Origin: Chryseobacterium gregarium DSM 19109
GTDB lineage: Bacteria; Bacteroidota; Bacteroidia; Flavobacteriales; Weeksellaceae
DNA: 64,000 nt
Direction: 5' to 3'
Assembly: GCF_000430845.1 (NCBI RefSeq)
Contig: NZ_AUMU01000006.1
Span: forward strand, 168,124 to 232,123
This document shows, piece after piece, positions 1 through 64,000 of the stretch; the stretch's first letter is position 1; each line of letters starts with the position of its first letter. Under the pieces are notes generated by a model. It worked only from the letters and a program-made list of their open reading frames with translations, was not told the origin of the DNA and did no database searches. Both the position numbers and the translations under genes were made by a program.

Positions 1-113
1 GCTGTGACTAATCACGAAGTTAATAAATTTTGAAAGCAATTCACAACATTCAGGATTAGGCATTGGCGAACCTCCGTGCTGTGACTAATCAAGAAGATAA
101 TAATTTTTGAAAT
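1..113. repeat. Two direct copies of a ~35-bp repeat
   Basis: A unit starting gctgtgactaatca occurs at 1-35 and again at 79-113 with only a few mismatches; a weaker relative (ttgttgtgactcacc) follows near 191. No open frame explains it. The function is unknown. It may be the edge of a longer array that continues to the left of the window. Confidence 0.6.
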
Positions 114-371
114 CCGGCAGGGTATGAAGTGGAGGATTCGGCATAGCCAAAGCAATGCACATTATTGTTTCAAAAAGTCCGCATCCGGTTTTGTTGTGAC
201 TCACCCCAATGACAAACTAAATATAATAAAAATAACACCATAAAATTAATGCATTAATAATTTTTTATGTAAAAACCTTTCAGGAACTGAAAGGGTGGTG
301 AATCAATGAATGGTACATGCAAATGTCTAAAAATAGAATGATATGATTGGTAGATATATAACCGGATCAAA

Positions 372-395
372 AATCCCCGGCCAAAGCCGGGGATT
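372..395. terminator. Bidirectional hairpin terminator
   Basis: A perfect 10-bp stem (aatccccggc / gccggggatt) with a CAAA loop is followed by an A/T run on both sides, so it could terminate transcription from either direction. The 396-980 stretch to its right has short open frames but nothing recognisable, and I see no supported gene there. Confidence 0.6.
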
Positions 396-986
396 AAAAA
401 CTAATAACCATGAAAAACTCAAAAAATGAGCTGTGTTAAAATATATACGAGATACTATGGTCAACGGTTTTACTTCAAATCAATTTTTTTCTTCGGCGTT
501 GCAGAAATCTTCAGGGATGCATTATAAATGCTACGAACCATCAACGTCATTTAGGATCTTTGTACATCAGGAAGAAATGAAATGCAATAACAACGATGCA
601 GAATGACATCCGGATTGCTGAAGGACATAACGGGTTTGTCCGGGTGGTCGGTAGGTGGATCCGCATGCCTGTGAATAAAAAATTCAGTAGGGATGGTTCC
701 GCTGATGATTTTCTTTCCGGAACCGGCATGCACCATCATTACACGGTGTTGCCACACCATGAAAATAACAGGCTGCAGGATGATGAATAGGGGTGTACTG
801 AACCCGTGGTCAAGTTGTTAAATGCCGGTCCCATAGGTATTGAAGAAATAATACGGGATTGGAAAAAGAAACATTATCGGATTCCCGCGTATCCGGAAGG
901 GATGGTATGGTCTCTACAGCTTTACGGTATTAGAGGCCCGGGGCGTTCTTACCGGGAATTTTCAGGAAGTGCCAAGTAAAGCAAAT

Positions 987-1004
987 CCCCGGCAAAGGCC
1001 GGGG
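987..1004 (-). terminator. Hairpin downstream of GG-leader peptide gene
   Basis: The stem ccccggc / gccggggg-type pairing lies about 35 bp beyond the stop of the minus-strand peptide gene. The arms resemble those of the hairpin at 372-395, so the two may be related sequences. The T run is weak. Confidence 0.45.
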
Positions 1005-1038
1005 AAATCATTGGCTGATACGGTCTGATGCCGGGTTT

Positions 1039-1230
1039 TTAACTCAGGGGATCTACTGCGACCATGCAGAGATACCCGGGCCTCACCTGTGAAATGGGCC
1101 TGCAGGCCCCATTGATGCAGCACCAGTCGTTTCCGCACTGTAAATCGTCCGGACATTGCTGATATCCCCCTGCGATATTTTTCAGCTGTTTTCTGTCTAA
1201 TTCCCTCAGACCTTTAAGATTTGTTTTCAT
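1039..1230 (-). CDS. Cys-rich double-glycine leader peptide (bacteriocin-like)
   Basis: A 63-residue peptide read from the ATG at 1230, whose product begins MKTNLKGLREL. An upstream Met would only add 11 unlikely residues. The N-terminus has the form of a class II bacteriocin/ComC-type leader: a charged helix with L-R-E-L-D and Q-L-K-N-I ending in A-G-G at about residues 20-22. The remaining ~41 residues hold six cysteines, including a CC pair, fitting a disulfide-bonded secreted peptide. In Bacteroidota such leaders are normally cut and exported by a PCAT-type ABC transporter, but none is seen nearby. A toxin, signal or other secreted role cannot be separated from sequence alone. Confidence 0.7.
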   Translation of the reverse strand: MKTNLKGLRELDRKQLKNIAGGYQQCPDDLQCGNDWCCINGACRPISQVRPGYLCMVAVDPLS

Positions 1231-1317
1231 ATGATTGAATATTTGGCTGTTACAATAGTACAACTATTTTCATAATTCACAACCATGGGAGCAGTTTATT
1301 TCTCCAGCCCGCCGGCT

Positions 1318-1441
1318 TTAAAATATGGAGGGACAAGCGCAGCAGGACAGCAGGGCTCCGGCAATGCTCATGACTGTTTTGCCTGATCCTGTTCAGATAA
1401 AATCTTGATACCCTGAACTTCTGAAATATACTGTTTTTCAT
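1318..1441 (-). pseudogene. Frameshifted second leader-peptide gene
   Basis: From the ATG at 1441 the frame starts MKNSIFQKF, typical of Chryseobacterium-type bacteriocin-like leaders. A shift after about 29 bases gives GIKILSEQDQAK, and a second shift about 38 bases later gives VMSIAGALLSCCACPSIF and a stop at 1318. Joined, the three frames make a leader plus a short Cys-rich core of about 41 residues; no single frame does. I read this as a decayed paralogue of the neighbouring GG-leader gene. The joining of frames is inference. Confidence 0.5.
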
Positions 1442-1490
1442 ATCTGTCCCACATGTAAAATAGGTAAGTGCTCCGGTTTTTAGGAAAGTA

Positions 1491-1524
1491 AACCCCTGCC
1501 ACAGCCTTCGGCGCAACAGGGGTT
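1491..1524. terminator. Hairpin with T-rich tail
   Basis: AACCCCTG pairs with CAGGGGTT across an ~18-nt loop and is followed by tttattta on the plus strand. It separates the peptide genes from the lipoprotein gene. The loop is long, so confidence is modest. Between 1525 and 1725 I see no gene. Confidence 0.35.
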
Positions 1525-1725
1525 TATTTATTTCAAAGATAAAACCTCTCTAAAGCCGGAGCCTTAAAGGTCCGTTAACGGTTTCAGGCCCGCCCCCGCA
1601 CCGAAGATAATCCGGCAGACGATCTGGAGGATGGGGCGTTCGATCGTTCCCGGGCGGGTAACTTTCTTAGCGCCCGGACCGGCTTTTGGGGTGACAAAGG
1701 CTGGGGCAGGATCAGGCCGTACTGC

Positions 1726-2265
1726 TTATTTTATAATTTTGCCGTCAATCTTAATGCTTTTCCACTGATCGTCCAAACCTGATCCCTTGATATAGCTTAC
1801 CTGATGCGGTTGCCCTTTCATCTTTTCATGATATACCATATCAAAAGAAAAGGTTATTTTGTTATCCGATTTTTCAGTGACGGTTACTTTATAATCATTG
1901 GCCGTACGGTCATTAAGCGTAAAAAAGCTTTCCCCCACCTTGCTGTTGAATTGGGCACGGGTATATTCCTTGCCGTTTGCTTCCGGCCATGATTCCATTA
2001 ACCGGTTGTTCTCATCGATTCTCAGATAGGCGGTTGAAACCGCATCACCGCCGGTTAAGGAATAGAATTTATAATACAGTCTGCCGTCTATTCTCACGGT
2101 ATCCTGTACCTCGGTGTAATTCCGGGCGTCCATCTTCCAGTAGTTTCCGATTTGCATCGGTAAAAAGGATTGGGCGGGGTTGCTGCCGTTGCGCACCTGA
2201 GGCGTCTTGCAGGCTACAAAAATAAGGGGCAGCAGAAGCCATTGCATGATAGTTTTTTTCATCAT
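1726..2265 (-). CDS. Secreted lipoprotein of unknown function
   Basis: A 179-residue protein with a lipoprotein signal peptide: KK, a hydrophobic stretch, then a lipobox-like F-V-A-C with the lipidated Cys at about residue 19. The mature part is rich in beta-forming segments (MQIGNYWKMDARNY, VRIDGRLYYKFYSL), a pattern common in Bacteroidota beta-sheet lipoproteins. No catalytic motif or named family is recognised. It appears monocistronic. Confidence 0.75.
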   Translation of the reverse strand: MMKKTIMQWLLLPLIFVACKTPQVRNGSNPAQSFLPMQIGNYWKMDARNYTEVQDTVRIDGRLYYKFYSLTGGDAVSTAYLRIDENNRLMESWPEANGKEYTRAQFNSKVGESFFTLNDRTANDYKVTVTEKSDNKITFSFDMVYHEKMKGQPHQVSYIKGSGLDDQWKSIKIDGKIIK

Positions 2266-2674
2266 TTTATTTAAATTGTTGATATTAAATTATTACCTGC
2301 CTTATGAGAGCGGTAAGGCCTTATCATGCTGAAAGGCCTAACTGTTCAGGGCGATCATTAAATTTTCTTCTTCCAAAGTACAAATAAATATTTTTATAAC
2401 TGATCTTAATAAGATCGGTTAGAAGCCTTTCTGGTATTTTCAGCCAGGTGCGGTTGATAATGCTGTCTCAATCCCGAAGATAGGATTTTTGCAGGATATA
2501 ATTTTTCAGTTGGTCAGTATCAAAATCTTCCTTAGTAGTACAGGATGATAAAAATATGATAATCGACTGATTAATCTGAGATGCCGAATTTTCTGCCGGT
2601 TTTGATTGTTATTTTATGCAGGGTAATTTACAGTTCCCTTTTACAACACCATATTAATCAAGCCTAACAGTTGT

Positions 2675-2691
2675 TAGTAGTAATACTACTA
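2675..2691. promoter_or_regulatory. 17-bp perfect palindrome upstream of hcp
   Basis: TAGTAGTA-A-TACTACTA is a perfect inverted repeat 111 bp upstream of the T6SS tube gene. The 2266-2802 gap has no gene, and this is its clearest structured element. It could be an operator for the T6SS cargo operon, but there is no second copy in the window to support that. Confidence 0.35.
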
Positions 2692-2802
2692 CACTTTTTG
2701 ATATTATAGCATTAAACGGCCTTTTTCTAAAATAAGTATTCTAAATTTAGTGAAGTAATCAACACCAGATCACAGCATATCAATAATTAAAATGTACCTA
2801 TC

Positions 2803-3210
2803 ATGGCAGAAAAAAATTCAAGAGGCATTCTGAAATTCAACGGCGGCGAAGGGCAGAAACTGCTCAGGCTTAATTATGGGGTGTCCCGTTCCACAGACGT
2901 ATCCGGAAGGGTAGCATCAGACCCCTCCAATGCCCTGATCAAAATCACCGTAGAAGCTACAGAAAAATCTGATATACTGGAAAGCCTTTTAAACGGGAAA
3001 TACAAGCCGACAACCGGAGAAATAACATTCAATAAATCCCATGAAGAAGGAACGCTGACTACTTTAAAATGGGAGAACGGGTATGTGATTCAGCATGAAG
3101 TGGATTTCGATGCCGTGGATGAAAACAGTATGTACATCAGTTTCATTGTCAGTGCAGAGCTGATCGACCTGGGTAACTCTTCTTACAAAGCAGAATGGCC
3201 TTCTTCCTAA
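2803..3210 (+). CDS. tssD: T6SS tube protein TssD (Hcp family, Bacteroidota type)
   Basis: The 135-residue protein begins MAEKNSRGILKFNGGEG and has the small beta-barrel pattern of the Bacteroidota Hcp-like TssD family (tube subunit of T6SS-iii), including a V-D-F-D-A segment late in the protein. Hcp rings stack into the tube pushed out by sheath contraction and carry VgrG on top. Its position directly before vgrG and an effector set marks a cargo island. No sheath (TssB/C), baseplate or ClpV genes are seen in this window, so the apparatus must be encoded elsewhere. The start follows a short A-rich leader. Confidence 0.85.
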   Translation: MAEKNSRGILKFNGGEGQKLLRLNYGVSRSTDVSGRVASDPSNALIKITVEATEKSDILESLLNGKYKPTTGEITFNKSHEEGTLTTLKWENGYVIQHEVDFDAVDENSMYISFIVSAELIDLGNSSYKAEWPSS

Positions 3211-3463
3211 AGGGTAATTTCTTAAAAATAAAAAATATCAGACAGAATGGGGTATCCGGTATCAGGAATGCCATTCTGTCTTTTTTACTTTATAATGATT
3301 GCGGTTCAGATCGTAACGCATAAGATCGCTCATAGGTTTTACCGGAAGTCTGAAAATGAATCTGACCCTGTAATTTTATACCCGAAAAGTTTTTTAACTT
3401 CACAGAGCATCTGTATATTTTTTAATTTCTTATGGTAAGAACCTCAAAAACACAGTAAATAAT

Positions 3464-5323
3464 ATGGATAAAAATACTTCAAATTCTGACAAGATTGCAG
3501 AGAATAATATTCCTGGAATCAACCGTGTGGTGAAACTGGATGTTGTCATTGACGGAAAGATTATCAAACATTTTAAATATTTCCGCCTGCAGCAAAGTGT
3601 AAGAAAGCATCATGAATTTGAACTGATCCTTGCCCATGATACCCTGTCTGAAAAACAAAATCATGAGCTTGAACAGGCCAATCGGTTTTTAGGAGGAAGA
3701 CTGACGGTAAATATCAAATATAAAGACGTTGAAAACAGTCCGGAAAGAACATTTGTCGGGGTTATTACCAAAGTCGGATTCAGCCAGAAAAGCCACAGCC
3801 TCGGAAACGTCGTATTGAAGGGCTACAGCCCAACCATCCTATTGGATGCTGCTCCCCATACCCAAAGTTTCGGTGGAATACAGCCTGTAAATATGGGCAT
3901 CATCGCCACCGACATCATCAGGCAGGGAATCGAAAGCAGTGAGTTTGATGTAAAAATCAATGCAAAAGTATCTTCTCAGATTTTATACAGTGCCCAGTAT
4001 GATGAAACCCACTACAATTATCTTTGCAGAATGGCAGAAGCCTACGGAGAACAGTTTTATTACGATGGTGAAGTTCTCCACTTTGGAAACATGCCGCCTC
4101 AAAATAAAGCATTGGAACTGGTGTACGGAAGTAATGTTTCCGATGTTAGTGTTGAATTGAAAGCAGTCCATATCAAACCCAGCTTTTACGGATATAACAG
4201 CAGTTCCGATACCAAGCTCAGTTCCGGGGAAACTCCGATACAGCATGTGGGAAATTTAGCAAAAACCGCCTATCAGAACAATGAAAGAATATTCAGAACC
4301 CCATCACTGCAGGTGGCGCCGATAAAAGCGGCCACGGATATGGATGTGGTCATTTCCCAAACTTCTGCATCAGGAAGCAGGGCGGTAGAAGTCTTTACCG
4401 TATCAGGGGAAACCACCCTTCCTTTTTTATATCCGGGGTGTATTGCCGATATTAAGATGCGGAAAACCGACAGCAGCCAGACGGACTATTTTACAAAACT
4501 GATGATGACTGAAGTTACCCATGAAGTTGATACCCTGGGAAACTATACAGGGAAATTTGAAGCGATAGCTTCAGATACAGGATATATCCCCAAACCGGAT
4601 TTTGTTATCCCCATTGCCCAGCCGCAGATCGCCACCGTCATCTCCAATACTGATCCTCAGGGGCAGGGCAGGGTAACCGTAAGGTTCGGCTGGCAGATGA
4701 ACGATACGACTAATTTTATCCGGATGATGGCTCCCGATGCAGGGGGAACAGATAAGATCAGCCAGAACCGGGGATATATCGCCATACCCGAAGTCGGTGA
4801 CCAGGTCATGGTAGGTTTTGTACACAACCATCCGGACAGGCCTTTTGTGATGGGAGGAATGTTTCATGGCGGGACCGCTTTGGGAGGCGGGGCAGACAAT
4901 CATTTAAAATCCATACAGACGAGAAGCGGAATCAGGATTTTAATGAATGATGCGGAAGGAAGTGTCAATATTATCGATCCGAGCGGCAATAATTACTTCA
5001 TGGACGGAGCAGGGAATATTGTAGTTACCGCGCCCAAAAACATGACTTTCAATGCCGGTGAGAATCTTAATATCAATGTCGGAAAAGATATGAAAACAAG
5101 TGTAGGGAATGATCATGCCATGAATATTATCAGCAATCATCAGTTTACTTCTAAGAATTATAAGCAGACCGTTAATGAAAATAAAACCGTCAATATAACG
5201 GGAGATTTAAAGGAGAACACTTCTACAACCACTCATAATGCCAAAAACGGCGATATTTTATTGCAGAGTGCGGGAGTTGCGAAAATGCTTGGTAAGATAG
5301 ATGCCAAAGTGAACAAAGGCTAG
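3464..5323 (+). CDS. vgrG: T6SS spike protein VgrG (TssI)
   Basis: A 619-residue protein with VgrG organisation. The N-terminal gp27-like half (about residues 25-370) is followed by a gp5-type OB-fold region (about 385-480, with GRVTVRFGWQ and GYIAIPEVGDQVMVGF). The C-terminal part (about 490-619) has repeats of the form GNxxxxxGxNxxxxxGxD, predicted to form the trimeric beta-helix needle. VgrG forms the puncturing tip and binds PAAR-type caps and effectors. The gene follows hcp after 253 bp and heads the effector genes downstream. Confidence 0.9.
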   Translation: MDKNTSNSDKIAENNIPGINRVVKLDVVIDGKIIKHFKYFRLQQSVRKHHEFELILAHDTLSEKQNHELEQANRFLGGRLTVNIKYKDVENSPERTFVGVITKVGFSQKSHSLGNVVLKGYSPTILLDAAPHTQSFGGIQPVNMGIIATDIIRQGIESSEFDVKINAKVSSQILYSAQYDETHYNYLCRMAEAYGEQFYYDGEVLHFGNMPPQNKALELVYGSNVSDVSVELKAVHIKPSFYGYNSSSDTKLSSGETPIQHVGNLAKTAYQNNERIFRTPSLQVAPIKAATDMDVVISQTSASGSRAVEVFTVSGETTLPFLYPGCIADIKMRKTDSSQTDYFTKLMMTEVTHEVDTLGNYTGKFEAIASDTGYIPKPDFVIPIAQPQIATVISNTDPQGQGRVTVRFGWQMNDTTNFIRMMAPDAGGTDKISQNRGYIAIPEVGDQVMVGFVHNHPDRPFVMGGMFHGGTALGGGADNHLKSIQTRSGIRILMNDAEGSVNIIDPSGNNYFMDGAGNIVVTAPKNMTFNAGENLNINVGKDMKTSVGNDHAMNIISNHQFTSKNYKQTVNENKTVNITGDLKENTSTTTHNAKNGDILLQSAGVAKMLGKIDAKVNKG

Positions 5324-5409
5324 ACATCGGTTTGAATTCAAGGATTCAAACTATTATTAAAAAAGAAATTCGGATGTATGGATGTGTTAAAGAATAATTT
5401 CCCTAAACA

Positions 5410-6492
5410 ATGAACAAGTCAATACCCTATTTATTAAGCTTATTATTCTTTATTCAGATCTCGTGTCAGGAAAAGAAAGACCATCAAAAAACAAAAGCAA
5501 TGACCAAATATGAATGGACTGAGGGAACCTCTGCTTCCTTAGGGTATCCGATGGAAGTATATAAAGGAGGCATGGAATGTGAAGGGGGAGAGTGGGTCGG
5601 ATTGGGTTTTGGCATCATTCCCGGCGGAAATACCTGGGGTACGATCAATAACGGAATGGGTAACGGTTTTAAAAGCCTCCCTTCCCGTCTGGATTTTATT
5701 TGGATGTCCTATATGGAAAATCAGTTTTATCTGATCGATACCCCTGTTGATACCGCTAAACTGAGATCGTATTTCAGCAAAGGCTATGAAGTAAAAGTGA
5801 CTAACGGAAGCGGGGAAACGGAGCATCTGAACTATGACAGGATTGGCGTGGGAATGGCTCCCGGCGGCATTGTTGTGGTTTGGGTAGCCGGTGCCGGTGT
5901 TCAGAAAGAAGTAGGGAGGTATCAGGGAAGGAAAGTGACGATCCCGGAATCGGAAATTGCGAAACTGGATAGCCATGAAAACCGTTTCTGGCGGAAGGAT
6001 TATCTGGAAATGGTGCATACCCGTGAACAGATCATCCCGGCAAAGGTACGGGACGAAAATAAAGGAAAACCTATTCCTTTTGGGATATGGGATGCGTACA
6101 GGATACGTTACCGTTGGAAGCCTGTTTTTGAACTTCCGGAAAAAGCAAAGCTCAACCCGTTAACAGACGTTGGCATCAGCATGATCAACGGAGAAATGGA
6201 ACAGCTTGATGCTGCAAAAATTTCTCTGGCCCAAAATACAGGAAGGGCAATGCCGACAAGAATAGCTTTTGATTTTATAGGCAGTGATAATAAGGAATAT
6301 GGAGCGAGTGGTGATCTGAATGAAAAATCAAGCTTTGAAGCGTTTAAAACGGTATTTGGAGAAGATCCGGATTCAACAGAAGCGGATATTATAATTAAAG
6401 TAAATGAAGCAAACAGCTATTTTACGGTACAGCTGAAAGGCGGAAACGGCAAATCTGCTTTTATAAAAGCTGATCAAGTGGAAGTTTTCTAA
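5410..6492 (+). CDS. DUF2931-like lipoprotein in T6SS island
   Basis: The 360-residue protein starts with a signal peptide ending at a lipobox-like Q-I-S-C (Cys about residue 19). The mature part has KYEWTEGTSASLGYPMEVYKGG, resembling the DUF2931 family often found beside T6SS effectors in Bacteroidota. Gly-rich segments (GFGIIPGG, GVGMAPGG) follow. It sits 10 bp ahead of the DUF2235 lipase gene. A periplasmic or outer-membrane immunity or adaptor role for a lipid-targeting effector would fit the context but is inference. The family assignment is by eye. Confidence 0.65.
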   Translation: MNKSIPYLLSLLFFIQISCQEKKDHQKTKAMTKYEWTEGTSASLGYPMEVYKGGMECEGGEWVGLGFGIIPGGNTWGTINNGMGNGFKSLPSRLDFIWMSYMENQFYLIDTPVDTAKLRSYFSKGYEVKVTNGSGETEHLNYDRIGVGMAPGGIVVVWVAGAGVQKEVGRYQGRKVTIPESEIAKLDSHENRFWRKDYLEMVHTREQIIPAKVRDENKGKPIPFGIWDAYRIRYRWKPVFELPEKAKLNPLTDVGISMINGEMEQLDAAKISLAQNTGRAMPTRIAFDFIGSDNKEYGASGDLNEKSSFEAFKTVFGEDPDSTEADIIIKVNEANSYFTVQLKGGNGKSAFIKADQVEVF

Positions 6493-6502
6493 AACGAAGA
6501 GT

Positions 6503-8302
6503 ATGGGAAAAACACTGGTGTATAATACAGGTAATGCTGTTCCTCCTATAGATGAACTGCATCTGGAAATAGGGATTTTTTTCGACGGTACTTTAAACAA
6601 CCTCAAAAACACGGAGTTAAGGGAGAAGTACAGGGATGGGAAAAATAAAATACAAAGTACGGATACCCGGGAGCAGATCCTGGCGAAAGAAGAAGCAATA
6701 AAAAAAACAAGGGAGCAGCAGGAAGAAGAATTTGATGATCTGGAAAGCAGTGACATCACTGAAAATGATTCAGAACGCGACCGGTATCTCAAAGGGAGCC
6801 ACAGAGGGTGGTTAGACAGTCAGGGCGTTGATAACAGCTTCAGTAACGATTATACCAATGTGGCCAGGATGTATCAATGTTGTGAACAGGTTGATTATGC
6901 AGTGTATGTAGAGGGTATCGGTACACTAAATAACAGCAGGGATGTGGACGATGGCTTTCAGTATGGTTCCGGTGAATCAGGAGTGAGAGGAAAAGTAAGA
7001 AAAGGATGCGAAAAAATCGCTGACAGGGTTAAGGTGCTTCTGAAAAAAGCTGTTTCAAAAAAGAAAGTAACAAAAATCACCATAGATGCTTTTGGATTCA
7101 GCCGCGGTGCTGCAGCCGCGAGAAATTTTGTCTATGAAATTAATGGACACAAAAGGGCAAAAGATATTGAAATCAGGAAATCAAGAAAAATCACCGGCTA
7201 CAAAGAAGCAGGATCCTATGGTCATGAAGGGCCCGTTATCATTCCTGAATATGGAGATATCTGGATAGATAAAGATAATATTGAAGTAGACCCCAGGTAT
7301 CTTACAGAGGGGAAACTGCCGAAATTCGGTTTTTTAGGGTATTATCTTTTAAGCAAGAAAATCTTATCTCCTGAACAGCTTGAGGATTTAACCTTGGATA
7401 TCCGTTTTATAGGCGTCTATGAAACCGTTTCTTCTTATGAGGAATTCGGGGACATGGGCACTGCGAAAAGAGTGGGGTATAAAGGGATGGTCCATTCCAC
7501 AGCAGGACCCAGCCACTATTTTGGCGATGATGTGGAACAGCTGCAGTTAAAAAATCCCGGACCGTATTTTAAAGCGGTTCATTTTACGGCAACGGATGAA
7601 CATCGTGAAAACTTTTCGCTCACCAGGTTTCCGGGGAGCATTGAAAAAGAATTTCCCGGGGTTCATTGTGACATCGGGGGAGCTTATGAAAACGGAATGG
7701 AAGTGGTGGATGAAATTGAAACTTCCAATCACCAACCCCTGTGGGCATTAAAAAAACGGATGCAGGATTTAATTGATGAACACTGGTTTAAAGAAGATCA
7801 GATTGAGATCAGCAATACGGCACTCAATATTTTAACATTCGGAAATGTGTACCGGAAAATTACCGGGACCCGCTTTCTGCGAAAAGAGTACAGCTACATC
7901 CCACTGCATTTTATGGAAGAACAGGGGCTGAAGTTTTATGATCACAAGATCATAACAAAAACAGAAGCCACGTATTCCATAGCGCATGATGAACACCTTC
8001 CTGCTGCCAAAGTAAGGCTGCATGAATATGTTTTTGGCAGTAAAGAAGCCTGGGCATTCAAAAGCGATGAAGATCTGGAAAAAGAATATGATAAAATGAA
8101 GGCAGAAGAGCCTGTTGAACACACTACCGTAACCCCTGATAAAGACGGCAACCCGGTCATAAATATTCCCGGTGTAACGGTCTACGGTAACCGGTGGCAA
8201 AGCTTATTAAGAACGGTAAGAAATGAATATCTTCATTGGTCTGCCAACAGAGACTGGATGGGAATGGATCCCAACAGCGATTATCAGAGAAGAATATACT
8301 GA
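6503..8302 (+). CDS. DUF2235 lipase-like T6SS effector (Tle1 type)
   Basis: A 599-residue protein with the DUF2235 hallmarks of Tle1 phospholipase effectors: an early IFFDGTLNN motif (about residue 30), the nucleophile elbow GFSRG (Ser about residue 199, preceded by ITIDAF), and GVHCDIGGAYENG (about 385-400), matching the Asp-containing GVHxDxGG block. Members hydrolyse membrane phospholipids after injection. Residues 45-90 form a charged helical insertion. It lies directly behind hcp, vgrG and the DUF2931 lipoprotein, and the next gene starts 2 bp after its stop. No signal peptide, as expected for a T6SS cargo. Confidence 0.85.
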   Translation: MGKTLVYNTGNAVPPIDELHLEIGIFFDGTLNNLKNTELREKYRDGKNKIQSTDTREQILAKEEAIKKTREQQEEEFDDLESSDITENDSERDRYLKGSHRGWLDSQGVDNSFSNDYTNVARMYQCCEQVDYAVYVEGIGTLNNSRDVDDGFQYGSGESGVRGKVRKGCEKIADRVKVLLKKAVSKKKVTKITIDAFGFSRGAAAARNFVYEINGHKRAKDIEIRKSRKITGYKEAGSYGHEGPVIIPEYGDIWIDKDNIEVDPRYLTEGKLPKFGFLGYYLLSKKILSPEQLEDLTLDIRFIGVYETVSSYEEFGDMGTAKRVGYKGMVHSTAGPSHYFGDDVEQLQLKNPGPYFKAVHFTATDEHRENFSLTRFPGSIEKEFPGVHCDIGGAYENGMEVVDEIETSNHQPLWALKKRMQDLIDEHWFKEDQIEISNTALNILTFGNVYRKITGTRFLRKEYSYIPLHFMEEQGLKFYDHKIITKTEATYSIAHDEHLPAAKVRLHEYVFGSKEAWAFKSDEDLEKEYDKMKAEEPVEHTTVTPDKDGNPVINIPGVTVYGNRWQSLLRTVRNEYLHWSANRDWMGMDPNSDYQRRIY

Positions 8303-8304
8303 GA

Positions 8305-9009
8305 ATGGTACCGGATATATTGAAAAACCTTCATCAGAAAACATACCGGCTGGAAACGATTGTCACCGAACAGAAAAATCCGTTTTATCTGACCGTGAAA
8401 AAATATGCAAGACATGCTGAAATCTATTATCTGGGGGAGGAAAAAGACCGTTTTAAGTATCATGTTTTAGTGGTGGATTTTATTTTTTCGGACGATGATC
8501 ATGCAATGGGGAAATTTTTAAAACAGGTCAGTTATTTGTTTGATGAGCTGGAACTGACTGTTGATAAAGCCGGAAATATGGTTGAAGTCAATAACCTTGA
8601 TTTTCTTCGCTTAAGATGGGCCGGGATGCTGGCAAAGCTTTCGGAAACCCATCAGGGAGAAGTTATAGATAACTATTTCAGTGAGATAAGCAGTCTGCTT
8701 GAGGATGAAAGCCGTCTGATCGGTTTTTTAGGAGGTTACCCTATGTTCGGATTGCTTTTCAACGGCTTGCTGCAGCCATTTGATACAAAAAGAAAGAGAG
8801 CGTCTCCTGATGGATTTACAGAAATAATGACCCCTGTAAAAGATGGAGACAAAGTGACGTTAACCATTTCTCCTGAAAATCCGGACCCGACAGAGATTGA
8901 CCACTTCAGGGGAATATTTATATTCAAAGGAGATCATTATGAAGAAGGTTTTACAGAAATCAGGAAACATCATACCCATTTAAAACATTCATTACTATGG
9001 ATAGGATAG
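8305..9009 (+). CDS. Hypothetical partner of the DUF2235 effector
   Basis: A 234-residue protein read from the ATG at 8305, two bases after the effector stop. A longer frame from 8236 would overlap the effector and looks artefactual. There is no signal peptide or recognised domain, and the protein is mixed alpha/beta and acidic. Its 3' end overlaps the next gene by 13 bp. Tight coupling to a T6SS lipase suggests an adaptor, chaperone or cytoplasmic immunity protein. This is context only. Confidence 0.7.
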   Translation: MVPDILKNLHQKTYRLETIVTEQKNPFYLTVKKYARHAEIYYLGEEKDRFKYHVLVVDFIFSDDDHAMGKFLKQVSYLFDELELTVDKAGNMVEVNNLDFLRLRWAGMLAKLSETHQGEVIDNYFSEISSLLEDESRLIGFLGGYPMFGLLFNGLLQPFDTKRKRASPDGFTEIMTPVKDGDKVTLTISPENPDPTEIDHFRGIFIFKGDHYEEGFTEIRKHHTHLKHSLLWIG

Positions 9010-10370
9010 ATAAAGATACAGATAAAGAAGCTGCCATTCCGGAAACCCAGAAGCAGGGTACGGCACAGGACAATGACGAATCGAAGGAGGCCAACAGCCG
9101 GAAAATGGAGGAAAAGCGCGCTGAAAATGAGAAAAAAGACAGTGCCTCAGAAGATCTGCTGCTGGCCATAGATGGGGCAAAGATAAAATTCAATGCCCAT
9201 ACGGGCGAATTTAAAGTTTTAAATGATGTGCCGACAACCCAAGGGAAGCTTACCGGAACCATCGTGGAAAAACAGATTCCCAACTTTACATTTGATGATG
9301 GCTTTCAGATGATATCCCTCACAGAATGGCAGGATTTCGGGACCGCTAAAGTACAGGAGAATTATGTATTGTTAAAAAAATCAACCTTACCGGGGACCGG
9401 CAAAATGCCGGGTAATATACCGCCTGAAACCGGGAAGATAGAGTTTGTCACTTCCGGACAGGTCAATGAGCCTGAAAGTATTGATACAAAAGGAGCACCG
9501 GTGCCGGAAGAGAAGGATGATAAAAAATGTTTCTGTGAAAAAGATTTTACAGAGGATGACATTAAATCCTTTTATAAATCTAAAAAATTATTTACCGCTA
9601 AAAACTGCCCGTTACCCGATGGAATGAAAGAGTACAAAGCTTTTACAGAGGCTTTAAATAAAGCGATGAAAGATAACCATATCAATACATGCCTTAGAAA
9701 AGCACACTTTCTGGCGCAGATTGAAACGGAATCTGATAGGCTCAATACAACAATGGAATATGCCTCAGGATGGGATTATGACCATTCCACTCATCTAGAA
9801 GGGTATGAAAGTTTTAAACCCTATGTAAACTATAAGAAAGATAAAAAACTAAGTGCCGGGCTTCATAAGAAATTTAATGCTCAGGAAATCAAACAGATTC
9901 AAAGAGCTTATAACAGGTATAATGAATGTATAAAACACGGTCATAATGTTAAAGGCTACGGCCCTAAATATAAAGGAAAAGGATTGATACAACTGACCTG
10001 GAAAGACACCTATGAAAAATATTTCAATCATATCGGTAAGAAAGAATTGATTGATACCCCCGAAGTTGTTGCCGATGATTTAACCTATACCTGTGATTCA
10101 GCAGCCTGGTTCTGGGATGACCGGCAACTTGGGAATTATGCTGATAAAGATGATCTCATTCTTATCTCTGTCAGAATTAACGGTGGATTAAATGGTTTTG
10201 ATCATAGAAAAAGTAATGTGAAATCGATCATTAAATTAATGAAAATCGAAGAGGATTGTAAAACAAATAAATTAAAACCAATAGGTACATATACATATGA
10301 AACAAGCGGTATTAAAAACCTCAAATGGGGTAAAAAGAATAAAGCCAAAATTGAAAAACTTGATGATTAG
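8997..10370 (+). CDS. PAAR-like / GH19-type peptidoglycan hydrolase effector
   Basis: The 457-residue protein has three parts. Residues 1-50 form a charged, low-complexity helix. Residues ~50-165 resemble a DUF4280-type PAAR-like spike cap (LLAIDGAKIKFNAHTG...). Residues ~175-435 form a GH19/lysozyme-like domain with HFLAQIETES (probable catalytic Glu), YGPKYKGKGLIQLTWKDTY and a late RINGGLNG segment, as in phage-type endolysins. The likely substrate is the peptidoglycan of a rival cell. Joining a spike cap to an enzyme is a usual 'specialised PAAR effector' design. Its 3' end overlaps the next, secreted, protein. Confidence 0.85.
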   Translation: MDRIDKDTDKEAAIPETQKQGTAQDNDESKEANSRKMEEKRAENEKKDSASEDLLLAIDGAKIKFNAHTGEFKVLNDVPTTQGKLTGTIVEKQIPNFTFDDGFQMISLTEWQDFGTAKVQENYVLLKKSTLPGTGKMPGNIPPETGKIEFVTSGQVNEPESIDTKGAPVPEEKDDKKCFCEKDFTEDDIKSFYKSKKLFTAKNCPLPDGMKEYKAFTEALNKAMKDNHINTCLRKAHFLAQIETESDRLNTTMEYASGWDYDHSTHLEGYESFKPYVNYKKDKKLSAGLHKKFNAQEIKQIQRAYNRYNECIKHGHNVKGYGPKYKGKGLIQLTWKDTYEKYFNHIGKKELIDTPEVVADDLTYTCDSAAWFWDDRQLGNYADKDDLILISVRINGGLNGFDHRKSNVKSIIKLMKIEEDCKTNKLKPIGTYTYETSGIKNLKWGKKNKAKIEKLDD

Positions 10371-10719
10371 GTTATTTTTATTTCTGATGTACAGTTTTAC
10401 CTATTCCCAAAGTATAAGCGGTACCTATATTCCGACTGAGCCCAAATGTAAAATCAACCTAAAAATTGACCCGGGCAATCATTTTATTTTTGAAATAGGG
10501 AAAGGAAAAAAAATTGAGGGAGTTGTGAAGCTTTTTAAGGAGGATAAAACAACTTATCTTGATTTTAACAGTAATATAAGTGCTATGTTTGACAATGATA
10601 CCATTTATATCCAGAATTCCGGGAATTCAATAAATCCATATGTGCGTTTTGAAAAATGCAATGAAATGTACATTCATCTGGCTAAAAAAAGTGACGTTGA
10701 AACCTATCTCCGGCATTGA
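10363..10719 (+). CDS. Small secreted protein, probable immunity to the GH19 effector
   Basis: Read from the ATG at 10363, which overlaps the effector stop by 8 bp, this gives a 118-residue protein. The N-terminus MIRLFLFLMYSFTYSQS is a Sec signal peptide. Starting here rather than at the earlier in-frame Met (10297) puts the signal at the true N-terminus. The mature part is a small beta-rich domain with two Cys. Overlap with a peptidoglycan hydrolase gene and export to the periplasm, where that enzyme would act, make immunity the best reading. No family is recognised. Confidence 0.7.
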   Translation: MIRLFLFLMYSFTYSQSISGTYIPTEPKCKINLKIDPGNHFIFEIGKGKKIEGVVKLFKEDKTTYLDFNSNISAMFDNDTIYIQNSGNSINPYVRFEKCNEMYIHLAKKSDVETYLRH

Positions 10720-10961
10720 GAAAATATGATAATAAATACCTGTACAATCATCCGGCATATCAGTGAAATGGTAAACGGCAACAGATAAAATTAGGATGTC
10801 CAAAAAGCAATCGTATACTTTTTTACATACCGGAGTGTACTTATAAATATTTAATCGTCAATATTTTATAATTATTTTAATTTAAAAAGCATATTATGGT
10901 ATACTAAAAATATACTATAAAAAAATACAAACCCCTGTTCCTTTATCAACCAGATAAATAC

Positions 10962-10987
10962 AAATCACGATTTTTTTAATCGTGGTT
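10962..10987. terminator. Hairpin after T6SS cargo operon
   Basis: The arms aatcacgatt / aatcgtggtt pair around a T-run loop about 245 bp beyond the last cargo gene, with T-rich flanks. The surrounding stretch 10720-11410 is very AT-rich and holds no gene that I can support. Confidence 0.4.
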
Positions 10988-11410
10988 TCCTCTTGCTTCT
11001 GTAAATCTCCTCTTTCTCATATTGTTTTTTACAATTTAAAGTTAATTATTTATACTTTTAAATTGTACTGTTTTTCGAGGAGCTTACGATGGGATATCGA
11101 TATTTCAAAACTCTCGCTGCATCCTGCTAATATGTGCTGAAGAAAAAATATAGAAATTATGATAGACATAGTTTTCGTAGCAGATATAAAAAATAAATCT
11201 CACAAAACGATCGGATCTTTCCACACATTAAATTGTTGTAGGCTTCCCATTTTCAGAAATAAAATCTTAAAGTTTTCCATTATTTATAAATTTTTAAAAT
11301 TCTATTGATTACTTGTTGTTGATCGGTTTCATGATGTATTTCAAATTTTTTCATAATCATTCTCTTAAACCAAGCTATATATTTTAGCTATAATTCTCAA
11401 TAGGTTACTA

Positions 11411-11728
11411 TTAATTAAGTAAAAAATCTTCTAAAATAATGGTTCCTACTTCTTCCTGCCCTCTTAAAACTGTATACTTGTAGTTTAATACAAGTTTATC
11501 TTTTACTAAATCAAAAAAGGTAAAAGCAATTTTTACAGAAAATGGTACATTATATTGAGCATTTTCTGGATCTTCAAACTTATATACAAAACTATAAGTA
11601 TAATCTCCTATGACTAAAAACATCCAATTTACCTCATCTTCAATTGGTCTCATTTTAGATTTTAATAATTTACTTTTTTTTATTTTCAGTTCTCCTGCAC
11701 AATGAAAAGTTCTATTCTCCGAAAGCAT
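11411..11728 (-). CDS. Probable immunity protein of orphan Rhs tip
   Basis: A 105-residue protein without a signal peptide, predicted mostly beta (WMFLVIGDYTYSFVYKF, FSVKIAFTFFDLVKDKLVLNY). It starts 6 bp after the stop of the orphan Rhs tip, the usual toxin-immunity layout of polymorphic toxins. No family is recognised. AT-rich like the other immunity-type genes here. Confidence 0.65.
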   Translation of the reverse strand: MLSENRTFHCAGELKIKKSKLLKSKMRPIEDEVNWMFLVIGDYTYSFVYKFEDPENAQYNVPFSVKIAFTFFDLVKDKLVLNYKYTVLRGQEEVGTIILEDFLLN

Positions 11729-11734
11729 AATTTA

Positions 11735-12826
11735 TTATTTAATTAATCTGGTTGGTTTTATTGCTTTTAAAGCTTTTTGGTTAAAAATGAAGGCACCTAT
11801 GCCATCAGTGTTTGGTGACCAATACTTCATAGGATTATTTGAGTTAAAAATAACTCCTTCTACAATTGTATATCCATTTGGATAGAGTTGCTTTCCAAAT
11901 GCATGGGCATTTTCTATAGAATTAGCAAAATACTTAGCTTCAGTTCCTCCTTTATTTATAAAAAATTTACCCGTTTTATTAATTGACGCTAATTCTGATT
12001 TATCAACTGCTCTGTAAACTTTCATAAGTCCACGTCCTCCAGCACTTATTTCTCCTCCCGGAGTAGGTTCCATAGCCGCGAAAAGCAGAATACCTGCAAA
12101 TTCAGCCGCTTTATCCTTTACGGATAACCTTGGGATAAGGTCTTCTTTTCCGGCAGCCATTTTAACGGCCAATCCTGCTAACCCGAAACTATCTTCCAAA
12201 GTACCCGCTGCTCCGTTAATAAATCCTTTTAATACATCCTTTCCTCCTGAACAACAGTCTGTCGCACCAAACTGTGAAAAATCAATTCCCTGGAAATACT
12301 CTCCGGAGCCATTGTTCAGCCCGAGAAAAGCCAAAGCTTCCTCATACGTGGCTTCCGTTCCTTCAAGGCTTCCTGCTCCTCCACTACCACGTTCTCTTTC
12401 ATTGCCTGAGGTGATTTCCACGAATTCCTCAAAGGAACCGAACTTTCTTATTTCTCTGCCTGCTCCGAACCATCCGCTTCCCGTAGGAACATTCCATGAC
12501 CAGCCTTCGTCGACGGCCATGGCCTTTCTTCCGTCAGGATCAACAAAGCTGATCGGGTTATTGTAGGCATAATTATAAGGATTCACCCTTCTGGAGGTCT
12601 CGGCTAACGGATCAATCACGCCCCATCTTGCGATATCGGGCATGTACATCCTGGCTCCGAAATCGCTCCAGCCGGTTTCCTTCTGGAATTCCTTGCCGCC
12701 GTACTGGTAGGTATAGGCAGGGTTGGCTAAGGAAAGGGTATTGCCTTCATGCTTCAGCCCGAACGGGTAATAATCATTGGCACCTATAATCTCAAGAGCG
12801 CCTGCGCTGTTCCTTGCAAAACTTTA
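11735..12826 (-). pseudogene. Orphan Rhs C-terminal tip with ART-like toxin domain
   Basis: The frame is open from about 12826 to the stop at 11735 but has no convincing start. It begins inside Rhs core sequence (S-F-A-R-N-S-A-G, then NDYYPFG and ARMYMPDIARWG), which also occurs in operon A's Rhs gene, and runs through the DPDGR boundary into a different tip. The final ~90 residues (VYRAVDKSELASI, KYFANSIENAHAFGK, YTIVEGV) look like an ADP-ribosyltransferase-type toxin fold. This is a displaced toxin cassette that could be swapped onto the full Rhs gene by recombination in the shared core. The ART call is tentative. Confidence 0.7.
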
Positions 12827-12830
12827 TGAA

Positions 12831-12860
12831 AATAGAGTATTGAAAGTTCAATACCCTATT
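12831..12860. terminator. Long-stem hairpin at the Rhs-cassette junction
   Basis: AATAGAGTATTGAA pairs with TTCAATACCCTATT (14-bp arms with one mismatch) around AG and is followed by ttttctatt. It lies exactly where homology of the orphan tip to the Rhs core ends and downstream of the tandem immunity-like genes, so it probably terminates operon A. Confidence 0.6.
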
Positions 12861-12981
12861 TTTCTATTATTTATACTAGATAATAAGTATAAAGGTTTTG
12901 TCTCAAAAAAAGTATCGACTCCATACTACTTTGTTTAATTTTTTTGACCTCATATTTTGTCATTATAAACAATTATAATCG

Positions 12982-13665
12982 TCATTCTTTATAATAAACA
13001 TGGCCATATTTATTTATTTTTTTAGGAAAAACATATTTCAAACTCTCATTCGAAATAGAATTACAGTTTTTTCCTTTTTTACTGTTATCTATTTTTGAAA
13101 TATTATTAAGAATATCATCGATATTTTCATAAATAACATTACCTTTTAGATCAGCATGTATTGTATTACAATAATTTTTCGCATCCTGTAAAGTGATCCA
13201 TGAAGTATAATTACCTGTTTCTGGGGGAGGTGGCGGCATATAATGATATTCCATTAAATACTCATAATTAAAATCTTTATCAACTATAATCATTGAGGGT
13301 AAAAACATATATTTTCCTGCTGATCCTGTATATAAAGTTATATTATAAACAGATTTTTTATCATGTACTATCCCTTGTTTAAAAGTAGTAAGAATTCCTT
13401 TATTATATTTTTTAGAAAAGAAGATAAGATTTACCATATCAACAGTTCCTACATTTTCATCAAAGTCAAGCCCTCTTCTATCAAGAATATAAAATACACT
13501 GTAAGAATTATTATCTAATATTTTTATAATATCATTCTTTTCGGTAGTTAAATTAACTGAAATTTTTTTATTCTCTATATCTGCCATTTTCATCTGAGAA
13601 AAGACATTCATACTAAAAACCAACGTTAGTAGTAATACTATTTTACTTAATTGTTTTGACTCCAT
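12982..13665 (-). CDS. Secreted immunity-like protein, tandem copy 3
   Basis: The 227-residue protein starts MESKQLSKIVLLL with a Sec signal peptide (cleavage after ...NVFSQ, about residue 24). It is clearly paralogous to the two genes upstream: shared MKMADIENKKISVNL, NLIFFSKKYNKGIL, SMIIVDKDFNYEYLM and a C-terminal FPKKI-K-GxVYYK. It is the last member of a three-gene tandem array directly behind an Rhs toxin gene. Export suggests protection in the periplasm or at the cell surface. No named family is recognised. Confidence 0.75.
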   Translation of the reverse strand: MESKQLSKIVLLLTLVFSMNVFSQMKMADIENKKISVNLTTEKNDIIKILDNNSYSVFYILDRRGLDFDENVGTVDMVNLIFFSKKYNKGILTTFKQGIVHDKKSVYNITLYTGSAGKYMFLPSMIIVDKDFNYEYLMEYHYMPPPPPETGNYTSWITLQDAKNYCNTIHADLKGNVIYENIDDILNNISKIDNSKKGKNCNSISNESLKYVFPKKINKYGHVYYKE

Positions 13666-13694
13666 ATTTTGTCATTATAAGACAATTATTAACT

Positions 13695-14381
13695 CTACTT
13701 TTTATAGTAAACCGGTCCATCTTTATCTATTTTCTTTGGGAAAAAAGATTTCAAATCTGCATCTGAAGTTATAGGATTGCATTCTTCGTACTTATTATCA
13801 TTTGTATTTATTTTATAAATGTTACTTAAAATATCATCTATATTCTCATAAATTGCGTTACCTTTTATATCAGTACGTGTTAAATTGCAATAATTTTTAA
13901 TATCCTGTATTGTAAGTCTATTCATAAATACATTTCTATCATGTGGTAAATGAATGTATAAATAATTCATTAAATAATCGTAATTAAAATCTTTATCTAC
14001 TATGATCATTGAAGAAATAAACATATAGTTGCCGTGAGCACCTGTACATAAATTTATATTATAAACTGATTTTTTATCATGTTCTATACTTTGTTCGAAA
14101 ACAGTAAGAATTCCTTTGTTGTATTTTTTAGAAAAGAAGATAAGATTTGCTAAGTCAATATTTCTTAACTTTTTATCAAAGTCAAAACTTTTTCTGTTTA
14201 ACATATAAAATACGCTATAATCTTTATTTTAAAATATTTTGATAATATTTCGTTTTTCAGTATTTAAATTAACTGAAAATTTTCTATTTTCTATGTCTGC
14301 CATTTTCATCTGAGAAAATACATTCATACTAAAAACCAACGTTAGTAGTAATATTATTTTACTTAATTGTTTTGACTCCAT
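13695..14381 (-). pseudogene. Secreted immunity-like protein, tandem copy 2, nonsense mutation
   Basis: Full-length alignment with its neighbours gives a start at 14381 (MESKQLSKI...) and a stop at 13695, 228 residues. Near 14228 the frame reads ATA TTT TAA AAT where copy 1 has ATT TTT GAA AAT, so a Glu codon has become a stop. The downstream part stays open from an internal ATG at 14204, but without the signal peptide it would not be exported. Otherwise the sequence is well conserved, so the inactivation looks recent. Confidence 0.75.
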
Positions 14382-14413
14382 ATTTTGTCATTATAAGGCA
14401 GAAACTATTATCT

Positions 14414-15103
14414 TTATTTTTTATAGTAAACACGACCATCTTTATCTATTTTCTTCGGAAAAAAGTCTCTAAGATCCATCTCATAAACAATGGGATTACA
14501 TTTTTTATTCTTATTATCAGTTGTACTTATCTTAGAAATATTACTTAAAATATCATCTATATTCTCATTAATAATATTGTCATTTATATCTATTTCTACT
14601 CCATTACAACGATTTTTATTACTTTGTATTTTAATACCTGAAGTATATATTTCACTTTTAGGTGGTGGTAAAGGCATATAATAATACTTCATTAAATATT
14701 CATAATTAAAATCTTTATCAACAATAATCATTGAAGGAATAAACATATATTTGTCATGAGAACCTGTAAATAAGTTAATATTATACACTGATTTTTTATC
14801 ATGTTCTATACTTTGTTTAAAAAGAGTAAGTATTCCTTTATTATATTTTTTAGAAAAAAATATTAGATTTACTAAGTCAATATTTCTTAAATTTTTATCA
14901 AAGTCAAAACTTTTTCTGTCTAAAATATAAAATACGTTATAATCTTTATTTTCAAATATTTTGATAATATTTCGTTTTTCAGTATTTAAATTAACCGAAA
15001 TTTTTTTATTTTCTATGTCTGCCATTTTCATCTGAGAAAAGACATGCATATTAAAAGCTAAAGCTATTAAGAATATTATTTTATTTAATTGTTTTGACTC
15101 CAT
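14414..15103 (-). CDS. Secreted immunity-like protein, tandem copy 1 (cognate candidate)
   Basis: The 229-residue protein begins MESKQLNKIIFLIALAFNM with a Sec signal peptide ending near VFSQ. Its start lies 23 bp inside the 3' end of the Rhs toxin gene, the classic toxin-immunity overlap, so it is the best candidate for the cognate immunity gene. The body is beta-rich with ILDRKSFDFDKNLRN, FFSKKYNKGILTLF and a polar C-terminus. Copies 2 and 3 lie just downstream. Export implies that the cognate toxin is met outside the cytoplasm. Confidence 0.75.
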   Translation of the reverse strand: MESKQLNKIIFLIALAFNMHVFSQMKMADIENKKISVNLNTEKRNIIKIFENKDYNVFYILDRKSFDFDKNLRNIDLVNLIFFSKKYNKGILTLFKQSIEHDKKSVYNINLFTGSHDKYMFIPSMIIVDKDFNYEYLMKYYYMPLPPPKSEIYTSGIKIQSNKNRCNGVEIDINDNIINENIDDILSNISKISTTDNKNKKCNPIVYEMDLRDFFPKKIDKDGRVYYKK

Positions 15104-18100
15104 ATTTTGTCATTATAATATTAAAATTTGTTTGAGTAGCCGCACCATTCCTATACCAGACCCATCCATGTTCATAATGTTCTCTGGAGGTTTGATTATA
15201 ATTAATAAAATTTTGAAAAGGAATTATTCCCTTACCTTTAACAACATAATTACTTGAAAAATCCCGGTTTACAAAAATATCCCTGGACTTTACTAATGAA
15301 GAAAGTCCCGTACCAAAAAGTATATCATTTGCTGAGAAACAAGATGCCATGATTAGATTTTTCCCGTCTTTCACATAATTACCGATCCCAATAAGACTAT
15401 CAATACTGCTTTTTTTATCGGCAGCCAATTTACCTGGATCAGCAATATACTGCTGAATATCTGTTCCGTATATTTTTTCAGTTTCAAGGTTGGTATAAAA
15501 GCCTGTATCAGGTAAAACTTTATATCCATTTCGTCCATTAATGCTTGAATCAGGAATTAATTCACCACTTTCGTCTAATATATAACGTTCACCTACCAAA
15601 CCATGTGCATTAATATAAATATTATCAGCCTGGCTATTTCCCAGATATTTTGTCAATTGTTTTAGAGCATCTGCGAGGCCGGAAGCGTCTATAATATGCC
15701 ATCCGTTTGCTTCAAAATCACTGTTTACAAAATTGCCAAGGCCCTCTTTATCGCTTCGAATAAAATTAAGGATGATGTTTACAGCACTTCCGCCGCCACC
15801 TCCGCCTTTCTCTCTTTCATTGCCGGAGGTCATTTGCACAAATTCTTCAAAAGATCCAAAATTTCTTCTTTCATTAAACCATCCGCTTCCCGTAGGAACA
15901 TTCCATGACCAGCCTTCGTCTACAGCCATGGCCTTTCTTCCGTCCGGGTCTACAAAGCTGATCGGGTTATTGTAGGCATAATTATAAGGGTTAACCCTTC
16001 TTGAGGTCTCCGCTAATGGATCGATCACGCCCCATCTTGCGATATCGGGCATGTACATCCTGGCCCCGAAATCGCTCCAGCCGGTTTCCTTCTGGAGTTC
16101 CTTGCCGCCGTACTGGTAGGTATAGGCAGGGTTGGCTAAGGAAAGGGTATTGCCTTCATGCTTCAGCCCGAACGGGTAATAATCATTTTTTTCAAGAACT
16201 TCTGCGCTGCCGGAGGCATTTTTAAAATAGCTGACCCTTACATTTCCTAAATGATCATTATAGCTGTAAATATACCTGTTTTTTTCAAAATCGTAATAGC
16301 CTTCTGAAGTAGGGACGAATTTTAATCCCAGAGTAAATTTCCCCGTTGAACTGGTGGCCTCATACTGGAAGCCGTCCAGGTATTCCGTGAGGGTAGACGT
16401 TTCCTTATTGGTGAGCCCTGAACCGTAGGTATACAGTTTTTTAAGCTTGGTGCCGTCTGCCCGGTAAAGACAGGTCGTATTCACATTAAAACTGCCTTCT
16501 CCCCCGAAGCTGGCCCTGGGCACGTAGGACCTGTCAAACTTTACGTAGTTGGGAAGGTCCAGGATATTATAGTCGATCTGAAGGATGCCTTTATCGGTAT
16601 GGCTGGTCATGCTTCCGTTATTGTCATAGCTGACCGGGTTTCCCGAGACATCCGGGTAGCCGCTGTAGTTTCCCGAAGCATCCGTGACGGTATTGAGCCG
16701 GTTGCCGGTGTAGGCATAGGCAAGGTTGTCAATCAGGGCTGCGGTGGAGGTAAAGCTGTTCCCGGTCCTCTGCAGAGAGGTGATATTCCCCCCAAGGTCG
16801 TAAGCCGCGGTTTCATTATAGAAATTATTCTGCGGGACGGAAGCGTTGGGTTCGGAATAGGTTCCTTGGGTCAGCCTGTTCAGGTTATCATACCGGTAAC
16901 TGTATTTTTTCAGGATGTTATCCGCCGCGGTCTTCCAGCTTAGCTCCGATACGTTGCCGCTGTACTTTCCGGGAGCGGCCGCTCCCGGATCAAAGTAGGA
17001 GAGGGCATAGGCGAAGAGGTCGGTTCCCAGGCCGGCAGGGTCATTTACTTTTGTTACCGATCCCCTCAGGTTATAGGCATAGTCTATGCTTTGGAGATTG
17101 TTTCCCACTTTCTTATTAACAATCCGGGAAAGCTCGTTATACGTATTCTCAGATAAGAGTTCCTGCGGCTGGCCGTCTACCTGGTGCCACTGCTTTTTCA
17201 GGCGGTTCCCGCTGTCGTACTCAAAAGTCTGGGTAATGACTTTCGGCGTATCGGAAGACAGCCTTGCATGATACACTCTGGTCTGCTGTACCATCCCTGC
17301 AAAATCAGGCAGGGATTCTGTTCTGGTATAGCCTCCCAAATGGTTGACGGCATAGGTTCCGACGGCCCTTGCTTTTTCATCGTACCAGATATAGTTTCTG
17401 GTCCAGCTGTCATCTTCAATATTCTTCACATAGGAAGCGGTAGGGAGGTTTTTGGTATTCACGGCCGCTGCCATATCGTCCCCGATGGTGTTTTTCCCTA
17501 AAACCTGGGCAGGCCTTGCGGGGCTCCCTGCAGGATAGGTATCGTAATAGTTAACGGACAGGATTTTGGTAAACGCAGTGGGGTAAACGGCATTGGTATA
17601 ATAAGCGGTTACGCCGTTGGCTGCGAAGCCTCCTGCATGGCGGCCTTCATTCTGCACGGCTGCTGCCCCTGCAGTGTCCGCCGTGTTCTGTTCAGACTGC
17701 CTGCCCTGGCTTCCGTAATCCTGTGAGCTTGTATAGAGTCCGGTATACGCCACCCTGCCGTATTTATCATATTTGCTGAAAAGCCATTGCCTGGAAGCAC
17801 CCATATGGGCATCCTGGGTCATCAGCACACGGCCCTGTTTGTCGTACACGGTGTATTCCCAGCCTTTTCCGGGCAGCTTTTTTTCCACCTGCCGTCCTTT
17901 GAGATCATATTTATACTGGTAGCAGAGGTCATTGAGCAGGGCAGGGGTCAGGGCCTGGGAAACGGCCAATGGCGGGATGACAAAAGCCAGCTGCCCGTAT
18001 TTGTTGTAGGCATAATACGTATCCGTATTTTCTTTCCTGACCAGCACGGTCTGCCCCTTCCCGTTTTTAAACTCGGTTGTTTTGTGCCCGTCTTCATCGG

Positions 18101-18770
18101 TGACGGAAGTTTTGATCAGTGTCCCGGCACTGTAGTTCCCTGACGCAGAGACGGTATTCCCGGTAGCGCCGCCCGTCCAGGCAGTGGTAACGGTATATTT
18201 TTTTACTTCATTTACCGCATTGAGCTCATATCCGTAACTGACGGAATGCCCGTGGTAGTCTGCCCCCGGTTTGGTACCGGAAAGGATTTTCGCGGCAGGC
18301 GAGTTTTCCATCACGGATTCGGAATAGAAGTACGGATCGGAACCGTAGGTCTGCGGAGCGATGGATTTCGGATCGGTATAAAAGGCGCCGTTCTGCGTTC
18401 CTGCCTGCGGGATCGGCAGGTAAGATTTTACCTGCCTTCCAAAAGCATCGTATTCCAAAGGGATCACGATGTCTTTCCCGTTTGGCGAGGCTTTTATGCT
18501 GATCACCTGTTTAGACCTTCCCAGCCCGTCGGAATATTCCACGGCCTCGGTTTTCTTTGTGCAGTCTTCATTCAGGCAGGTTTTGGTGTAGATGTAGTTC
18601 TCACCTGTGGAAAGGTTTGTTGTCTGTGCATAGAGGGCAAATGAAAAAAGAAGAAAGAATAATGAAGAATACTTTATTTTCCTCGATTTTTCACTTTTCA
18701 TTTTTAATTTTTCACTCCCTTTTATTAGTTTTTCATTCCCTGTTATTATGTTTTCATTCATGGTGATCAT
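15081..18770 (-). CDS. DUF6443/Rhs toxin with caspase/CHAT-like tip (operon A)
   Basis: A 1229-residue polymorphic toxin. Residues 1-35 are a Lys/Glu-rich extension from low-complexity DNA; a Sec signal follows (SSLFFLLFSFALYAQ), so a start at 18701 is possible. A DUF6443 region (YSDGLGRSKQVISIKASPNG) leads into YD repeats and the Rhs core (NDYYPFG, ARMYMPDIARWG, boundary DPDGR at about residue 940). After a Gly-rich linker, the last ~230 residues carry YINAHG (His ~1056) and LIMASCFSA (Cys ~1144), the spacing and context of clan CD (caspase/CHAT/clostripain) peptidases. Its ATG overlaps the four-helix-bundle stop (ATGA). The protease call is inference. Confidence 0.8.
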   Translation of the reverse strand: MITMNENIITGNEKLIKGSEKLKMKSEKSRKIKYSSLFFLLFSFALYAQTTNLSTGENYIYTKTCLNEDCTKKTEAVEYSDGLGRSKQVISIKASPNGKDIVIPLEYDAFGRQVKSYLPIPQAGTQNGAFYTDPKSIAPQTYGSDPYFYSESVMENSPAAKILSGTKPGADYHGHSVSYGYELNAVNEVKKYTVTTAWTGGATGNTVSASGNYSAGTLIKTSVTDEDGHKTTEFKNGKGQTVLVRKENTDTYYAYNKYGQLAFVIPPLAVSQALTPALLNDLCYQYKYDLKGRQVEKKLPGKGWEYTVYDKQGRVLMTQDAHMGASRQWLFSKYDKYGRVAYTGLYTSSQDYGSQGRQSEQNTADTAGAAAVQNEGRHAGGFAANGVTAYYTNAVYPTAFTKILSVNYYDTYPAGSPARPAQVLGKNTIGDDMAAAVNTKNLPTASYVKNIEDDSWTRNYIWYDEKARAVGTYAVNHLGGYTRTESLPDFAGMVQQTRVYHARLSSDTPKVITQTFEYDSGNRLKKQWHQVDGQPQELLSENTYNELSRIVNKKVGNNLQSIDYAYNLRGSVTKVNDPAGLGTDLFAYALSYFDPGAAAPGKYSGNVSELSWKTAADNILKKYSYRYDNLNRLTQGTYSEPNASVPQNNFYNETAAYDLGGNITSLQRTGNSFTSTAALIDNLAYAYTGNRLNTVTDASGNYSGYPDVSGNPVSYDNNGSMTSHTDKGILQIDYNILDLPNYVKFDRSYVPRASFGGEGSFNVNTTCLYRADGTKLKKLYTYGSGLTNKETSTLTEYLDGFQYEATSSTGKFTLGLKFVPTSEGYYDFEKNRYIYSYNDHLGNVRVSYFKNASGSAEVLEKNDYYPFGLKHEGNTLSLANPAYTYQYGGKELQKETGWSDFGARMYMPDIARWGVIDPLAETSRRVNPYNYAYNNPISFVDPDGRKAMAVDEGWSWNVPTGSGWFNERRNFGSFEEFVQMTSGNEREKGGGGGGSAVNIILNFIRSDKEGLGNFVNSDFEANGWHIIDASGLADALKQLTKYLGNSQADNIYINAHGLVGERYILDESGELIPDSSINGRNGYKVLPDTGFYTNLETEKIYGTDIQQYIADPGKLAADKKSSIDSLIGIGNYVKDGKNLIMASCFSANDILFGTGLSSLVKSRDIFVNRDFSSNYVVKGKGIIPFQNFINYNQTSREHYEHGWVWYRNGAATQTNFNIIMTKYGVKTIK

Positions 18771-19159
18771 TTGTTGAGGGTAGATTTTGAGGTTTTGATA
18801 CTGGAAACCAGCATACTGATAAGCTCATTGTTTTGTTTTACATGCGTGTTAAAAGAATCATTATCAATGTAATTTGTATAATTCAACAGCTCCAGCCAAT
18901 AGTGTGTCTCATTAGCCTCTTTTAATGCAATTGAAAGTTTGCTGATGAAATCCGGTTTGCTCTGGGCAAACTCTGCTTCCCTTACCAATGCTCCTACAGT
19001 AGTTCCGCTGCGAAGCATCTGTTTAGACATTACAAACTCTTTATGTTCTGTCAGTTTTTTATAAAGATTAACGATATCAACACTGAAGGCAAAACTCTTA
19101 TCTTTCAAAAAATTCCTTCCCGGATTTTTCATTTTTAATTCTTCATTCTTCATTTCCAT
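18767..19159 (-). CDS. Four-helix-bundle protein (S23/IVP family) inserted in operon A
   Basis: A 130-residue all-helical protein of the '23S rRNA intervening-sequence/four helix bundle' family: FLKDKSFAFSVDIVNLYKKL, MSKQMLRSGTTVGALVREA and SKLSIALKEANETHYWLELL are diagnostic. Its first residues (MEMKNEELKMKN) come from a low-complexity repeat, and the same kind of repeat lies at its far end in the Rhs start. It overlaps the upstream gene by 1 bp and the Rhs gene by 4 bp. Operon B has no gene here, only a 23-bp gap, so this is an insertion specific to operon A. Molecular function unknown. Confidence 0.8.
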   Translation of the reverse strand: MEMKNEELKMKNPGRNFLKDKSFAFSVDIVNLYKKLTEHKEFVMSKQMLRSGTTVGALVREAEFAQSKPDFISKLSIALKEANETHYWLELLNYTNYIDNDSFNTHVKQNNELISMLVSSIKTSKSTLNK

Positions 19160-21936
19160 CAGTGCTTGTAGTTGTACTGGTTTTCTTTTAATATCTGCCC
19201 TTCGCTGTTTTTTACCCTTAACAGCCTTCCTGAAGCATCGTATTCGTACGTTGCTTTGATGCCGTTAGGCGAAATAGAATGCGTAATGCCTACCAATGGA
19301 TCATAAGTATATGTTGTAATGGAATACCCCTGAAGCTGAGTTGCAGTGCGAAGGCTTTCCAGCGCAGTAAGCAGTGCTGGCTCATTGGAAGGATTGTCTG
19401 CGTCTGCATTGGAGGCGCTGATAGCCGCAGTAATTATAGATAAGGATGAAATATCACTGTATTTGGGGCCTGCGATCTGTGCGATAGGAAGGGTCTGATC
19501 ATATCCCCAGATCGTTGTTACTGAATTCCCGGCCTTATCCGTGGTCTGTACCAGGTTGCCTTTGTTATCATATACATCAAAGGTGATCTGGGTTTCAGCA
19601 GTCTGGTTCAGGTCTGCCCATTCCAGCGAGGTCGGGTAAAAATGACCGGTATTATTATACTGAGTGGTCACCTTGGTCATTACGGTTCCGTCCGTTTTGG
19701 TTTCTATCTGCAGGGGCACGGAAATCATATTGGCATTGGTCAGCCGCGTATTGTTCAGGCCCTGTGCATATCGGGTAGTGGTTTCAGTAAACGAGCCGTC
19801 CTGGGCCGTGGTTCTGGACAGGGATTCCTGGAAATTGTCAGGGCTGAAAGTGGTTTCCGAAACCGTCTGGTAGGCAGACTGGCCCAGATAGGTTTTGGCG
19901 GTTTCCTTTGAGTACTGGAGCCAGGCCGGTTTGGTGGTGGTATCATAGACCGTATAGCCCAGGGAATTGGGGATATCCTGGAAAGTATATTCATAATCAT
20001 AACTTTCCTGAAGGTGATTGGTGTTGTCATAGACCTCCTTTTTGGCCATTACCCCGCTCGAGGTAAGGTTATAGTACAGGAATTTTGAATTGGCATCCTT
20101 ATAGTCATCCGGGGTTTTGAACGTATAGTGAATACTCCCATCATTCTGAGTTCCTGAAACCTCGGTTTCCTTTACGTTTTTATACAGGATAAAATAGTCC
20201 GTAAAATCCATAGGGTCTAATGGATCGCCGTAAAAAGCATACCCGGTAGCATCCAGTGGATTCGTAAAGGAACTGTACTCGTATTTTTTTGTTTTGACCG
20301 GGGTGCCGTCAGCATCATAAGAACGGATCATTTTAATTCTTGCCCCCGTTCCGTCTGCCACATAATTCCGGTAAGGCTTAGGTTTTGATTTGATCTGGTA
20401 CACTTTGAAATTCCCGTATCCATACGCATTGTTGATGTTGACGGTATACGTCCCTGCCTTCAGTTTATAATAATCTGACGTACAGCCGGTCTGTCTGTTT
20501 ACGATGGTTCCGTTGGAATCTTTCACGGTATAGGTCAATACCATATTATGCGGGTCATTCGGGTCAAGCGGATCATTCGGGAAGCCGTCGTTCAGCTGCT
20601 CATTGATGATGATCACAGGATACAGGGGAGTGCCCGGGTTCCCGCTTACCTGGAAGCTATAGGTCCTGGTATTGTCGGTATGGTACGGGATGGCGGTCTC
20701 TCCCCAATACTGTACGGCCGGATCTTCTATGTGATCCATGTTGCTGTAATCCAGCTGGCTTTTATTGGCATACAGCTCATTGGCTTCGAAATCATAGACC
20801 ACATAGCCCTGGGTTGGGAAGGTGATTTTCTTCAGCAATCCGATGGTACTCTTTTGGGGATTCGGGCCGTTTGAGCCGATATTACAGAATGAAGCGGTAT
20901 AATCCCCGTAATCAGTATCAGAACCCGTGGTATCGTATTCAAAACCGGTCCGTTCGCTCACACCGAGCAGTTTATCCGTTTTTTTCAATCCGGAAAGGGT
21001 TCTTTTGTTTATCAGTGCCGAGCTGTAACTGCCGAACTGCATAGCGCCGTATTCAGGTTCATACCTCGAGATGAAATGCCCTGCCTTATCATACAGCATG
21101 ATGTACTTTACCGAATAGGCATCATTATCCGGGTTTTCCGTATTAAAGTAGTCCGTATCGATGTCATAGGTAAACATAATTTTACCTTTTGCGGTGGTAA
21201 TTTCCTTTGATTTGCTGTACTGGTATTTAATGGTGGCAGACGCTCCTGCATATCTGGTTTTTTTATCGTAGGTATAGCCGGCGAGCTCGTTGTTCCCGGC
21301 ATCGGTAATCCTGGTGAGGAGAAAAGAGGTTTTGTAATTGATGTTCTGGACTCCCTTTTTTGTCAGCCCGAGGCTGTAGTCATTGAAGTAATACTGGTAG
21401 CCTTTGTCGTCGGTAATCTTGAAAGAAGCAATGACCAGCCGGGTGGTCGAAAGATCCCGGGTATATTCTAATTTTATTTTCTCCCCGCTGATGTTGTTCA
21501 GCACCAGTGCGTTGGTCACTGCATCTTTATAGATGCTGAATTTGCCGGAATGCCCCGGGATACTGTAATAAAAGACATCGGCATATTTTTCCGCAGTGTC
21601 TGTCCAGTTAAGCGTGTCATCCACTTCTTCAATCACTTTCCGGCTGATGGTCCCGCCCTTAAACAAAGACCATCCCAGGCCCACCTCGCTTGCCGGGACC
21701 TCCGGTTTGGCATTATAGGGGTGATAAGACAGGCCCACCGAAACCGGAAAGTTTTTATCCGAAGTTTCCAGCTGGTAAACCGGAATGCTGACCGAAGGAA
21801 TACCGGTTGAAGGCGATACGCCTGCATTGACATAATTGGCAATAGATGACGTGGAAGGCTCAGGCAGGTTGTTATTCTGAGCCTTTATAAAAATGCTGAA
21901 TACAGACAGCAGTATAAGCGGTGTATTGTTTCTCAT
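19159..21936 (-). CDS. Secreted Rhs/SpvB-like large protein (operon A, gene 2)
   Basis: The 925-residue protein has a Sec signal (PLILLSVFSIFIKAQ) and then NAGVSPSTGIPSVSIPVYQ and VGLGWSLFKGGTISR, strongly like the start of SpvB/TcB-type proteins. Many YD-like repeats follow, ending TYTYDPLVGITHSISPNGI and a final YEYDASGRLLRVKN. There is no DPDGR boundary or toxin tip, so it may form part of an Rhs shell completed by the next toxin gene. It starts 8 bp after the T9SS protein and is paralogous to the gene at 36458-39328. Confidence 0.75.
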   Translation of the reverse strand: MRNNTPLILLSVFSIFIKAQNNNLPEPSTSSIANYVNAGVSPSTGIPSVSIPVYQLETSDKNFPVSVGLSYHPYNAKPEVPASEVGLGWSLFKGGTISRKVIEEVDDTLNWTDTAEKYADVFYYSIPGHSGKFSIYKDAVTNALVLNNISGEKIKLEYTRDLSTTRLVIASFKITDDKGYQYYFNDYSLGLTKKGVQNINYKTSFLLTRITDAGNNELAGYTYDKKTRYAGASATIKYQYSKSKEITTAKGKIMFTYDIDTDYFNTENPDNDAYSVKYIMLYDKAGHFISRYEPEYGAMQFGSYSSALINKRTLSGLKKTDKLLGVSERTGFEYDTTGSDTDYGDYTASFCNIGSNGPNPQKSTIGLLKKITFPTQGYVVYDFEANELYANKSQLDYSNMDHIEDPAVQYWGETAIPYHTDNTRTYSFQVSGNPGTPLYPVIIINEQLNDGFPNDPLDPNDPHNMVLTYTVKDSNGTIVNRQTGCTSDYYKLKAGTYTVNINNAYGYGNFKVYQIKSKPKPYRNYVADGTGARIKMIRSYDADGTPVKTKKYEYSSFTNPLDATGYAFYGDPLDPMDFTDYFILYKNVKETEVSGTQNDGSIHYTFKTPDDYKDANSKFLYYNLTSSGVMAKKEVYDNTNHLQESYDYEYTFQDIPNSLGYTVYDTTTKPAWLQYSKETAKTYLGQSAYQTVSETTFSPDNFQESLSRTTAQDGSFTETTTRYAQGLNNTRLTNANMISVPLQIETKTDGTVMTKVTTQYNNTGHFYPTSLEWADLNQTAETQITFDVYDNKGNLVQTTDKAGNSVTTIWGYDQTLPIAQIAGPKYSDISSLSIITAAISASNADADNPSNEPALLTALESLRTATQLQGYSITTYTYDPLVGITHSISPNGIKATYEYDASGRLLRVKNSEGQILKENQYNYKH

Positions 21937-21944
21937 CGTTGTGT

Positions 21945-23567
21945 TTATTTTTTTATCAGTTTCGCACTGGCCGTTTGTTGATCATCTGTTTTTACGGCCA
22001 CCAGGTAGGCCCCCTGCACCAATGCCTGGGTATTGATCTTCGTCACTTTGTTTTTTGTTTTCAGGCTCTGCAGCTGTCTTCCGCCCATATCATACAGTGT
22101 AATATCCGCTTCCTTAAAATCCAATCCGATTTCCACATACGCATAATCACTCACCGGGTTCGGGTAGATCTTAATATCCTGCTTTTCGATCAATTGATCC
22201 AACTGCTTATCCCCAAGCTTCACGATCTTCCAGTTCTCTTTCCCGGGTTCCTCCGCACTTGTTCCGGCTAAGATAATCGAGCCATCTCTGTTGAGTTTAA
22301 TATCAGACAATCTTTCTTCTCTTTTGCTGGATTCTCCTTTAACGTGCTTCCGCCACTGCTCATTCCCGCTTTCGTCCAGGTATAGCATCCAGAAGGTCTC
22401 ATCATCCGTCTCCATCCTTTCCTCAGCCTGCGTATACCCGCCCAGCAAAATCCCGGTACTCACATCTTGACTTTTGGCTCTTGGTTCTTGGCTCTTGTTT
22501 CTAGCCTCTTGATTCTTGTCTCTTGCATCCTGTCTCTTCGCCACCACACTCATCCCCATCAGCACATCCCTATTCTTAAAGTTGTATGACTTCTGCCACA
22601 TCTCTTCACCCCTTTCATCCAGTGAAATCAGCCACAAGTCAGTCCCTTCTTCTATGCCTACCGTTTTATTGCCTGATCGTTCCGACCTTGATTCCCCGCC
22701 GATTAAGTATCCTGATGAAGTCAAGGCCAGAGTCCTTGGATGGTCATCGCCTTTGCCGCCGAAATTCTTTTCCCATTCTACCTTGCCGTCTTTATTAAGC
22801 TTAATGATCCAGTAATCGCCCTCGCCGAAGTTTTCGGTTTTCTTGGATCCGCCGGCACTGCTTCTTGAATACACCCCCAATAAAGCCCCGCCGTCTTTCG
22901 TTGGCACCATCTTCTCCACCTCATCCAGGCCTTTTCCGCCTAAGAGCAGTTGGGATAATTCTTTTCCGTTTTTATCGAGCCTTATGATCAGGACATCTTT
23001 GGAGCCGTACCCTTTTCCCGTTGCCTGAGCGGAGCCGAAGGCAACATTCCCTGCCACAAAGAACCCGAAATCCGTCGTCTGGATCACGGCTCTCGCTTCT
23101 TCATCGGAAGCGCCGCCGATGGTTTTCTGCCATAATTCATCCCCGAATTCATTGATCCGTATCAGCCAGAGGTCAGATCCTCCTTTCGAATCTTCCTTTT
23201 TATCCAGGCCTTTATTGCTGAAGGAAGTGCCTGACAGAAGGAAACCTCCCTCCTGGGTATTCACGGTAGCCGATAAGAAATCATGGTTCTTTCCGGAGAA
23301 ATATTTTTCCCATACTTCTTCGCCCTGTGGGTTCATTTTTATCAAATGAAAATCGAAACCATTATTCTGCTGCCCGTTGCCGGCTGCCGGCTTTTGGCCC
23401 GGCTGGATGGAGCTTCCGGTAATCAGGTATTGCTGGTCGATGGTGGTGGTGACCTGCGAAAGGAAGGCCTGGGCAGAGGATCTGATCTCCTTCTGCCAAA
23501 TAATTTCCTGGGCATGCGTACCCATGAGGGCACACACGGTAAGTGCGCTTAGATAGAGTTTTTTCAT
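21945..23567 (-). CDS. T9SS-sorted repeat (propeller-like) protein (operon A, gene 1)
   Basis: The 540-residue protein has a Sec signal (MKKLYLSALTVCALMGTHAQ) and a C-terminal type A T9SS sorting domain (about 465-540; IKIYPNPVSDYAYVE ... GAYLVAVKT ... LIKK). Between them, a ~50-residue unit recurs: D-x-W-[LI]-I-[KR]-x-[ND]-x-x-G-x-x-x-W-x-K-x-x-G-G. This suggests a beta-propeller. Residues ~345-367 are a Lys/Gln-rich insert encoded by a CAAGA-type tandem repeat. The T9SS would carry it over the outer membrane. It is the first gene of the operon and nearly identical to the gene at 34826-36448. Confidence 0.85.
   Translation of the reverse strand: MKKLYLSALTVCALMGTHAQEIIWQKEIRSSAQAFLSQVTTTIDQQYLITGSSIQPGQKPAAGNGQQNNGFDFHLIKMNPQGEEVWEKYFSGKNHDFLSATVNTQEGGFLLSGTSFSNKGLDKKEDSKGGSDLWLIRINEFGDELWQKTIGGASDEEARAVIQTTDFGFFVAGNVAFGSAQATGKGYGSKDVLIIRLDKNGKELSQLLLGGKGLDEVEKMVPTKDGGALLGVYSRSSAGGSKKTENFGEGDYWIIKLNKDGKVEWEKNFGGKGDDHPRTLALTSSGYLIGGESRSERSGNKTVGIEEGTDLWLISLDERGEEMWQKSYNFKNRDVLMGMSVVAKRQDARDKNQEARNKSQEPRAKSQDVSTGILLGGYTQAEERMETDDETFWMLYLDESGNEQWRKHVKGESSKREERLSDIKLNRDGSIILAGTSAEEPGKENWKIVKLGDKQLDQLIEKQDIKIYPNPVSDYAYVEIGLDFKEADITLYDMGGRQLQSLKTKNKVTKINTQALVQGAYLVAVKTDDQQTASAKLIKK
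22466..22540. repeat. In-frame CAAGA-type short tandem repeat
   Basis: The coding strand repeats units like caagagaCAAGAatCAAGA, giving K-x-Q-x-A-R-x-K-x-Q repeats inside the T9SS protein. The copy in operon B (about 35860-35935) has the same kind of repeat with different unit order. Similar low-complexity repeats are found between genes in flavobacteria, so this is probably an intruded repeat that keeps the frame. Confidence 0.55.
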
Positions 23568-23748
23568 GTCGGGTATTCTACGTTTTATATTGTTATGATA
23601 CGGGTACGAAAATAAAAAGGTTTCCGGATGAAAAATTATGGGAAACCGCAGGGTTTGAAAATAAGGGTAAGAATGAATATTCCTCAGAGGTTTGCTGTAT
23701 CATGGTAAGTTTGGCTTTCATTAAATTTGGTCATGTCTCATACTCAGG

Positions 23749-23782
23749 CAAAGATAGTGCTCTTAAACGACAGAACGTGTCG
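23749..23782 (-). promoter_or_regulatory. Operon A promoter and palindromic operator
   Basis: On the minus strand a TATCTTTG element (23756-23749; Bacteroidota -7 consensus TAnnTTTG) lies about 180 bp before the T9SS protein start. Eleven bases upstream is ACGACA-GAACG-TGTCGT (23767-23783), covering the expected -33 region. The same arrangement with the same 11-bp gap precedes operon B. This is the strongest regulatory signal in the window. Confidence 0.7.
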
Positions 23783-23971
23783 TATTTTATCTTTACCTGC
23801 AAAAAACCGGATCCGGCTTAGTATAGTATCACGGCCCGTAATTTATAAGATTACTTTTTGACTCTAATTTTGGCTGTACCCGGCATCTGCACCGGCCCTT
23901 ATTTATCATGGGCCCTACAGCAGGCAAAGATATGAAAATATATCTTTTTAACAATATTTGATTGATTTTTT

Positions 23972-23985
23972 AACAATATATTGTT
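23972..23985. promoter_or_regulatory. 14-bp perfect palindrome in intergenic gap
   Basis: AACAATATATTGTT is a perfect palindrome. A related AT-rich stretch (AACAAT..TTGATTGATTTT) occurs on the same strand at about 34449. The gap 23790-24735 otherwise has no gene I can support. Confidence 0.25.
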
Positions 23986-24735
23986 GTATTTTGGTCTTTT
24001 AGTATACTACAGCGGCTTAACGGGGATTTGCCAAAACAGTTTCCTGTACTCATATGGAAAAGAAATGGTGAAGGTTCAGCAGGAGAGGGCCTTGTAGAAT
24101 ATTTCAATATCGGGTATATTACTTTAGAAGCGGGTCAGGATTAGGGTGAGTTGTGAAACCTTATTAAAAAACTTCCATCGTCTGTTTTAACCCGGTTCCA
24201 TGGCCAGCCCGGATAACGGATTCATTTTCATGCTGCCCGAAGCTTCGGGACCGTTCAGCCCACCTTCTCTTTTATACACGGGCTTCTTCTGTACCCGTCA
24301 ATCCTGGTGAATGAATGGGACAGATGTGATCCTGCATCAGGGTCACGCTGCCGGGTGGCTGCAGCCTGTTGGATTAAGCAGGGAGCTGCTGACAGGACAG
24401 GCGGCGGCAATTCCGGAGGGTGCTCTGACGGCTGCTTCCCTTATCTGTATTTATAAAGGGCCGGGCCGGCAGGGGAGAGGCCTTTACATCGCTTACCCTG
24501 CCGGGTTTTAAAAGGGTAATATCCGGATACGGAACTGAGCTGCAGCATCAAGGGACATATTGTCATCCGGGGCAGTACGGAGCGGCTTACCTTTAATCCC
24601 TGTCAGGCAGGGGAACAGCCGGGGTATAAAAAAAATGACGGACTGAATAATAATTCACCAAGTGTTGACGTTTAAATACAAAAACATAACGCTTATGGGG
24701 ACAGGATTATTATTTTAATTAATAACCGTAACACG

Positions 24736-24999
24736 ATGAAAACAGAATTCAACACGCCGTTCTCCGAAGAAGAAGAACCGTTTAAAGGCAAGCTCCTGGT
24801 TTTCCTTTCCGAAATTCTCAAAACCCTCGACCAAAAACAGCCTTACGGCGCCGGGTACTATGACAGTGCCGACGTCAAGCAGCTGCTGAACATCAGCGAC
24901 CGGACCCTCCACCGGCTCAGGAAGTCAAACGCCATTCCCTATACCAAAATCGGGAAGAAGATATTTTACCCCAAATCCTTCTTTCACGGCGAGCCCTGA
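24736..24999 (+). CDS. Helix-turn-helix (excisionase/MerR-like) protein
   Basis: The 87-residue protein has an acidic N-terminal helix and a C-terminal HTH_17-type domain: SADVKQLLNISDRTLHRLRKSNAIPYTKIGKKIFYPKS, as in small excisionase-like DNA-binding proteins of Bacteroidota. It probably binds DNA as an accessory factor of a mobile or accessory locus. The stop lies within the first copy of a 28-bp tandem duplication. Base composition is higher in GC than the surrounding gap. Confidence 0.75.
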   Translation: MKTEFNTPFSEEEEPFKGKLLVFLSEILKTLDQKQPYGAGYYDSADVKQLLNISDRTLHRLRKSNAIPYTKIGKKIFYPKSFFHGEP

Positions 25000-25050
25000 C
25001 CGGATCCCGTTCCGTCCGGAAGCCTGACCGGATCCCGTTCCGTCCGGAAG
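24995..25050. repeat. Perfect 28-bp tandem duplication
   Basis: The unit beginning cctgaccggatcccgttccg occurs exactly twice back to back (24995-25022, 25023-25050), and the terminator arm then begins with the same cctg. The first copy contains the stop codon of the HTH gene. It is probably a recent slippage or recombination duplication. Confidence 0.8.
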
Positions 25051-25083
25051 CCTGGCCGGGCTTTGTCCCGGCCAGGCTTTCCC
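25049..25083 (+). terminator. Strong hairpin terminator after HTH gene
   Basis: AAGCCTGGCCGGG pairs perfectly with CCCGGCCAGGCTT around a CTTTGT loop, followed by ttcccc. It separates the HTH gene from the DUF1016 gene. Confidence 0.6.
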
Positions 25084-25158
25084 CGGTAAACCTTTTTTTC
25101 ATTAAGTGTAAACAGCGTATCCCTGCAGAAGGGGCACATAAATTTATGATCCTTAACC

Positions 25159-26178
25159 ATGTTTCTCAACCCGTCAGTCATATCAGATATCAGAGCCATC
25201 ATTGCGCGGGCCCGGGAGCGGGCGTCCCGGGCGGCAGACCACCAGCGGACACTGATGTACTGGGAAATCGGCCGGCGCATCTTCGAGGAAGAGCAGCAGC
25301 GGAAAGAGCGGGCGTCCTACGGGAAGTACCTGACGCAGCTGATTGCCCGGGAGCTGGAACCCGAATTCGGCAGCAGCTTTTCGAGGCGGCAGGTCGAGCT
25401 GTTCCGCCAGTTCTACCGTGCTTTCCCGATTTCGAACGCACTGCGTTCGCAATTGAGCTGGACCCAGTACCGGCTCCTGATGCGCCTGGGTACCGAAGCG
25501 CAGAAGGCCTTCTATATGGCCGAAGCCATCAAGAACAACTGGACGTCCCGGCAGCTGGAACGCCAGGTATACAGCAACCTGTACGAACGCCTGTTGCTGG
25601 GCAGTGACCCAGAAAACGTGCTGGCGGTTGCCCGGAACGAGAAGCAGCCGGCCGGTGCCCGGGAAATCATCAAGGACCCGATGTTCCTGGAGTTCCTCGG
25701 CCTGAAACGGGAAGCGGCCTATTACGAAAAAGACCTGGAGCAGGCCATCATCACCCATCTCCAGGAGTTCCTGCTGGAACTCGGCAACGGCTTCTCCTTT
25801 GTGGCCCGGCAGAAAAGGATCCATATCGGAGGGGATGACTTCTTTGCAGACCTGGTGCTGTACAACCGGCTGCTGCAGAGCTTTGTCATCATTGAGATCA
25901 AGACCCATGCGCTGACCCATCAGGATATCGGCCAGCTGCAGATGTATGTGAATTACTATGACCGGGTGGAAAAGCTGCCCCGCGAAAACCCGACTGTCGG
26001 GATCCTGCTGTGTGCCGATAAAAATGATGCCGTCGTACAATTCACGCTCCCCGAAGGCCAACAGCAGATCATCGCCAGCCAGTACCGGCTGTACCTGCCT
26101 ACCGAAAAGCAGCTGCTGGATGAAGTCAGCCGGGAACTGGGGAATTATGATGAGAATGCCCGCCCTGATGATTGCTAA
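25159..26178 (+). CDS. DUF1016 / YhcG-type PDDEXK nuclease family protein
   Basis: A 339-residue protein with the two-part DUF1016 architecture. An N-terminal helical region (about 1-165: TLMYWEIGRRIFEEE, FSRRQVELFRQFY, LSWTQYRLLMRL) precedes a C-terminal PDDEXK domain (about 175-320). The catalytic signature is DDFFADLVLYNRLLQSFVIIEIK (Asp near 236, E-x-K near 252). Family members are putative nucleases linked to restriction-like or mobile loci. The gene is much richer in GC than its surroundings, suggesting separate ancestry. No methylase or helicase partner is nearby. Confidence 0.9.
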   Translation: MFLNPSVISDIRAIIARARERASRAADHQRTLMYWEIGRRIFEEEQQRKERASYGKYLTQLIARELEPEFGSSFSRRQVELFRQFYRAFPISNALRSQLSWTQYRLLMRLGTEAQKAFYMAEAIKNNWTSRQLERQVYSNLYERLLLGSDPENVLAVARNEKQPAGAREIIKDPMFLEFLGLKREAAYYEKDLEQAIITHLQEFLLELGNGFSFVARQKRIHIGGDDFFADLVLYNRLLQSFVIIEIKTHALTHQDIGQLQMYVNYYDRVEKLPRENPTVGILLCADKNDAVVQFTLPEGQQQIIASQYRLYLPTEKQLLDEVSRELGNYDENARPDDC

Positions 26179-26689
26179 ACAAACGGCTGGCATTTTCCTT
26201 TATAGCCGGGCAGTTCGTTTATCCGGTACAAAGAAACTGTTATCAGGGCTTTGTAATAAAGCAGTTTTTGAATATTCACCTTCACTATTTCCGGCTGCAT
26301 GATCCCGTTCACGGCATCGGATATTCCTCAGCGACGGGTAGCCTGTCCTTAAGGACTACCTTTTCTCTCAGTCTGTCTTACTGTATGTATGCTCAAAAGA
26401 TTTTTACTATTGTGCCTATGCTTTTATGTACGGCCTGCCGTTATTTATCTGCATGAAGGGAAATAATATGGAGAGTTAACGTATTTAATATTAGTGTTTT
26501 ATGGGTATTTTTATACTTTATGATGCTGATCATAGGACCGGTTTTGAGTATTTTATTAGCTTTGACCAGGCCCATAACCATCTGGGTATGAACTGCTGAT
26601 GATAGCAGCTTTACCGCCATAGGATAAAATTAAATCATCCCGTGACCGGAATAATCAATCGGGATAAGAATCTGAATAAATAATAGACT

Positions 26690-27208
26690 ATGCAATTCAA
26701 TAAGGCACTTCTGGAAGAAATCAGCGAAAATTTCATGGGCTGCCATGAGACGATTTCAATCGCTGAGAGCGTAACGGCGGGGATGCTGCAGCTGGCATTT
26801 TCGGAAATGAGCAATTCAAAATTGTTTTATAAGGGCGGGATAACCGTGCATACTCCTGACCGGATTGTAAAACTGCTTAAAGTGGATGCCGCGGAAATCA
26901 GCAGCCATGGGCTATCGGGCATTATAACCGATACTATGGGCTGCCATGCATCGAAGACTTTTGACAGCGAGTGGTGTATTGCCACTTCGGGCTACTGCAT
27001 GCCCGAAAGGCAATCTGCTTACGGCATTTATGCCTATTACTCCATTTCATATAAGGGGACTACGGTTTTTTCAGATAAGCTGGATTTTGACGGCAAAAAG
27101 GATTCCCTGCTCGTCAAATCCTATTATACGGAGCAGATTCTGCAGAAATTCCTCGGGCAGCTGAAGCTGTACCATATCCTTAAAACCGAGATCGCCGGAG
27201 AGGACTGA
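26690..27208 (+). CDS. CinA-family protein (amidohydrolase domain only)
   Basis: A 172-residue protein equivalent to the C-terminal CinA/PncC domain: ETISIAESVTAGMLQLAFSEM, LFYKGGITVHTP and a later WCIATSGYCMPE (equivalent to the VTGxAGP loop). PncC converts nicotinamide mononucleotide to nicotinate mononucleotide. The usual G-P loop residues are altered (SGYCMPE), so enzymatic activity is uncertain. The 26179-26689 gap upstream has no gene I can support. Confidence 0.75.
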   Translation: MQFNKALLEEISENFMGCHETISIAESVTAGMLQLAFSEMSNSKLFYKGGITVHTPDRIVKLLKVDAAEISSHGLSGIITDTMGCHASKTFDSEWCIATSGYCMPERQSAYGIYAYYSISYKGTTVFSDKLDFDGKKDSLLVKSYYTEQILQKFLGQLKLYHILKTEIAGED

Positions 27209-27272
27209 TCCGTTCCCGGACTGTCGGTTTATGTTAATACAGATATATAACGATAATAATTTCGATAGTAAT

Positions 27273-27740
27273 ATGAGATTTTTTTTGCTGGGCTTTTTAC
27301 TGTTTTTCAGTTTAGGGATGTCTCAGGAACTGTATGTTTTCCGGATCCCCGAGATAGCAAAACATAAATTTGAAGATCTGGATCAGATCATGGTTTCACA
27401 ATATGGGTTCGAAAGGGTACCGGATATTGAAGAACCGGATCAGAGGGTTTATAAAAACAAAAGTGATGAAGCCGGTGACCTTATGGTGATTACCGTGATC
27501 AGAAATGCCGAAAGCTGCTCCAATGCAGTCAGCATCGTTGACGGATCGGCTGCCCGTACGGCAAAATTAAGAAATGAACTGCCGGCTCTCGGCTACAGGT
27601 ATGCCGGCAAAAAGAAGATGCCGGACAGCGGGGTGCCGGTATCCCTTTTTGTCGGGGAACACACCACCGTTTCCATAACGGACCGGATAACCGGCACCGG
27701 GGCTTACCAGGTTGTGCTGACCTGTAAACAGGCACCTTAA
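27273..27740 (+). CDS. Small secreted protein of unknown function
   Basis: Read from the ATG at 27273, giving 155 residues that begin with a clear Sec signal (MRFFLLGFLLFFSLGMSQ). The in-frame Met at 27231 would bury this signal and is unlikely. The mature domain has two Cys and a DSGVPVSLFVGEHTTVSI segment; no family is recognised. It follows the CinA-like gene after about 65 bp. Confidence 0.65.
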   Translation: MRFFLLGFLLFFSLGMSQELYVFRIPEIAKHKFEDLDQIMVSQYGFERVPDIEEPDQRVYKNKSDEAGDLMVITVIRNAESCSNAVSIVDGSAARTAKLRNELPALGYRYAGKKKMPDSGVPVSLFVGEHTTVSITDRITGTGAYQVVLTCKQAP

Positions 27741-27823
27741 ATGAATGAAGCGATATGACTGCATAAAGACAGATCGGAAATCCTTATCCTGTCATATCCG
27801 TACCGATCCTGCCATGGCCCAAA

Positions 27824-27840
27824 GTTGTGACGGTCACAAC
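27824..27840. promoter_or_regulatory. 17-bp perfect palindrome (operator candidate)
   Basis: GTTGTGAC-G-GTCACAAC is a perfect inverted repeat. It resembles a CRP/FNR-type half-site pair (TGTGA / TCACA), but with three rather than six bases between. It lies 84 bp after the secreted-protein gene and ~500 bp before the kinase gene. No supported gene starts at it. The short open frame at 27870-28070 is not convincing. Confidence 0.35.
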
Positions 27841-28235
27841 AGAAAAAGACCCAAAATAAATTAGCATGCATGCAAAAAATTAATTTAAACCAGACGCTTA
27901 AGATCCGGAGCCAAAAAAAAGGCAGGCCGAAGAGGGTTCCGGGATATACAAGATTTCGGGCTTTTCTACGGATTTATCATTCCGGAGATGCTGCATGTCC
28001 TGAAGCCGGGCTTAGCGAAGCAGGCAGAGAACCGGCAGCTTCTGACCATGGCTGCAAGGAAGACATCTAAGGGGTGTGTTCCCGGTACATCAACAGCCGG
28101 GCTTATCCCGGTGAATAAATAAGGAAGCCCTCCGGATGCCGATGCCCGGGCTGAACAGGGGGGATCGAAGCCCGGGCGGATACGAAATGATAAGGGGACC
28201 TGCGTTATTTCATACGGAGTTATAAAAATTCTTTT

Positions 28236-28243
28236 TACCTTTG
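28236..28243 (+). promoter_or_regulatory. -7 promoter element for the histidine kinase
   Basis: TACCTTTG matches the Bacteroidota -7 consensus TAnnTTTG and lies 107 bp before the kinase start in an otherwise empty gap. Confidence 0.5.
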
Positions 28244-28349
28244 CCCGTAGTTCTTAAGTACGGAAAATAATAAAAATATCAATACACCCTCTCTGTTCTG
28301 AAATTCCACATTTTCCTTGATCATCATTTAATAATCCTCTCTGTAGTAT

Positions 28350-30629
28350 ATGGATAGATTTTTTTCAGCGCCGGGAAGCGATATCTGGGTTGAAATACTC
28401 AGGCAGTCCTGCACCGCCACTGCCGTTTATACCGGCCCCGATCTTAAAATCCGGCTCGTTAATGAAGCGATGCTGGCCCTGTGGGGGAAGGATCCGTCGG
28501 TACATGGCAAAACATTCGGAGAAGCACTTCCGGAGATGGAAGGCCGGCCGATTACGGACCTTCTGAAAAAGGCATGGGCAACGGGTAAAACATACGCAGC
28601 CCATGATATGCCTGCCATTTTGGAAATCAACGGCCGAAGGATGACTTCTTATTTTGATTTTACCTGTCAGCCGGTGTTCAGCAGCGAAGGGGAAGTGTCC
28701 TGCGTCCTCCATACGGCCACTGAGGTAACGGAAAGGGTGGAAGCCCGGAGGCGGGCCCCGGAAAAAGAAGGGCGCGAGCAGCAGATCCATGAGGCCGGGA
28801 AGCTGCTGGAAAACAGCGAGCTGCTCCTTCAGGAATCCAATGAAGAGCTTACGGTGCTGAACGAGAAACTGCAGACCACCAACGAAGAGCTCGGGACCCT
28901 CAATGAAGAATACAGCACGATCAATGAAGAGCTTGAGGAGGCCAACCGGAAGATCTCGCTTCTCAATGCCCGGCTGAAGGAAGAAAACCACGGCCTGGTA
29001 TCAGACGGCAAAGGTTTTCAGGACAGCCTTGCCCGGCTGGACGGGTCCAATAAAATACTGGAAGACAGGAATAAGGAACTCAGGGCGCTCAATGATACCA
29101 TCATAGAGCTTAACGGGAAACTTTCCGAAAGCCAGGCCGGTTTCACCAACCTCATTGCCCAGGCCCCGGTGGCCATGATGCTGGTGAAAGGAGAAGATTT
29201 CATTGTGACGATGATCAACAGGAAGATGCTGGAACTGATCGGGAAGGAGGCGGACATTATCGGGAAACCGTTATTTGAAGAGCTCCCTGAACTGAAAGGG
29301 CAGAAGGCAGCCGAGGTGCTGATCCGTACCTTCAGGGAGGGGGAATCCGTATCCGACTATTCAAAACCGGTCATGCTGAACCGGAACGGGAGCCTGGAAG
29401 AAGGCTTTTTCAATTTCTCCTATACCCCTTACCTCGAAAACGGCCGGGTTACCGGGGTAATCGATATGGCCGTGGAAGTGACCCCGCAGGTCCTCGCTAT
29501 CCAGGACCGGGACCGGACGATTATTGAAAAAACCAAGCTCGAGGAAACCTTAAGGAACAGTGAGCAGCGGCTTCACGGCATCCTTGAGACCATGGCTGAA
29601 GGGGTAGGCGTTACCGATGAAAACGGGCGGATGATCTATGCCAACCCGATGGCCCAGCAGATTCTGGGGCTGAGTGAAAGCAGGATCAGGGAAAGGACGT
29701 ATGACGATCCCCAATGGCAGAACCTGAGGCTGGACGGGACGCCTCTTCCGTCGGAAGAACATCCGATGTCCATCATGATGCGGACAGGCAAGCCGGTATA
29801 TGATTGTGAGATCGCGGTTCAGCCTCCTGACGGGGACCGTTTTTACATTTCCATCAACGCAGCGCCCATCCTGGACCCTGAAGGCCGGCTGACCGGCGGG
29901 ATCGGGACGTTTATGGACGTAACGTCGAGAAGGATGGTCATGCAGGGCAAAGATGATTTTATCAGCATTGCCAGCCATGAACTTAAGACCCCAGTGACCG
30001 CCCTGAAGGCTTCACTGCAGCTTTTGCAAAGGTCAAATGACCAGCTGCCGGCCGAATCCCGCACCAGGCTTCTGGACCGGTCCGTGAAAAGCCTGGACAA
30101 GCTTTCAGGCCTGATCATGGACCTCCTGGATACGGGGCGGATTGAGCAGGGGCAGCTGAAAATTGAAAAGGAAACAGTGGTGCTCTCCGGGCTGTTTAAG
30201 GATTGCTGCGCGGATCTCATGGATCAGACCGGCCGGGAAATCATTTTTACCGGGGACGCGTCACAGATTATAGAAGCGGACAGCCGGCAGATCGGGCAGG
30301 TGATGGTGAATTTTATCAACAACGCGGTGAAATATGCGCCGGGCCCTGAGCCGATTACAGTGAATGTGGGCAGGCCCAATGATGACGAAATAAAAATAAG
30401 CGTTATTGACCATGGCCCGGGGATCGCGGCCGATCAGATCAAGCACCTCTTCAAGCGGTATTACAGGACCGACCACCAGGGCCGGAAGTTCGCCGGGCTG
30501 GGGCTGGGGCTGTATATCAGTGCAGAAATCATCAAAAACCACGGCGGGAAAATCGGGGTGGAAAGCAATACCGGCAAAGGGAGCGAGTTCTGGTTCACGC
30601 TGCCTGCCGTAAACACCGCAAGCCGTTAA
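28350..30629 (+). CDS. Soluble multi-PAS sensor histidine kinase
   Basis: A 759-residue kinase without membrane segments. PAS-1 occupies about residues 15-125. A long coiled coil (~130-265) with N-E-E-L/L-N-E repeats follows, then PAS-2 (~268-390) and PAS-3 (~398-530). The HisKA box DDFISIASHELKTPVTAL (phospho-His about residue 542) precedes the ATPase domain: N box FINNAVKYAP, G1 DHGPGIA, G2 GLGLGLYIS. The absence of a transmembrane helix points to cytoplasmic sensing (redox, light or ligand). The response regulator about 230 bp downstream is the likely partner. Confidence 0.9.
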   Translation: MDRFFSAPGSDIWVEILRQSCTATAVYTGPDLKIRLVNEAMLALWGKDPSVHGKTFGEALPEMEGRPITDLLKKAWATGKTYAAHDMPAILEINGRRMTSYFDFTCQPVFSSEGEVSCVLHTATEVTERVEARRRAPEKEGREQQIHEAGKLLENSELLLQESNEELTVLNEKLQTTNEELGTLNEEYSTINEELEEANRKISLLNARLKEENHGLVSDGKGFQDSLARLDGSNKILEDRNKELRALNDTIIELNGKLSESQAGFTNLIAQAPVAMMLVKGEDFIVTMINRKMLELIGKEADIIGKPLFEELPELKGQKAAEVLIRTFREGESVSDYSKPVMLNRNGSLEEGFFNFSYTPYLENGRVTGVIDMAVEVTPQVLAIQDRDRTIIEKTKLEETLRNSEQRLHGILETMAEGVGVTDENGRMIYANPMAQQILGLSESRIRERTYDDPQWQNLRLDGTPLPSEEHPMSIMMRTGKPVYDCEIAVQPPDGDRFYISINAAPILDPEGRLTGGIGTFMDVTSRRMVMQGKDDFISIASHELKTPVTALKASLQLLQRSNDQLPAESRTRLLDRSVKSLDKLSGLIMDLLDTGRIEQGQLKIEKETVVLSGLFKDCCADLMDQTGREIIFTGDASQIIEADSRQIGQVMVNFINNAVKYAPGPEPITVNVGRPNDDEIKISVIDHGPGIAADQIKHLFKRYYRTDHQGRKFAGLGLGLYISAEIIKNHGGKIGVESNTGKGSEFWFTLPAVNTASR

Positions 30630-30859
30630 GCGCGGTTACATATCAGCCTTGAAATTTTTTGAAACTTTTTACTGTATTGGCCTTTCAGGCTCAGCCTGCT
30701 GAAAGACCCCGGAAATCTGCATGGTCATTGCCCTCTGCGGAAACTGGCTGATTTACAATGGGAACCATGGAGGAAGAATTCAATAGAGATGCATTCAGGA
30801 TCATTTAACCCATCTTCGGGACCGGAGGCGGTCTGGTGCAATTATTGATGGACCAAAGC

Positions 30860-31216
30860 ATGAGAAAGATTTTTTTAGTGGAAGACAATGAAGCGATCAG
30901 AGAAATTCTGGAAATATTTCTGACCTCTGAAAATTACGAGGTAAAGTCTTTTGCCACCGCAGGGGCATTTGCAGGACGGGATGTCCGTGAGACCCCTGAT
31001 CTCTACCTGTTCGACGTCATGCTTCCCGACGGATCCGGGATCGATCTGTGCCAGCAGATCAAAGAGGACAAGCAGAACGGGAATATTCCCGTCATTATCA
31101 TGAGTGCGCATGCCGGCCTGGTCCATCTGGAACACCTGTGCGAGCCGGATGACTTTATTTCCAAGCCGTTCGATATCGATAATGTATTGACAAGGATCCG
31201 GATTCTTCTTAATTGA
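30860..31216 (+). CDS. Single-domain response regulator
   Basis: Starting at the ATG at 30860 (MRKIFLVEDNE), the protein is a 118-residue receiver domain with nothing after it. The acidic pocket is ED near the start, the phospho-acceptor Asp is in LYLFDVMLPDGSG, a conserved Ser is in IIMSAH and a Lys in FISKPF. An earlier in-frame Met (30836) is less likely. Lacking an output domain, it would act by protein contact or in a phosphorelay with the upstream PAS kinase. Confidence 0.85.
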   Translation: MRKIFLVEDNEAIREILEIFLTSENYEVKSFATAGAFAGRDVRETPDLYLFDVMLPDGSGIDLCQQIKEDKQNGNIPVIIMSAHAGLVHLEHLCEPDDFISKPFDIDNVLTRIRILLN

Positions 31217-31563
31217 GCGCTGCCAATGCGACCGGCAGAAGATATTATTTCCTGTTTTTAATCTTCAGTCCTTTTTCCCCATCCTTCTTTAACTCCCGGC
31301 AGAAGTCCCCGCCTGCAGCCCGCCGGCTTATTCTTTCCGCTGCCCGTACACGGGATTCCGGGTAAAATTATCCCTGTTTTCCTTTCATTCTTTCATCATA
31401 TCCATCATTTCCGTACACCTTCCGACGGCAGTTTTGCCCGGAATGGTTCACCGCATTCCCTTACTGGCATCATCAGCCCTGTCATAAACTTCGCCGGTGC
31501 CGTCCTCTGGCACTAAAATAGTATACCTTAAGTATATCCGTCAAGAAACAGAAACAGCAGCAT

Positions 31564-31809
31564 ATGAATTTCAGAAAGATCAGCATCAGGCATGCCTCAG
31601 GCGTACACACCCTGGAGGTCAGGGCCAAAAAATTTGACAAGGTGTGCCGGAAGGTCACCGGCATTGTAAAAGGCAGGAAAGACAAACCCTTCAGGCATAC
31701 CTCGCGGGACGGCAGCCTGCAGCTCTTCCCCGCAGAACTGCTGCGGCAGAGCGTGATCACCTTCGAGCCGCAGAAAGAGGGCTCAGGCCTGATCCAGCAG
31801 TCCATGTGA
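31564..31809 (+). CDS. Small basic hypothetical protein
   Basis: An 81-residue protein, rich in Lys and Arg in its middle (RAKKFDKVCRKVTGIVKGRKDK), with no signal peptide or known motif. The frame has a plausible AG-rich leader. Function not recognised. The 31217-31563 gap before it contains nothing I can identify. Confidence 0.45.
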   Translation: MNFRKISIRHASGVHTLEVRAKKFDKVCRKVTGIVKGRKDKPFRHTSRDGSLQLFPAELLRQSVITFEPQKEGSGLIQQSM

Positions 31810-31917
31810 TTTCAGGACTGCACAAGATTACAACAGCCCCGGTAAGGGGTTGTTTTTATTTTGGCCTTACCTTACTTCCTTCGGGATCCCGGCATTCAAA
31901 ACCTTGGATTGATGGAA

Positions 31918-32070
31918 CGTCACTTCGAGTAGCGCAGCGAAGCGGAGTGTATCGAGAAGCTTTTTATTAATACCTGCCTGCGGTTGGGAGTTCACCGGTT
32001 CTCGATACAAAATTCTTTCAGAATTTCACTCGAACGGACGTCAGCAATTCATCGGCCGGCAAAATTAGCT
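31918..32070. repeat. 153-bp dispersed repeat, copy 1
   Basis: Begins CGTCACTTCGAGTAGCGCAG and ends AAAATTAGCT. It is almost identical and equal in length to 32776-32928. The inner part contains inverted pieces (tcgagtg/cactcga types: 'gtatcgagaa' against 'ttctcgatac'), so it can fold. Open frames over it are spurious. Confidence 0.75.
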
Positions 32071-32091
32071 ATTTGTCCCCAACTGACCATT

Positions 32092-32238
32092 AAACTTTTA
32101 GCGTCAAGCCCATTGAAAAGCAAGGGCCACCAAAAAAAGTTTTATGTCCGAAGCGCGGCTACATAATTAAAATGAAAACAAACACACCATCCGCGCAAGT
32201 TTAAACTTTTCAGCGCGGGCTCAATGGGCAGCGTTAAG
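32092..32238. repeat. MITE-like element, copy 1
   Basis: Starts AAACTTTTAGCGTCAAG. The left arm CCCATTGA (32109-32116) pairs with TCAATGGG (32221-32228). It is the first of three related units; the outer right end is truncated (gcgttaag only). Confidence 0.65.
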
Positions 32239-32486
32239 AAATCTCGAAGAGATTCGCCGATTCAGAAATAAAATATAAAATACTGAGGCAAAGTTTTGGG
32301 TCCTGATCTTTTGGTTCTTTTACATCAAGGTAAAATAACAAATAAAAATAAAAAGCCTGTCTAAAAGTTCGGCGACCATTGGAAGAAACATGGTTTAAAA
32401 AAGTTTGATAAAAAATTCATACAAAGAAATGAAAGAATCCTGTGTTTGAATAAACGACTTGAGTTACTAAAATACCCGATGACCTT

Positions 32487-32640
32487 AAACTTTTAGCGTT
32501 AAGCAAATTGAAAAGCAAGGGCCACCAAGAAAAGTTTTCTGTTCGAAGCGTGAGACAAATGTTGAATCGAAGCAGAAATATCGTATTCACGCAAGTTTTA
32601 AACTTTTCAGCGCCGGCTCAATTTGTAGCGTAAAAGTTTT
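32487..32640. repeat. MITE-like element, copy 2 (compensatory arm change)
   Basis: Same architecture as copies 1 and 3, but the left arm is CAAATTGA (32504-32511) and the right arm TCAATTTG (32618-32625). Both arms changed together and remain paired. Terminal inverted repeats are AAACTTTTA... and ...TAAAAGTTT. Confidence 0.7.
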
Positions 32641-32775
32641 AAGTCTTGATCTTTTGGTTCTTTTGCATCAAGGTAAAAGAACAAATAAAAATAAGCTCAA
32701 TATAAAATACCGCAACTATTAAAAAATACCAACTTACCGATACCATTTTCGTAAAAAACATTTGAACTGGCAAGC

Positions 32776-32928
32776 CGTCACTTCGAGTAACGTAGCGAAG
32801 CGGAGTGTATCGAGAAGCTTTTTATTAATACCTGCCTGCGGTTGGGAGTTCAACGGTTCTCGATACAAAATTCTTTCAGAATTTCACTCGAACGGACGTC
32901 AGCAATTCATCGACCGGCAAAATTAGCT
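32776..32928. repeat. 153-bp dispersed repeat, copy 2
   Basis: Near-identical to 31918-32070 in the same orientation and at the same distance (about 20 bp) from the following MITE-like unit, so the two repeats have probably been duplicated together. Confidence 0.75.
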
Positions 32929-32949
32929 GGTTGGACCTATATGACCATT

Positions 32950-33100
32950 AAACTTTTAGCGTTAAGCCCATTGAAAAGCAAGGGCCACAGAAAAAAGTTT
33001 TATGTCCGAAGCGCGGCGGTAATAGTGATCAACAGAATTACAGTGAATCCGCGCAAGTTTAAACTTTTCAGCGCCGGCTCAATGGGTAGCGTAAAAGTTT
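32950..33100. repeat. MITE-like element, copy 3
   Basis: Left arm CCCATTGA (32967-32974), right arm TCAATGGG (33079-33086), outer ends AAACTTTTAGCG and GCGTAAAAGTTT. After each of the three copies a shared tail (TCTTGATCTTTTGGTTCTTT) follows. Confidence 0.7.
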
Positions 33101-33415
33101 TGGGGTCTTGATCTTTTGGTTCTTTTGCATCAAGGCAAAAGAACAAATAAAAAAATAAAAGCAAAATTGAACAACAGTAAGCAAACACCAGTTTATAATT
33201 TTCCGCAGATGAGGCAAATGATGCCGGTTTTTATAGACATCTCACCACCAGCGACCCACAATTTCAAACGGTATAAACCCCAACATTCATGCAGTAAAAA
33301 TCCCTTTCGATTTTATCCAAAAAACAGGATACTACCCATTGCGAAATATTCAAATAAAAGCATAAAAAATTAATAAATTATAAATATACCGCCGGAAAGG
33401 CCCATAAAACCAGAT

Positions 33416-33514
33416 ATTCTTCGACCCTTCTTCGACTGTTCTTCGGGAGTTCTTCGGAAAAACCCCCTGTTTTCCGAAGCCGACCCGAAGAAGACCCGAA
33501 GCGGACCCGAAGAA
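33416..33514. repeat. TTCTTCG / CGAAG inverted short-repeat cluster
   Basis: Four TTCTTCG-type words on the left half face four CCGAAG-type words on the right half, so the ~100 bp can fold back on itself. Just beyond it GCCAAAAC occurs three times (33541, 33551, 33570). It lies upstream of the DUF6266 gene; no open frame is convincing. Confidence 0.55.
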
Positions 33515-33647
33515 ATGCCGGATGATACCGGTCATTGGCTGCCAAAACCTGCCAAAACCGGACACAAGCTGCCAAAACTTTCCGGGGCCATTGAAAATTG
33601 AAAAACCCGTGATACCTTCGTTCCGTTAACCCCAAAAAACCAACACC

Positions 33648-34289
33648 ATGGCAAGAATCACAAAAGGGATCCTGGGAGGGTTCTCAGGAAAAGTAGGAAC
33701 GGTAGTGGGCGCCAACTGGCGCGGACAGGACATCATCCGGAGCACGCCCAAACGCAGCGGCCGCAAGGCCACCGGGAAGCAGCTGCTCCAGCAGGTGAAG
33801 TTCAGGCTGGTAACCGGATTTCTCCAGCCGCTGAAAACGATCCAGACGAAGTATTTCGGTTCGGCGAGCGGTTCGAAATCCAGGGTAAACCTGGCGGTCT
33901 CGTACACGATCAGCGAGGCGGTGCAGGTAACGGGCGAAGTCCCGGAACTGGTATACAGCAAGGTGCTGATCACCAGAGGCGACCTGTCGGGCTTCCAGAA
34001 CATCACGGCGACCCCGCAGACCGGCAATGTCATCAGGCTGGCATGGCAGGACAATTCCGTGCAGGGCAATGCTTCAGCCACAGACAAGGCGAATGCCGTC
34101 TGCTACAGCGAAGCCTCGGGCACGTTTGAAATCTTTGAATCGGTGGCGGAGAGGACAGGCTTAACGGCGGATATCACGCTGCCGGACGGGTATGACGGGC
34201 AGGAGGTCCAGCTTTGGGTGTATTTCACCAACACCGAAGAGACCTCGGCATCCAACAGTTCATACCTCGGAGCCGTGACCCTGATTTAA
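33648..34289 (+). CDS. DUF6266 family protein
   Basis: The 213-residue protein starts MARITKGILGGFSGKVGTVV, followed by GANWRGQDIIRS and KRSGRKATGKQLLQQVKF. This N-terminal pattern is typical of DUF6266, a Bacteroidota family of unknown function. The second half is beta-rich with TGNVIRLAWQDNS and VQLWVYFTN, resembling an Ig-like domain. There is no signal peptide. GC content is higher than in the intergenic DNA around it. Confidence 0.75.
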   Translation: MARITKGILGGFSGKVGTVVGANWRGQDIIRSTPKRSGRKATGKQLLQQVKFRLVTGFLQPLKTIQTKYFGSASGSKSRVNLAVSYTISEAVQVTGEVPELVYSKVLITRGDLSGFQNITATPQTGNVIRLAWQDNSVQGNASATDKANAVCYSEASGTFEIFESVAERTGLTADITLPDGYDGQEVQLWVYFTNTEETSASNSSYLGAVTLI

Positions 34290-34310
34290 CAGGCCTGCTG
34301 ATTGAATTTG

Positions 34311-34341
34311 ATCTCCACCTTAACGGGTGGGGATTTTTTTG
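34311..34341 (+). terminator. Terminator after DUF6266 gene
   Basis: ATCTCCACC pairs with GGTGGGGAT across TTAACG and is followed by a run of T. It is positioned 22 bp after the stop. Confidence 0.7.
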
Positions 34342-34646
34342 TGCTTCCGGGTTCAATGGTCCGGTGGATGAACAGAGCCGAAGCCCATTTGAAGTTATAG
34401 ATAAGTAAGGGCGCATTGTTTAGAGTACACTTTTTTATTAAGTAGAATAAACAATCATTGATTGATTTTATTACAATTTATTATTGTTTAATTAATAAAT
34501 AATGATAAATTTGCTCTTTCTTGTTCATATACAGTAAGCCGGTGATGCATTTATCCTTGACTCATTGGTAGAATATAATGGGTAAAAGGATCTGCTTATT
34601 ATATTTTTCAAAAAGCGGGTGCCGTTTTATGATTAAAAATAAAACA

Positions 34647-34680
34647 CGACACATTCTGTCGCTGTGCAGCATTATCTTTG
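34647..34680 (+). promoter_or_regulatory. Operon B promoter and palindromic operator
   Basis: CGACA-CATTC-TGTCG (34647-34661) lies 11 bp before TATCTTTG (34673-34680), 146 bp ahead of the T9SS protein start. Sequence and spacing match the operon A promoter, including flanking ATAAAA and AGCA words, while the rest of the two leaders has diverged. Confidence 0.7.
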
Positions 34681-34825
34681 GTTCAGGAAATAAAAAAGAA
34701 ACAGGATATACCGAAAGATGATATGATTCACATTAAATCTCTGTCATATATCTTTCAGGCGTTGAACAAAAAGGATACTTTTGCAGCGATTTAAAAATTG
34801 ATAACCCATTGAAAATATACTAAGC

Positions 34826-36448
34826 ATGAAAAAACTCTATATAAGCGCACTTACCGTGTGTGCTGTCATGTGTACCTGTGCCCAGGAAATCCTCTGGCAG
34901 AAGGACGTCAAATCATCGACACAAAACTACCTCTCCCAGGTCACCACCACCATTGACCAGCACTATTTAATTACCGGAAGCTCCATTCAGTCAGGCCAAA
35001 AAACGGCAGCCGGCGGCCAACAGCAGAATAATGGTTTCGATTTTCATTTGATAAAATTAAACCCGCAGGGCGAAGAAGTCTGGGAAAAATACTTCTCCGG
35101 GAAGAACCATGATTTCCTTTCTTCGACTGTTGCTACCCAGGAGGGAGGTTTTTTAATTTCCGGTACGAGCTATTCCGGGAAAAGCCTGGATAAAAAGGAG
35201 GATTCCAAGGGCGGCTCGGATATCTGGCTGATCCGGATCAACGAGTTCGGGGATGAGCTGTGGCAGAAAACCATCGGCGGCGCTTCCGATGAAGAAGCCA
35301 GGACGGTGATCCAGACGACGGATTTAGGATTCTTTGTAGCAGGGAATGTTGCCTTCGGCTCCGCTCAGGCAACGGGAAAAGGGTACGGATCCAAAGATGT
35401 CCTGATCATAAGGCTCGATAAAAACGGGAAAGAATTATCCCAACTGATCTTAGGCGGAAAAGGCCTGGATGAAGTGGAGAAGATGGTCCCGACGAAAGAC
35501 GGCGGGGCTTTACTGGGCGTCTATTCAAGAAGCAGTGCCGGCGGATCAAAGAAGACCGAGAACTATGGTGAGGGAGACTATTGGATCATTAAGCTCGGTA
35601 AAGACGGCAAGGTAGAATGGGAAAAGAATTTCGGTGGAAAGGGTGATGACCACTTGAGGACTTTAGCTTTGACTTCCACCGGCTATCTGATCGGCGGGGA
35701 AAGCCGTTCGGAAAGATCAGGGAATAAAAGTGTAGGCATCGAAGAAGGAACCGACCTGTGGCTGGTTTCTCTGGATGAAAAAGGCGACGAGATCTGGCAG
35801 AAGTCATACAGCTTTAAGAACCGGGATGTGCTGATGGGGATGAGTGTGGTGGCGAAGAGACAGGATACTAGAGACAAGAATCAAGAGGTAAGAGATAAGA
35901 ACCAAGATACAAGAATCAAGAGTCAAGATGTTAGCACAGGGATTTTAATAGGTGGATATACTCAGGCTGAGGGAAGGATTGAAACGGATGATGAGAAATT
36001 CTGGATGCTTTATTTAGATGAAAACGGAAATGAGCAGTGGAGAAAACACGTTAAAGGCGAGTCAAGTAAGCGTGAGGAGAGATTGTCTGATATTAAACTT
36101 AACAGAGATGGTTCAATTATTTTAGCCGGTACCAGCGCAGAGGAACTTGGGAAAGAGAACTGGAAGATCGTGAAGCTTGGGGACAGGCAGATTGACCAAT
36201 TGATCGAAAAGCAGGATATTAAGATCTATCCGAACCCGGTGAGTGATTATGCGTATGTGGAAATAGGCTTCGAGTTTAAAGAGGCTGATATTAACTTGTA
36301 TGATATGGGCGGAAGGCAGCTGCAAACACTAAAAACAAAGAATAAAATTACCAAGATTAATACCCAGGCTTTGGTTCAGGGAGCTTACCTGATTTCAATA
36401 AAAACCGACACGGATAAAACGGCGAGTGCAAAACTGATAAAAAAATAA
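34826..36448 (+). CDS. T9SS-sorted repeat (propeller-like) protein (operon B, gene 1)
   Basis: The 540-residue paralogue of the gene at 21945-23567, the same length and differing at scattered residues. It has a Sec signal (MKKLYISALTVCAVMCTCAQ), repeats of D-x-W-[LI]-I-K/R with W-x-K-x-x-G-G, a K/Q-rich in-frame insert (about 345-367) and a C-terminal type A sorting domain (IKIYPNPVSDYAYVE). It is 9 bp from the next gene. The high conservation against faster divergence of the Rhs genes suggests either recent gene conversion or strong constraint on this component. Confidence 0.85.
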   Translation: MKKLYISALTVCAVMCTCAQEILWQKDVKSSTQNYLSQVTTTIDQHYLITGSSIQSGQKTAAGGQQQNNGFDFHLIKLNPQGEEVWEKYFSGKNHDFLSSTVATQEGGFLISGTSYSGKSLDKKEDSKGGSDIWLIRINEFGDELWQKTIGGASDEEARTVIQTTDLGFFVAGNVAFGSAQATGKGYGSKDVLIIRLDKNGKELSQLILGGKGLDEVEKMVPTKDGGALLGVYSRSSAGGSKKTENYGEGDYWIIKLGKDGKVEWEKNFGGKGDDHLRTLALTSTGYLIGGESRSERSGNKSVGIEEGTDLWLVSLDEKGDEIWQKSYSFKNRDVLMGMSVVAKRQDTRDKNQEVRDKNQDTRIKSQDVSTGILIGGYTQAEGRIETDDEKFWMLYLDENGNEQWRKHVKGESSKREERLSDIKLNRDGSIILAGTSAEELGKENWKIVKLGDRQIDQLIEKQDIKIYPNPVSDYAYVEIGFEFKEADINLYDMGGRQLQTLKTKNKITKINTQALVQGAYLISIKTDTDKTASAKLIKK

Positions 36449-36457
36449 TAACAGGAC

Positions 36458-39328
36458 ATGAGAAACCTTAAAATACTATTGATTATACTAACATGGGCTA
36501 TTTCCATACATATTTCTGCACAGCAGCAGCCCATATCCGGTATCAACTTCGGAGATGCACCAAGGCCCGTACCTTCAGTTTCCTCCTTGGTGACCTATAC
36601 AGATGCGCCGGTATCCCTGGCTACCGGCGTTCCCGATATTAATTTCCCTTTGTTAGCATTGTCTTCCAGGGATAAAAATATTGCGGCCAATCTGTCATTA
36701 CAATATCACCCGTTAAACATGGATGCAACCGAAGCAGGAAGCGAGGTCGGGATCGGCTGGTCAATGTTCGCGGGGGGCATAATATCAAGAGAGGTCGTAG
36801 ATGAACTGGATGAAAGATATGATGATGCAGGCTTTGTAGGCTACAAGAAGAATAAATTTAATGATATCTATTATTACAATTTACCCGGCATCTCCGGAAA
36901 ATTCAAAATTGAAAGGAATACAGATGCCAATACTTTCCGGGTCGTAAACCTTACTCCCAACAATATCAGGATCGAATATACCCGAAACAGCAATACGGCT
37001 ACTCTGATTGCGGATTCGTTTACGATAATTGATGACAGCGGATATCAGTATATCTTTAACGAATACAGCCAGGCCCGGAATTATACCCATCCGCTTTTAT
37101 CCGGGACCTTATTTAAATCTGCTTTTTATCTAACCCGGATTAAAAATGCCAATAATCTGGAACTGTTAAGTTTTATTTATCAGAAGGATAACAAAAACAA
37201 ACCCGGGACCAGCGAGGTGCTCTATCAATCGTGTAAATTGAAAACGATTTCATCTCCGGGTATGGGTTCCGTTGTTATGGATTATCTTTATGATGCTTCT
37301 CTGGAAGGGACTATGAATGATCCTTACAGCATTACCAAAGTTTCTCTTAAAAATAATAATGCAGGAGTCATTTCACAATATGGCTTTGAATATGCGATTC
37401 AGGTTGAAAATAAGAGAACATTAACCAGAATCAATAAGATCAATTTATCTAACCCAACAGGCACTCCGCTGGAAACTACAAAACTTCTCTATACAGATTA
37501 TTATTTTAATAGCGGTTTGGGAGGTGACAGAACCTGTTCAGCCAATCCTGTAAATCCCAATGATATTCCTGTTGCCACGCTCTACCGGGTTATACTGCCA
37601 ACAGGGGGCATGGTAGAGTATAATTTTGAAGGAAATCAGTATTACGCCAATAAAAATACGCCGGATTATGTAACGCCTGGAGCTTTTTCAGATCCTGAAG
37701 TCCAGTTTATCCAGTCTTTTGCAGGCGTGGATTTTGACGTTCCTAACGGCCAAACGAAAACATATACCTTCCAGGTACCCGGAGAACCGAATAAATCTAA
37801 GCCCATATATGTTGATTTTCAAGCAACGAAATACTATCCTCTATACGGGCTTGCTGAGCCTTATTCCAATGTCGATTATGTAATAGATAATGATCCCGGT
37901 CTCACCAATACCTGCTACATTTTCAATGATGAAGCTTTAGAAGGCAATGCATGGTCATTTAAAATATTATATTTAAATCCGGGCGCCCATTCACTAAAAA
38001 TATATGGTACCGGAGGGCATGGAACCGTAGGATTCTCCCATATAGCAAGTATACCCACTCCTTATAGGAATGCGGTAAGCAATGATAAAAAATCAGGAAT
38101 CCGTATACAAAATATTAAATACTATAATTCTGCCTTGGATTTTATAGCTAAAAAAACAGTCGCCTATGATTACAATGTCTTCAGTGATCCCAACAGTTCC
38201 AGCGGTTATGGATTTTATCCTGAAATGGAAAGTATATCATCAGCTTATATTCCGGTAGTTATTTATAAGAACGTAAAAGTGACCAATGATAGTGACAGCG
38301 GATATGTCAATTATTATTTTAAGAACCCCAATGATTATCCGAAGACCCCCTATACTTACAATGGAAATGAAACCAAGTTCTGGCCTTATTATAATTTGAC
38401 CAAATCCGGGGTAATGGATAAAAAAGAAGTGTTCAATGCGCAGGGCCAGCTGGTTTCTGCCGTTGCTTACGATTTCACGTTTGAAACCTTAAACCAGATG
38501 CCGGAAGTTTCTGTTGAGGGGGGAGTTACTAAAAAGGCTTACATTAAAAGCACAAAAGTAACCACCAGGGATTACACCGGGACCGACAGGTTTGTTGAAA
38601 GCAAAGTAGAGACGGAATTTAATCCTGTAAACTTCAAAGCAGCATCAGTTAAGGAAACTTCATCGGACGGCAATATTTCCGAAAAGCTGATTACCTATTC
38701 TGCAGGGTCCCAGGCCTATCAGAATCTTGAAAATGCCTACATGAACGGAGTTCCTGTAAAAACGGAAATTAAAAATAACGGAAAAACGGTAGCCAATACC
38801 CTGGTAAAATACGAAAACCCGGGCAACCTGTACCCGTCTTCGGTAGTAAACATCAACCCTAATGACAACAGTCCTAAAGTTGCCGTTGCCTACGATGATT
38901 ATGACTCCAAAGGAAATGTGAGGCAGTTTACGTCAAACTACAATGCTGCAACGGGGGCCGGGACTTCAAGTGTGATCATCTGGGGATATAACCAGACGTT
39001 CCCGATCGCAAAGATCGAAGGGGCAAAGCTATCCGATATCGGAACCCTGGCAGATGATATAATCCAGAAATCCAATGCAGATGTGGACAGTACTTCAGAA
39101 ACCTCACTGATCAATGCATTGGACAGTTTCAGGACAAATGCCGCTTTAAAGAATTTCATAATTACAACCTATACCTATGATCCTTTGGTGGGGGCCACCA
39201 CGGTAACACCTCCGACCGGATTAAGGGAAATCTATAAATATGACAAGAACGGAAGGCTGAGTTCTGTTGCAGACGTCAACGGGAACATCATCAAGGATTT
39301 CAAATACAATACAAAACCACAGCAATAA
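36458..39328 (+). CDS. Secreted Rhs/SpvB-like large protein (operon B, gene 2)
   Basis: A 956-residue protein with a Sec signal (ILLIILTWAISIHISAQQ), then TDAPVSLATGVPDINFPL and AGSEVGIGWSMFAGGIISRE, equivalent to the GLGWSL block of SpvB/TcB-like proteins. YD-like repeats and a C-terminal TYTYDPLVGATTVTPPTGL follow. Clearly paralogous to the 925-residue protein of operon A but far more diverged than the two T9SS genes. No toxin tip. The stop lies 23 bp before the Rhs toxin gene. Confidence 0.75.
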   Translation: MRNLKILLIILTWAISIHISAQQQPISGINFGDAPRPVPSVSSLVTYTDAPVSLATGVPDINFPLLALSSRDKNIAANLSLQYHPLNMDATEAGSEVGIGWSMFAGGIISREVVDELDERYDDAGFVGYKKNKFNDIYYYNLPGISGKFKIERNTDANTFRVVNLTPNNIRIEYTRNSNTATLIADSFTIIDDSGYQYIFNEYSQARNYTHPLLSGTLFKSAFYLTRIKNANNLELLSFIYQKDNKNKPGTSEVLYQSCKLKTISSPGMGSVVMDYLYDASLEGTMNDPYSITKVSLKNNNAGVISQYGFEYAIQVENKRTLTRINKINLSNPTGTPLETTKLLYTDYYFNSGLGGDRTCSANPVNPNDIPVATLYRVILPTGGMVEYNFEGNQYYANKNTPDYVTPGAFSDPEVQFIQSFAGVDFDVPNGQTKTYTFQVPGEPNKSKPIYVDFQATKYYPLYGLAEPYSNVDYVIDNDPGLTNTCYIFNDEALEGNAWSFKILYLNPGAHSLKIYGTGGHGTVGFSHIASIPTPYRNAVSNDKKSGIRIQNIKYYNSALDFIAKKTVAYDYNVFSDPNSSSGYGFYPEMESISSAYIPVVIYKNVKVTNDSDSGYVNYYFKNPNDYPKTPYTYNGNETKFWPYYNLTKSGVMDKKEVFNAQGQLVSAVAYDFTFETLNQMPEVSVEGGVTKKAYIKSTKVTTRDYTGTDRFVESKVETEFNPVNFKAASVKETSSDGNISEKLITYSAGSQAYQNLENAYMNGVPVKTEIKNNGKTVANTLVKYENPGNLYPSSVVNINPNDNSPKVAVAYDDYDSKGNVRQFTSNYNAATGAGTSSVIIWGYNQTFPIAKIEGAKLSDIGTLADDIIQKSNADVDSTSETSLINALDSFRTNAALKNFIITTYTYDPLVGATTVTPPTGLREIYKYDKNGRLSSVADVNGNIIKDFKYNTKPQQ

Positions 39329-39351
39329 CCGTTTTTTAAAATTAAGCAATC

Positions 39352-42300
39352 ATGAAAAAATTCATATCCATCATATGTTTTCTTGTTGTGGCTCTGTTTG
39401 ATGCACAAAGTTTAACCAACACAGAAAATTATATATACAGCAGGACGTATCTGGAAGCTGTAACTTCTGAGCAGCCGGATGCCGAGCAGATCCAGGCGGT
39501 CCGGTATCTTGACGGGCTGGGAAGAACCACCCAGAGCATTGGCATAAAAGCATCGCCTAACGGAAAAGACATCGTTGTTCCTTCCGTGTATGACGGGTCA
39601 GGAAGGCAGACGAAAAGTTTTCTGCCCCAGCCTGTGGATACCCAGAACGGCGCCTATATATCAGGGATCGGTGAAAGTTCGGTCAATGCCTATTACGGGG
39701 TTGCCAATGCGTATTCGGAAGTTTCGTATGAAAAATCCCCATTGGCAAGAGCCATGCAGTCTGCTGCTCCCGGAACGGAATGGCAGATGGGCGGAACCCA
39801 TACCCAAAAGATCGAATACCTCTCCAATGATGCAGGGGAAGTAAAAAGATATAAAGCAGCAACAAGCTGGAATGCATCATCGCAGATTAATGATGTAGCG
39901 GTTGCCGTCGCACAGGATGACGGGTATACGGCGAACGGGTATTACAAAGCCAACACTTTGTATAAAATGGTGACTAAGGATGAGAACGATAATGAGATCC
40001 GGACCTTCATTAATTCCGGAAAACAGACTCTTTTGGTACGCAGGATCAATAAAAAAGCAAACGGGACAACAGAAAACCTGGACACCTATTATGTGTACAA
40101 TGAATCCGGCGGTATCGCGTATGTCATCCCGCCCAAAGCCTCTGTTTCCGGCCTGACGCCAACTGTGCTGAACAGCTTATGCTACCAGTACAAATATGAC
40201 AAATACAACAGGGTTGTGGAAAAAAAAATCCCGGGGAAAGGCTGGGAATACCTGGTCTATGACCAGCAGGGGCGTGTGGCGCTTTCTCAGGATGCCAGCC
40301 TGAGGGCTGCCGGCAATACCTTTGCGAAAAGAGGCTGGCTTTTTAATAAATACGATAAATTCGGAAGGACCGTGTATACCGGGTTTTTTGCAGATACGGC
40401 AGAAAGGCCGGCCATGCAGGCGGCACTGAACACTATAGCTGCCAATGCCAATAACAATGAAGCGCCAAGTACCACACCGTTTACCCTGAACGGCATGGAC
40501 GTCTATTATACAAAGGCTGCTTTCCCTGCAGCGGGCGTGACCATCCTGAGTGTTAATTATTATGACGAATACCCTGCAGGCGCACCGTCACGTCCTTCGC
40601 AGGTACAAAGCCAGGCAACGCTGGCACCGGTTCCGGCGGCTGTTGTTTCCAACGGGTTAAGCTCAGTCCGGAGCACGAAGACGCTTCCCACGGCAAGCTA
40701 TACCAAAAATATTGAGAACGACAGCTGGTCGTCTGCTTTTATCTGGTATGATACACTCGGAAGGGTGATCGGTACCAATGGTAAGAACCACTTAGGCGGG
40801 TACACCCGGACAGAGGCGGAGCTGGATTTTTCGGGCGCCACCCGCAAAGCCTTTACCTACCATGCCCGGAAAGCGGATGAACCCGGGGTAACCGTTAAAG
40901 AACGCTTTGTATATGACGCGCAGAAAAGGCTGAAGCAGCATTACCACCAGGTAGATGAGCGGCCGGAAGAGCTTCTGACGGACAATACCTACAATGACCT
41001 CTCCCAGGTCATCAATAAAAAAGTAGGAAATAATCTTCAGAACATAGAGTATACCTACAACATCAGGGGCTGGCTCACGCACGTCAACAGGAGGCAGATG
41101 AACATGGCAAGCCTCGGCGGGAAACTGTTTGCCTACCGGATCAAATACACGGAGAAGGAAGGGGTTGACAATCCGGACCCGGACCAGTTCCCGGGGAAAA
41201 ACGTGGCCCCGAGATATGACGGAAATATTGCGGAAACAGACTGGAGAGCCGTAGAAACCATCGGGGTAAACCCACCCCTCACGCCTAAGAGGTACGGATA
41301 CTCCTATGACAGTACCAACAGGCTTTCGGCAGGATATTACCAGAATCCCAATAATCCTTACAGTAAGGAGAATACAGAGGTTTTGGACTATGACCTGAAC
41401 GGGAACATCAGCAGCCTGTACCGGACTTCCGTCATAGACGCAGGAAACAATACCGCAACGGTGATTGATAAGCTTACGTATGCCTACTCCGGGAACCAGG
41501 TGACCGGCATTGCCGATGCCTCGCAGAACCCTACAGGGTATGAAGGCGGCGGAGCAGCCATAAGCTATGACGCAAACGGCAATATGACCGGTATGCCGGA
41601 TAAAGGGATCAGCTCAATTGAATATAATTATCTTGATCTTCCGAACTTCATAGAGGTAGACAGGAATGGCAATGAAAACGTCATGGTTAATAACCTATAC
41701 AATGCAGAGGGAACAAAATTAAGAAAGGAAAGTACCACCACGATTGTCGGCATTGCGGGATCTACGGTTTCGAAGAAAACAACCGATTATCTGGATGGCT
41801 TTCAGTACCTGACGGTCCCGACCCTGAATACAGGCGGTGGCGATCCTGAAATGCTGATGGCTGCTTCAGAATCCCGGAGGGCCATGGAGCCGCAGGCGTT
41901 CTCACCGGAGCTTGCCGCACCGGTAGGCAGCCTGCCTATAAAGACCCCCGGCCTCCAGTTCTTTGCAACGGCGGAAGGCTATTATGATTACCGGAAAGAT
42001 CAGTATATTTACCAGTATGTTGACCAGCTGGGAAATGTAAGGGTTTCTTACGGAAGAAACAGCGCAGGCGCTCTTGAGATCACGGATGCCAATGACTACT
42101 ATCCTTTCGGGATGAACCACCTGAAAACCGGGAATGCCTACTTTGCCCAGGGCAGCTACAAAAGCTATAAGTACAACGGCAAGGAGCTTCAGGAGACCGG
42201 GATGTACAGCTACGGCTGGAGGGAGTACATGCCGGATATAGGAAGATGGAACGGCATCGACCAGCTGGCTGAGGATTATCTCTCGGCAAGCCCGTATGCG

Positions 42301-43212
42301 TATGTACTGAATAACCCGATCAGTATGTTTGATCCGGATGGAAGGGTAACCATGGCTGCTATAACTGCTTCTATGTTAAGTGAAACGCCTGATGGTTCGA
42401 ATTCTTACTGGTACAATAACGGGACAGGGTTCACGAGTTATGATGGCGGCCCTAAGGGCGGCGGAGGCGGCGGAAGCCTGGCGTACGGATCTACCGTAAG
42501 TTACGGAGGAATGTTTACCATGGGTGACGGTACTTATACAATGCCGCCTCTTGTATTATCTGCACCAAAAAGCTATCAGGGAAATTCTGCACTTACAGGT
42601 TTAACTTTAGGTATAGGGATTCAACAACATCTTGCAACTTATTTAGGATATAAGCAAGAACCTTATATATATAGAGGTCCCGAAAACGGACAAGGAGGTG
42701 GCGTTATAATGATGGATAGTATGTGGGATGCTCTTGGAATTGTGATTGCCAATAATATAAAGCCGGAAAATCAGTATGCTGCAATGGCAGTGGGCTTGGC
42801 TGCTATATTAATAACAAGGTCACCAAATGTTGTCAAGGCAGAAGGTTGGCTAGCATATCATGAGGGCCCTGCTTTAGGCCATACACTAGCAAGACATGTT
42901 GGTAAGACAGATGCTGATTTAATTACCCGTTTAGCTACTGAAACAAGAATTACTGGTGCAAGTTCATTTGCAAGTGAAGCTATGGCAGAATCTATCATAT
43001 CTTCAACTATAAAAAGTAATAGAGGAGCAATTAAATCTTGGATGAATAGTGGAAGTACACGTAATTTACCATTAGATTTTACAAGTTCAACAAATATAGG
43101 TAGAGGTATTATGAGAAGAACGGGTATTATTAATGATTTAACCAATGCTAGAATTGTTCTTAAACAAAATAGGAGTGGAAGCTACTTTATTCTAACAGCC
43201 TTTCCAAAATAA
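39352..43212 (+). CDS. DUF6443/Rhs toxin with RNase A-like tip (operon B)
   Basis: A 1286-residue polymorphic toxin: Sec signal (ISIICFLVVALFDAQS), DUF6443 start (YLDGLGRTTQSIGIKASPNG), YD repeats, and Rhs core with DANDYYPFG, REYMPDIGRWNGID and boundary MFDPDGR (about residue 1000). A Gly-rich linker and a hydrophobic segment follow. The last ~125 residues (GHTLARHVGKTDADLITRLA, ASSFASEAMAES, SYFILTAFPK) match the bacterial RNase A-like (RNase_A_bac) family seen in CdiA tips, with the catalytic His in LARHVGK. The expected action is RNA cleavage in the target cytoplasm. Confidence 0.9.
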   Translation: MKKFISIICFLVVALFDAQSLTNTENYIYSRTYLEAVTSEQPDAEQIQAVRYLDGLGRTTQSIGIKASPNGKDIVVPSVYDGSGRQTKSFLPQPVDTQNGAYISGIGESSVNAYYGVANAYSEVSYEKSPLARAMQSAAPGTEWQMGGTHTQKIEYLSNDAGEVKRYKAATSWNASSQINDVAVAVAQDDGYTANGYYKANTLYKMVTKDENDNEIRTFINSGKQTLLVRRINKKANGTTENLDTYYVYNESGGIAYVIPPKASVSGLTPTVLNSLCYQYKYDKYNRVVEKKIPGKGWEYLVYDQQGRVALSQDASLRAAGNTFAKRGWLFNKYDKFGRTVYTGFFADTAERPAMQAALNTIAANANNNEAPSTTPFTLNGMDVYYTKAAFPAAGVTILSVNYYDEYPAGAPSRPSQVQSQATLAPVPAAVVSNGLSSVRSTKTLPTASYTKNIENDSWSSAFIWYDTLGRVIGTNGKNHLGGYTRTEAELDFSGATRKAFTYHARKADEPGVTVKERFVYDAQKRLKQHYHQVDERPEELLTDNTYNDLSQVINKKVGNNLQNIEYTYNIRGWLTHVNRRQMNMASLGGKLFAYRIKYTEKEGVDNPDPDQFPGKNVAPRYDGNIAETDWRAVETIGVNPPLTPKRYGYSYDSTNRLSAGYYQNPNNPYSKENTEVLDYDLNGNISSLYRTSVIDAGNNTATVIDKLTYAYSGNQVTGIADASQNPTGYEGGGAAISYDANGNMTGMPDKGISSIEYNYLDLPNFIEVDRNGNENVMVNNLYNAEGTKLRKESTTTIVGIAGSTVSKKTTDYLDGFQYLTVPTLNTGGGDPEMLMAASESRRAMEPQAFSPELAAPVGSLPIKTPGLQFFATAEGYYDYRKDQYIYQYVDQLGNVRVSYGRNSAGALEITDANDYYPFGMNHLKTGNAYFAQGSYKSYKYNGKELQETGMYSYGWREYMPDIGRWNGIDQLAEDYLSASPYAYVLNNPISMFDPDGRVTMAAITASMLSETPDGSNSYWYNNGTGFTSYDGGPKGGGGGGSLAYGSTVSYGGMFTMGDGTYTMPPLVLSAPKSYQGNSALTGLTLGIGIQQHLATYLGYKQEPYIYRGPENGQGGGVIMMDSMWDALGIVIANNIKPENQYAAMAVGLAAILITRSPNVVKAEGWLAYHEGPALGHTLARHVGKTDADLITRLATETRITGASSFASEAMAESIISSTIKSNRGAIKSWMNSGSTRNLPLDFTSSTNIGRGIMRRTGIINDLTNARIVLKQNRSGSYFILTAFPK

Positions 43213-43223
43213 ATTAAAAAAAA

Positions 43224-43523
43224 TTGAACATGATTTTTACAAATGACTATCCAAACTTATTTCATTTTTTTGCTGGATACTTTCCTGATGCTGATTTTAA
43301 TAATTTAACAGATGAAGAAGTTGTTGCAAACTATATTGATGATTGTAACAGATCAGAATTTTCAAAAAAAGAATTACAACACACTAAAGAAGAATTAGAC
43401 ATTTTGATAAATAATATTGATAATTATTGGCTTCAGGTTGGTGATGAAGCAAATAGGTATTTTGAAAATCAGCAAGAAACATTGATTTGGTTAACAATGA
43501 TTAAAAGAGAGTTAAATAAATAG
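43224..43523 (+). CDS. CdiI-type immunity protein for the RNase A-like tip
   Basis: A 99-residue cytoplasmic protein starting 11 bp after the toxin. FHFFAGYFPDADFNNLTDEEVVANYI matches the beginning of the CdiI_2-type 'contact-dependent growth inhibition system immunity protein' family, and the remainder is helical. A protein with no signal peptide fits neutralising an RNase in the cytoplasm. Confidence 0.8.
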   Translation: MNMIFTNDYPNLFHFFAGYFPDADFNNLTDEEVVANYIDDCNRSEFSKKELQHTKEELDILINNIDNYWLQVGDEANRYFENQQETLIWLTMIKRELNK

Positions 43524-43633
43524 AATGGTGTCATGTGTCAAGTTGATGAGTATTTTGAACACTTAACTCATTGTATTCAGGTCAAATTGCATTTCTATAA
43601 TAAAAATAAGAGTAGATATTCCCTATTCTTGTT

Positions 43634-44472
43634 TAACCAGCTATGCAGGTCCTAAAGGTGGTGGCCTTGGCGGCGGAAGTCTGGCATATGGATCTACCGT
43701 AAGTTACAGAGGGATGTTTACCATGGGTGACGGCGTGTACACACTGCCCCCTCTTGTGTTGAGCGGTTACGGAAGCTCTCAAAACTGGGGCGGAGCGATA
43801 AGCACCTACAACATCAATCACGGTATTCTTTATAACGGTATTGCAGGAATGCAGTCTGCCTGGAACCGGGCTAACCAGCCTTTTGATCGTATGTCATGGG
43901 TGAGAAGTGACGGGCCTATTCAATATGTCGGAGGTGCAGGTGATCCATTTGGAGTCTGGGAAGTAGGCGGAATGGCTCTTTCAGGCATGAGTGGTGGAAA
44001 AGGAAATTATATTTTAGCCGCTTTAATGATCACAAGAAGTGGGAACACTACAGGATTAAAAATGTTAGCTGCAGAAAGAGGAATTTTGGAAGCGGAAACA
44101 ACTATTGCAAAAATAAATAGTAGACATTATCTAAACTCCAACTCCATAGCTTCAGGAAAAACACGTGCCGCAACATTTGCCCCACAAAATATATTACAAG
44201 AAGATATTTCTGCATATAATGCCGGTAATTTCTCAAAAATAGGGAACGACGTTTCTATAAATGGTAGAATGTATGGTGTTAAAAACGAAGGAGCTACATT
44301 ATTTCCAAGAAGTGGAGGAGCTTTAGAATTCATAGATTTAACACAAGGGCAAATCAAAGCTATTCAATTAATGAAAAAAGTTCCCGGAGGTAGCTTAAAT
44401 CAGGCATTAAAAGGAGCTGGGATTTCGTCTGCAGACGCTAGTTTTGCAAGAGAATTTATAATTAAACATTAA
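43634..44472 (+). pseudogene. Orphan Rhs tip with uncharacterised toxin domain
   Basis: The frame from about 43634 starts in the Gly-rich linker of the operon B Rhs protein (SYAGPKGGGLGGGSLAYGST, MFTMGDG, PPLVLSG), with no proper start, and continues to a stop at 44472. An internal ATG at 43714 gives 252 residues. The tip domain (~last 130 residues) contains RHYLNSNSIASGKTRAATF and NEGATLFPRSGGALEFIDL. I do not recognise the family. It is a displaced tip that could replace the RNase A tip by recombination in the ~100-bp shared linker. Confidence 0.65.
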
Positions 44473-44475
44473 AAT

Positions 44476-44910
44476 ATGTACAATTATATTTGTTATCTAA
44501 AAGGAAAAAAGGAAAATATTCATCTAATTAAAATATTAAGTAATATTTTCAAATGTAAAAAAGAATTTATAGGAAATTTATTAGATTCTGAAAATTTTGA
44601 AATAAGATTTGAAAATAGATTATTGGATGATATCTCTGAATTTTCCACAGAGCTAAATGTTTATCTTAATGATACTGTAAACAAAACAGTTATTTCCAAT
44701 AATTTTCTATTTGGTATTGAATTATCAAGGTATTTAAATGAAGAAATTATTGTAAGTACTAACAGAGATGATCCTTATCAATGGATTTTAATTAGGAATA
44801 ACTCATTTTTTCTTGCTGAAGAAGCAGAAGATGAAAGCTTTGGAATTACATTACAACGATCTAAAAATATTGAAATTTCTTATGAAGATGCCAAAAATAT
44901 TAGTAGTTAA
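44476..44910 (+). CDS. Probable immunity protein of the second orphan tip
   Basis: A 144-residue acidic cytoplasmic protein starting 3 bp after the orphan tip stop. No family recognised; the features are an N-terminal basic start and an acidic C-terminus (AEEAEDESFGI). Position and composition fit an immunity protein. Confidence 0.6.
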   Translation: MYNYICYLKGKKENIHLIKILSNIFKCKKEFIGNLLDSENFEIRFENRLLDDISEFSTELNVYLNDTVNKTVISNNFLFGIELSRYLNEEIIVSTNRDDPYQWILIRNNSFFLAEEAEDESFGITLQRSKNIEISYEDAKNISS

Positions 44911-45036
44911 TAATGTATCACATGTGTTTGTTTCGGTAGTCTATCATATGTGTTGCTCCAAAAGAAGGTATATTTGTTGTACATTATTTGCGAGATCCAA
45001 AAACTGGGTTGTTAACTGATTTTAAATTTAAATAAA

Positions 45037-45453
45037 ATGAAAATAAAATGTATTAGTGATTCTATTTCGATTGAAAATAGTCCTCAAGTTTTAGTTGAAT
45101 AGGCAAATAATTCTGAATTAGAAATAACTGTAGGAAAAACCTATGTTGTATTTGCTATTTCAAAATACTTAGAAACTATTTTTTATTATATACTTGGAGA
45201 TGAATCAGGGGATTATCCTTTAGTTTTTCCTAATAACTTATTTCAAATAATTGACTATAAATCTTCTAAATATTGGATAACCTCATTAAATGAATTTAAA
45301 AATTTAGAAGATATAAAAATAGAAAACGGGGAAACTATTAGTTTTAAAGAATGGGTTTTAAAAGGTGATAAATTTTATGAGAATCTTTTAGAAGAGAAAA
45401 GAGAAGAAGTAAAAATATTTAATAGTTATCGAGAGGCGATATTGAACGAATAA
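45037..45453 (+). pseudogene. Immunity-like gene interrupted by a stop codon
   Basis: From the ATG at 45037 the frame reads MKIKCISDSISIENSPQVL, then TAG at 45100-45102 where a Gln codon (CAG) is expected, then stays open for ~117 codons to TAA at 45451. The product (ELEITVGKTYVVFAISKYLE ... FKEWVLKGDKFY) resembles small immunity-type proteins found near polymorphic toxins. A single nonsense change has broken the gene. Confidence 0.65.
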
Positions 45454-45459
45454 TTTATC

Positions 45460-45846
45460 ATGATTATAACAGATTCTATAGAAAAAGCAATAAAAGTAGA
45501 TGCTAATTGGAGGCATTTTGATTTTTATGCGGCTATTGATATTTTATCAAAAACTTATCATGTTGACCATGAGATCAATGAAGAAAAAATTGCAATAATA
45601 CAAAACGAAGATAACACGCTTGGTTATTTATATTTAAAGTATCCATTATTTTTTATAAAAAGTGAGCATCATTCTTTAATAAATTCACTTTTATCTGAGT
45701 ATAGCTATATTCAATATATAAAAGTGGATTCAATTTATCATGAATATCTATCTATGGATAAATTACTTTATGATAAGTATTTTGATCACATGGAAAATAT
45801 AAATAATTTTTCTGCACAAGACTTTTATTTTTGTAATATCACTTAA
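45460..45846 (+). CDS. Small acidic immunity-like protein
   Basis: A 128-residue cytoplasmic protein following the broken gene by 6 bp, AT-rich and lacking a known domain. Aromatic-rich segments (WRHFDFYAAIDIL, YLYLKYPLFFI) and position suggest an immunity gene retained after loss of its toxin. Confidence 0.6.
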   Translation: MIITDSIEKAIKVDANWRHFDFYAAIDILSKTYHVDHEINEEKIAIIQNEDNTLGYLYLKYPLFFIKSEHHSLINSLLSEYSYIQYIKVDSIYHEYLSMDKLLYDKYFDHMENINNFSAQDFYFCNIT

Positions 45847-45863
45847 TTTCTAAGTCATTCAAA

Positions 45864-46043
45864 ATGAAAGAAATAATTTTAAAAAATAATAACTCAGAAA
45901 TAATAGTTGATTCCAATTTATCATATTATTTATTTTCGTATTTTTTTATATATGTGTTAGAAAATAATAGTATATCAAAAGAACATATCATTGCGGAGAA
46001 TAGAATAAAGTGTGTAAGCTCCCCAAAAAACCGTAGCATTTAA
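45864..46043 (+). pseudogene. Truncated immunity-like gene fragment
   Basis: A 59-codon frame begins MKEIILKNNNSEIIVDSNLS and continues AT-rich to about 46010. The sequence then changes to gtgtgtaagctcccc, with a stop at 46041. The abrupt change suggests that the 3' part was lost where the toxin/immunity region joins the next segment. Confidence 0.4.
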
Positions 46044-46188
46044 AAATATAGTTTTTAAATTTGAAATGAAATACCATTTTCAGCCATGCCCGTCAGGTTT
46101 TTTAAAATATAAATTTATTTAACACACCGTTAACGTATGCTTAGCATTATTCTTGTGATGATATGGGTACAACTTTAAAAAAACAATT

Positions 46189-46566
46189 ATGTCGGACAAA
46201 AAATTAGCTGGATTATGGATGGATACCGAAAAAGCCATCGTTGCCAAAAACCATGATGCCCAGAATGCCTTTATGTTTTTCTTATGCAGCCCGGTAAAAG
46301 CGGAAATCCAGCACGGGAATTCCAGCGAGAATGCCGGAAACAACGCGGAGAGAACCAACAGGGTAAAATTCTTTAAAGAAATAGAACATCTTCTGACGAA
46401 TTCCCAGGAAGTCTACGTTACCGGCCCCGGAACGGTTCAGGAGGAATTTAAAAAATACCTTCACGATACCGCCCAGTTCAAGGACCTGAAAATTACCCTG
46501 GATACAGCCCAGCAGATGTCTGAAGAGCAGGTGCTGGAAAAAGTAAAGGAGCATTTCAATGCTTAA
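46189..46566 (+). CDS. eRF1-domain-like (baeRF-type) small protein
   Basis: A 125-residue protein with an N-terminal LWMDTEKAIVAKN strand and KFFKEIEHLLTNSQEVYVTGPGTVQEEFKKYL. The V-x-V-T-G-P-G-x-x-x-x-E-F block resembles the third domain of release factor eRF1/Pelota-like proteins (L7Ae-like fold) found in Bacteroidota. The function is not known. A strong terminator follows. Its 3' end is partly duplicated at 47262-47406. Confidence 0.6.
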   Translation: MSDKKLAGLWMDTEKAIVAKNHDAQNAFMFFLCSPVKAEIQHGNSSENAGNNAERTNRVKFFKEIEHLLTNSQEVYVTGPGTVQEEFKKYLHDTAQFKDLKITLDTAQQMSEEQVLEKVKEHFNA

Positions 46567-46596
46567 ATAACAGAATTTTTGATAAGCGCAAAATAG

Positions 46597-46630
46597 AACT
46601 CCGGAAGCCATTGGCTTCCGGAGTTTTTTA
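46597..46630 (+). terminator. Strong hairpin terminator
   Basis: AACTCCGGAAGCCA / TGGCTTCCGGAGTT forms a perfect stem of at least 12 bp, followed by a T run. An identical hairpin lies at 47372-47406. Confidence 0.85.
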
Positions 46631-46800
46631 TACTGTTTTGTTAATCACCATTCATCTTTCTTTAATGATGTCAAAGGGTGTCATAAAGGATCCGGTATCT
46701 ATGAGATATTCCTTATCTTCTTCCGTTAAGTCGCTAGTGCCGAGCCCGATGTCTTCCCCAACTTTACCGTCCTGTCTATTGAGGCCATATTCTATTGTTT

Positions 46801-47184
46801 CTATCCTAGGTGAACCGAGCTGTTGAGTTTGAACTGTGCAAGCGTTAAGTCATGCCAACGATGCCCGCAGAATCTGCATTGTCTCGCATACGGTGTTCTG
46901 GCCAGCCTGTTACACTTTGGACAGGTGTTGAGAAAAACCTTATCAGGAGCTTCTTTCATTATCCGCCGGGCAACAGATAATTCAAATTCTTCATATCCGT
47001 TATTCAGATGCGCTATTACATCAGGTTGTTCAGTAATCCAACCTCTGTTTACCATTATTTTCCTCATATGGGCATTATCTTCAGTTTTATCCATATACAT
47101 ATGATATTGTAAAGCCAGTTTCTCATGGTCGGTCATCAGATGGCCGAAATAATTTCTGATATAATGGGAAGTCTCTTTGTCCAC
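46801..47184 (-). CDS. Zinc-ribbon hypothetical protein
   Basis: A 127-residue protein whose C-terminal part holds a CPKC...CRFCGHRWH zinc ribbon (about residues 88-110). The N-terminal part is helical (NYFGHLMTDHEKLALQYHMYM). The family is not recognised by name; it may bind nucleic acid or protein. It sits between the two copies of a duplicated gene-end/terminator segment. Confidence 0.65.
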   Translation of the reverse strand: MDKETSHYIRNYFGHLMTDHEKLALQYHMYMDKTEDNAHMRKIMVNRGWITEQPDVIAHLNNGYEEFELSVARRIMKEAPDKVFLNTCPKCNRLARTPYARQCRFCGHRWHDLTLAQFKLNSSVHLG

Positions 47185-47261
47185 GGTATCTTTTTATGGT
47201 TGATTTACTACCATTCAAATATACGAAGTTATGCTGTAGCATAAAAGATTCATGTGATGCA

Positions 47262-47362
47262 CCGCCCGGTTCAATAACCTGAAGATTACCCCGGACACGG
47301 CCCGGCCGATGTCTGAAGAGCAGGGGCTGGAAAAAGTAAAGGAGCATTTCAATATTAAGATA
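47262..47362 (+). pseudogene. Duplicated 3' fragment of the eRF1-like gene
   Basis: The sequence from 47262 (ctgaagattaccccggacacg...) aligns with the end of the gene at 46189-46566 (DLKITLDTAQQMSEEQVLEKVKEHFN). It is followed by the same terminator hairpin. Only the last ~35 codons are present. Confidence 0.7.
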
Positions 47363-47371
47363 ACGCAAAAA

Positions 47372-47406
47372 AAAACTCCGGAAGCCATTGGCTTCCGGAG
47401 TTTTTT
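47372..47406. terminator. Duplicate terminator hairpin
   Basis: The same ACTCCGGAAGCC-ATT-GGCTTCCGGAGT stem and T run as at 46597-46630, carried with the duplicated gene end. It may also end transcription of the minus-strand gene to its right. Confidence 0.75.
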
Positions 47407-47433
47407 ATCTTAAAAATGTAAGTTATTTAATTT

Positions 47434-47919
47434 TTATTTCCAATTATATAATGTCTTAAATTTTAAATATTCTTCTTTATTTTGCATTATATAAATCATA
47501 AAATCATCCAGACTTATTTTTGAATTTGATTGTCCCATATCTTTACGGACAAGTTTCATTAATTCGAAATATTTCTTAAAATGGTCGACCCCATTATTTC
47601 CTGGCTCTTGTAATTCAAGCGTCCAATTTTTAAATGATTCAAACATTTCATCTGAAGCATAGAGAAACATATTCTTTTTAATATCTAAAATCCTCTTCAA
47701 TAATTCTTTATCTGTAACTTTCTTTCCGATTTTTTCACCATGCATTAGGTCAAAAATTATATATACAAGTTCAGAGTAAATCTGATATTTTTTTTCAGAA
47801 AGTTGTGTTTCAATATTCTTGATTTTATCTTTTTGGAATTGAACTCGCCATATGAGATAGGTCGAAAGTGTTCCGAGAATCAATAGTAATATTTCTTTTA
47901 ATGGTAAGTTTTCAATCAT
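47434..47919 (-). CDS. Membrane-anchored hypothetical protein
   Basis: A 161-residue protein with one N-terminal membrane segment (LKEILLLILGTLSTYLIW) followed by a long charged helical domain. The pattern (short TM, then Q-Y-S-E-L-style helices with Y-x-x-F-x-x-W) is common in small hypothetical proteins of bacterial accessory regions. No specific function can be given. Confidence 0.6.
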   Translation of the reverse strand: MIENLPLKEILLLILGTLSTYLIWRVQFQKDKIKNIETQLSEKKYQIYSELVYIIFDLMHGEKIGKKVTDKELLKRILDIKKNMFLYASDEMFESFKNWTLELQEPGNNGVDHFKKYFELMKLVRKDMGQSNSKISLDDFMIYIMQNKEEYLKFKTLYNWK

Positions 47920-48001
47920 ACATTTAATAATTAAAGAGTTTAGATAGGAATTTTGAACAAGGATAACAATTCAGTATTTTGCCTTAATTAGGTAATTTAA
48001 C

Positions 48002-48036
<35 letters not shown>

Positions 48037-48350
48037 AACCGCTTTTCTAAATTAAAACTTCAAAATCAAAACTATCAAAATTTTAATTTTTAATTTTGTT
48101 TTTTAGTGATTTTAAAGATGGTGTATTTCCAGTTGTTTCTTTGTTGTTATGTTGACGTTTATCTGGTTTCAATAGTGAAATCGCTATTCTTTTAGGTCAG
48201 TGCCATAATAATAAATTTTAGAATTATATTAATTTTACTTGAATTTGTAATAAACAAATATATAAATAGTTATGGCTTTATAATTACGGTTTTCCGTAAA
48301 CAAAAAATCCCAACTTTCGTCAGGATAATTATTTCTAATTTACTTATGAT

Positions 48351-48572
48351 CTATATTCCCACTCTTTCAAAAAAATTTGAAAGAGTTATATTTTTGCCGT
48401 GGCAAATACGCATTATGGTAATAAGAGAAATCTGATAATTTTCATCATCTCTTATCCTTCGGACTGTTTTCTCATCTATATTATGATCTACGGCAAATTT
48501 GCTGTTATTATTCAAAGGGATAACCCATTCATCCCGTATATATCGAACAATTTTTTTATTTGCTTCTATCAT
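48351..48572 (-). CDS. Small XRE-type helix-turn-helix regulator
   Basis: A 73-residue protein. FAVDHNIDEKTVRRIRDDENYQISLITIMRICHGKNITLSNFFERVGI fits the Bacteroidota XRE-like HTH (helix 3 containing EKTVRRIRD, followed by I-T-I-M-R-I-C and L-S-x-F-F). Probably a DNA-binding repressor; no adjacent partner is evident. Confidence 0.7.
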   Translation of the reverse strand: MIEANKKIVRYIRDEWVIPLNNNSKFAVDHNIDEKTVRRIRDDENYQISLITIMRICHGKNITLSNFFERVGI

Positions 48573-48655
48573 AAGAACAAATAAATCACATGTTATTTAA
48601 AATATTTCGGACTGAAATCCGAATATTGAAAAATTTTACTATATTTGCAATATAA

Positions 48656-48835
48656 GTTACAGCAATGTAACTTTGCGATACTTCAAAAAACAATAGAAGC
48701 TATTGCTTAGAATCTCGCCCTAAAACTGGTAATTTTTGCATACGAGACGATAAGCAGGAAGCTCACGACCTAGGCGTGGGTTCTCTTATCTGTATGCAGG
48801 GTATACCAGTACCTAAGGGCGGATAATGTAGAGTC
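48656..48835 (+). ncRNA. Structured RNA candidate (long hairpin, possibly 6S-like)
   Basis: A TATATTTG promoter element (48640-48647) is followed by two small hairpins (GTTAC/GTAAC at 48656-48671; CAATAG/CTATTG at 48691-48705). A ~106-nt rod then forms through five nested helices: CGCCCT/AGGGCG (48716/48816), ACTGGTA/TACCAGT (48725/48804), GCATAC/GTATGC (48738/48792), GATAAG/CTTATC (48749/48785) and GAAGCTCACG/CGTGGGTTC (48758/48775). An interrupted rod of this length suits 6S RNA, but no broad central bubble is clear. The apical hairpin also resembles IS200/IS605 ends. The structure is directly readable; the identity is not certain. Confidence 0.5.
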
Positions 48836-49219
48836 CCATGCCGTTTTATTTTCATGCCGCCCGCTTTTTCTACAAAACAATCTAAGCCTGCTTTTTAACA
48901 TAGGAATGCTGCCGGAGATGCGGTAATGTATTTCGCTGCGCTGTATTCGGAATGACACGGAACAATAGGGTGTACAACCTATTGCGGGGCTTCGACAGGC
49001 CCACTTACCAAAAATAGACAGGCTTATAAGCCATTCACTTATACAACCTTTTCCTGCTAAAGCCAACGCGAAGAAGAAAGGGCAGGGGAGGGATATGTTG
49101 TAAAATCATCAAACCATGAAAACCCTGCAGGCGCAGCCGTCTGAAGACGGCCGCCCGCTTGCAGCCTGCCTAAGCCGGAACCGCATACCGGCAGGCACTG
49201 AACCCAAAAAGAGTATACC

Positions 49220-49810
49220 ATGAAAAAGAAAAAAACAGATTTTGAATCCGGATGCTGGGCAGGCCGCGGCAAACATTCCGCCCCCGGCCTGATGGAAACC
49301 TTTTTCCAATTCCATGATCCGGCCGCCGCCAGAAACAGGCTGTATGACATGATGGACTTTACCCAAAAGCGGGAAGTCCTGATGAAAGACAACCCGTCCG
49401 TGGTCTTTCATTTCTACCTTTCGCTCCGGTCGTTTGTCCGCGCTGCGTACTGCCTTCAGGCGAAGGCCGGAAAACGGGAATTCCGGGTTCCGGCAGAACC
49501 GGTATCTGCACCGGCTTTCATGCCGGGTCCGCTTTCGGAGGAAGAATACCGCCAGCCGTTCCTGGTGTTCCGGAAAGCCTTCAGCGAATTCAGCGTCAGG
49601 GATTTTGACGGGTTCCTGGCAGACCTCGTGTATTTCTCCCTCGGCACTTTCAGCCATGTCCCGGAAGGCAATATCATCACGCCGTTCATCCACCTGAACA
49701 AAATGCTGGATGCGGCACAGTTAATTCTGGACAGGGAGGCCATGAAAAAAATGAAGCCCCGGCAAGCCCGGCCACCGGACGGTGAAGAGGCTGTTTCAGC
49801 AATCCACTGA
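49220..49810 (+). CDS. Conserved-looking hypothetical protein
   Basis: A 196-residue, largely helical cytoplasmic protein (DPAAARNRLYDMMDFTQKREVL, FLADLVYFSLGTFSHVP, IHLNKMLDAAQLIL). No catalytic motif or family recognised. GC is higher than in its flanks and the coding pattern is clear. The start follows a 'taccATG' after an A-rich tract. Confidence 0.65.
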   Translation: MKKKKTDFESGCWAGRGKHSAPGLMETFFQFHDPAAARNRLYDMMDFTQKREVLMKDNPSVVFHFYLSLRSFVRAAYCLQAKAGKREFRVPAEPVSAPAFMPGPLSEEEYRQPFLVFRKAFSEFSVRDFDGFLADLVYFSLGTFSHVPEGNIITPFIHLNKMLDAAQLILDREAMKKMKPRQARPPDGEEAVSAIH

Positions 49811-50182
49811 AAAAGAATGTTTAACTGATATTAAGTCTGCTGCATCCGGCCGGGAAAGCCTGTGCAGAACCCTTTGAATCAAAGGTTTAACAGGTGATTC
49901 AGGGAAGGGTTTCGGATGCCTGTTTATTTGCAGGCCCGGGTGAAGTAAGAAAGGCGGCAGAAGAACGGGCTGAAGATGATACCCATTACTGTAAAAAAAG
50001 GAAATCTTAAATTAAAGCAAATACTGTATGGTAACCGCTGTTGTAAAGAAAACAGAAAAGCCTTTACCTTCATTGCCGGATGCCGGCTTCCCTTATAAAA
50101 AAATCATAAATTATGGACAGGCCCGTTATGGCGGTCTCTATTTTGCTTTTGCTACTTCATCACCAATAAAAAATATAAACAT

Positions 50183-51334
50183 ATGTTAGCAATGAATTTC
50201 CGCGGACCTTTTCGCGTGCGTGCAGACCGCAATATGCCTGAGCCGCAGATAGAACATCCGGAAGACGCCATCGTGCGGGTTTTAAGATCCTGCATCTGCG
50301 GCTCGGATCTGCATCTTTACCATGGCCTTGTTCCCGATACGCGGGTGGGTACTACGTTTGGGCATGAGTTCATCGGAGAGGTCGTTGAAATCGGCTCTTC
50401 CGTACAAAAACTTAAAGTGGGCGACAAGGTGATGGTGCCTTTTAATATTGCCTGCGGGAAATGTGCCTTCTGCAAGCAGGAACTTTACGGCAACTGCCAT
50501 GAATCCAATCCCATGGCCACTGCCGTAGGTGGGATTTTCGGTTATTCCCACACGGCCGGCGGCTATCAGGGAGGGCAGGCGGAATATGCCCGCGTGCCTT
50601 ACGCCGATGTAGGCCCGACCGTGATTCCCGACTGGATGGACCCCGATGATGCCGTGCTGCTTACCGATGTTGTGCCTACCGGCTATCAGGCCGCAGAAAT
50701 GGCGGGCATACAAAAAGGCGATACCGTAGTGGTTTTTGGCGCAGGACCTATCGGTATTATGGCAGCCAAATGTGCATGGCTTTTCGGCGCAGGAAGGGTA
50801 ATCGTGATCGACCACCTGGAATACCGGCTTGATTTCGTAGCAAAATATGCACAATGTGAAGCTTATAATTTTAACAGTATCGGCGACCCGGTGGTCTTCA
50901 TCAAAACCCAAACCGATTCTCTGGGAGCGGATGTCTGCATAGATGCCGTAGGCTGCGAGGCGAAAGGAAACCTGATGAATACGGTGATGGGAACAAAGCT
51001 GCTGTTGCAGGGTGGTTCTACCACGGCGCTCCATTGGGCCATTAACGGGGTGAAGAAAGGCGGAATCGTTTCTATTGTGGGGGTCTACGGCCCTATAGAT
51101 GCCCTGGTGCCGATCGGCAACGTTGTGAATAAAGGGATTACGATCCGGGCCAACCAGGCCGCTGTGAAACGCCACCTGCCCAAGCTTATTGAGCACGTAA
51201 AAAACGGTATTCTTGACCCGAAACAGCTCATCACCCACCGCGTTCCGCTGGAAGAAGTGGCAGACGCCTACCATATATTTTCGCGCAAGCTGGACGGCTG
51301 CATAAAGACAGTGCTTATTCCGCCAACCGCTTAA
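50183..51334 (+). CDS. Zinc-dependent alcohol dehydrogenase (formaldehyde-dehydrogenase type)
   Basis: A 383-residue MDR enzyme. The catalytic zinc site is RSCICGSDLHLYHG (Cys about 38) with GHEFIGEV (His/Glu about 61-62). The structural zinc lobe is CGKCAFCKQELYGNC (four Cys, about 92-106). The NAD site is VVVFGAGPIGIMAA (about 188-200) with IVIDH. The sequence, including the long insertion AVGGIFGYSHTAGGYQGGQAEY, matches glutathione-independent formaldehyde dehydrogenase-like and related threonine-dehydrogenase-like enzymes. Cytosolic, likely NAD-linked alcohol or aldehyde oxidation. It precedes a membrane protein gene after ~30 bp. Confidence 0.9.
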   Translation: MLAMNFRGPFRVRADRNMPEPQIEHPEDAIVRVLRSCICGSDLHLYHGLVPDTRVGTTFGHEFIGEVVEIGSSVQKLKVGDKVMVPFNIACGKCAFCKQELYGNCHESNPMATAVGGIFGYSHTAGGYQGGQAEYARVPYADVGPTVIPDWMDPDDAVLLTDVVPTGYQAAEMAGIQKGDTVVVFGAGPIGIMAAKCAWLFGAGRVIVIDHLEYRLDFVAKYAQCEAYNFNSIGDPVVFIKTQTDSLGADVCIDAVGCEAKGNLMNTVMGTKLLLQGGSTTALHWAINGVKKGGIVSIVGVYGPIDALVPIGNVVNKGITIRANQAAVKRHLPKLIEHVKNGILDPKQLITHRVPLEEVADAYHIFSRKLDGCIKTVLIPPTA

Positions 51335-51363
51335 CAAGTTTTTAACCCAAAAAATATTACGAC

Positions 51364-51891
51364 ATGCTTACAGACGAAACCAAGCCCTCCGATTTTAAAA
51401 AAAGCGAACCGGCAGATCACAGTCATATAAAAGGTTGGGGAATAGATGCCGATCCTGAAAATGATCCCGTTTATCCTATGAAAAAACGCACCAACGAAGA
51501 ACATGAGGGGTATGCCTGGGAAAGACCGGAACAGCAACCTGAAAACGTTGAAATCCTGAAGTCCGTAGAGCGGCCGAATTTAACCGCTGCCTTTGGCACT
51601 GCATCGCCGCCGGAAGGTATTAACGGAGAAATCAGAAAACTGGCCTTCCGTTACAGTGAATCCAGCTACGGTAGATGGCTTCCGCTGGTGCTGGCAGACC
51701 GTGTAGGCGCATTGGAAGGGATTATTGACGACCTGAAAAAAGGACATGTGCCCAATATCTTTGCCGAGCGCGGCTGGGGAGCCGAATGGAAGTACAACAG
51801 AAAGAATTTCCTGCTGAAAGTGGCTGCCGCAGTAGCGGTGACCGCTGTCGCCATAAGCGTACTCTCTTCAAAAAAGAAAAACGACGATTGA
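51364..51891 (+). CDS. Small protein with C-terminal membrane anchor
   Basis: The 175-residue protein is acidic and disordered at first (SDFKKSEPADHSHIKGWGIDADPEN), then has FRYSESSYGRWLPLVLADRVGALEG, and ends in one membrane helix (LLKVAAAVAVTAVAISVL) with a K-rich tail. It lies 29 bp after the dehydrogenase and likely shares its transcript. No function recognised. Confidence 0.65.
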   Translation: MLTDETKPSDFKKSEPADHSHIKGWGIDADPENDPVYPMKKRTNEEHEGYAWERPEQQPENVEILKSVERPNLTAAFGTASPPEGINGEIRKLAFRYSESSYGRWLPLVLADRVGALEGIIDDLKKGHVPNIFAERGWGAEWKYNRKNFLLKVAAAVAVTAVAISVLSSKKKNDD

Positions 51892-51897
51892 TCTGCC

Positions 51898-51923
51898 CAT
51901 GGCCGGAAGAAATTCCGGCCATG
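51898..51923 (+). terminator. Terminator after the dehydrogenase pair
   Basis: CATGGCCGGAA pairs exactly with TTCCGGCCATG around a GAAA tetraloop, followed by tttatg. It lies 7 bp after the stop. Confidence 0.75.
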
Positions 51924-52172
51924 TTTATGTCTTAAAAACTTCCTCCTCCCGAAAAAGCAGGAATAGCGGTTACCAGGTTCCGAAGTTCCATGGTAAACAG
52001 AGAATATTCTTATCGTTTTTTGAGATTTTAATAGCAATTACGTTCTGGGGCTTTGCGATGATGGGGCAATCGAAGCACAAATCTTTAATTATGCACAAAA
52101 GTTCAATCGAAGAAATACCGATGAACTTTGCAGTTTCGCCCCTCTAGTGCAAAACCCTTAGCAGTAGTCGTT

Positions 52173-52826
52173 TTATTCATTAAATCTATTTCCTCCCCCA
52201 TAAAGGTCAAAATTTATTGATAGTTTTAAGTCGTTCATTCTCCTGATGTTGTCTGTATCAATGCTGTGTCCACCAATCATTCCGTTTACGTTATGAATAT
52301 CCATTGCAACTTGAATATAGCCATTTGCTTTGTCAACAAGCCTTTTTACTCCGTCTTTGTCTTGCTCTAAGAAGTCAAGTAGTTTTTTTAGTTTGTCTTC
52401 AAACTCGTCTGGCTCCGGATTAGGCAAAATTTTAAAATTGCTAAACTTGTGATTTGATTTTCCATTTTTTCTGAGGTCACCTTTATTCCAAAATTCGGTT
52501 GGCTTTAAATTCGTCATTGCTTTTAACTCGTCAACAGATAAATTTTCTGATGTCGCTCTGAAATATACTCGATGATTTGCTTCTGTTCCAACACCTATAA
52601 CTTCTTTATTCGTAGTATTAATATAAACTGTAAAATAAAATCGTTCGTCAACTACTGGCAAATAAGCAATGATATAGCTGTCTTCAGTGTCGCGGTCAAT
52701 ACGGTCAACTTTTAATTTGTTGTCAATATAGATTGGACTATGAATTTCAAGATACTGTTCAGTTGCTCCAAGAGTCTTTTCCTTGAATTCGTTTTCTATA
52801 AGTTCTATTAATTGTTGGTCGGTCAT
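52173..52826 (-). CDS. DUF4279-type hypothetical protein
   Basis: Read from the ATG at 52826 (MTDQQLIELIENEF), 217 residues; an in-frame upstream Met at 52880 would extend into a hairpin and is less likely. The segment VYFRATSENLSVDELKAMTN with LKPTEFWNKGD matches the DUF4279 pattern, a family found among immunity-like proteins. It is bounded by two direct copies of the 16-bp motif (52012 and 52911), as expected for an inserted gene cassette. No signal peptide. Confidence 0.65.
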   Translation of the reverse strand: MTDQQLIELIENEFKEKTLGATEQYLEIHSPIYIDNKLKVDRIDRDTEDSYIIAYLPVVDERFYFTVYINTTNKEVIGVGTEANHRVYFRATSENLSVDELKAMTNLKPTEFWNKGDLRKNGKSNHKFSNFKILPNPEPDEFEDKLKKLLDFLEQDKDGVKRLVDKANGYIQVAMDIHNVNGMIGGHSIDTDNIRRMNDLKLSINFDLYGGGNRFNE

Positions 52827-52851
52827 ACTATTACTGCTAACATGTTTATAA

Positions 52852-52910
52852 CCGCTATACAATAGCGCATATCTACCCAAATTCGCATGGATATGCGCTA
52901 AAATATAGCG
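52852..52910. repeat. Extended hairpin beside DUF4279 gene
   Basis: An outer stem CGCTATA/TATAGCG and an inner stem AGCGCATATC/GATATGCGCT flank a ~16-nt loop. The hairpin ends directly against the 16-bp motif at 52911. This looks like a folded recombination or termination site rather than coding DNA. Confidence 0.6.
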
Positions 52911-53363
52911 ATCGTTTTTTGAGATTAGTTTGTGCCAATGCGAAGTGTTTCGTTATTTTTAATTTACTAGGGTCGTAAACTGTCAAAAAGATTTTTAATT
53001 ACTTCATTTTCTTTCACAGTTTCCGTTCGTTCAGTAAAATTATTTTCAGCATTCCAATTATACTCATCTTCTGCTTCTTTCTATTTTTGCTTCAATTTTT
53101 TGTTTATATACTTTAATAGATTTTATTGCTGTATCTCAATAAACACTCCAAACATTCAGCAACTCTTAAAATAGCTTAATATAAAACTTCACGTAACTTT
53201 ATTGCCAGACTGATTAGAGAATATGACCTGAGAAGTGTTCAATAGAAACTAATTCTCTCATTTTGATTTATTCAATATTCTTCTCAAGAAGTTTCCAGAG
53301 CTTATTGAAGGACATAAGGGCTACAGAGCTTTGGATACCCAAAATGTCTAAACGATTTTAATT

Positions 53364-54461
53364 TTAATATAATTCTCTACTCCAAATAATGTCAATTTTA
53401 GGATCATCATTAAAAGGGACGTTAATTCTTCTGAGTTCGTTTAATGTCTCTGTTTTTATTTGCTGAGCCTGCTCGATATTATTCAATGCATTTTGGTTGG
53501 CCAGCTGAACTTCTTTCGCCAAAGCTTGCTGGTTTTCTGCCAACATTTTCAGCTCATCTTTCATTGTTTTTGCATTTTCAACTGCATAAGCATCAGCTGC
53601 CAATGATCCTGCCTGCAAAATCAAGGATACTAGACCTGCGCTTCTAGCCGCTTCTGCTTGTCTGGCCTTATATTCTCGGTAAAGCCTAACATTAGCATAA
53701 AATTGTTTTTCGGTTTCAGTAAATTGTTTATTCAATTGCGATATCCTGTCATAAGCATGGTTTTCTTTTATTTGGTTTTCATACTTTATAGTTACAGACA
53801 ACCAATAGCGTGAGTATTGAAGCGATTCAGGTATGGGGGCATCATCAGGGGGCATAGACAAAGTAATTTTTTTTAATCGTTCTCTACTAAGAATATGAGC
53901 AGCTTTTTTCTGAAGATGATAATCATCTGCAAGTGGCTCGAAAAGTAGATCATCACCATCGTTTCTGGCTTTAACAAAATGGCCCTGCTCAGAAAATGAG
54001 TTTTTCAGGTCAGGACCGACATGCGGTGATAGAAGATAAGTCGCGTATGCATCAACAACTGATTCTCCCGCTCCAATAGGGAAACAGTATTGTTTATGAG
54101 CATTTCCATTAATGTCGAAATGTTTTTCTACAACATAGTAATAATTTACATTTTTTGGAATGCTGCTATATACTTTTTTGAAGTGGTTTCTGCAGTCTTT
54201 CAAATCATCAGGTAGATTATATAAAAGCTTGTTGAAGAAGCTAATTGCATCTGAAATCCCGTCAGGTTTGGTTTCACGAGACTGAGGGGTAAAGCTAAGT
54301 ATATCTACCGGGCCTTTCGGAATTAACCTAACTAAGAAGCCGCCTGGATCATCCATGGCATCTGAATAAATTTGTTGTGATAAGATTATATTCTTTGGGA
54401 GGATAATCATGGCTAAGCTTGCTTTGCTTAGTGACTTAACGAAATCTCTTCTTGTACTCAT
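53364..54461 (-). CDS. Tat-signal protein with coiled coil (operon with next gene)
   Basis: A 365-residue protein starting MSTRRDFVKSLSKASLAMIIL, a twin-arginine-type signal. The middle is globular, and residues ~235-345 form a long helix/coiled coil (QFTETEKQFYANVRLYREYKARQAEA, QALAKEVQLANQNALNNIEQAQQ) around a hydrophobic segment (AGLVSLILQAGSLAADAYA). The start lies 1 bp after the stop of the upstream gene, so the two are probably made together. No family recognised. A two-component helical pore former is possible but speculative. Confidence 0.6.
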   Translation of the reverse strand: MSTRRDFVKSLSKASLAMIILPKNIILSQQIYSDAMDDPGGFLVRLIPKGPVDILSFTPQSRETKPDGISDAISFFNKLLYNLPDDLKDCRNHFKKVYSSIPKNVNYYYVVEKHFDINGNAHKQYCFPIGAGESVVDAYATYLLSPHVGPDLKNSFSEQGHFVKARNDGDDLLFEPLADDYHLQKKAAHILSRERLKKITLSMPPDDAPIPESLQYSRYWLSVTIKYENQIKENHAYDRISQLNKQFTETEKQFYANVRLYREYKARQAEAARSAGLVSLILQAGSLAADAYAVENAKTMKDELKMLAENQQALAKEVQLANQNALNNIEQAQQIKTETLNELRRINVPFNDDPKIDIIWSRELY

Positions 54462-54462
54462 G

Positions 54463-55518
54463 TTATGAAATCCTAAAATTAATATATTTAATAGTACTAA
54501 TGGCTAAGTTATGAACACTGGACAGTGCTAATAAGTTATTTTGCTCGCTCGAATACAGACTTGCCTTTGCATTTATGTAATTATTGATTACAGCGTTATT
54601 AATATGTTCTATATCTGTAATTCTAGGCTTGTCCTGATTTTTAAATCTAATTGTTTTTTTCAAAACAAAAACATTTTTGTCATACCCAGATGGGATTGAG
54701 GTTACAGTACTGGGTTCGTAGCTGCTTAGTTGGGAAAATATTTCGGTATCAATATATCCCAGCAAGGATAGGTTATTTAGAATTGTCTTTTTTTCATTAT
54801 CGAAGACTATTGGATTAAATTTTGGTTTATGCATATTCAGTCGTCTTTCGTTGTTATATTGTGCAGGGTCTTCATGAGCTGCCTCTTGAATGCAGACTTT
54901 AAATCTCCAATCAGCAATAAAGGAATCAGATCTAATTGATTCAATTGTAGTTGTTGATCCAGCTAATTGAATATCAAGACATGCAGGATCAGTCCATATT
55001 GCACTTTTTAAATATTTAAGATACTCGGTTTGTTCAATTTTAATGTCTTGAGGACTTACATTGATGAGCTTACATAGTTCAAAGTCATTTTGAGCAGCGT
55101 TGCAAAGCATTGCGATAGTCAGGATGTCAGTTTCTTTTTTTAAGACCTGCATTGATTTTCTGATATCTGAGAGATATGAGTTGACGTCTTGACTATTCTT
55201 TCTGATAAATTCAGCTTTCCCCTTCACATCAGATTTATTAGTAGCAATGTCTGCCTGAAGTTTATTGTATAAAACAGGCATTCTCGAGGAAACAACGATA
55301 AGGTCATTTATTCTTCTTGTATATTCAACTTTATCGGGAAGTTGGACCACAGTATCATAAATTATATCAAGTTTGTCATTTATAATTGAAAGCTTCTTAT
55401 TCATCTCAACAAGCATAGCTACCATAGCATCAATAGGATCTCCTGAAGCTCTTTTTGAAAAAGATGAATAAAGGCTATAGACAAAACTGGCTATGGCTAT
55501 TGCAGTAACTGGTTCCAT
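54463..55518 (-). CDS. Helical protein with hydrophobic N-terminus
   Basis: A 351-residue protein. It has an N-terminal hydrophobic segment (TAIAIASFVYSLYSSF), an amphipathic helical region (about 30-150: VEMNKKLSIINDKLDIIYDTVVQL) and a mixed C-terminal half. It has no cleavable signal evident and no recognised family. It is the first gene of a two-gene unit with the Tat-signal protein. The gene pair and one further secreted gene lie between two motif copies (52911, 56553). Confidence 0.6.
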   Translation of the reverse strand: MEPVTAIAIASFVYSLYSSFSKRASGDPIDAMVAMLVEMNKKLSIINDKLDIIYDTVVQLPDKVEYTRRINDLIVVSSRMPVLYNKLQADIATNKSDVKGKAEFIRKNSQDVNSYLSDIRKSMQVLKKETDILTIAMLCNAAQNDFELCKLINVSPQDIKIEQTEYLKYLKSAIWTDPACLDIQLAGSTTTIESIRSDSFIADWRFKVCIQEAAHEDPAQYNNERRLNMHKPKFNPIVFDNEKKTILNNLSLLGYIDTEIFSQLSSYEPSTVTSIPSGYDKNVFVLKKTIRFKNQDKPRITDIEHINNAVINNYINAKASLYSSEQNNLLALSSVHNLAISTIKYINFRIS

Positions 55519-55711
55519 ATTTTATTTTTTGTAAAAGCAATATTAATACTACAAAATACCTATAAGGTGGTATTTTATAATTGATTATTTAATTTTAGAT
55601 TTTGTTAAAGTTAAAATCAAAATTTGTCATGTGAAATAACCCTTTTGTGGTATATTATATTGTAATCAACTACTAAAAAAATAGTAAACTCAATCCATCC
55701 ACAACGTTATC

Positions 55712-56257
55712 TTATAAAGCTGTCGCCGTATAAGTTACTGTTTGCGTATACGTTCCGGCCGGTTTACCTAAGATATCAGATGATGATGATTTCGCTGCTG
55801 GAATGGTGTAGTCCAGATTCAGTGTCAAGGCACTTCCAAGCGGAGCATTGGCCACTAAAGTCTGATCCGCTGCCGATAAAACAACAGCGCTTTTTGTTCC
55901 CCCCATGGTTCCGGCAGCTGCTGAAGTTTTGATGGTCAAAACATTGACAGGGATTTCGTTGGTTCCGTTCATGAAACTCGCACCGCCTGCTTTTACCTTT
56001 ACATTAAAACTCTTTGTAGAAGTAACTTTCAAAGCGTTGGCCTGGGCCACTGTTTTTTCCGAATTATAATCGGCTGCAGTAGCATAGTTAAAGGCAACGG
56101 CCCCACTAATTGCAGAACTTCCAGCGTCGATAGAGATGACATCATTCAGGGTAATGTTTACGGTTGTGGTTGCGGTAGTATTCTGAGCCTGAGCTTTGTT
56201 AGTTCCTGATATGATGGCTCCGATAGTTAAGGCTGCGATTACGATTTGATTTCTCAT
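55712..56257 (-). CDS. Secreted beta-rich protein, copy 1
   Basis: The 181-residue protein has a Sec signal (MRNQIVIAALTIGAIISGTNKAQA) and a mature Thr/Ala/Ser-rich domain (TTVNITLNDVISIDAGSSA ... AGTYTQTVTYTATAL), with the general look of secreted beta-sandwich proteins of the DUF4402/WxL kind. The mature part is identical to the copy at 58359-58904, with differences only in the signal region. A promoter (TAGATTTG at 56310-56317, minus strand) and two TGTAGT direct repeats spaced 22 bp lie upstream in both copies. Confidence 0.75.
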   Translation of the reverse strand: MRNQIVIAALTIGAIISGTNKAQAQNTTATTTVNITLNDVISIDAGSSAISGAVAFNYATAADYNSEKTVAQANALKVTSTKSFNVKVKAGGASFMNGTNEIPVNVLTIKTSAAAGTMGGTKSAVVLSAADQTLVANAPLGSALTLNLDYTIPAAKSSSSDILGKPAGTYTQTVTYTATAL

Positions 56258-56309
56258 GACAGTAGTATTTTATTTTTATTCTTATTTAATTGTCTTCTTT
56301 TGAACAATA

Positions 56310-56370
56310 CAAATCTACGGCAGCGATAAAAGTTTCTCTGTAGTGGAAAATGGAAGTTCCTGTAGTAAAA
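56310..56370 (-). promoter_or_regulatory. Promoter and direct-repeat site of secreted protein copy 1
   Basis: TAGATTTG (minus strand, 56317-56310) matches TAnnTTTG. Further upstream ACTACAG occurs twice 22 bp apart, followed by a GTAGT-N6-ACTAC inverted repeat. A 22-bp (two-turn) direct repeat is typical of LytTR- or response-regulator-type binding sites; the regulator is not identified. Confidence 0.5.
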
Positions 56371-56406
56371 TAACTACACGTATTATTTATCAGATTAAAT
56401 AGAAAA

Positions 56407-56435
56407 GCCCTCAACACTCAGAAAGTGTTGAGGGC
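56407..56435. terminator. Hairpin terminator
   Basis: GCCCTCAACACT pairs with AGTGTTGAGGGC around a 5-nt loop. A near-identical hairpin lies beside the second copy at 59045. Confidence 0.65.
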
Positions 56436-56460
56436 GTATATAAATTGCTGTTTATTTTTA

Positions 56461-56500
56461 TTATAAAGCTGTCGTAATATGAATTACCGTTTGCGTATAA
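56461..56500 (-). pseudogene. Remnant 3' end of a third secreted-protein copy
   Basis: TTATAAAGCTGTCG and ACCGTTTGCGTATAA match the last codons of the secreted beta-rich protein (TYTQTVTYTATAL-stop). The sequence on the right (ttttctttaggttttcac) is then shared with 59120-59192. So a further copy existed and was mostly lost. Confidence 0.55.
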
Positions 56501-56744
56501 TTTTTCTTTAGGTTTTCACAAAAAATATTTATAGGTTGGTAAATTTGTTATCATCGTTTTTTGAGACTAAATATATATCTAACTTTTTAGCAACTTTTTC
56601 TTGATATATAAATTTAGTTTTGTGCATAGCATAAACTTATTTTCTAAATTCCTTGTAAAATTATGCATATGAAAACTCTGTGTGGAATGTGTGAAAACAA
56701 TAACGACTCATTATCTTTATCACGCTGAAACGTTACAAATAAAA

Positions 56745-56770
56745 AAAGTGGCCCTTTTTGAGGCCACTTT
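56745..56770 (-). terminator. Terminator of lipoprotein gene
   Basis: AAAGTGGCC pairs with GGCCACTTT around an 8-nt loop, immediately downstream of the minus-strand lipoprotein stop, with an A-run (T-run on the minus strand). Confidence 0.7.
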
Positions 56771-56784
56771 AAAAATTGTTGAGA

Positions 56785-57270
56785 TTAATAACAGTTTCCG
56801 TCACATTCGACGGCATTGAGATAATCTTCGGATGTAATAATGTAAACTTCTGTGTTTTCATTATTGTATGTGAAGCCAAAAATATTTCTCAGCTCATTTC
56901 CACATAAAAGATCAGGACAATGATGATAAACAGTCTTTTTATGATTGTTATACACAAATTCCATATCGGTTTTCACACCTGTTTTTTGGATGTCAAATAA
57001 GGCCCACATACTGTATCCTTTGTAGGGAGGATCATCCCGCACCACTTTCTGAAGTTTTTCTCCGGGGAGCAAAATTACTTTGGATGAAGGATCTCTATGA
57101 TCATTAACATAAACACTCAGCTCAACCGTTTGTCCCGACTGGTTAACAATACTGTAGTCAAGCGTTTCCGCTTCAGACATATCGGGGCAACTGCATAAAA
57201 TGGTGCACAAAGGAAGGCTTATCAGTAAAGCCTTTATACTTTTGATCTTGCCGGTTGTTAAATAGTTCAT
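56785..57270 (-). CDS. Lipoprotein of unknown function
   Basis: A 161-residue protein with a hydrophobic signal (ALLISLPLCTILCSC) and a lipobox ending LCSC (Cys about residue 28). The mature part is beta-rich (YSIVNQSGQTVELSVYVN, VILLPGEKLQKVV) with six or more Cys near the C-terminus, resembling small extracytoplasmic sandwich domains. No family recognised. The 57271-58290 gap to its right holds no supported gene and only AT-rich decayed-looking sequence. Confidence 0.7.
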   Translation of the reverse strand: MNYLTTGKIKSIKALLISLPLCTILCSCPDMSEAETLDYSIVNQSGQTVELSVYVNDHRDPSSKVILLPGEKLQKVVRDDPPYKGYSMWALFDIQKTGVKTDMEFVYNNHKKTVYHHCPDLLCGNELRNIFGFTYNNENTEVYIITSEDYLNAVECDGNCY

Positions 57271-58293
57271 CTAAATATATTTTTGTTGGATTATTATAGC
57301 TGCTTTTTATGTTGTCTCTCCATCGGGTCCAGTTTCTTGCTCCAATTAAGGCCTGCTCCAATTGTGGTACAATATAAACCAAATTTGTAAGAATTATTTT
57401 GCTGATTTGCAGGAATTATCGAGCAAGTTAAATAGTATTTTAAAATAACATGAACAAATAACTTTGATTGCGCTGTCTTTTTATTTGAGGATACAACATG
57501 CACAAGCTGACCCAGAGACAGTTAATCATTAAGTACTTAGTCTAAAGGCTACCTACAACAATAATTTTTCTTTTTAAAAAACTGATTAGTCTCAAAAAAC
57601 GGGCACTATTTACCTGGGTCTTTAAGTTAGAGGGATATTCGATATATCCCTGCAAATAATCCGCAACAGTATTTAAAATAACGTCTGGGATCGGGTAGGG
57701 GGGTATTTGAACTGTGTTGCGCCGCTTCACTCACACGAAGAGAGTCACAACAGCAGGGCGTGATTATCTTTGGGCTAGAAGCTATTATGTAAAGATATAC
57801 TCAACTGATCTGCAAAATTGCAGTGAGTAACGGGATAGTGATATATCGAGGCAAAACTCCGCAACTGGATTTGGCAAGATTCAGGAATGAAATTATGATG
57901 ATTTTATTAATTTTCTCGAAAGTCTTCAGTAAATAATTAATATTAAAAAGGATCAGATTTAAAGAGGTTTAGTTTTGATAAATTTCTTAAAATATGATTT
58001 TTAGATGTCAATACCTCAATTTGTTTTTAAAATGGAGTATGTAAAATCACAAGCAAAATCTCATAATTGAGACTTCACCTGTGATTTTACTCCTGTGATT
58101 TATGCTTATAATCGTTTATTGAGATTTGATAACTTTAAAAAAGATATCAAACGGCTTAATAAATTTACTGAATGTTTGGTGTGATGTATTAATTAGATTT
58201 AAATGTCCAAAAACATAGATTCTACCTTACCACTGATAGATCCTTATTCCCGGATTTTGAATTTTCTCTATATCGGTATCAATATACAAAATC

Positions 58294-58318
58294 AAAGGCC
58301 TCCTGCAGGAAGCCTTCG
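58294..58318 (-). terminator. Hairpin downstream of secreted protein copy 2
   Basis: AAAGGC-(CTCCTGCAGGA)-AGCCTT with an inner TCCTGCAGGA palindrome lies 40 bp beyond the stop. Confidence 0.5.
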
Positions 58319-58358
58319 AAACACCAAATCACAAAATATTAATATGATAAAAATTTAC

Positions 58359-58904
58359 TTATAAAGCTGTTGCAGTATAAGTTACTGTTTGCGTATACGT
58401 TCCGGCCGGTTTACCTAAGATATCAGAAGATGATGATTTCGCCGCTGGAATGGTGTAGTCCAGATTCAGGGTTAAGGCACTTCCAAGCGGAGCATTGGCC
58501 ACTAAAGTCTGATCCGCTGCCGATAAAACAACAGCGCTTTTTGTTCCCCCCATGGTTCCGGCAGCTGCTGAAGTTTTGATGGTCAAAACATTGACAGGGA
58601 TTTCGTTGGTTCCGTTCATGAAGCTCGCACCGCCTGCTTTTACCTTCACATTAAAACTCTTTGTTGAAGTAACTTTCAAAGCGTTGGCCTGGGCCACTGT
58701 TTTTTCCGAATTATAATCCGCTGCAGTAGCATAGTTAAAGGCAACGGCACCACTGATTGCAGAACTTCCCGCATCGATGGAGATGACATCGTTCAGGGTA
58801 ATGTTGACGGTTGTGGTTGCCGTAGTATTCTGAGCCTGAACATTGTTGGTTCCTGATATGATGGCTCCGATAGTTAAGGCTGCGATGGCGATTTGTTTTG
58901 TCAT
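58359..58904 (-). CDS. Secreted beta-rich protein, copy 2
   Basis: 181 residues, differing from copy 1 only at a few positions of the signal peptide (MTKQIAIAALTIGAIISGTN, then NVQA in place of KAQA). The same promoter (TAGATTTG, 58964-58957 on the minus strand) and upstream repeats are present. The duplication of ~0.7 kb is recent or kept alike by gene conversion. Confidence 0.75.
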   Translation of the reverse strand: MTKQIAIAALTIGAIISGTNNVQAQNTTATTTVNITLNDVISIDAGSSAISGAVAFNYATAADYNSEKTVAQANALKVTSTKSFNVKVKAGGASFMNGTNEIPVNVLTIKTSAAAGTMGGTKSAVVLSAADQTLVANAPLGSALTLNLDYTIPAAKSSSSDILGKPAGTYTQTVTYTATAL

Positions 58905-58956
58905 GACCGTATTATTTATTTTTTATTCTTATTTAGTTGTCCTCTTTTGAACAATA

Positions 58957-59015
58957 CAAATCTACGGCAGCGATAAAAGTTTCTCTGTAGTGGAAAATGG
59001 AAGTTCATGTAGTAA
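58957..59015 (-). promoter_or_regulatory. Promoter and direct-repeat site of secreted protein copy 2
   Basis: Same arrangement as for copy 1: TAGATTTG and two ACTACA-type words 22 bp apart upstream on the minus strand. Conservation of both parts indicates joint control of the two copies. Confidence 0.5.
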
Positions 59016-59044
59016 AATAACTACACGTATTAGTTAATAGAAAA

Positions 59045-59074
59045 GCCCTCAACACTTTCTAAGTGTTGGAGGGC
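59045..59074. terminator. Hairpin terminator beside copy 2
   Basis: GCCCTCAACACTT pairs with AAGTGTTGGAGGGC with a small bulge. It is the partner of the hairpin at 56407. Confidence 0.6.
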
Positions 59075-59451
59075 TTATATAAATTGCTGTTATTTCTATT
59101 ATAAATTACCGTTTGCGTATCATTTTTCTTTAGGTTTTCACAAAAAAAATATTTATAGGTTGGTAAATTTGTTATCATCGTTTTTTGAGACTTAAAGTTT
59201 TACAGCCACCCGAAGACTGGGATTTTTAGCACAAAAGTTCAATAGAATTAATTATGTAGAAAATGTGATTATATTTTTCAATTTCATTTCACAGATTCAA
59301 TCCTTTTTAAAATTCGATCTTCTTTTAACCATCGGTCATCAGAAATAGTAAATGTTAATATAAAATGTTATAACATGGCATATAGGTTGATAGTAAGTTA
59401 ACGTAAAAAAACATTTCTATCCTTCACCAAAAACTTTTACAATTAATATTT

Positions 59452-60468
59452 ATGAAAAAACTTTTACAATTAAGCATCATTGCGTTGACAATTAATAACC
59501 TTGCCGCTCAGGTCCTAGAATCTGATAATTTCAATTTATATGTACAGGGAAATGTCGGCAGTACTACTGACGGAACAACACCCGGACAAGGAGGTATTTA
59601 TACCTTCGGGGGAACGAATCAGGATTACCAGATTGTGAGCATTGATGCTGCACATGGAAACTCTTTCCAGATCATGTCTGACAATGGAAATACAGCAGCA
59701 TCCAATAGAATGAGTGAGAAACAGGGTTTAGGTACCGCATGGAATAATAGATTAACGGGCAATAATATTATTAAGGCAAGTTTTGATTTTTATACCGGTC
59801 CGACTGTCGGATCTTTCAGTGCTTATAACTATCCGCAATCAACTATATCCGGTGATTCAGGGGTTATTGTAGGAATATATTTTAATCCTTCCAGCAGAAT
59901 ACTCAACGGATATGCTAATCTGACCAATACAACCACGGGAGCAACGCAGGTATTTACTATTGATATTCCATTTGCAACGAATTTCCAGGCCAATACCTGG
60001 ATCAGTGCTTCATATACTTACGATGGAGTAAATGGCGTCATAACCTATACGGTGAACGGAGCTACCTTAAGTAACTTTTACATTCCTGCCAATTTTCAAA
60101 TTACTAAAAATTTACAGCCTGTAAAGCATAACTTGAGTGTCATGCCTGCACCGGCTAATACCGTTTCACAAACTGCAGCTTTTGATAATATAACCGTTGA
60201 AGCAGCATCTTCAGTTACTTTATCTTCTTTAGAGGCAGCATCTTCAGATAAAGAAGTCGTCATATATCCCAATCCCGCAGATGACCACTTAAAAATTTCT
60301 ACCGGATCTACGATAAAAAATGTTGAAATAGTTGACCTTTCCGGAAGGAAATTAAATACAATTATTAAGAACAATATGGTTACTACCAGTCATCTTGCTT
60401 CCGGTAACTACATGATTATCATTGAAACAGAAAAGGGGAAAACTACAAAAAAGTTTATCAAGAAATAA
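59452..60468 (+). CDS. T9SS-sorted secreted protein with lectin-like domain
   Basis: A 338-residue protein. It has a Sec signal (MKKLLQLSIIALTINNLAAQ) and a beta-sandwich domain (about 22-245) with DNFNLYVQGNVGST, DFYTGPTVGSFSAYNY and AAFDNITVE, the pattern of concanavalin-like glucanase/lectin domains. A type A T9SS sorting domain follows (about 265-338: VVIYPNPADDHLKIS ... GNYMIIIETEKGKTTKKFIKK). It would be secreted or displayed at the cell surface. It is the only plus-strand gene in the 52-64 kb array. Confidence 0.85.
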   Translation: MKKLLQLSIIALTINNLAAQVLESDNFNLYVQGNVGSTTDGTTPGQGGIYTFGGTNQDYQIVSIDAAHGNSFQIMSDNGNTAASNRMSEKQGLGTAWNNRLTGNNIIKASFDFYTGPTVGSFSAYNYPQSTISGDSGVIVGIYFNPSSRILNGYANLTNTTTGATQVFTIDIPFATNFQANTWISASYTYDGVNGVITYTVNGATLSNFYIPANFQITKNLQPVKHNLSVMPAPANTVSQTAAFDNITVEAASSVTLSSLEAASSDKEVVIYPNPADDHLKISTGSTIKNVEIVDLSGRKLNTIIKNNMVTTSHLASGNYMIIIETEKGKTTKKFIKK

Positions 60469-60547
60469 TTATTATACATCCAGTTATATTTTTATCATTG
60501 CACTAGATTCCAAACGTACAGTGTACAGGTAGAAAATTAAATTTACA

Positions 60548-60576
60548 GAGAGCTATTTCAATTGAAATGGCTCTCT
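60548..60576. terminator. Bidirectional hairpin between convergent genes
   Basis: GAGAGCTATTTCA pairs with TGAAATGGCTCTC. It lies between the ends of the plus T9SS gene and the minus NUMOD4 gene, so it may serve both. Confidence 0.65.
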
Positions 60577-60603
60577 TAATTTACTGTCGTTTTTTGAGAT
60601 TAA

Positions 60604-62292
60604 TTAATTTTCATCGGTCTTTTTAGAACGTACATCTTTAAGATTGCATAAGGATAGTTTTGATAAATTTATATCCCACAGCGACTCATTTTGATTAACT
60701 ACCAGCAAAGCTCTGTCTTTCAAATCAAAATTTTCCACAAAACAATAGTAAAGGAAACGGATAAGTATCATTTGATTCCTGCTTATCTTCTGATGCACCC
60801 TAAAATAGAGATGGTGAGCTGCGTTTTGTTTATTTAAACTGAGAGGCATAATCTGTTCTTCTCCAAAAAACTGACTACCAATACTCCATCCACCTAATCG
60901 TTTTATTCTTCCAATATTGGAAATTGCGTATTGACCTTCAAAACCAGGTAACGGCACCCAAATTTCATTCGGAAGATTTTTAATTGAAAGATTCATGATA
61001 GCTAACGGATTCTTTTCATCTATTTTGGGGCTGCCAAGTTTTTTCCAAAGCGCTTCATTCAATATTTCCCCTGAATTAAGGAGTACACGCATTTTATTTA
61101 AATTATATAAATTACCACCATTCCTTTCTTTTTTAAATTTACTATAGGTATTTTTCAACGACAGCTTTGAAAGATTTACATCCCATTTCGGTTCATTTTC
61201 ATTAATTACAATAAGTGTCTCATCGTTTAGATCAAATTCTCTTACAAAGTAATAATAAAGCAGTCGGAAAACTGATACAGACACTTTCTTTTCATTATCG
61301 TGAAGTTGGCAACAAAGAAAATAGTTGGTATGGCTGTTAAATTCCGCAAATTGGGAAACAATCATTTCTTTTAAAAAGAGTCTTCGGCTGGCAGAATTCC
61401 AACCTCCCAATCGTTTGATTCTCCCTTTATTAGAAATAGCAAACTTATTTTTAAATTCCGGGATATTTATTGTTTTCCATTGCTCTTTAAGAAGGTTATT
61501 AATCGACAAGTTCATACAGGGAGGTGGATTTTTTTTGTCAATGGCAGGCTTTCCCAACTTTTTCCAAAGAGTATAATTAAGCAGCCTTCCTGAAGTATCT
61601 GATTTTTCATGTATGAGAAAATCTTCTTCTTTCGGAGGATCGCTTTGTAAAAACCAGCGGAATGTTCCGGCAGTTAAACTTTCCTTGTTGATGACATTCA
61701 GAATACTTTCCAAACCAATTCCAAGTGCTTTTTCTACAGCATAAAAATTTCCGAAATCAGCTACAAAATCACCTTCAACAGTATACTGACTGATCGGCTG
61801 TGAATAGTCAGTATGTACACTTTTGCCTCTTTCGAACCGATATATTCTAAGATTCTTTTCACGGGCAGAAATTTTCTCTAAATTGCTGCTATGTAAATGA
61901 AACCTGTTATTATCTTTAAAGCCAATGACAACAGTACGGTCTTCCCAATCAATTTTTTCAATAAAATGATAGTACACCAAACGGGCTACGGATTTGCCGT
62001 ATCTCTTTCCCTCCCGTGATAATCCACATTGAATAGTATAAATACTGTCCCGAAGATAATTGTTAAATTGTTTTACAATACTCAACTTCAAAATCAGCTC
62101 CGGTAATAGACGTTCTTTACCGAATAAAGAGACACTGTTACGTTCAAGACTCTTTACCCGTCCGTAATTAGAAATCAGATAATCCTCAAACCCTTCAATC
62201 GGCTTCCATTCTTCATCCGGAAGATCTTCCAATGATCTGTTATAAAGGACTTGCTTTACATATTGATCTTCTAATTCAAGAGGTTGATTCAT
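60604..62292 (-). CDS. Triple NUMOD4/HNH-like protein with degenerate nuclease sites
   Basis: A 562-residue protein with three NUMOD4 modules: EEWKPIEGFEDYLISNYGRVKSL (about 26-50), EQWKTI...FAISNKGRIKRLGGW (about 272-300) and IWVPLPGFEGQYAISNIGRIKRLGGW (about 445-470). Each is followed by an HNH_3-like segment (ARLVYYHFI..., FRLLYYYFV..., IRFLYYCFV...) in which the usual NHIDGNKxNN block has lost its His and most Asn. A NUMOD1-like unit (ISQYTVEGDFVADFG) lies near 168. NUMOD proteins are homing-endonuclease-like. Loss of catalytic residues suggests DNA binding rather than cutting. Confidence 0.75.
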   Translation of the reverse strand: MNQPLELEDQYVKQVLYNRSLEDLPDEEWKPIEGFEDYLISNYGRVKSLERNSVSLFGKERLLPELILKLSIVKQFNNYLRDSIYTIQCGLSREGKRYGKSVARLVYYHFIEKIDWEDRTVVIGFKDNNRFHLHSSNLEKISAREKNLRIYRFERGKSVHTDYSQPISQYTVEGDFVADFGNFYAVEKALGIGLESILNVINKESLTAGTFRWFLQSDPPKEEDFLIHEKSDTSGRLLNYTLWKKLGKPAIDKKNPPPCMNLSINNLLKEQWKTINIPEFKNKFAISNKGRIKRLGGWNSASRRLFLKEMIVSQFAEFNSHTNYFLCCQLHDNEKKVSVSVFRLLYYYFVREFDLNDETLIVINENEPKWDVNLSKLSLKNTYSKFKKERNGGNLYNLNKMRVLLNSGEILNEALWKKLGSPKIDEKNPLAIMNLSIKNLPNEIWVPLPGFEGQYAISNIGRIKRLGGWSIGSQFFGEEQIMPLSLNKQNAAHHLYFRVHQKISRNQMILIRFLYYCFVENFDLKDRALLVVNQNESLWDINLSKLSLCNLKDVRSKKTDEN

Positions 62293-62589
62293 AAAAAAAA
62301 TTTTGCCTGTTTTTAAACATCTGCGAACTTATATATTTTTAATCGTTTTTGAGATTATATTAGTTATATAATTTAAATAACTAATATAATCAATTTATTA
62401 TTGTAATAATAACACCCCAAACATTCAGCAAACTGATTTCATATAATTGAAGGGAAGTGTTAATCGTTTTTTAAGATTTTTGATCTATTTTAGAAGTCTG
62501 CGGATAAACAAAATTGGGTATTTTCTGTCAAAATCTAATAATATTTCATTGTCATATTTATCAGAAACGTATCCTGTACATGTGAATTT

Positions 62590-63210
62590 TTATTGTACCG
62601 CTTTGGTGTATTCAGACCACATTCCCCTTATGTCCTTTATTAAAATTCTGCCAGTTTTGGGATTTACTTTCAGTTTCCAGAGCAGGGTATCCGGTTTATG
62701 GTTTGCCGTGCGGTTGGCAAAATAATCTATCAGAAAATAATCTTTTTCCGTATCGGGTACCCATTTTATTCTGGGGTAACTGTCTTTATCCAGCAGATGT
62801 GCCTGATCTTTACTGAATTTTTCCAGACTTTCCGCAATACTTTTTGACCGGGCAGCAAAAGTCTGTATTTCAAGAATGATGCTATCAGGAGTAACGTTAT
62901 GGTACTTTTTAGCCAGCACGGCAAACAGGCTGTCGTTATGCCTGACTACAGATTTTTGCAGTTCTTCCGTTATTTCGCAGCCTGCCACCGCATCTACTGT
63001 AACGCCATACTTAGCATAAATATGGGCCTCTGCCTCTGCATAATATATATCCGGTGGCAGCCCATAGGTCTGAAGAGTAAGTATATCCGGTTTTTTATGG
63101 TTGGGTGGGGATAAGGCGGGCTTTTTTTCCTTATCGCTTTGACAGGCAGTATATACTAAGGATACCATAAGTATAAATACCAGTTTTTTATATAGTTTTT
63201 GAATTTTCAT
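62590..63210 (-). CDS. Lipoprotein with FEKKY-like domain
   Basis: Read from the ATG at 63210 (MKIQKLYKKLVFILM), 206 residues; a Met five codons earlier only adds MNIYF. A lipobox follows (VYTAC, Cys about 22). The mature domain YYAEAEAHIYAKYGVTVDAVAGCEIT...HNDSLFAVLAKKYHN resembles small FEKKY-type lipoproteins of Bacteroidota. Function unknown. Confidence 0.65.
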   Translation of the reverse strand: MKIQKLYKKLVFILMVSLVYTACQSDKEKKPALSPPNHKKPDILTLQTYGLPPDIYYAEAEAHIYAKYGVTVDAVAGCEITEELQKSVVRHNDSLFAVLAKKYHNVTPDSIILEIQTFAARSKSIAESLEKFSKDQAHLLDKDSYPRIKWVPDTEKDYFLIDYFANRTANHKPDTLLWKLKVNPKTGRILIKDIRGMWSEYTKAVQ

Positions 63211-63368
63211 AAAATAAATGTTCAAGCATTGAAAGGCAAAAGTATTTTTCTTCTCTGTATATATTCAGTTTTCGTATAATCCATTCCAGATGTGGGCTGA
63301 TTATTATCTTTTTCGGCTGCGATATAAAGATCGTTTTATCTATTATTAACATTCGTTATTACATGCAG

Positions 63369-63676
63369 CTATTTAACCAAATTGTACAGCTTATTAATCG
63401 CCCAAATCTTACAGCCATATTCACTAATTTCGCCAAGTTTTTCAAACTCTGATATGTTAAATCCTTCTTCAATATCATTGTACCAAATTACTTTTCCACT
63501 AAAAATCGCAACAATCCAAAATCCGCCTCCTTCAGTACCATATTCTTTTTCATTCCACTTTACCGGCTTAATTTTCACTGATTCCCAAAACTCCGCTATT
63601 TCTCCTTTCAAATCCTTTTCGGTTTCTGGATTTCGATATTAAGCTCGACTGATGAAATTGGTGTCCATTCTACCAT
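63369..63676 (-). pseudogene. Frameshifted immunity-like gene
   Basis: From the ATG at 63676 the frame reads MVEWTPISSVELN, then a one-base shift near 63636 moves it into the frame NPETEKDLKGEIAEFWESVKI...FWIVAIFSGKVIWYNDIEEGF, ending at 63369. Together they make a ~102-residue protein of a type common among immunity-like proteins in this group. Alternatively the gene starts at the downstream ATG (63611) and is 80 residues long. Confidence 0.5.
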
Positions 63677-63761
63677 AACATTTTTATTATAATCGTTTTT
63701 GAGACTATTCTGAATAGTTCAATTTTCGGATCCATTGTATATATTCTACATTTTCAAAAGT

Positions 63762-64000
63762 TTATCTATATAATTCTTCATTACGTTTCTCCCAATATTC
63801 ATGCAATTCACGGCGGGTCGTAATAATTAAGTCAATAATTCTTTTAAAGAATCTTCAGAAAACTATATATATTCTTGTTCCATCCCATTGCTTGAAATCT
63901 TTAAGTTTACATAGGTATAACCATCATCATCTGTATTTTCCCAATCGGCATGTACTACAATATTTCGTAACCTTCCATTCTCTAGGAGATTTGCTATTAA
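63762..64000 (-). pseudogene. Broken gene running off the window edge
   Basis: Reading leftward from 64000, the frame gives IANLLENGRLRNIVVHADWE and NGMEQEYI, then a TAG stop, then FSEDSLKELL. After a shift it continues DLIITTRRELHEYWEKRNEELYR to a stop at 63762. One nonsense and one frameshift mark it as decayed. The family is not recognised. Confidence 0.45.

What the first reader, a model, noticed from the sequence alone, without database searches (positions are those of the whole stretch)
23749..34680. Shared palindromic operator and promoter in front of both Rhs operons
Upstream of A (23749-23783) and B (34647-34680), CGACA-N5-TGTCG lies exactly 11 bp before TATCTTTG, with flanking ATAAAA and AGCA words kept. 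The rest of the leaders differs. The palindrome covers the -33 region, so a bound protein should block or recruit RNA polymerase. I saw no third copy elsewhere in the window.
Basis: seen in the sequence. Interest (0 to 1): 0.72.

Follow-up and report, generated by a model that had tools for sequence, protein, structure and literature searches.

The report
DNA-damage-type switch for secreted toxins
The matching palindromes in front of two toxin operons belong to a genus-wide set of about 20 switch sites in Chryseobacterium, apparently read by one WYL-family activator related to known single-stranded-DNA (DNA-damage) sensors, which would link DNA stress to toxin secretion, phage defence and a lysis-type gene cluster.

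Summary
Observation confirmed. CGACA-N5-TGTCG lies exactly 11 bp before TATCTTTG in front of both Rhs operons, with no third copy in the window.
It is not Rhs-specific. The genome has 17 perfect copies of CGNCR-N5-TGTCG-N11-TAnnTTTG plus about six near-copies, always promoter-oriented. They precede all six T9SS-leader Rhs operons, an Ssp phage-defence operon, an AlkB-like gene, an endolysin/patatin cluster and a WYL-domain regulator gene.
That regulator is the likely reader. All 80 Chryseobacterium orthologues examined carry the box upstream of their own gene. In the family, 26/26 genomes with the orthologue have boxes, against 2/13 without it. The one same-genus genome lacking the orthologue has no perfect box.
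The box equals the published DriD site (CGAC-N7-GTCG) and the PafBC spacing (TGTCG-N11-TAnnnT); both are WYL activators triggered by single-stranded DNA. The regulator's predicted fold is closest to DriD and PafBC.
Best reading: an ssDNA-responsive WYL activator that recruits RNA polymerase at promoters with poor core elements. Shown: regulon, geometry, co-inheritance. Inferred: direct binding, activation, DNA-damage trigger. I found no earlier report of a WYL weapons regulon in Bacteroidota.

The parts
23768..23782 (-). WYL box A: CGACACGTTCTGTCG, operator upstream of Rhs operon A
23749..23756 (-). -7 promoter element TATCTTTG of operon A, 11 bp after the box (start site inferred about 23744)
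   Evidence: -7 consensus from PMC6847099
21945..23567 (-). Operon A leader gene, 540 aa, T9SS C-terminal sorting domain expected (paralogue of the operon B protein with PF18962)
19159..21936 (-). Operon A, 925-aa RHS-repeat protein
15081..18770 (-). Operon A, 1229-aa DUF6443/RHS protein (main Rhs toxin-type protein)
14414..15103 (-). Operon A, 229-aa gene after the Rhs protein; no Pfam match (role unknown)
34647..34661 (+). WYL box B: CGACACATTCTGTCG, operator upstream of Rhs operon B
34673..34680 (+). -7 promoter element TATCTTTG of operon B, 11 bp after the box (start site inferred about 34685)
34826..36448 (+). Operon B leader gene, 540 aa, Por_Secre_tail (T9SS sorting) domain
36458..39328 (+). 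Operon B, 956-aa protein with weak RHS-repeat match
39352..43212 (+). Operon B, 1286-aa DUF6443 Rhs protein ending in a CdiA-CT RNase A-type toxin domain

Best explanation
The palindrome is the binding site of a homodimeric WYL-domain transcription activator, a 306-aa wHTH-WYL-WCX protein encoded outside the window (G000 contig C19, 55612-56529, minus strand). It activates its own gene and a dispersed regulon of about 20 promoters, including all six leader-type Rhs operons. By analogy with DriD and PafBC, single-stranded DNA released by DNA damage or phage attack would bind the WYL domains. The dimer would then grip the box, centred at about -31 with the conserved TGTCG arm at -28 to -24, and hold sigma/RNA polymerase on a TAnnTTTG element. 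Shown here: the box, the fixed 11-bp spacing, the regulon, autoregulatory placement in 80/80 orthologues, and co-inheritance with the regulator. Inferred: direct binding, activation rather than repression, and ssDNA or DNA damage as the signal.
For: Regulon and geometry: 13 palindromes against 2 control; 11 of 13 with a -7 element at exactly 11 bp; 17 perfect box+promoter matches in the genome and one reversed-control match in 246 genomes. Reader: a box lies upstream of the WYL gene in G000 and in all 80 orthologues. 22 of 23 same-genus genomes have boxes and the orthologue; the exception, G237, lacks both. Family: 26/26 with orthologue have boxes, 2/13 without (Fisher 5e-8, not phylogeny-corrected). 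In distant genomes the box sits just before a 37-41% identical WYL gene (G114, G168, G169, G178), and the putative recognition-helix residues are invariant. The other two WYL genes have no box. Mechanism: the DriD consensus ATACGAC(X)7GTCGTAT and its probe oligo are exactly CGACA-N5-TGTCG, overlapping -35 at constant distance from -10 (PMC12340889). The PafBC motif TGTCGG-N10-TA-N3-T is the same 11-bp geometry (PMC8151990). Nearest sequence PafBC (E 1e-5); nearest folds DriD Z 16, PafBC Z 12. G at the third base of TAnnTTTG occurs in 19 of 81 sites, 'virtually zero' in F. johnsoniae promoters (PMC6847099), so many core promoters look weak. No LexA DNA-binding domain was found in the genome.
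Against: No binding, expression or damage-induction data. The regulon holds little classical DNA repair (only an AlkB-like gene), so the signal may be something other than damage. WYL proteins with the same fold can be repressors (BrxR, CapW). The -33 element is weak in Flavobacterium promoters generally, so its absence proves little. Some Rhs leader genes in relatives lack a recognisable box (about 7 of 29 sampled). Mean pLDDT of the regulator model is 78 and the inter-domain arrangement is uncertain.
Confidence: 0.76

Rival explanations
1. Same WYL protein and same box, but the protein is a repressor (BrxR/CapW-like) that covers the -33 region and is released when it binds a nucleic-acid ligand during phage infection or damage.
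For: The box overlaps the core promoter. BrxR and CapW share the fold (Z 10.5-13) and control defence genes. One target is an Ssp defence operon. Autoregulation fits a repressor as well.
Against: Invariant 11-bp spacing at about 20 promoters, identical to DriD and PafBC activators, is not needed for repression. The -7 elements are often weak. Best sequence and fold matches are the activators.
Confidence: 0.15
2. The box is read by some other regulator, for example the XRE-type (possibly LexA-like) protein beside dnaE2/dinB on contig C11, and the WYL gene is just one more target.
For: That gene lies next to five boxed promoters and a translesion-polymerase cassette.
Against: Its own divergent promoter carries a different palindrome (TTGTATCA/TGATACAA) and no box. 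The C11-type cluster in G005 has a umuC-like gene at that place instead. Box presence follows the WYL orthologue across genomes, and in distant genomes only the WYL gene adjoins the box. The box equals the published DriD site.
Confidence: 0.06
3. The box is an unusual sigma-factor -35 element (alternative sigma), not an activator site.
For: Fixed spacing to the -7 element and directional asymmetry of the consensus.
Against: The motif is a dyad with both arms conserved, whereas sigma sites are not palindromic. The -7 element is the housekeeping Bacteroidota one. A WYL gene tracks the motif.
Confidence: 0.03

Closest known systems
DriD regulon of Caulobacter crescentus (WYL activator of the SOS-independent damage response)
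   Same: Palindromic site CGAC-N7-GTCG, centred on the -35 region, constant distance to -10, weak core promoters, box in the regulator's own promoter, homodimer-type single gene, closest fold.
   Different: Other phylum and other -7 element; regulon of secreted Rhs toxins, an endolysin/patatin cluster and phage defence rather than didA, bapE, recJ and dnaG; ssDNA response not shown.
PafBC regulon of mycobacteria (WYL heterodimer, sigma adaptation)
   Same: TGTCG arm exactly 11 bp before TAnnnT; a WYL-WCX protein is the best sequence match among solved structures.
   Different: PafBC is a heterodimer with only one arm in the motif; here one gene and two arms. Its targets are repair genes.
BrxR / CapW WYL repressors of BREX and CBASS
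   Same: Same fold; link to phage defence; nucleic-acid sensing WYL domain.
   Different: Those are local repressors encoded inside the defence locus; this one serves a dispersed regulon with activator geometry.
SOS-controlled bacteriocins and tailocins (LexA)
   Same: Works alike in outline: DNA damage would trigger toxin and lysis genes.
   Different: No LexA DNA-binding domain found; a putative activator instead of a repressor; Rhs proteins carrying T9SS sorting signals (general knowledge for the LexA side).

Membership tests
WYL-domain transcription factors (wHTH-WYL-WCX) | WYL and WCX domains | tested here: met
   PF13280 E 4e-13 and PF25583 E 2e-7
WYL-domain transcription factors (wHTH-WYL-WCX) | N-terminal winged helix-turn-helix | tested here: met
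   AlphaFold2 model residues 1-80, pLDDT mostly 70-94; aligned over the full length with DriD and PafBC
DriD-type regulators | Target palindrome CGAC-N7-GTCG in regulated promoters and in its own promoter | tested here: met
   against PMC12340889; binding itself not tested
DriD-type regulators | Site over -35 at constant distance from -10 | tested here: met
   11 bp in 11 of 13 palindromes; all 80 orthologue promoters
DriD-type regulators | Activation by ssDNA / DNA damage | not testable with these tools
   needs biochemistry and expression data
DriD-type regulators | Regulon of division inhibitor and repair genes | tested here: not met
   only an AlkB-like gene among targets; hence filed as working like DriD, not as DriD
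PafBC | Two paralogous WYL genes in tandem (heterodimer) | tested here: not met
   single WYL gene at the locus; the other two WYL genes are on other contigs
PafBC | TGTCR-N11-TAnnnT promoter | tested here: met
BrxR/CapW repressors | Encoded within and repressing an adjacent defence system | tested here: inconclusive
   no defence system adjoins the WYL gene in G000, G005 or G019, but repression could not be tested

The most novel reading that the evidence does not exclude
A Bacteroidota genus that appears to lack LexA uses a single ssDNA-sensing WYL activator as a substitute SOS master switch. It couples DNA damage or phage attack to a 'counter-attack' regulon: Rhs toxins with a T9SS sorting signal, an endolysin/patatin cluster, Ssp phosphorothioate defence, and possibly prophages that have captured the same box.
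Probability: 0.5. Interest if true: 0.85.

Novelty: new variant of a known kind. Interest (0 to 1): 0.74.

Why it matters
The signal for polymorphic toxin release in Bacteroidota is, as far as I know, unknown, and how LexA-less Bacteroidota respond to DNA damage is open. This finding names a candidate regulator, its exact DNA site and about 20 targets. One deletion plus mitomycin C RNA-seq would test both questions. It also suggests that the WYL promoter geometry (TGTCG, 11 bp, TA) is shared by Actinobacteria, Proteobacteria and Bacteroidota despite their different sigma recognition.

Tried and rejected
Rhs-only operator: rejected, since many non-Rhs genes have the box. Copying of one promoter by Rhs duplication: rejected, since the A and B leaders outside the box align at the random level and the box precedes unrelated genes. 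XRE regulator on C11 as reader: disfavoured, since its promoter has another palindrome. Phylum-wide regulon: not found; 7 of 296 genomes had a match, six of them same-genus and one isolated single hit. Literature searches for a Bacteroidota WYL damage regulon, Chryseobacterium SOS/LexA, Rhs with mitomycin and T9SS, and SspBCD with WYL gave no prior report; most subscription papers are not in that library. Papers PMC10853764 and PMC8635444 were not held. Function of the large C11/C14 proteins (1248, 2289, 1050 and 729 aa): no useful family match.

Full report
WHAT IS THERE. Box A (minus strand, 23768-23782) and box B (plus strand, 34647-34661) each read CGACA-N5-TGTCG and each lie 11 bp before TATCTTTG (23749-23756 and 34673-34680). 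There is no third copy in the window, even with one mismatch. Outside the box the two leaders are as different as random sequence (0.45-0.49 identity against a 0.44 baseline), while the box region is 0.79 identical.

IT IS A REGULON. The palindrome occurs 13 times in the 4.44 Mb genome against 2 for the reversed control. In 11 of the 13, TAnnnTTG begins exactly 11 bp after the palindrome, and no other nearby spacing is used; a twelfth has CA for TA. The combined pattern CGNCR-N5-TGTCG-N11-TAnnTTTG gives 17 perfect copies in this genome and only one reversed-control match in 246 genomes of the order. About six further near-copies are recognisable. From 81 different sites printed, the consensus is CG(A/t)CA-nGTTY-TGTCG-Y-N10-TAnnTTTG. 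So it is a dyad with a more conserved promoter-side arm.

TARGETS in the own genome. All six copies of the 540-aa leader Rhs operon (two in the window; C2:433814, C6:171633, C15:30808, C15:103891). A five-promoter cluster on C11 with an endolysin-like M15 peptidase, a patatin-like phospholipase, a DUF2589 protein and large unknown proteins. Two promoters on C14 before large unknown proteins (one with DUF6603), and one on C31. An operon with SspB (DUF4007), SspC and SspD, a phosphorothioate-linked phage-defence system. An AlkB-like 2OG-Fe(II) oxygenase, preceded by a short gene resembling the 88-aa unknown proteins found at two other boxes (C1:13106, C1:22666). Unknown genes on C1, C6 and C7. 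And a 306-aa WYL-domain regulator on C19.

The genome has three WYL genes, and only the C19 one has a box. Eighty Chryseobacterium orthologues (88-96% identical) were fetched, and all 80 have the box 50-120 bp before their start. Across the order sample, 22 of 23 same-genus genomes have both the orthologue and boxes; the single exception, G237, has neither. In the family, 26 of 26 genomes with an orthologue of at least 60% identity have boxes, against 2 of 13 without one; the two exceptions carry a 34-38% homologue (the Fisher value of 5e-8 ignores shared ancestry). In more distant genomes, isolated boxes sit directly before a WYL gene of 37-41% identity (G114, G168, G169, G178), or within about 0.1-3.5 kb of a more diverged one (G105, G243, G007). 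The putative recognition-helix residues S46, R48, T49, R52 and D53 are invariant from 96% down to 37% identity. G187, a genome without the orthologue, has two Rhs leader genes and neither has a box; 22 of 29 leader loci sampled overall have one with up to two mismatches. In G005 and G019 the WYL gene adjoins the boxed M15/patatin cluster.

MECHANISM. Published work gives the DriD (Caulobacter) target as ATACGAC(X)7GTCGTAT and uses the oligo ATACGACAGTAACTGTCGTAT, which is exactly CGACA-N5-TGTCG. DriD sites overlap -35 at a constant distance from -10, in promoters with poor core elements (PMC12340889). The PafBC motif TGTCGG-N10-TA-N3-T (PMC8151990) has the same 11 bp. By my own reading of the didA promoter printed in PMC12340889 (CGTCCGTTTCTGGCG-CATGGCTCGGC-CAAGGT), it shares the GTTYTGKCGC arm and the 11-bp spacing. 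With T of TAnnTTTG at -12 (PMC6847099), the box is centred at -31 and the TGTCG arm spans -28 to -24, where PafBC's '-26 motif' lies (term from PMC11804915). The regulator has WYL and WCX domains and an AlphaFold2 model with a winged-helix N-terminus. It is closest to PafBC by sequence (E 1e-5) and to DriD (Z 15-16), BrxR (13), PafBC (12) and CapW (11-12) by fold. Many boxed promoters have G at the third base of TAnnTTTG (19 of 81), which is virtually absent from ordinary Flavobacterium promoters. That suggests weak cores needing help. I therefore favour an activator of the sigma-assisting kind over a repressor (0.76 against 0.15). That the trigger is ssDNA from damage or phage attack follows only from homology.

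KNOWN OR NEW. The kind (WYL activator plus box) is known. The phylum, the promoter context and above all the target list are, as far as the searches show, new. No LexA DNA-binding domain was found in this genome (PF01726), though this was tested in G000 only. By regulon content it is not DriD, and by gene number it is not PafBC; it works like both. Outside the family the box is sporadic, and a phylum sample gave essentially only same-genus hits.

LIMITS. Gene calls outside the window are simple open reading frames. The genome is in 42 contigs. No expression data exist here. Co-inheritance within one genus is not independent evidence; the G237 loss and the distant autoregulated copies are the independent contrasts.

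Noticed in passing
L220:13613-13646 and L228:7866-7899 (IMGVR_UViG_3300018914_000003, 54 kb): A viral contig carries two perfect boxes before small genes, some of them regulator-like; L218, L221, L223 and L229 carry one each. Phages may be wired to the host WYL regulator.
   Followed up: partly
L053:697-5751 (C11): A DnaE2-like/DinB-like cassette with a divergent XRE-type (possibly LexA-like) regulator whose promoter carries a different palindrome (TTGTATCA..TGATACAA), possibly a second, separate stress regulator beside the boxed cluster.
   Followed up: partly
L053:6033-14536 and L055:518-16132: A conserved multi-promoter cluster (endolysin-like M15 peptidase, patatin-like phospholipase, DUF2589, proteins of 1248-2289 aa) with a box before nearly every transcription unit; large proteins without useful family matches.
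   Followed up: partly
L047, L051, L053, L054, L055, just after the -7 element of several boxed promoters: A recurring CTTCAGAA / TTTCAGAA / ATTCAGAA word right after TAnnTTTG at the expected transcription start, possibly an initial-transcript or mRNA-stability element.
   Followed up: no
L044:8154-8420 and L044:17714-17986 (C1): Two near-identical short unknown genes (MKLKA-IIREEVQVNAKSI..., 88-90 aa), each directly behind a box (C1:13106, C1:22666); a similar short start follows the box before the AlkB-like gene on C15.
   Followed up: no
window:39352-43212: The operon B Rhs protein ends in a CdiA-CT RNase A-type toxin domain (PF18431).
   Followed up: no
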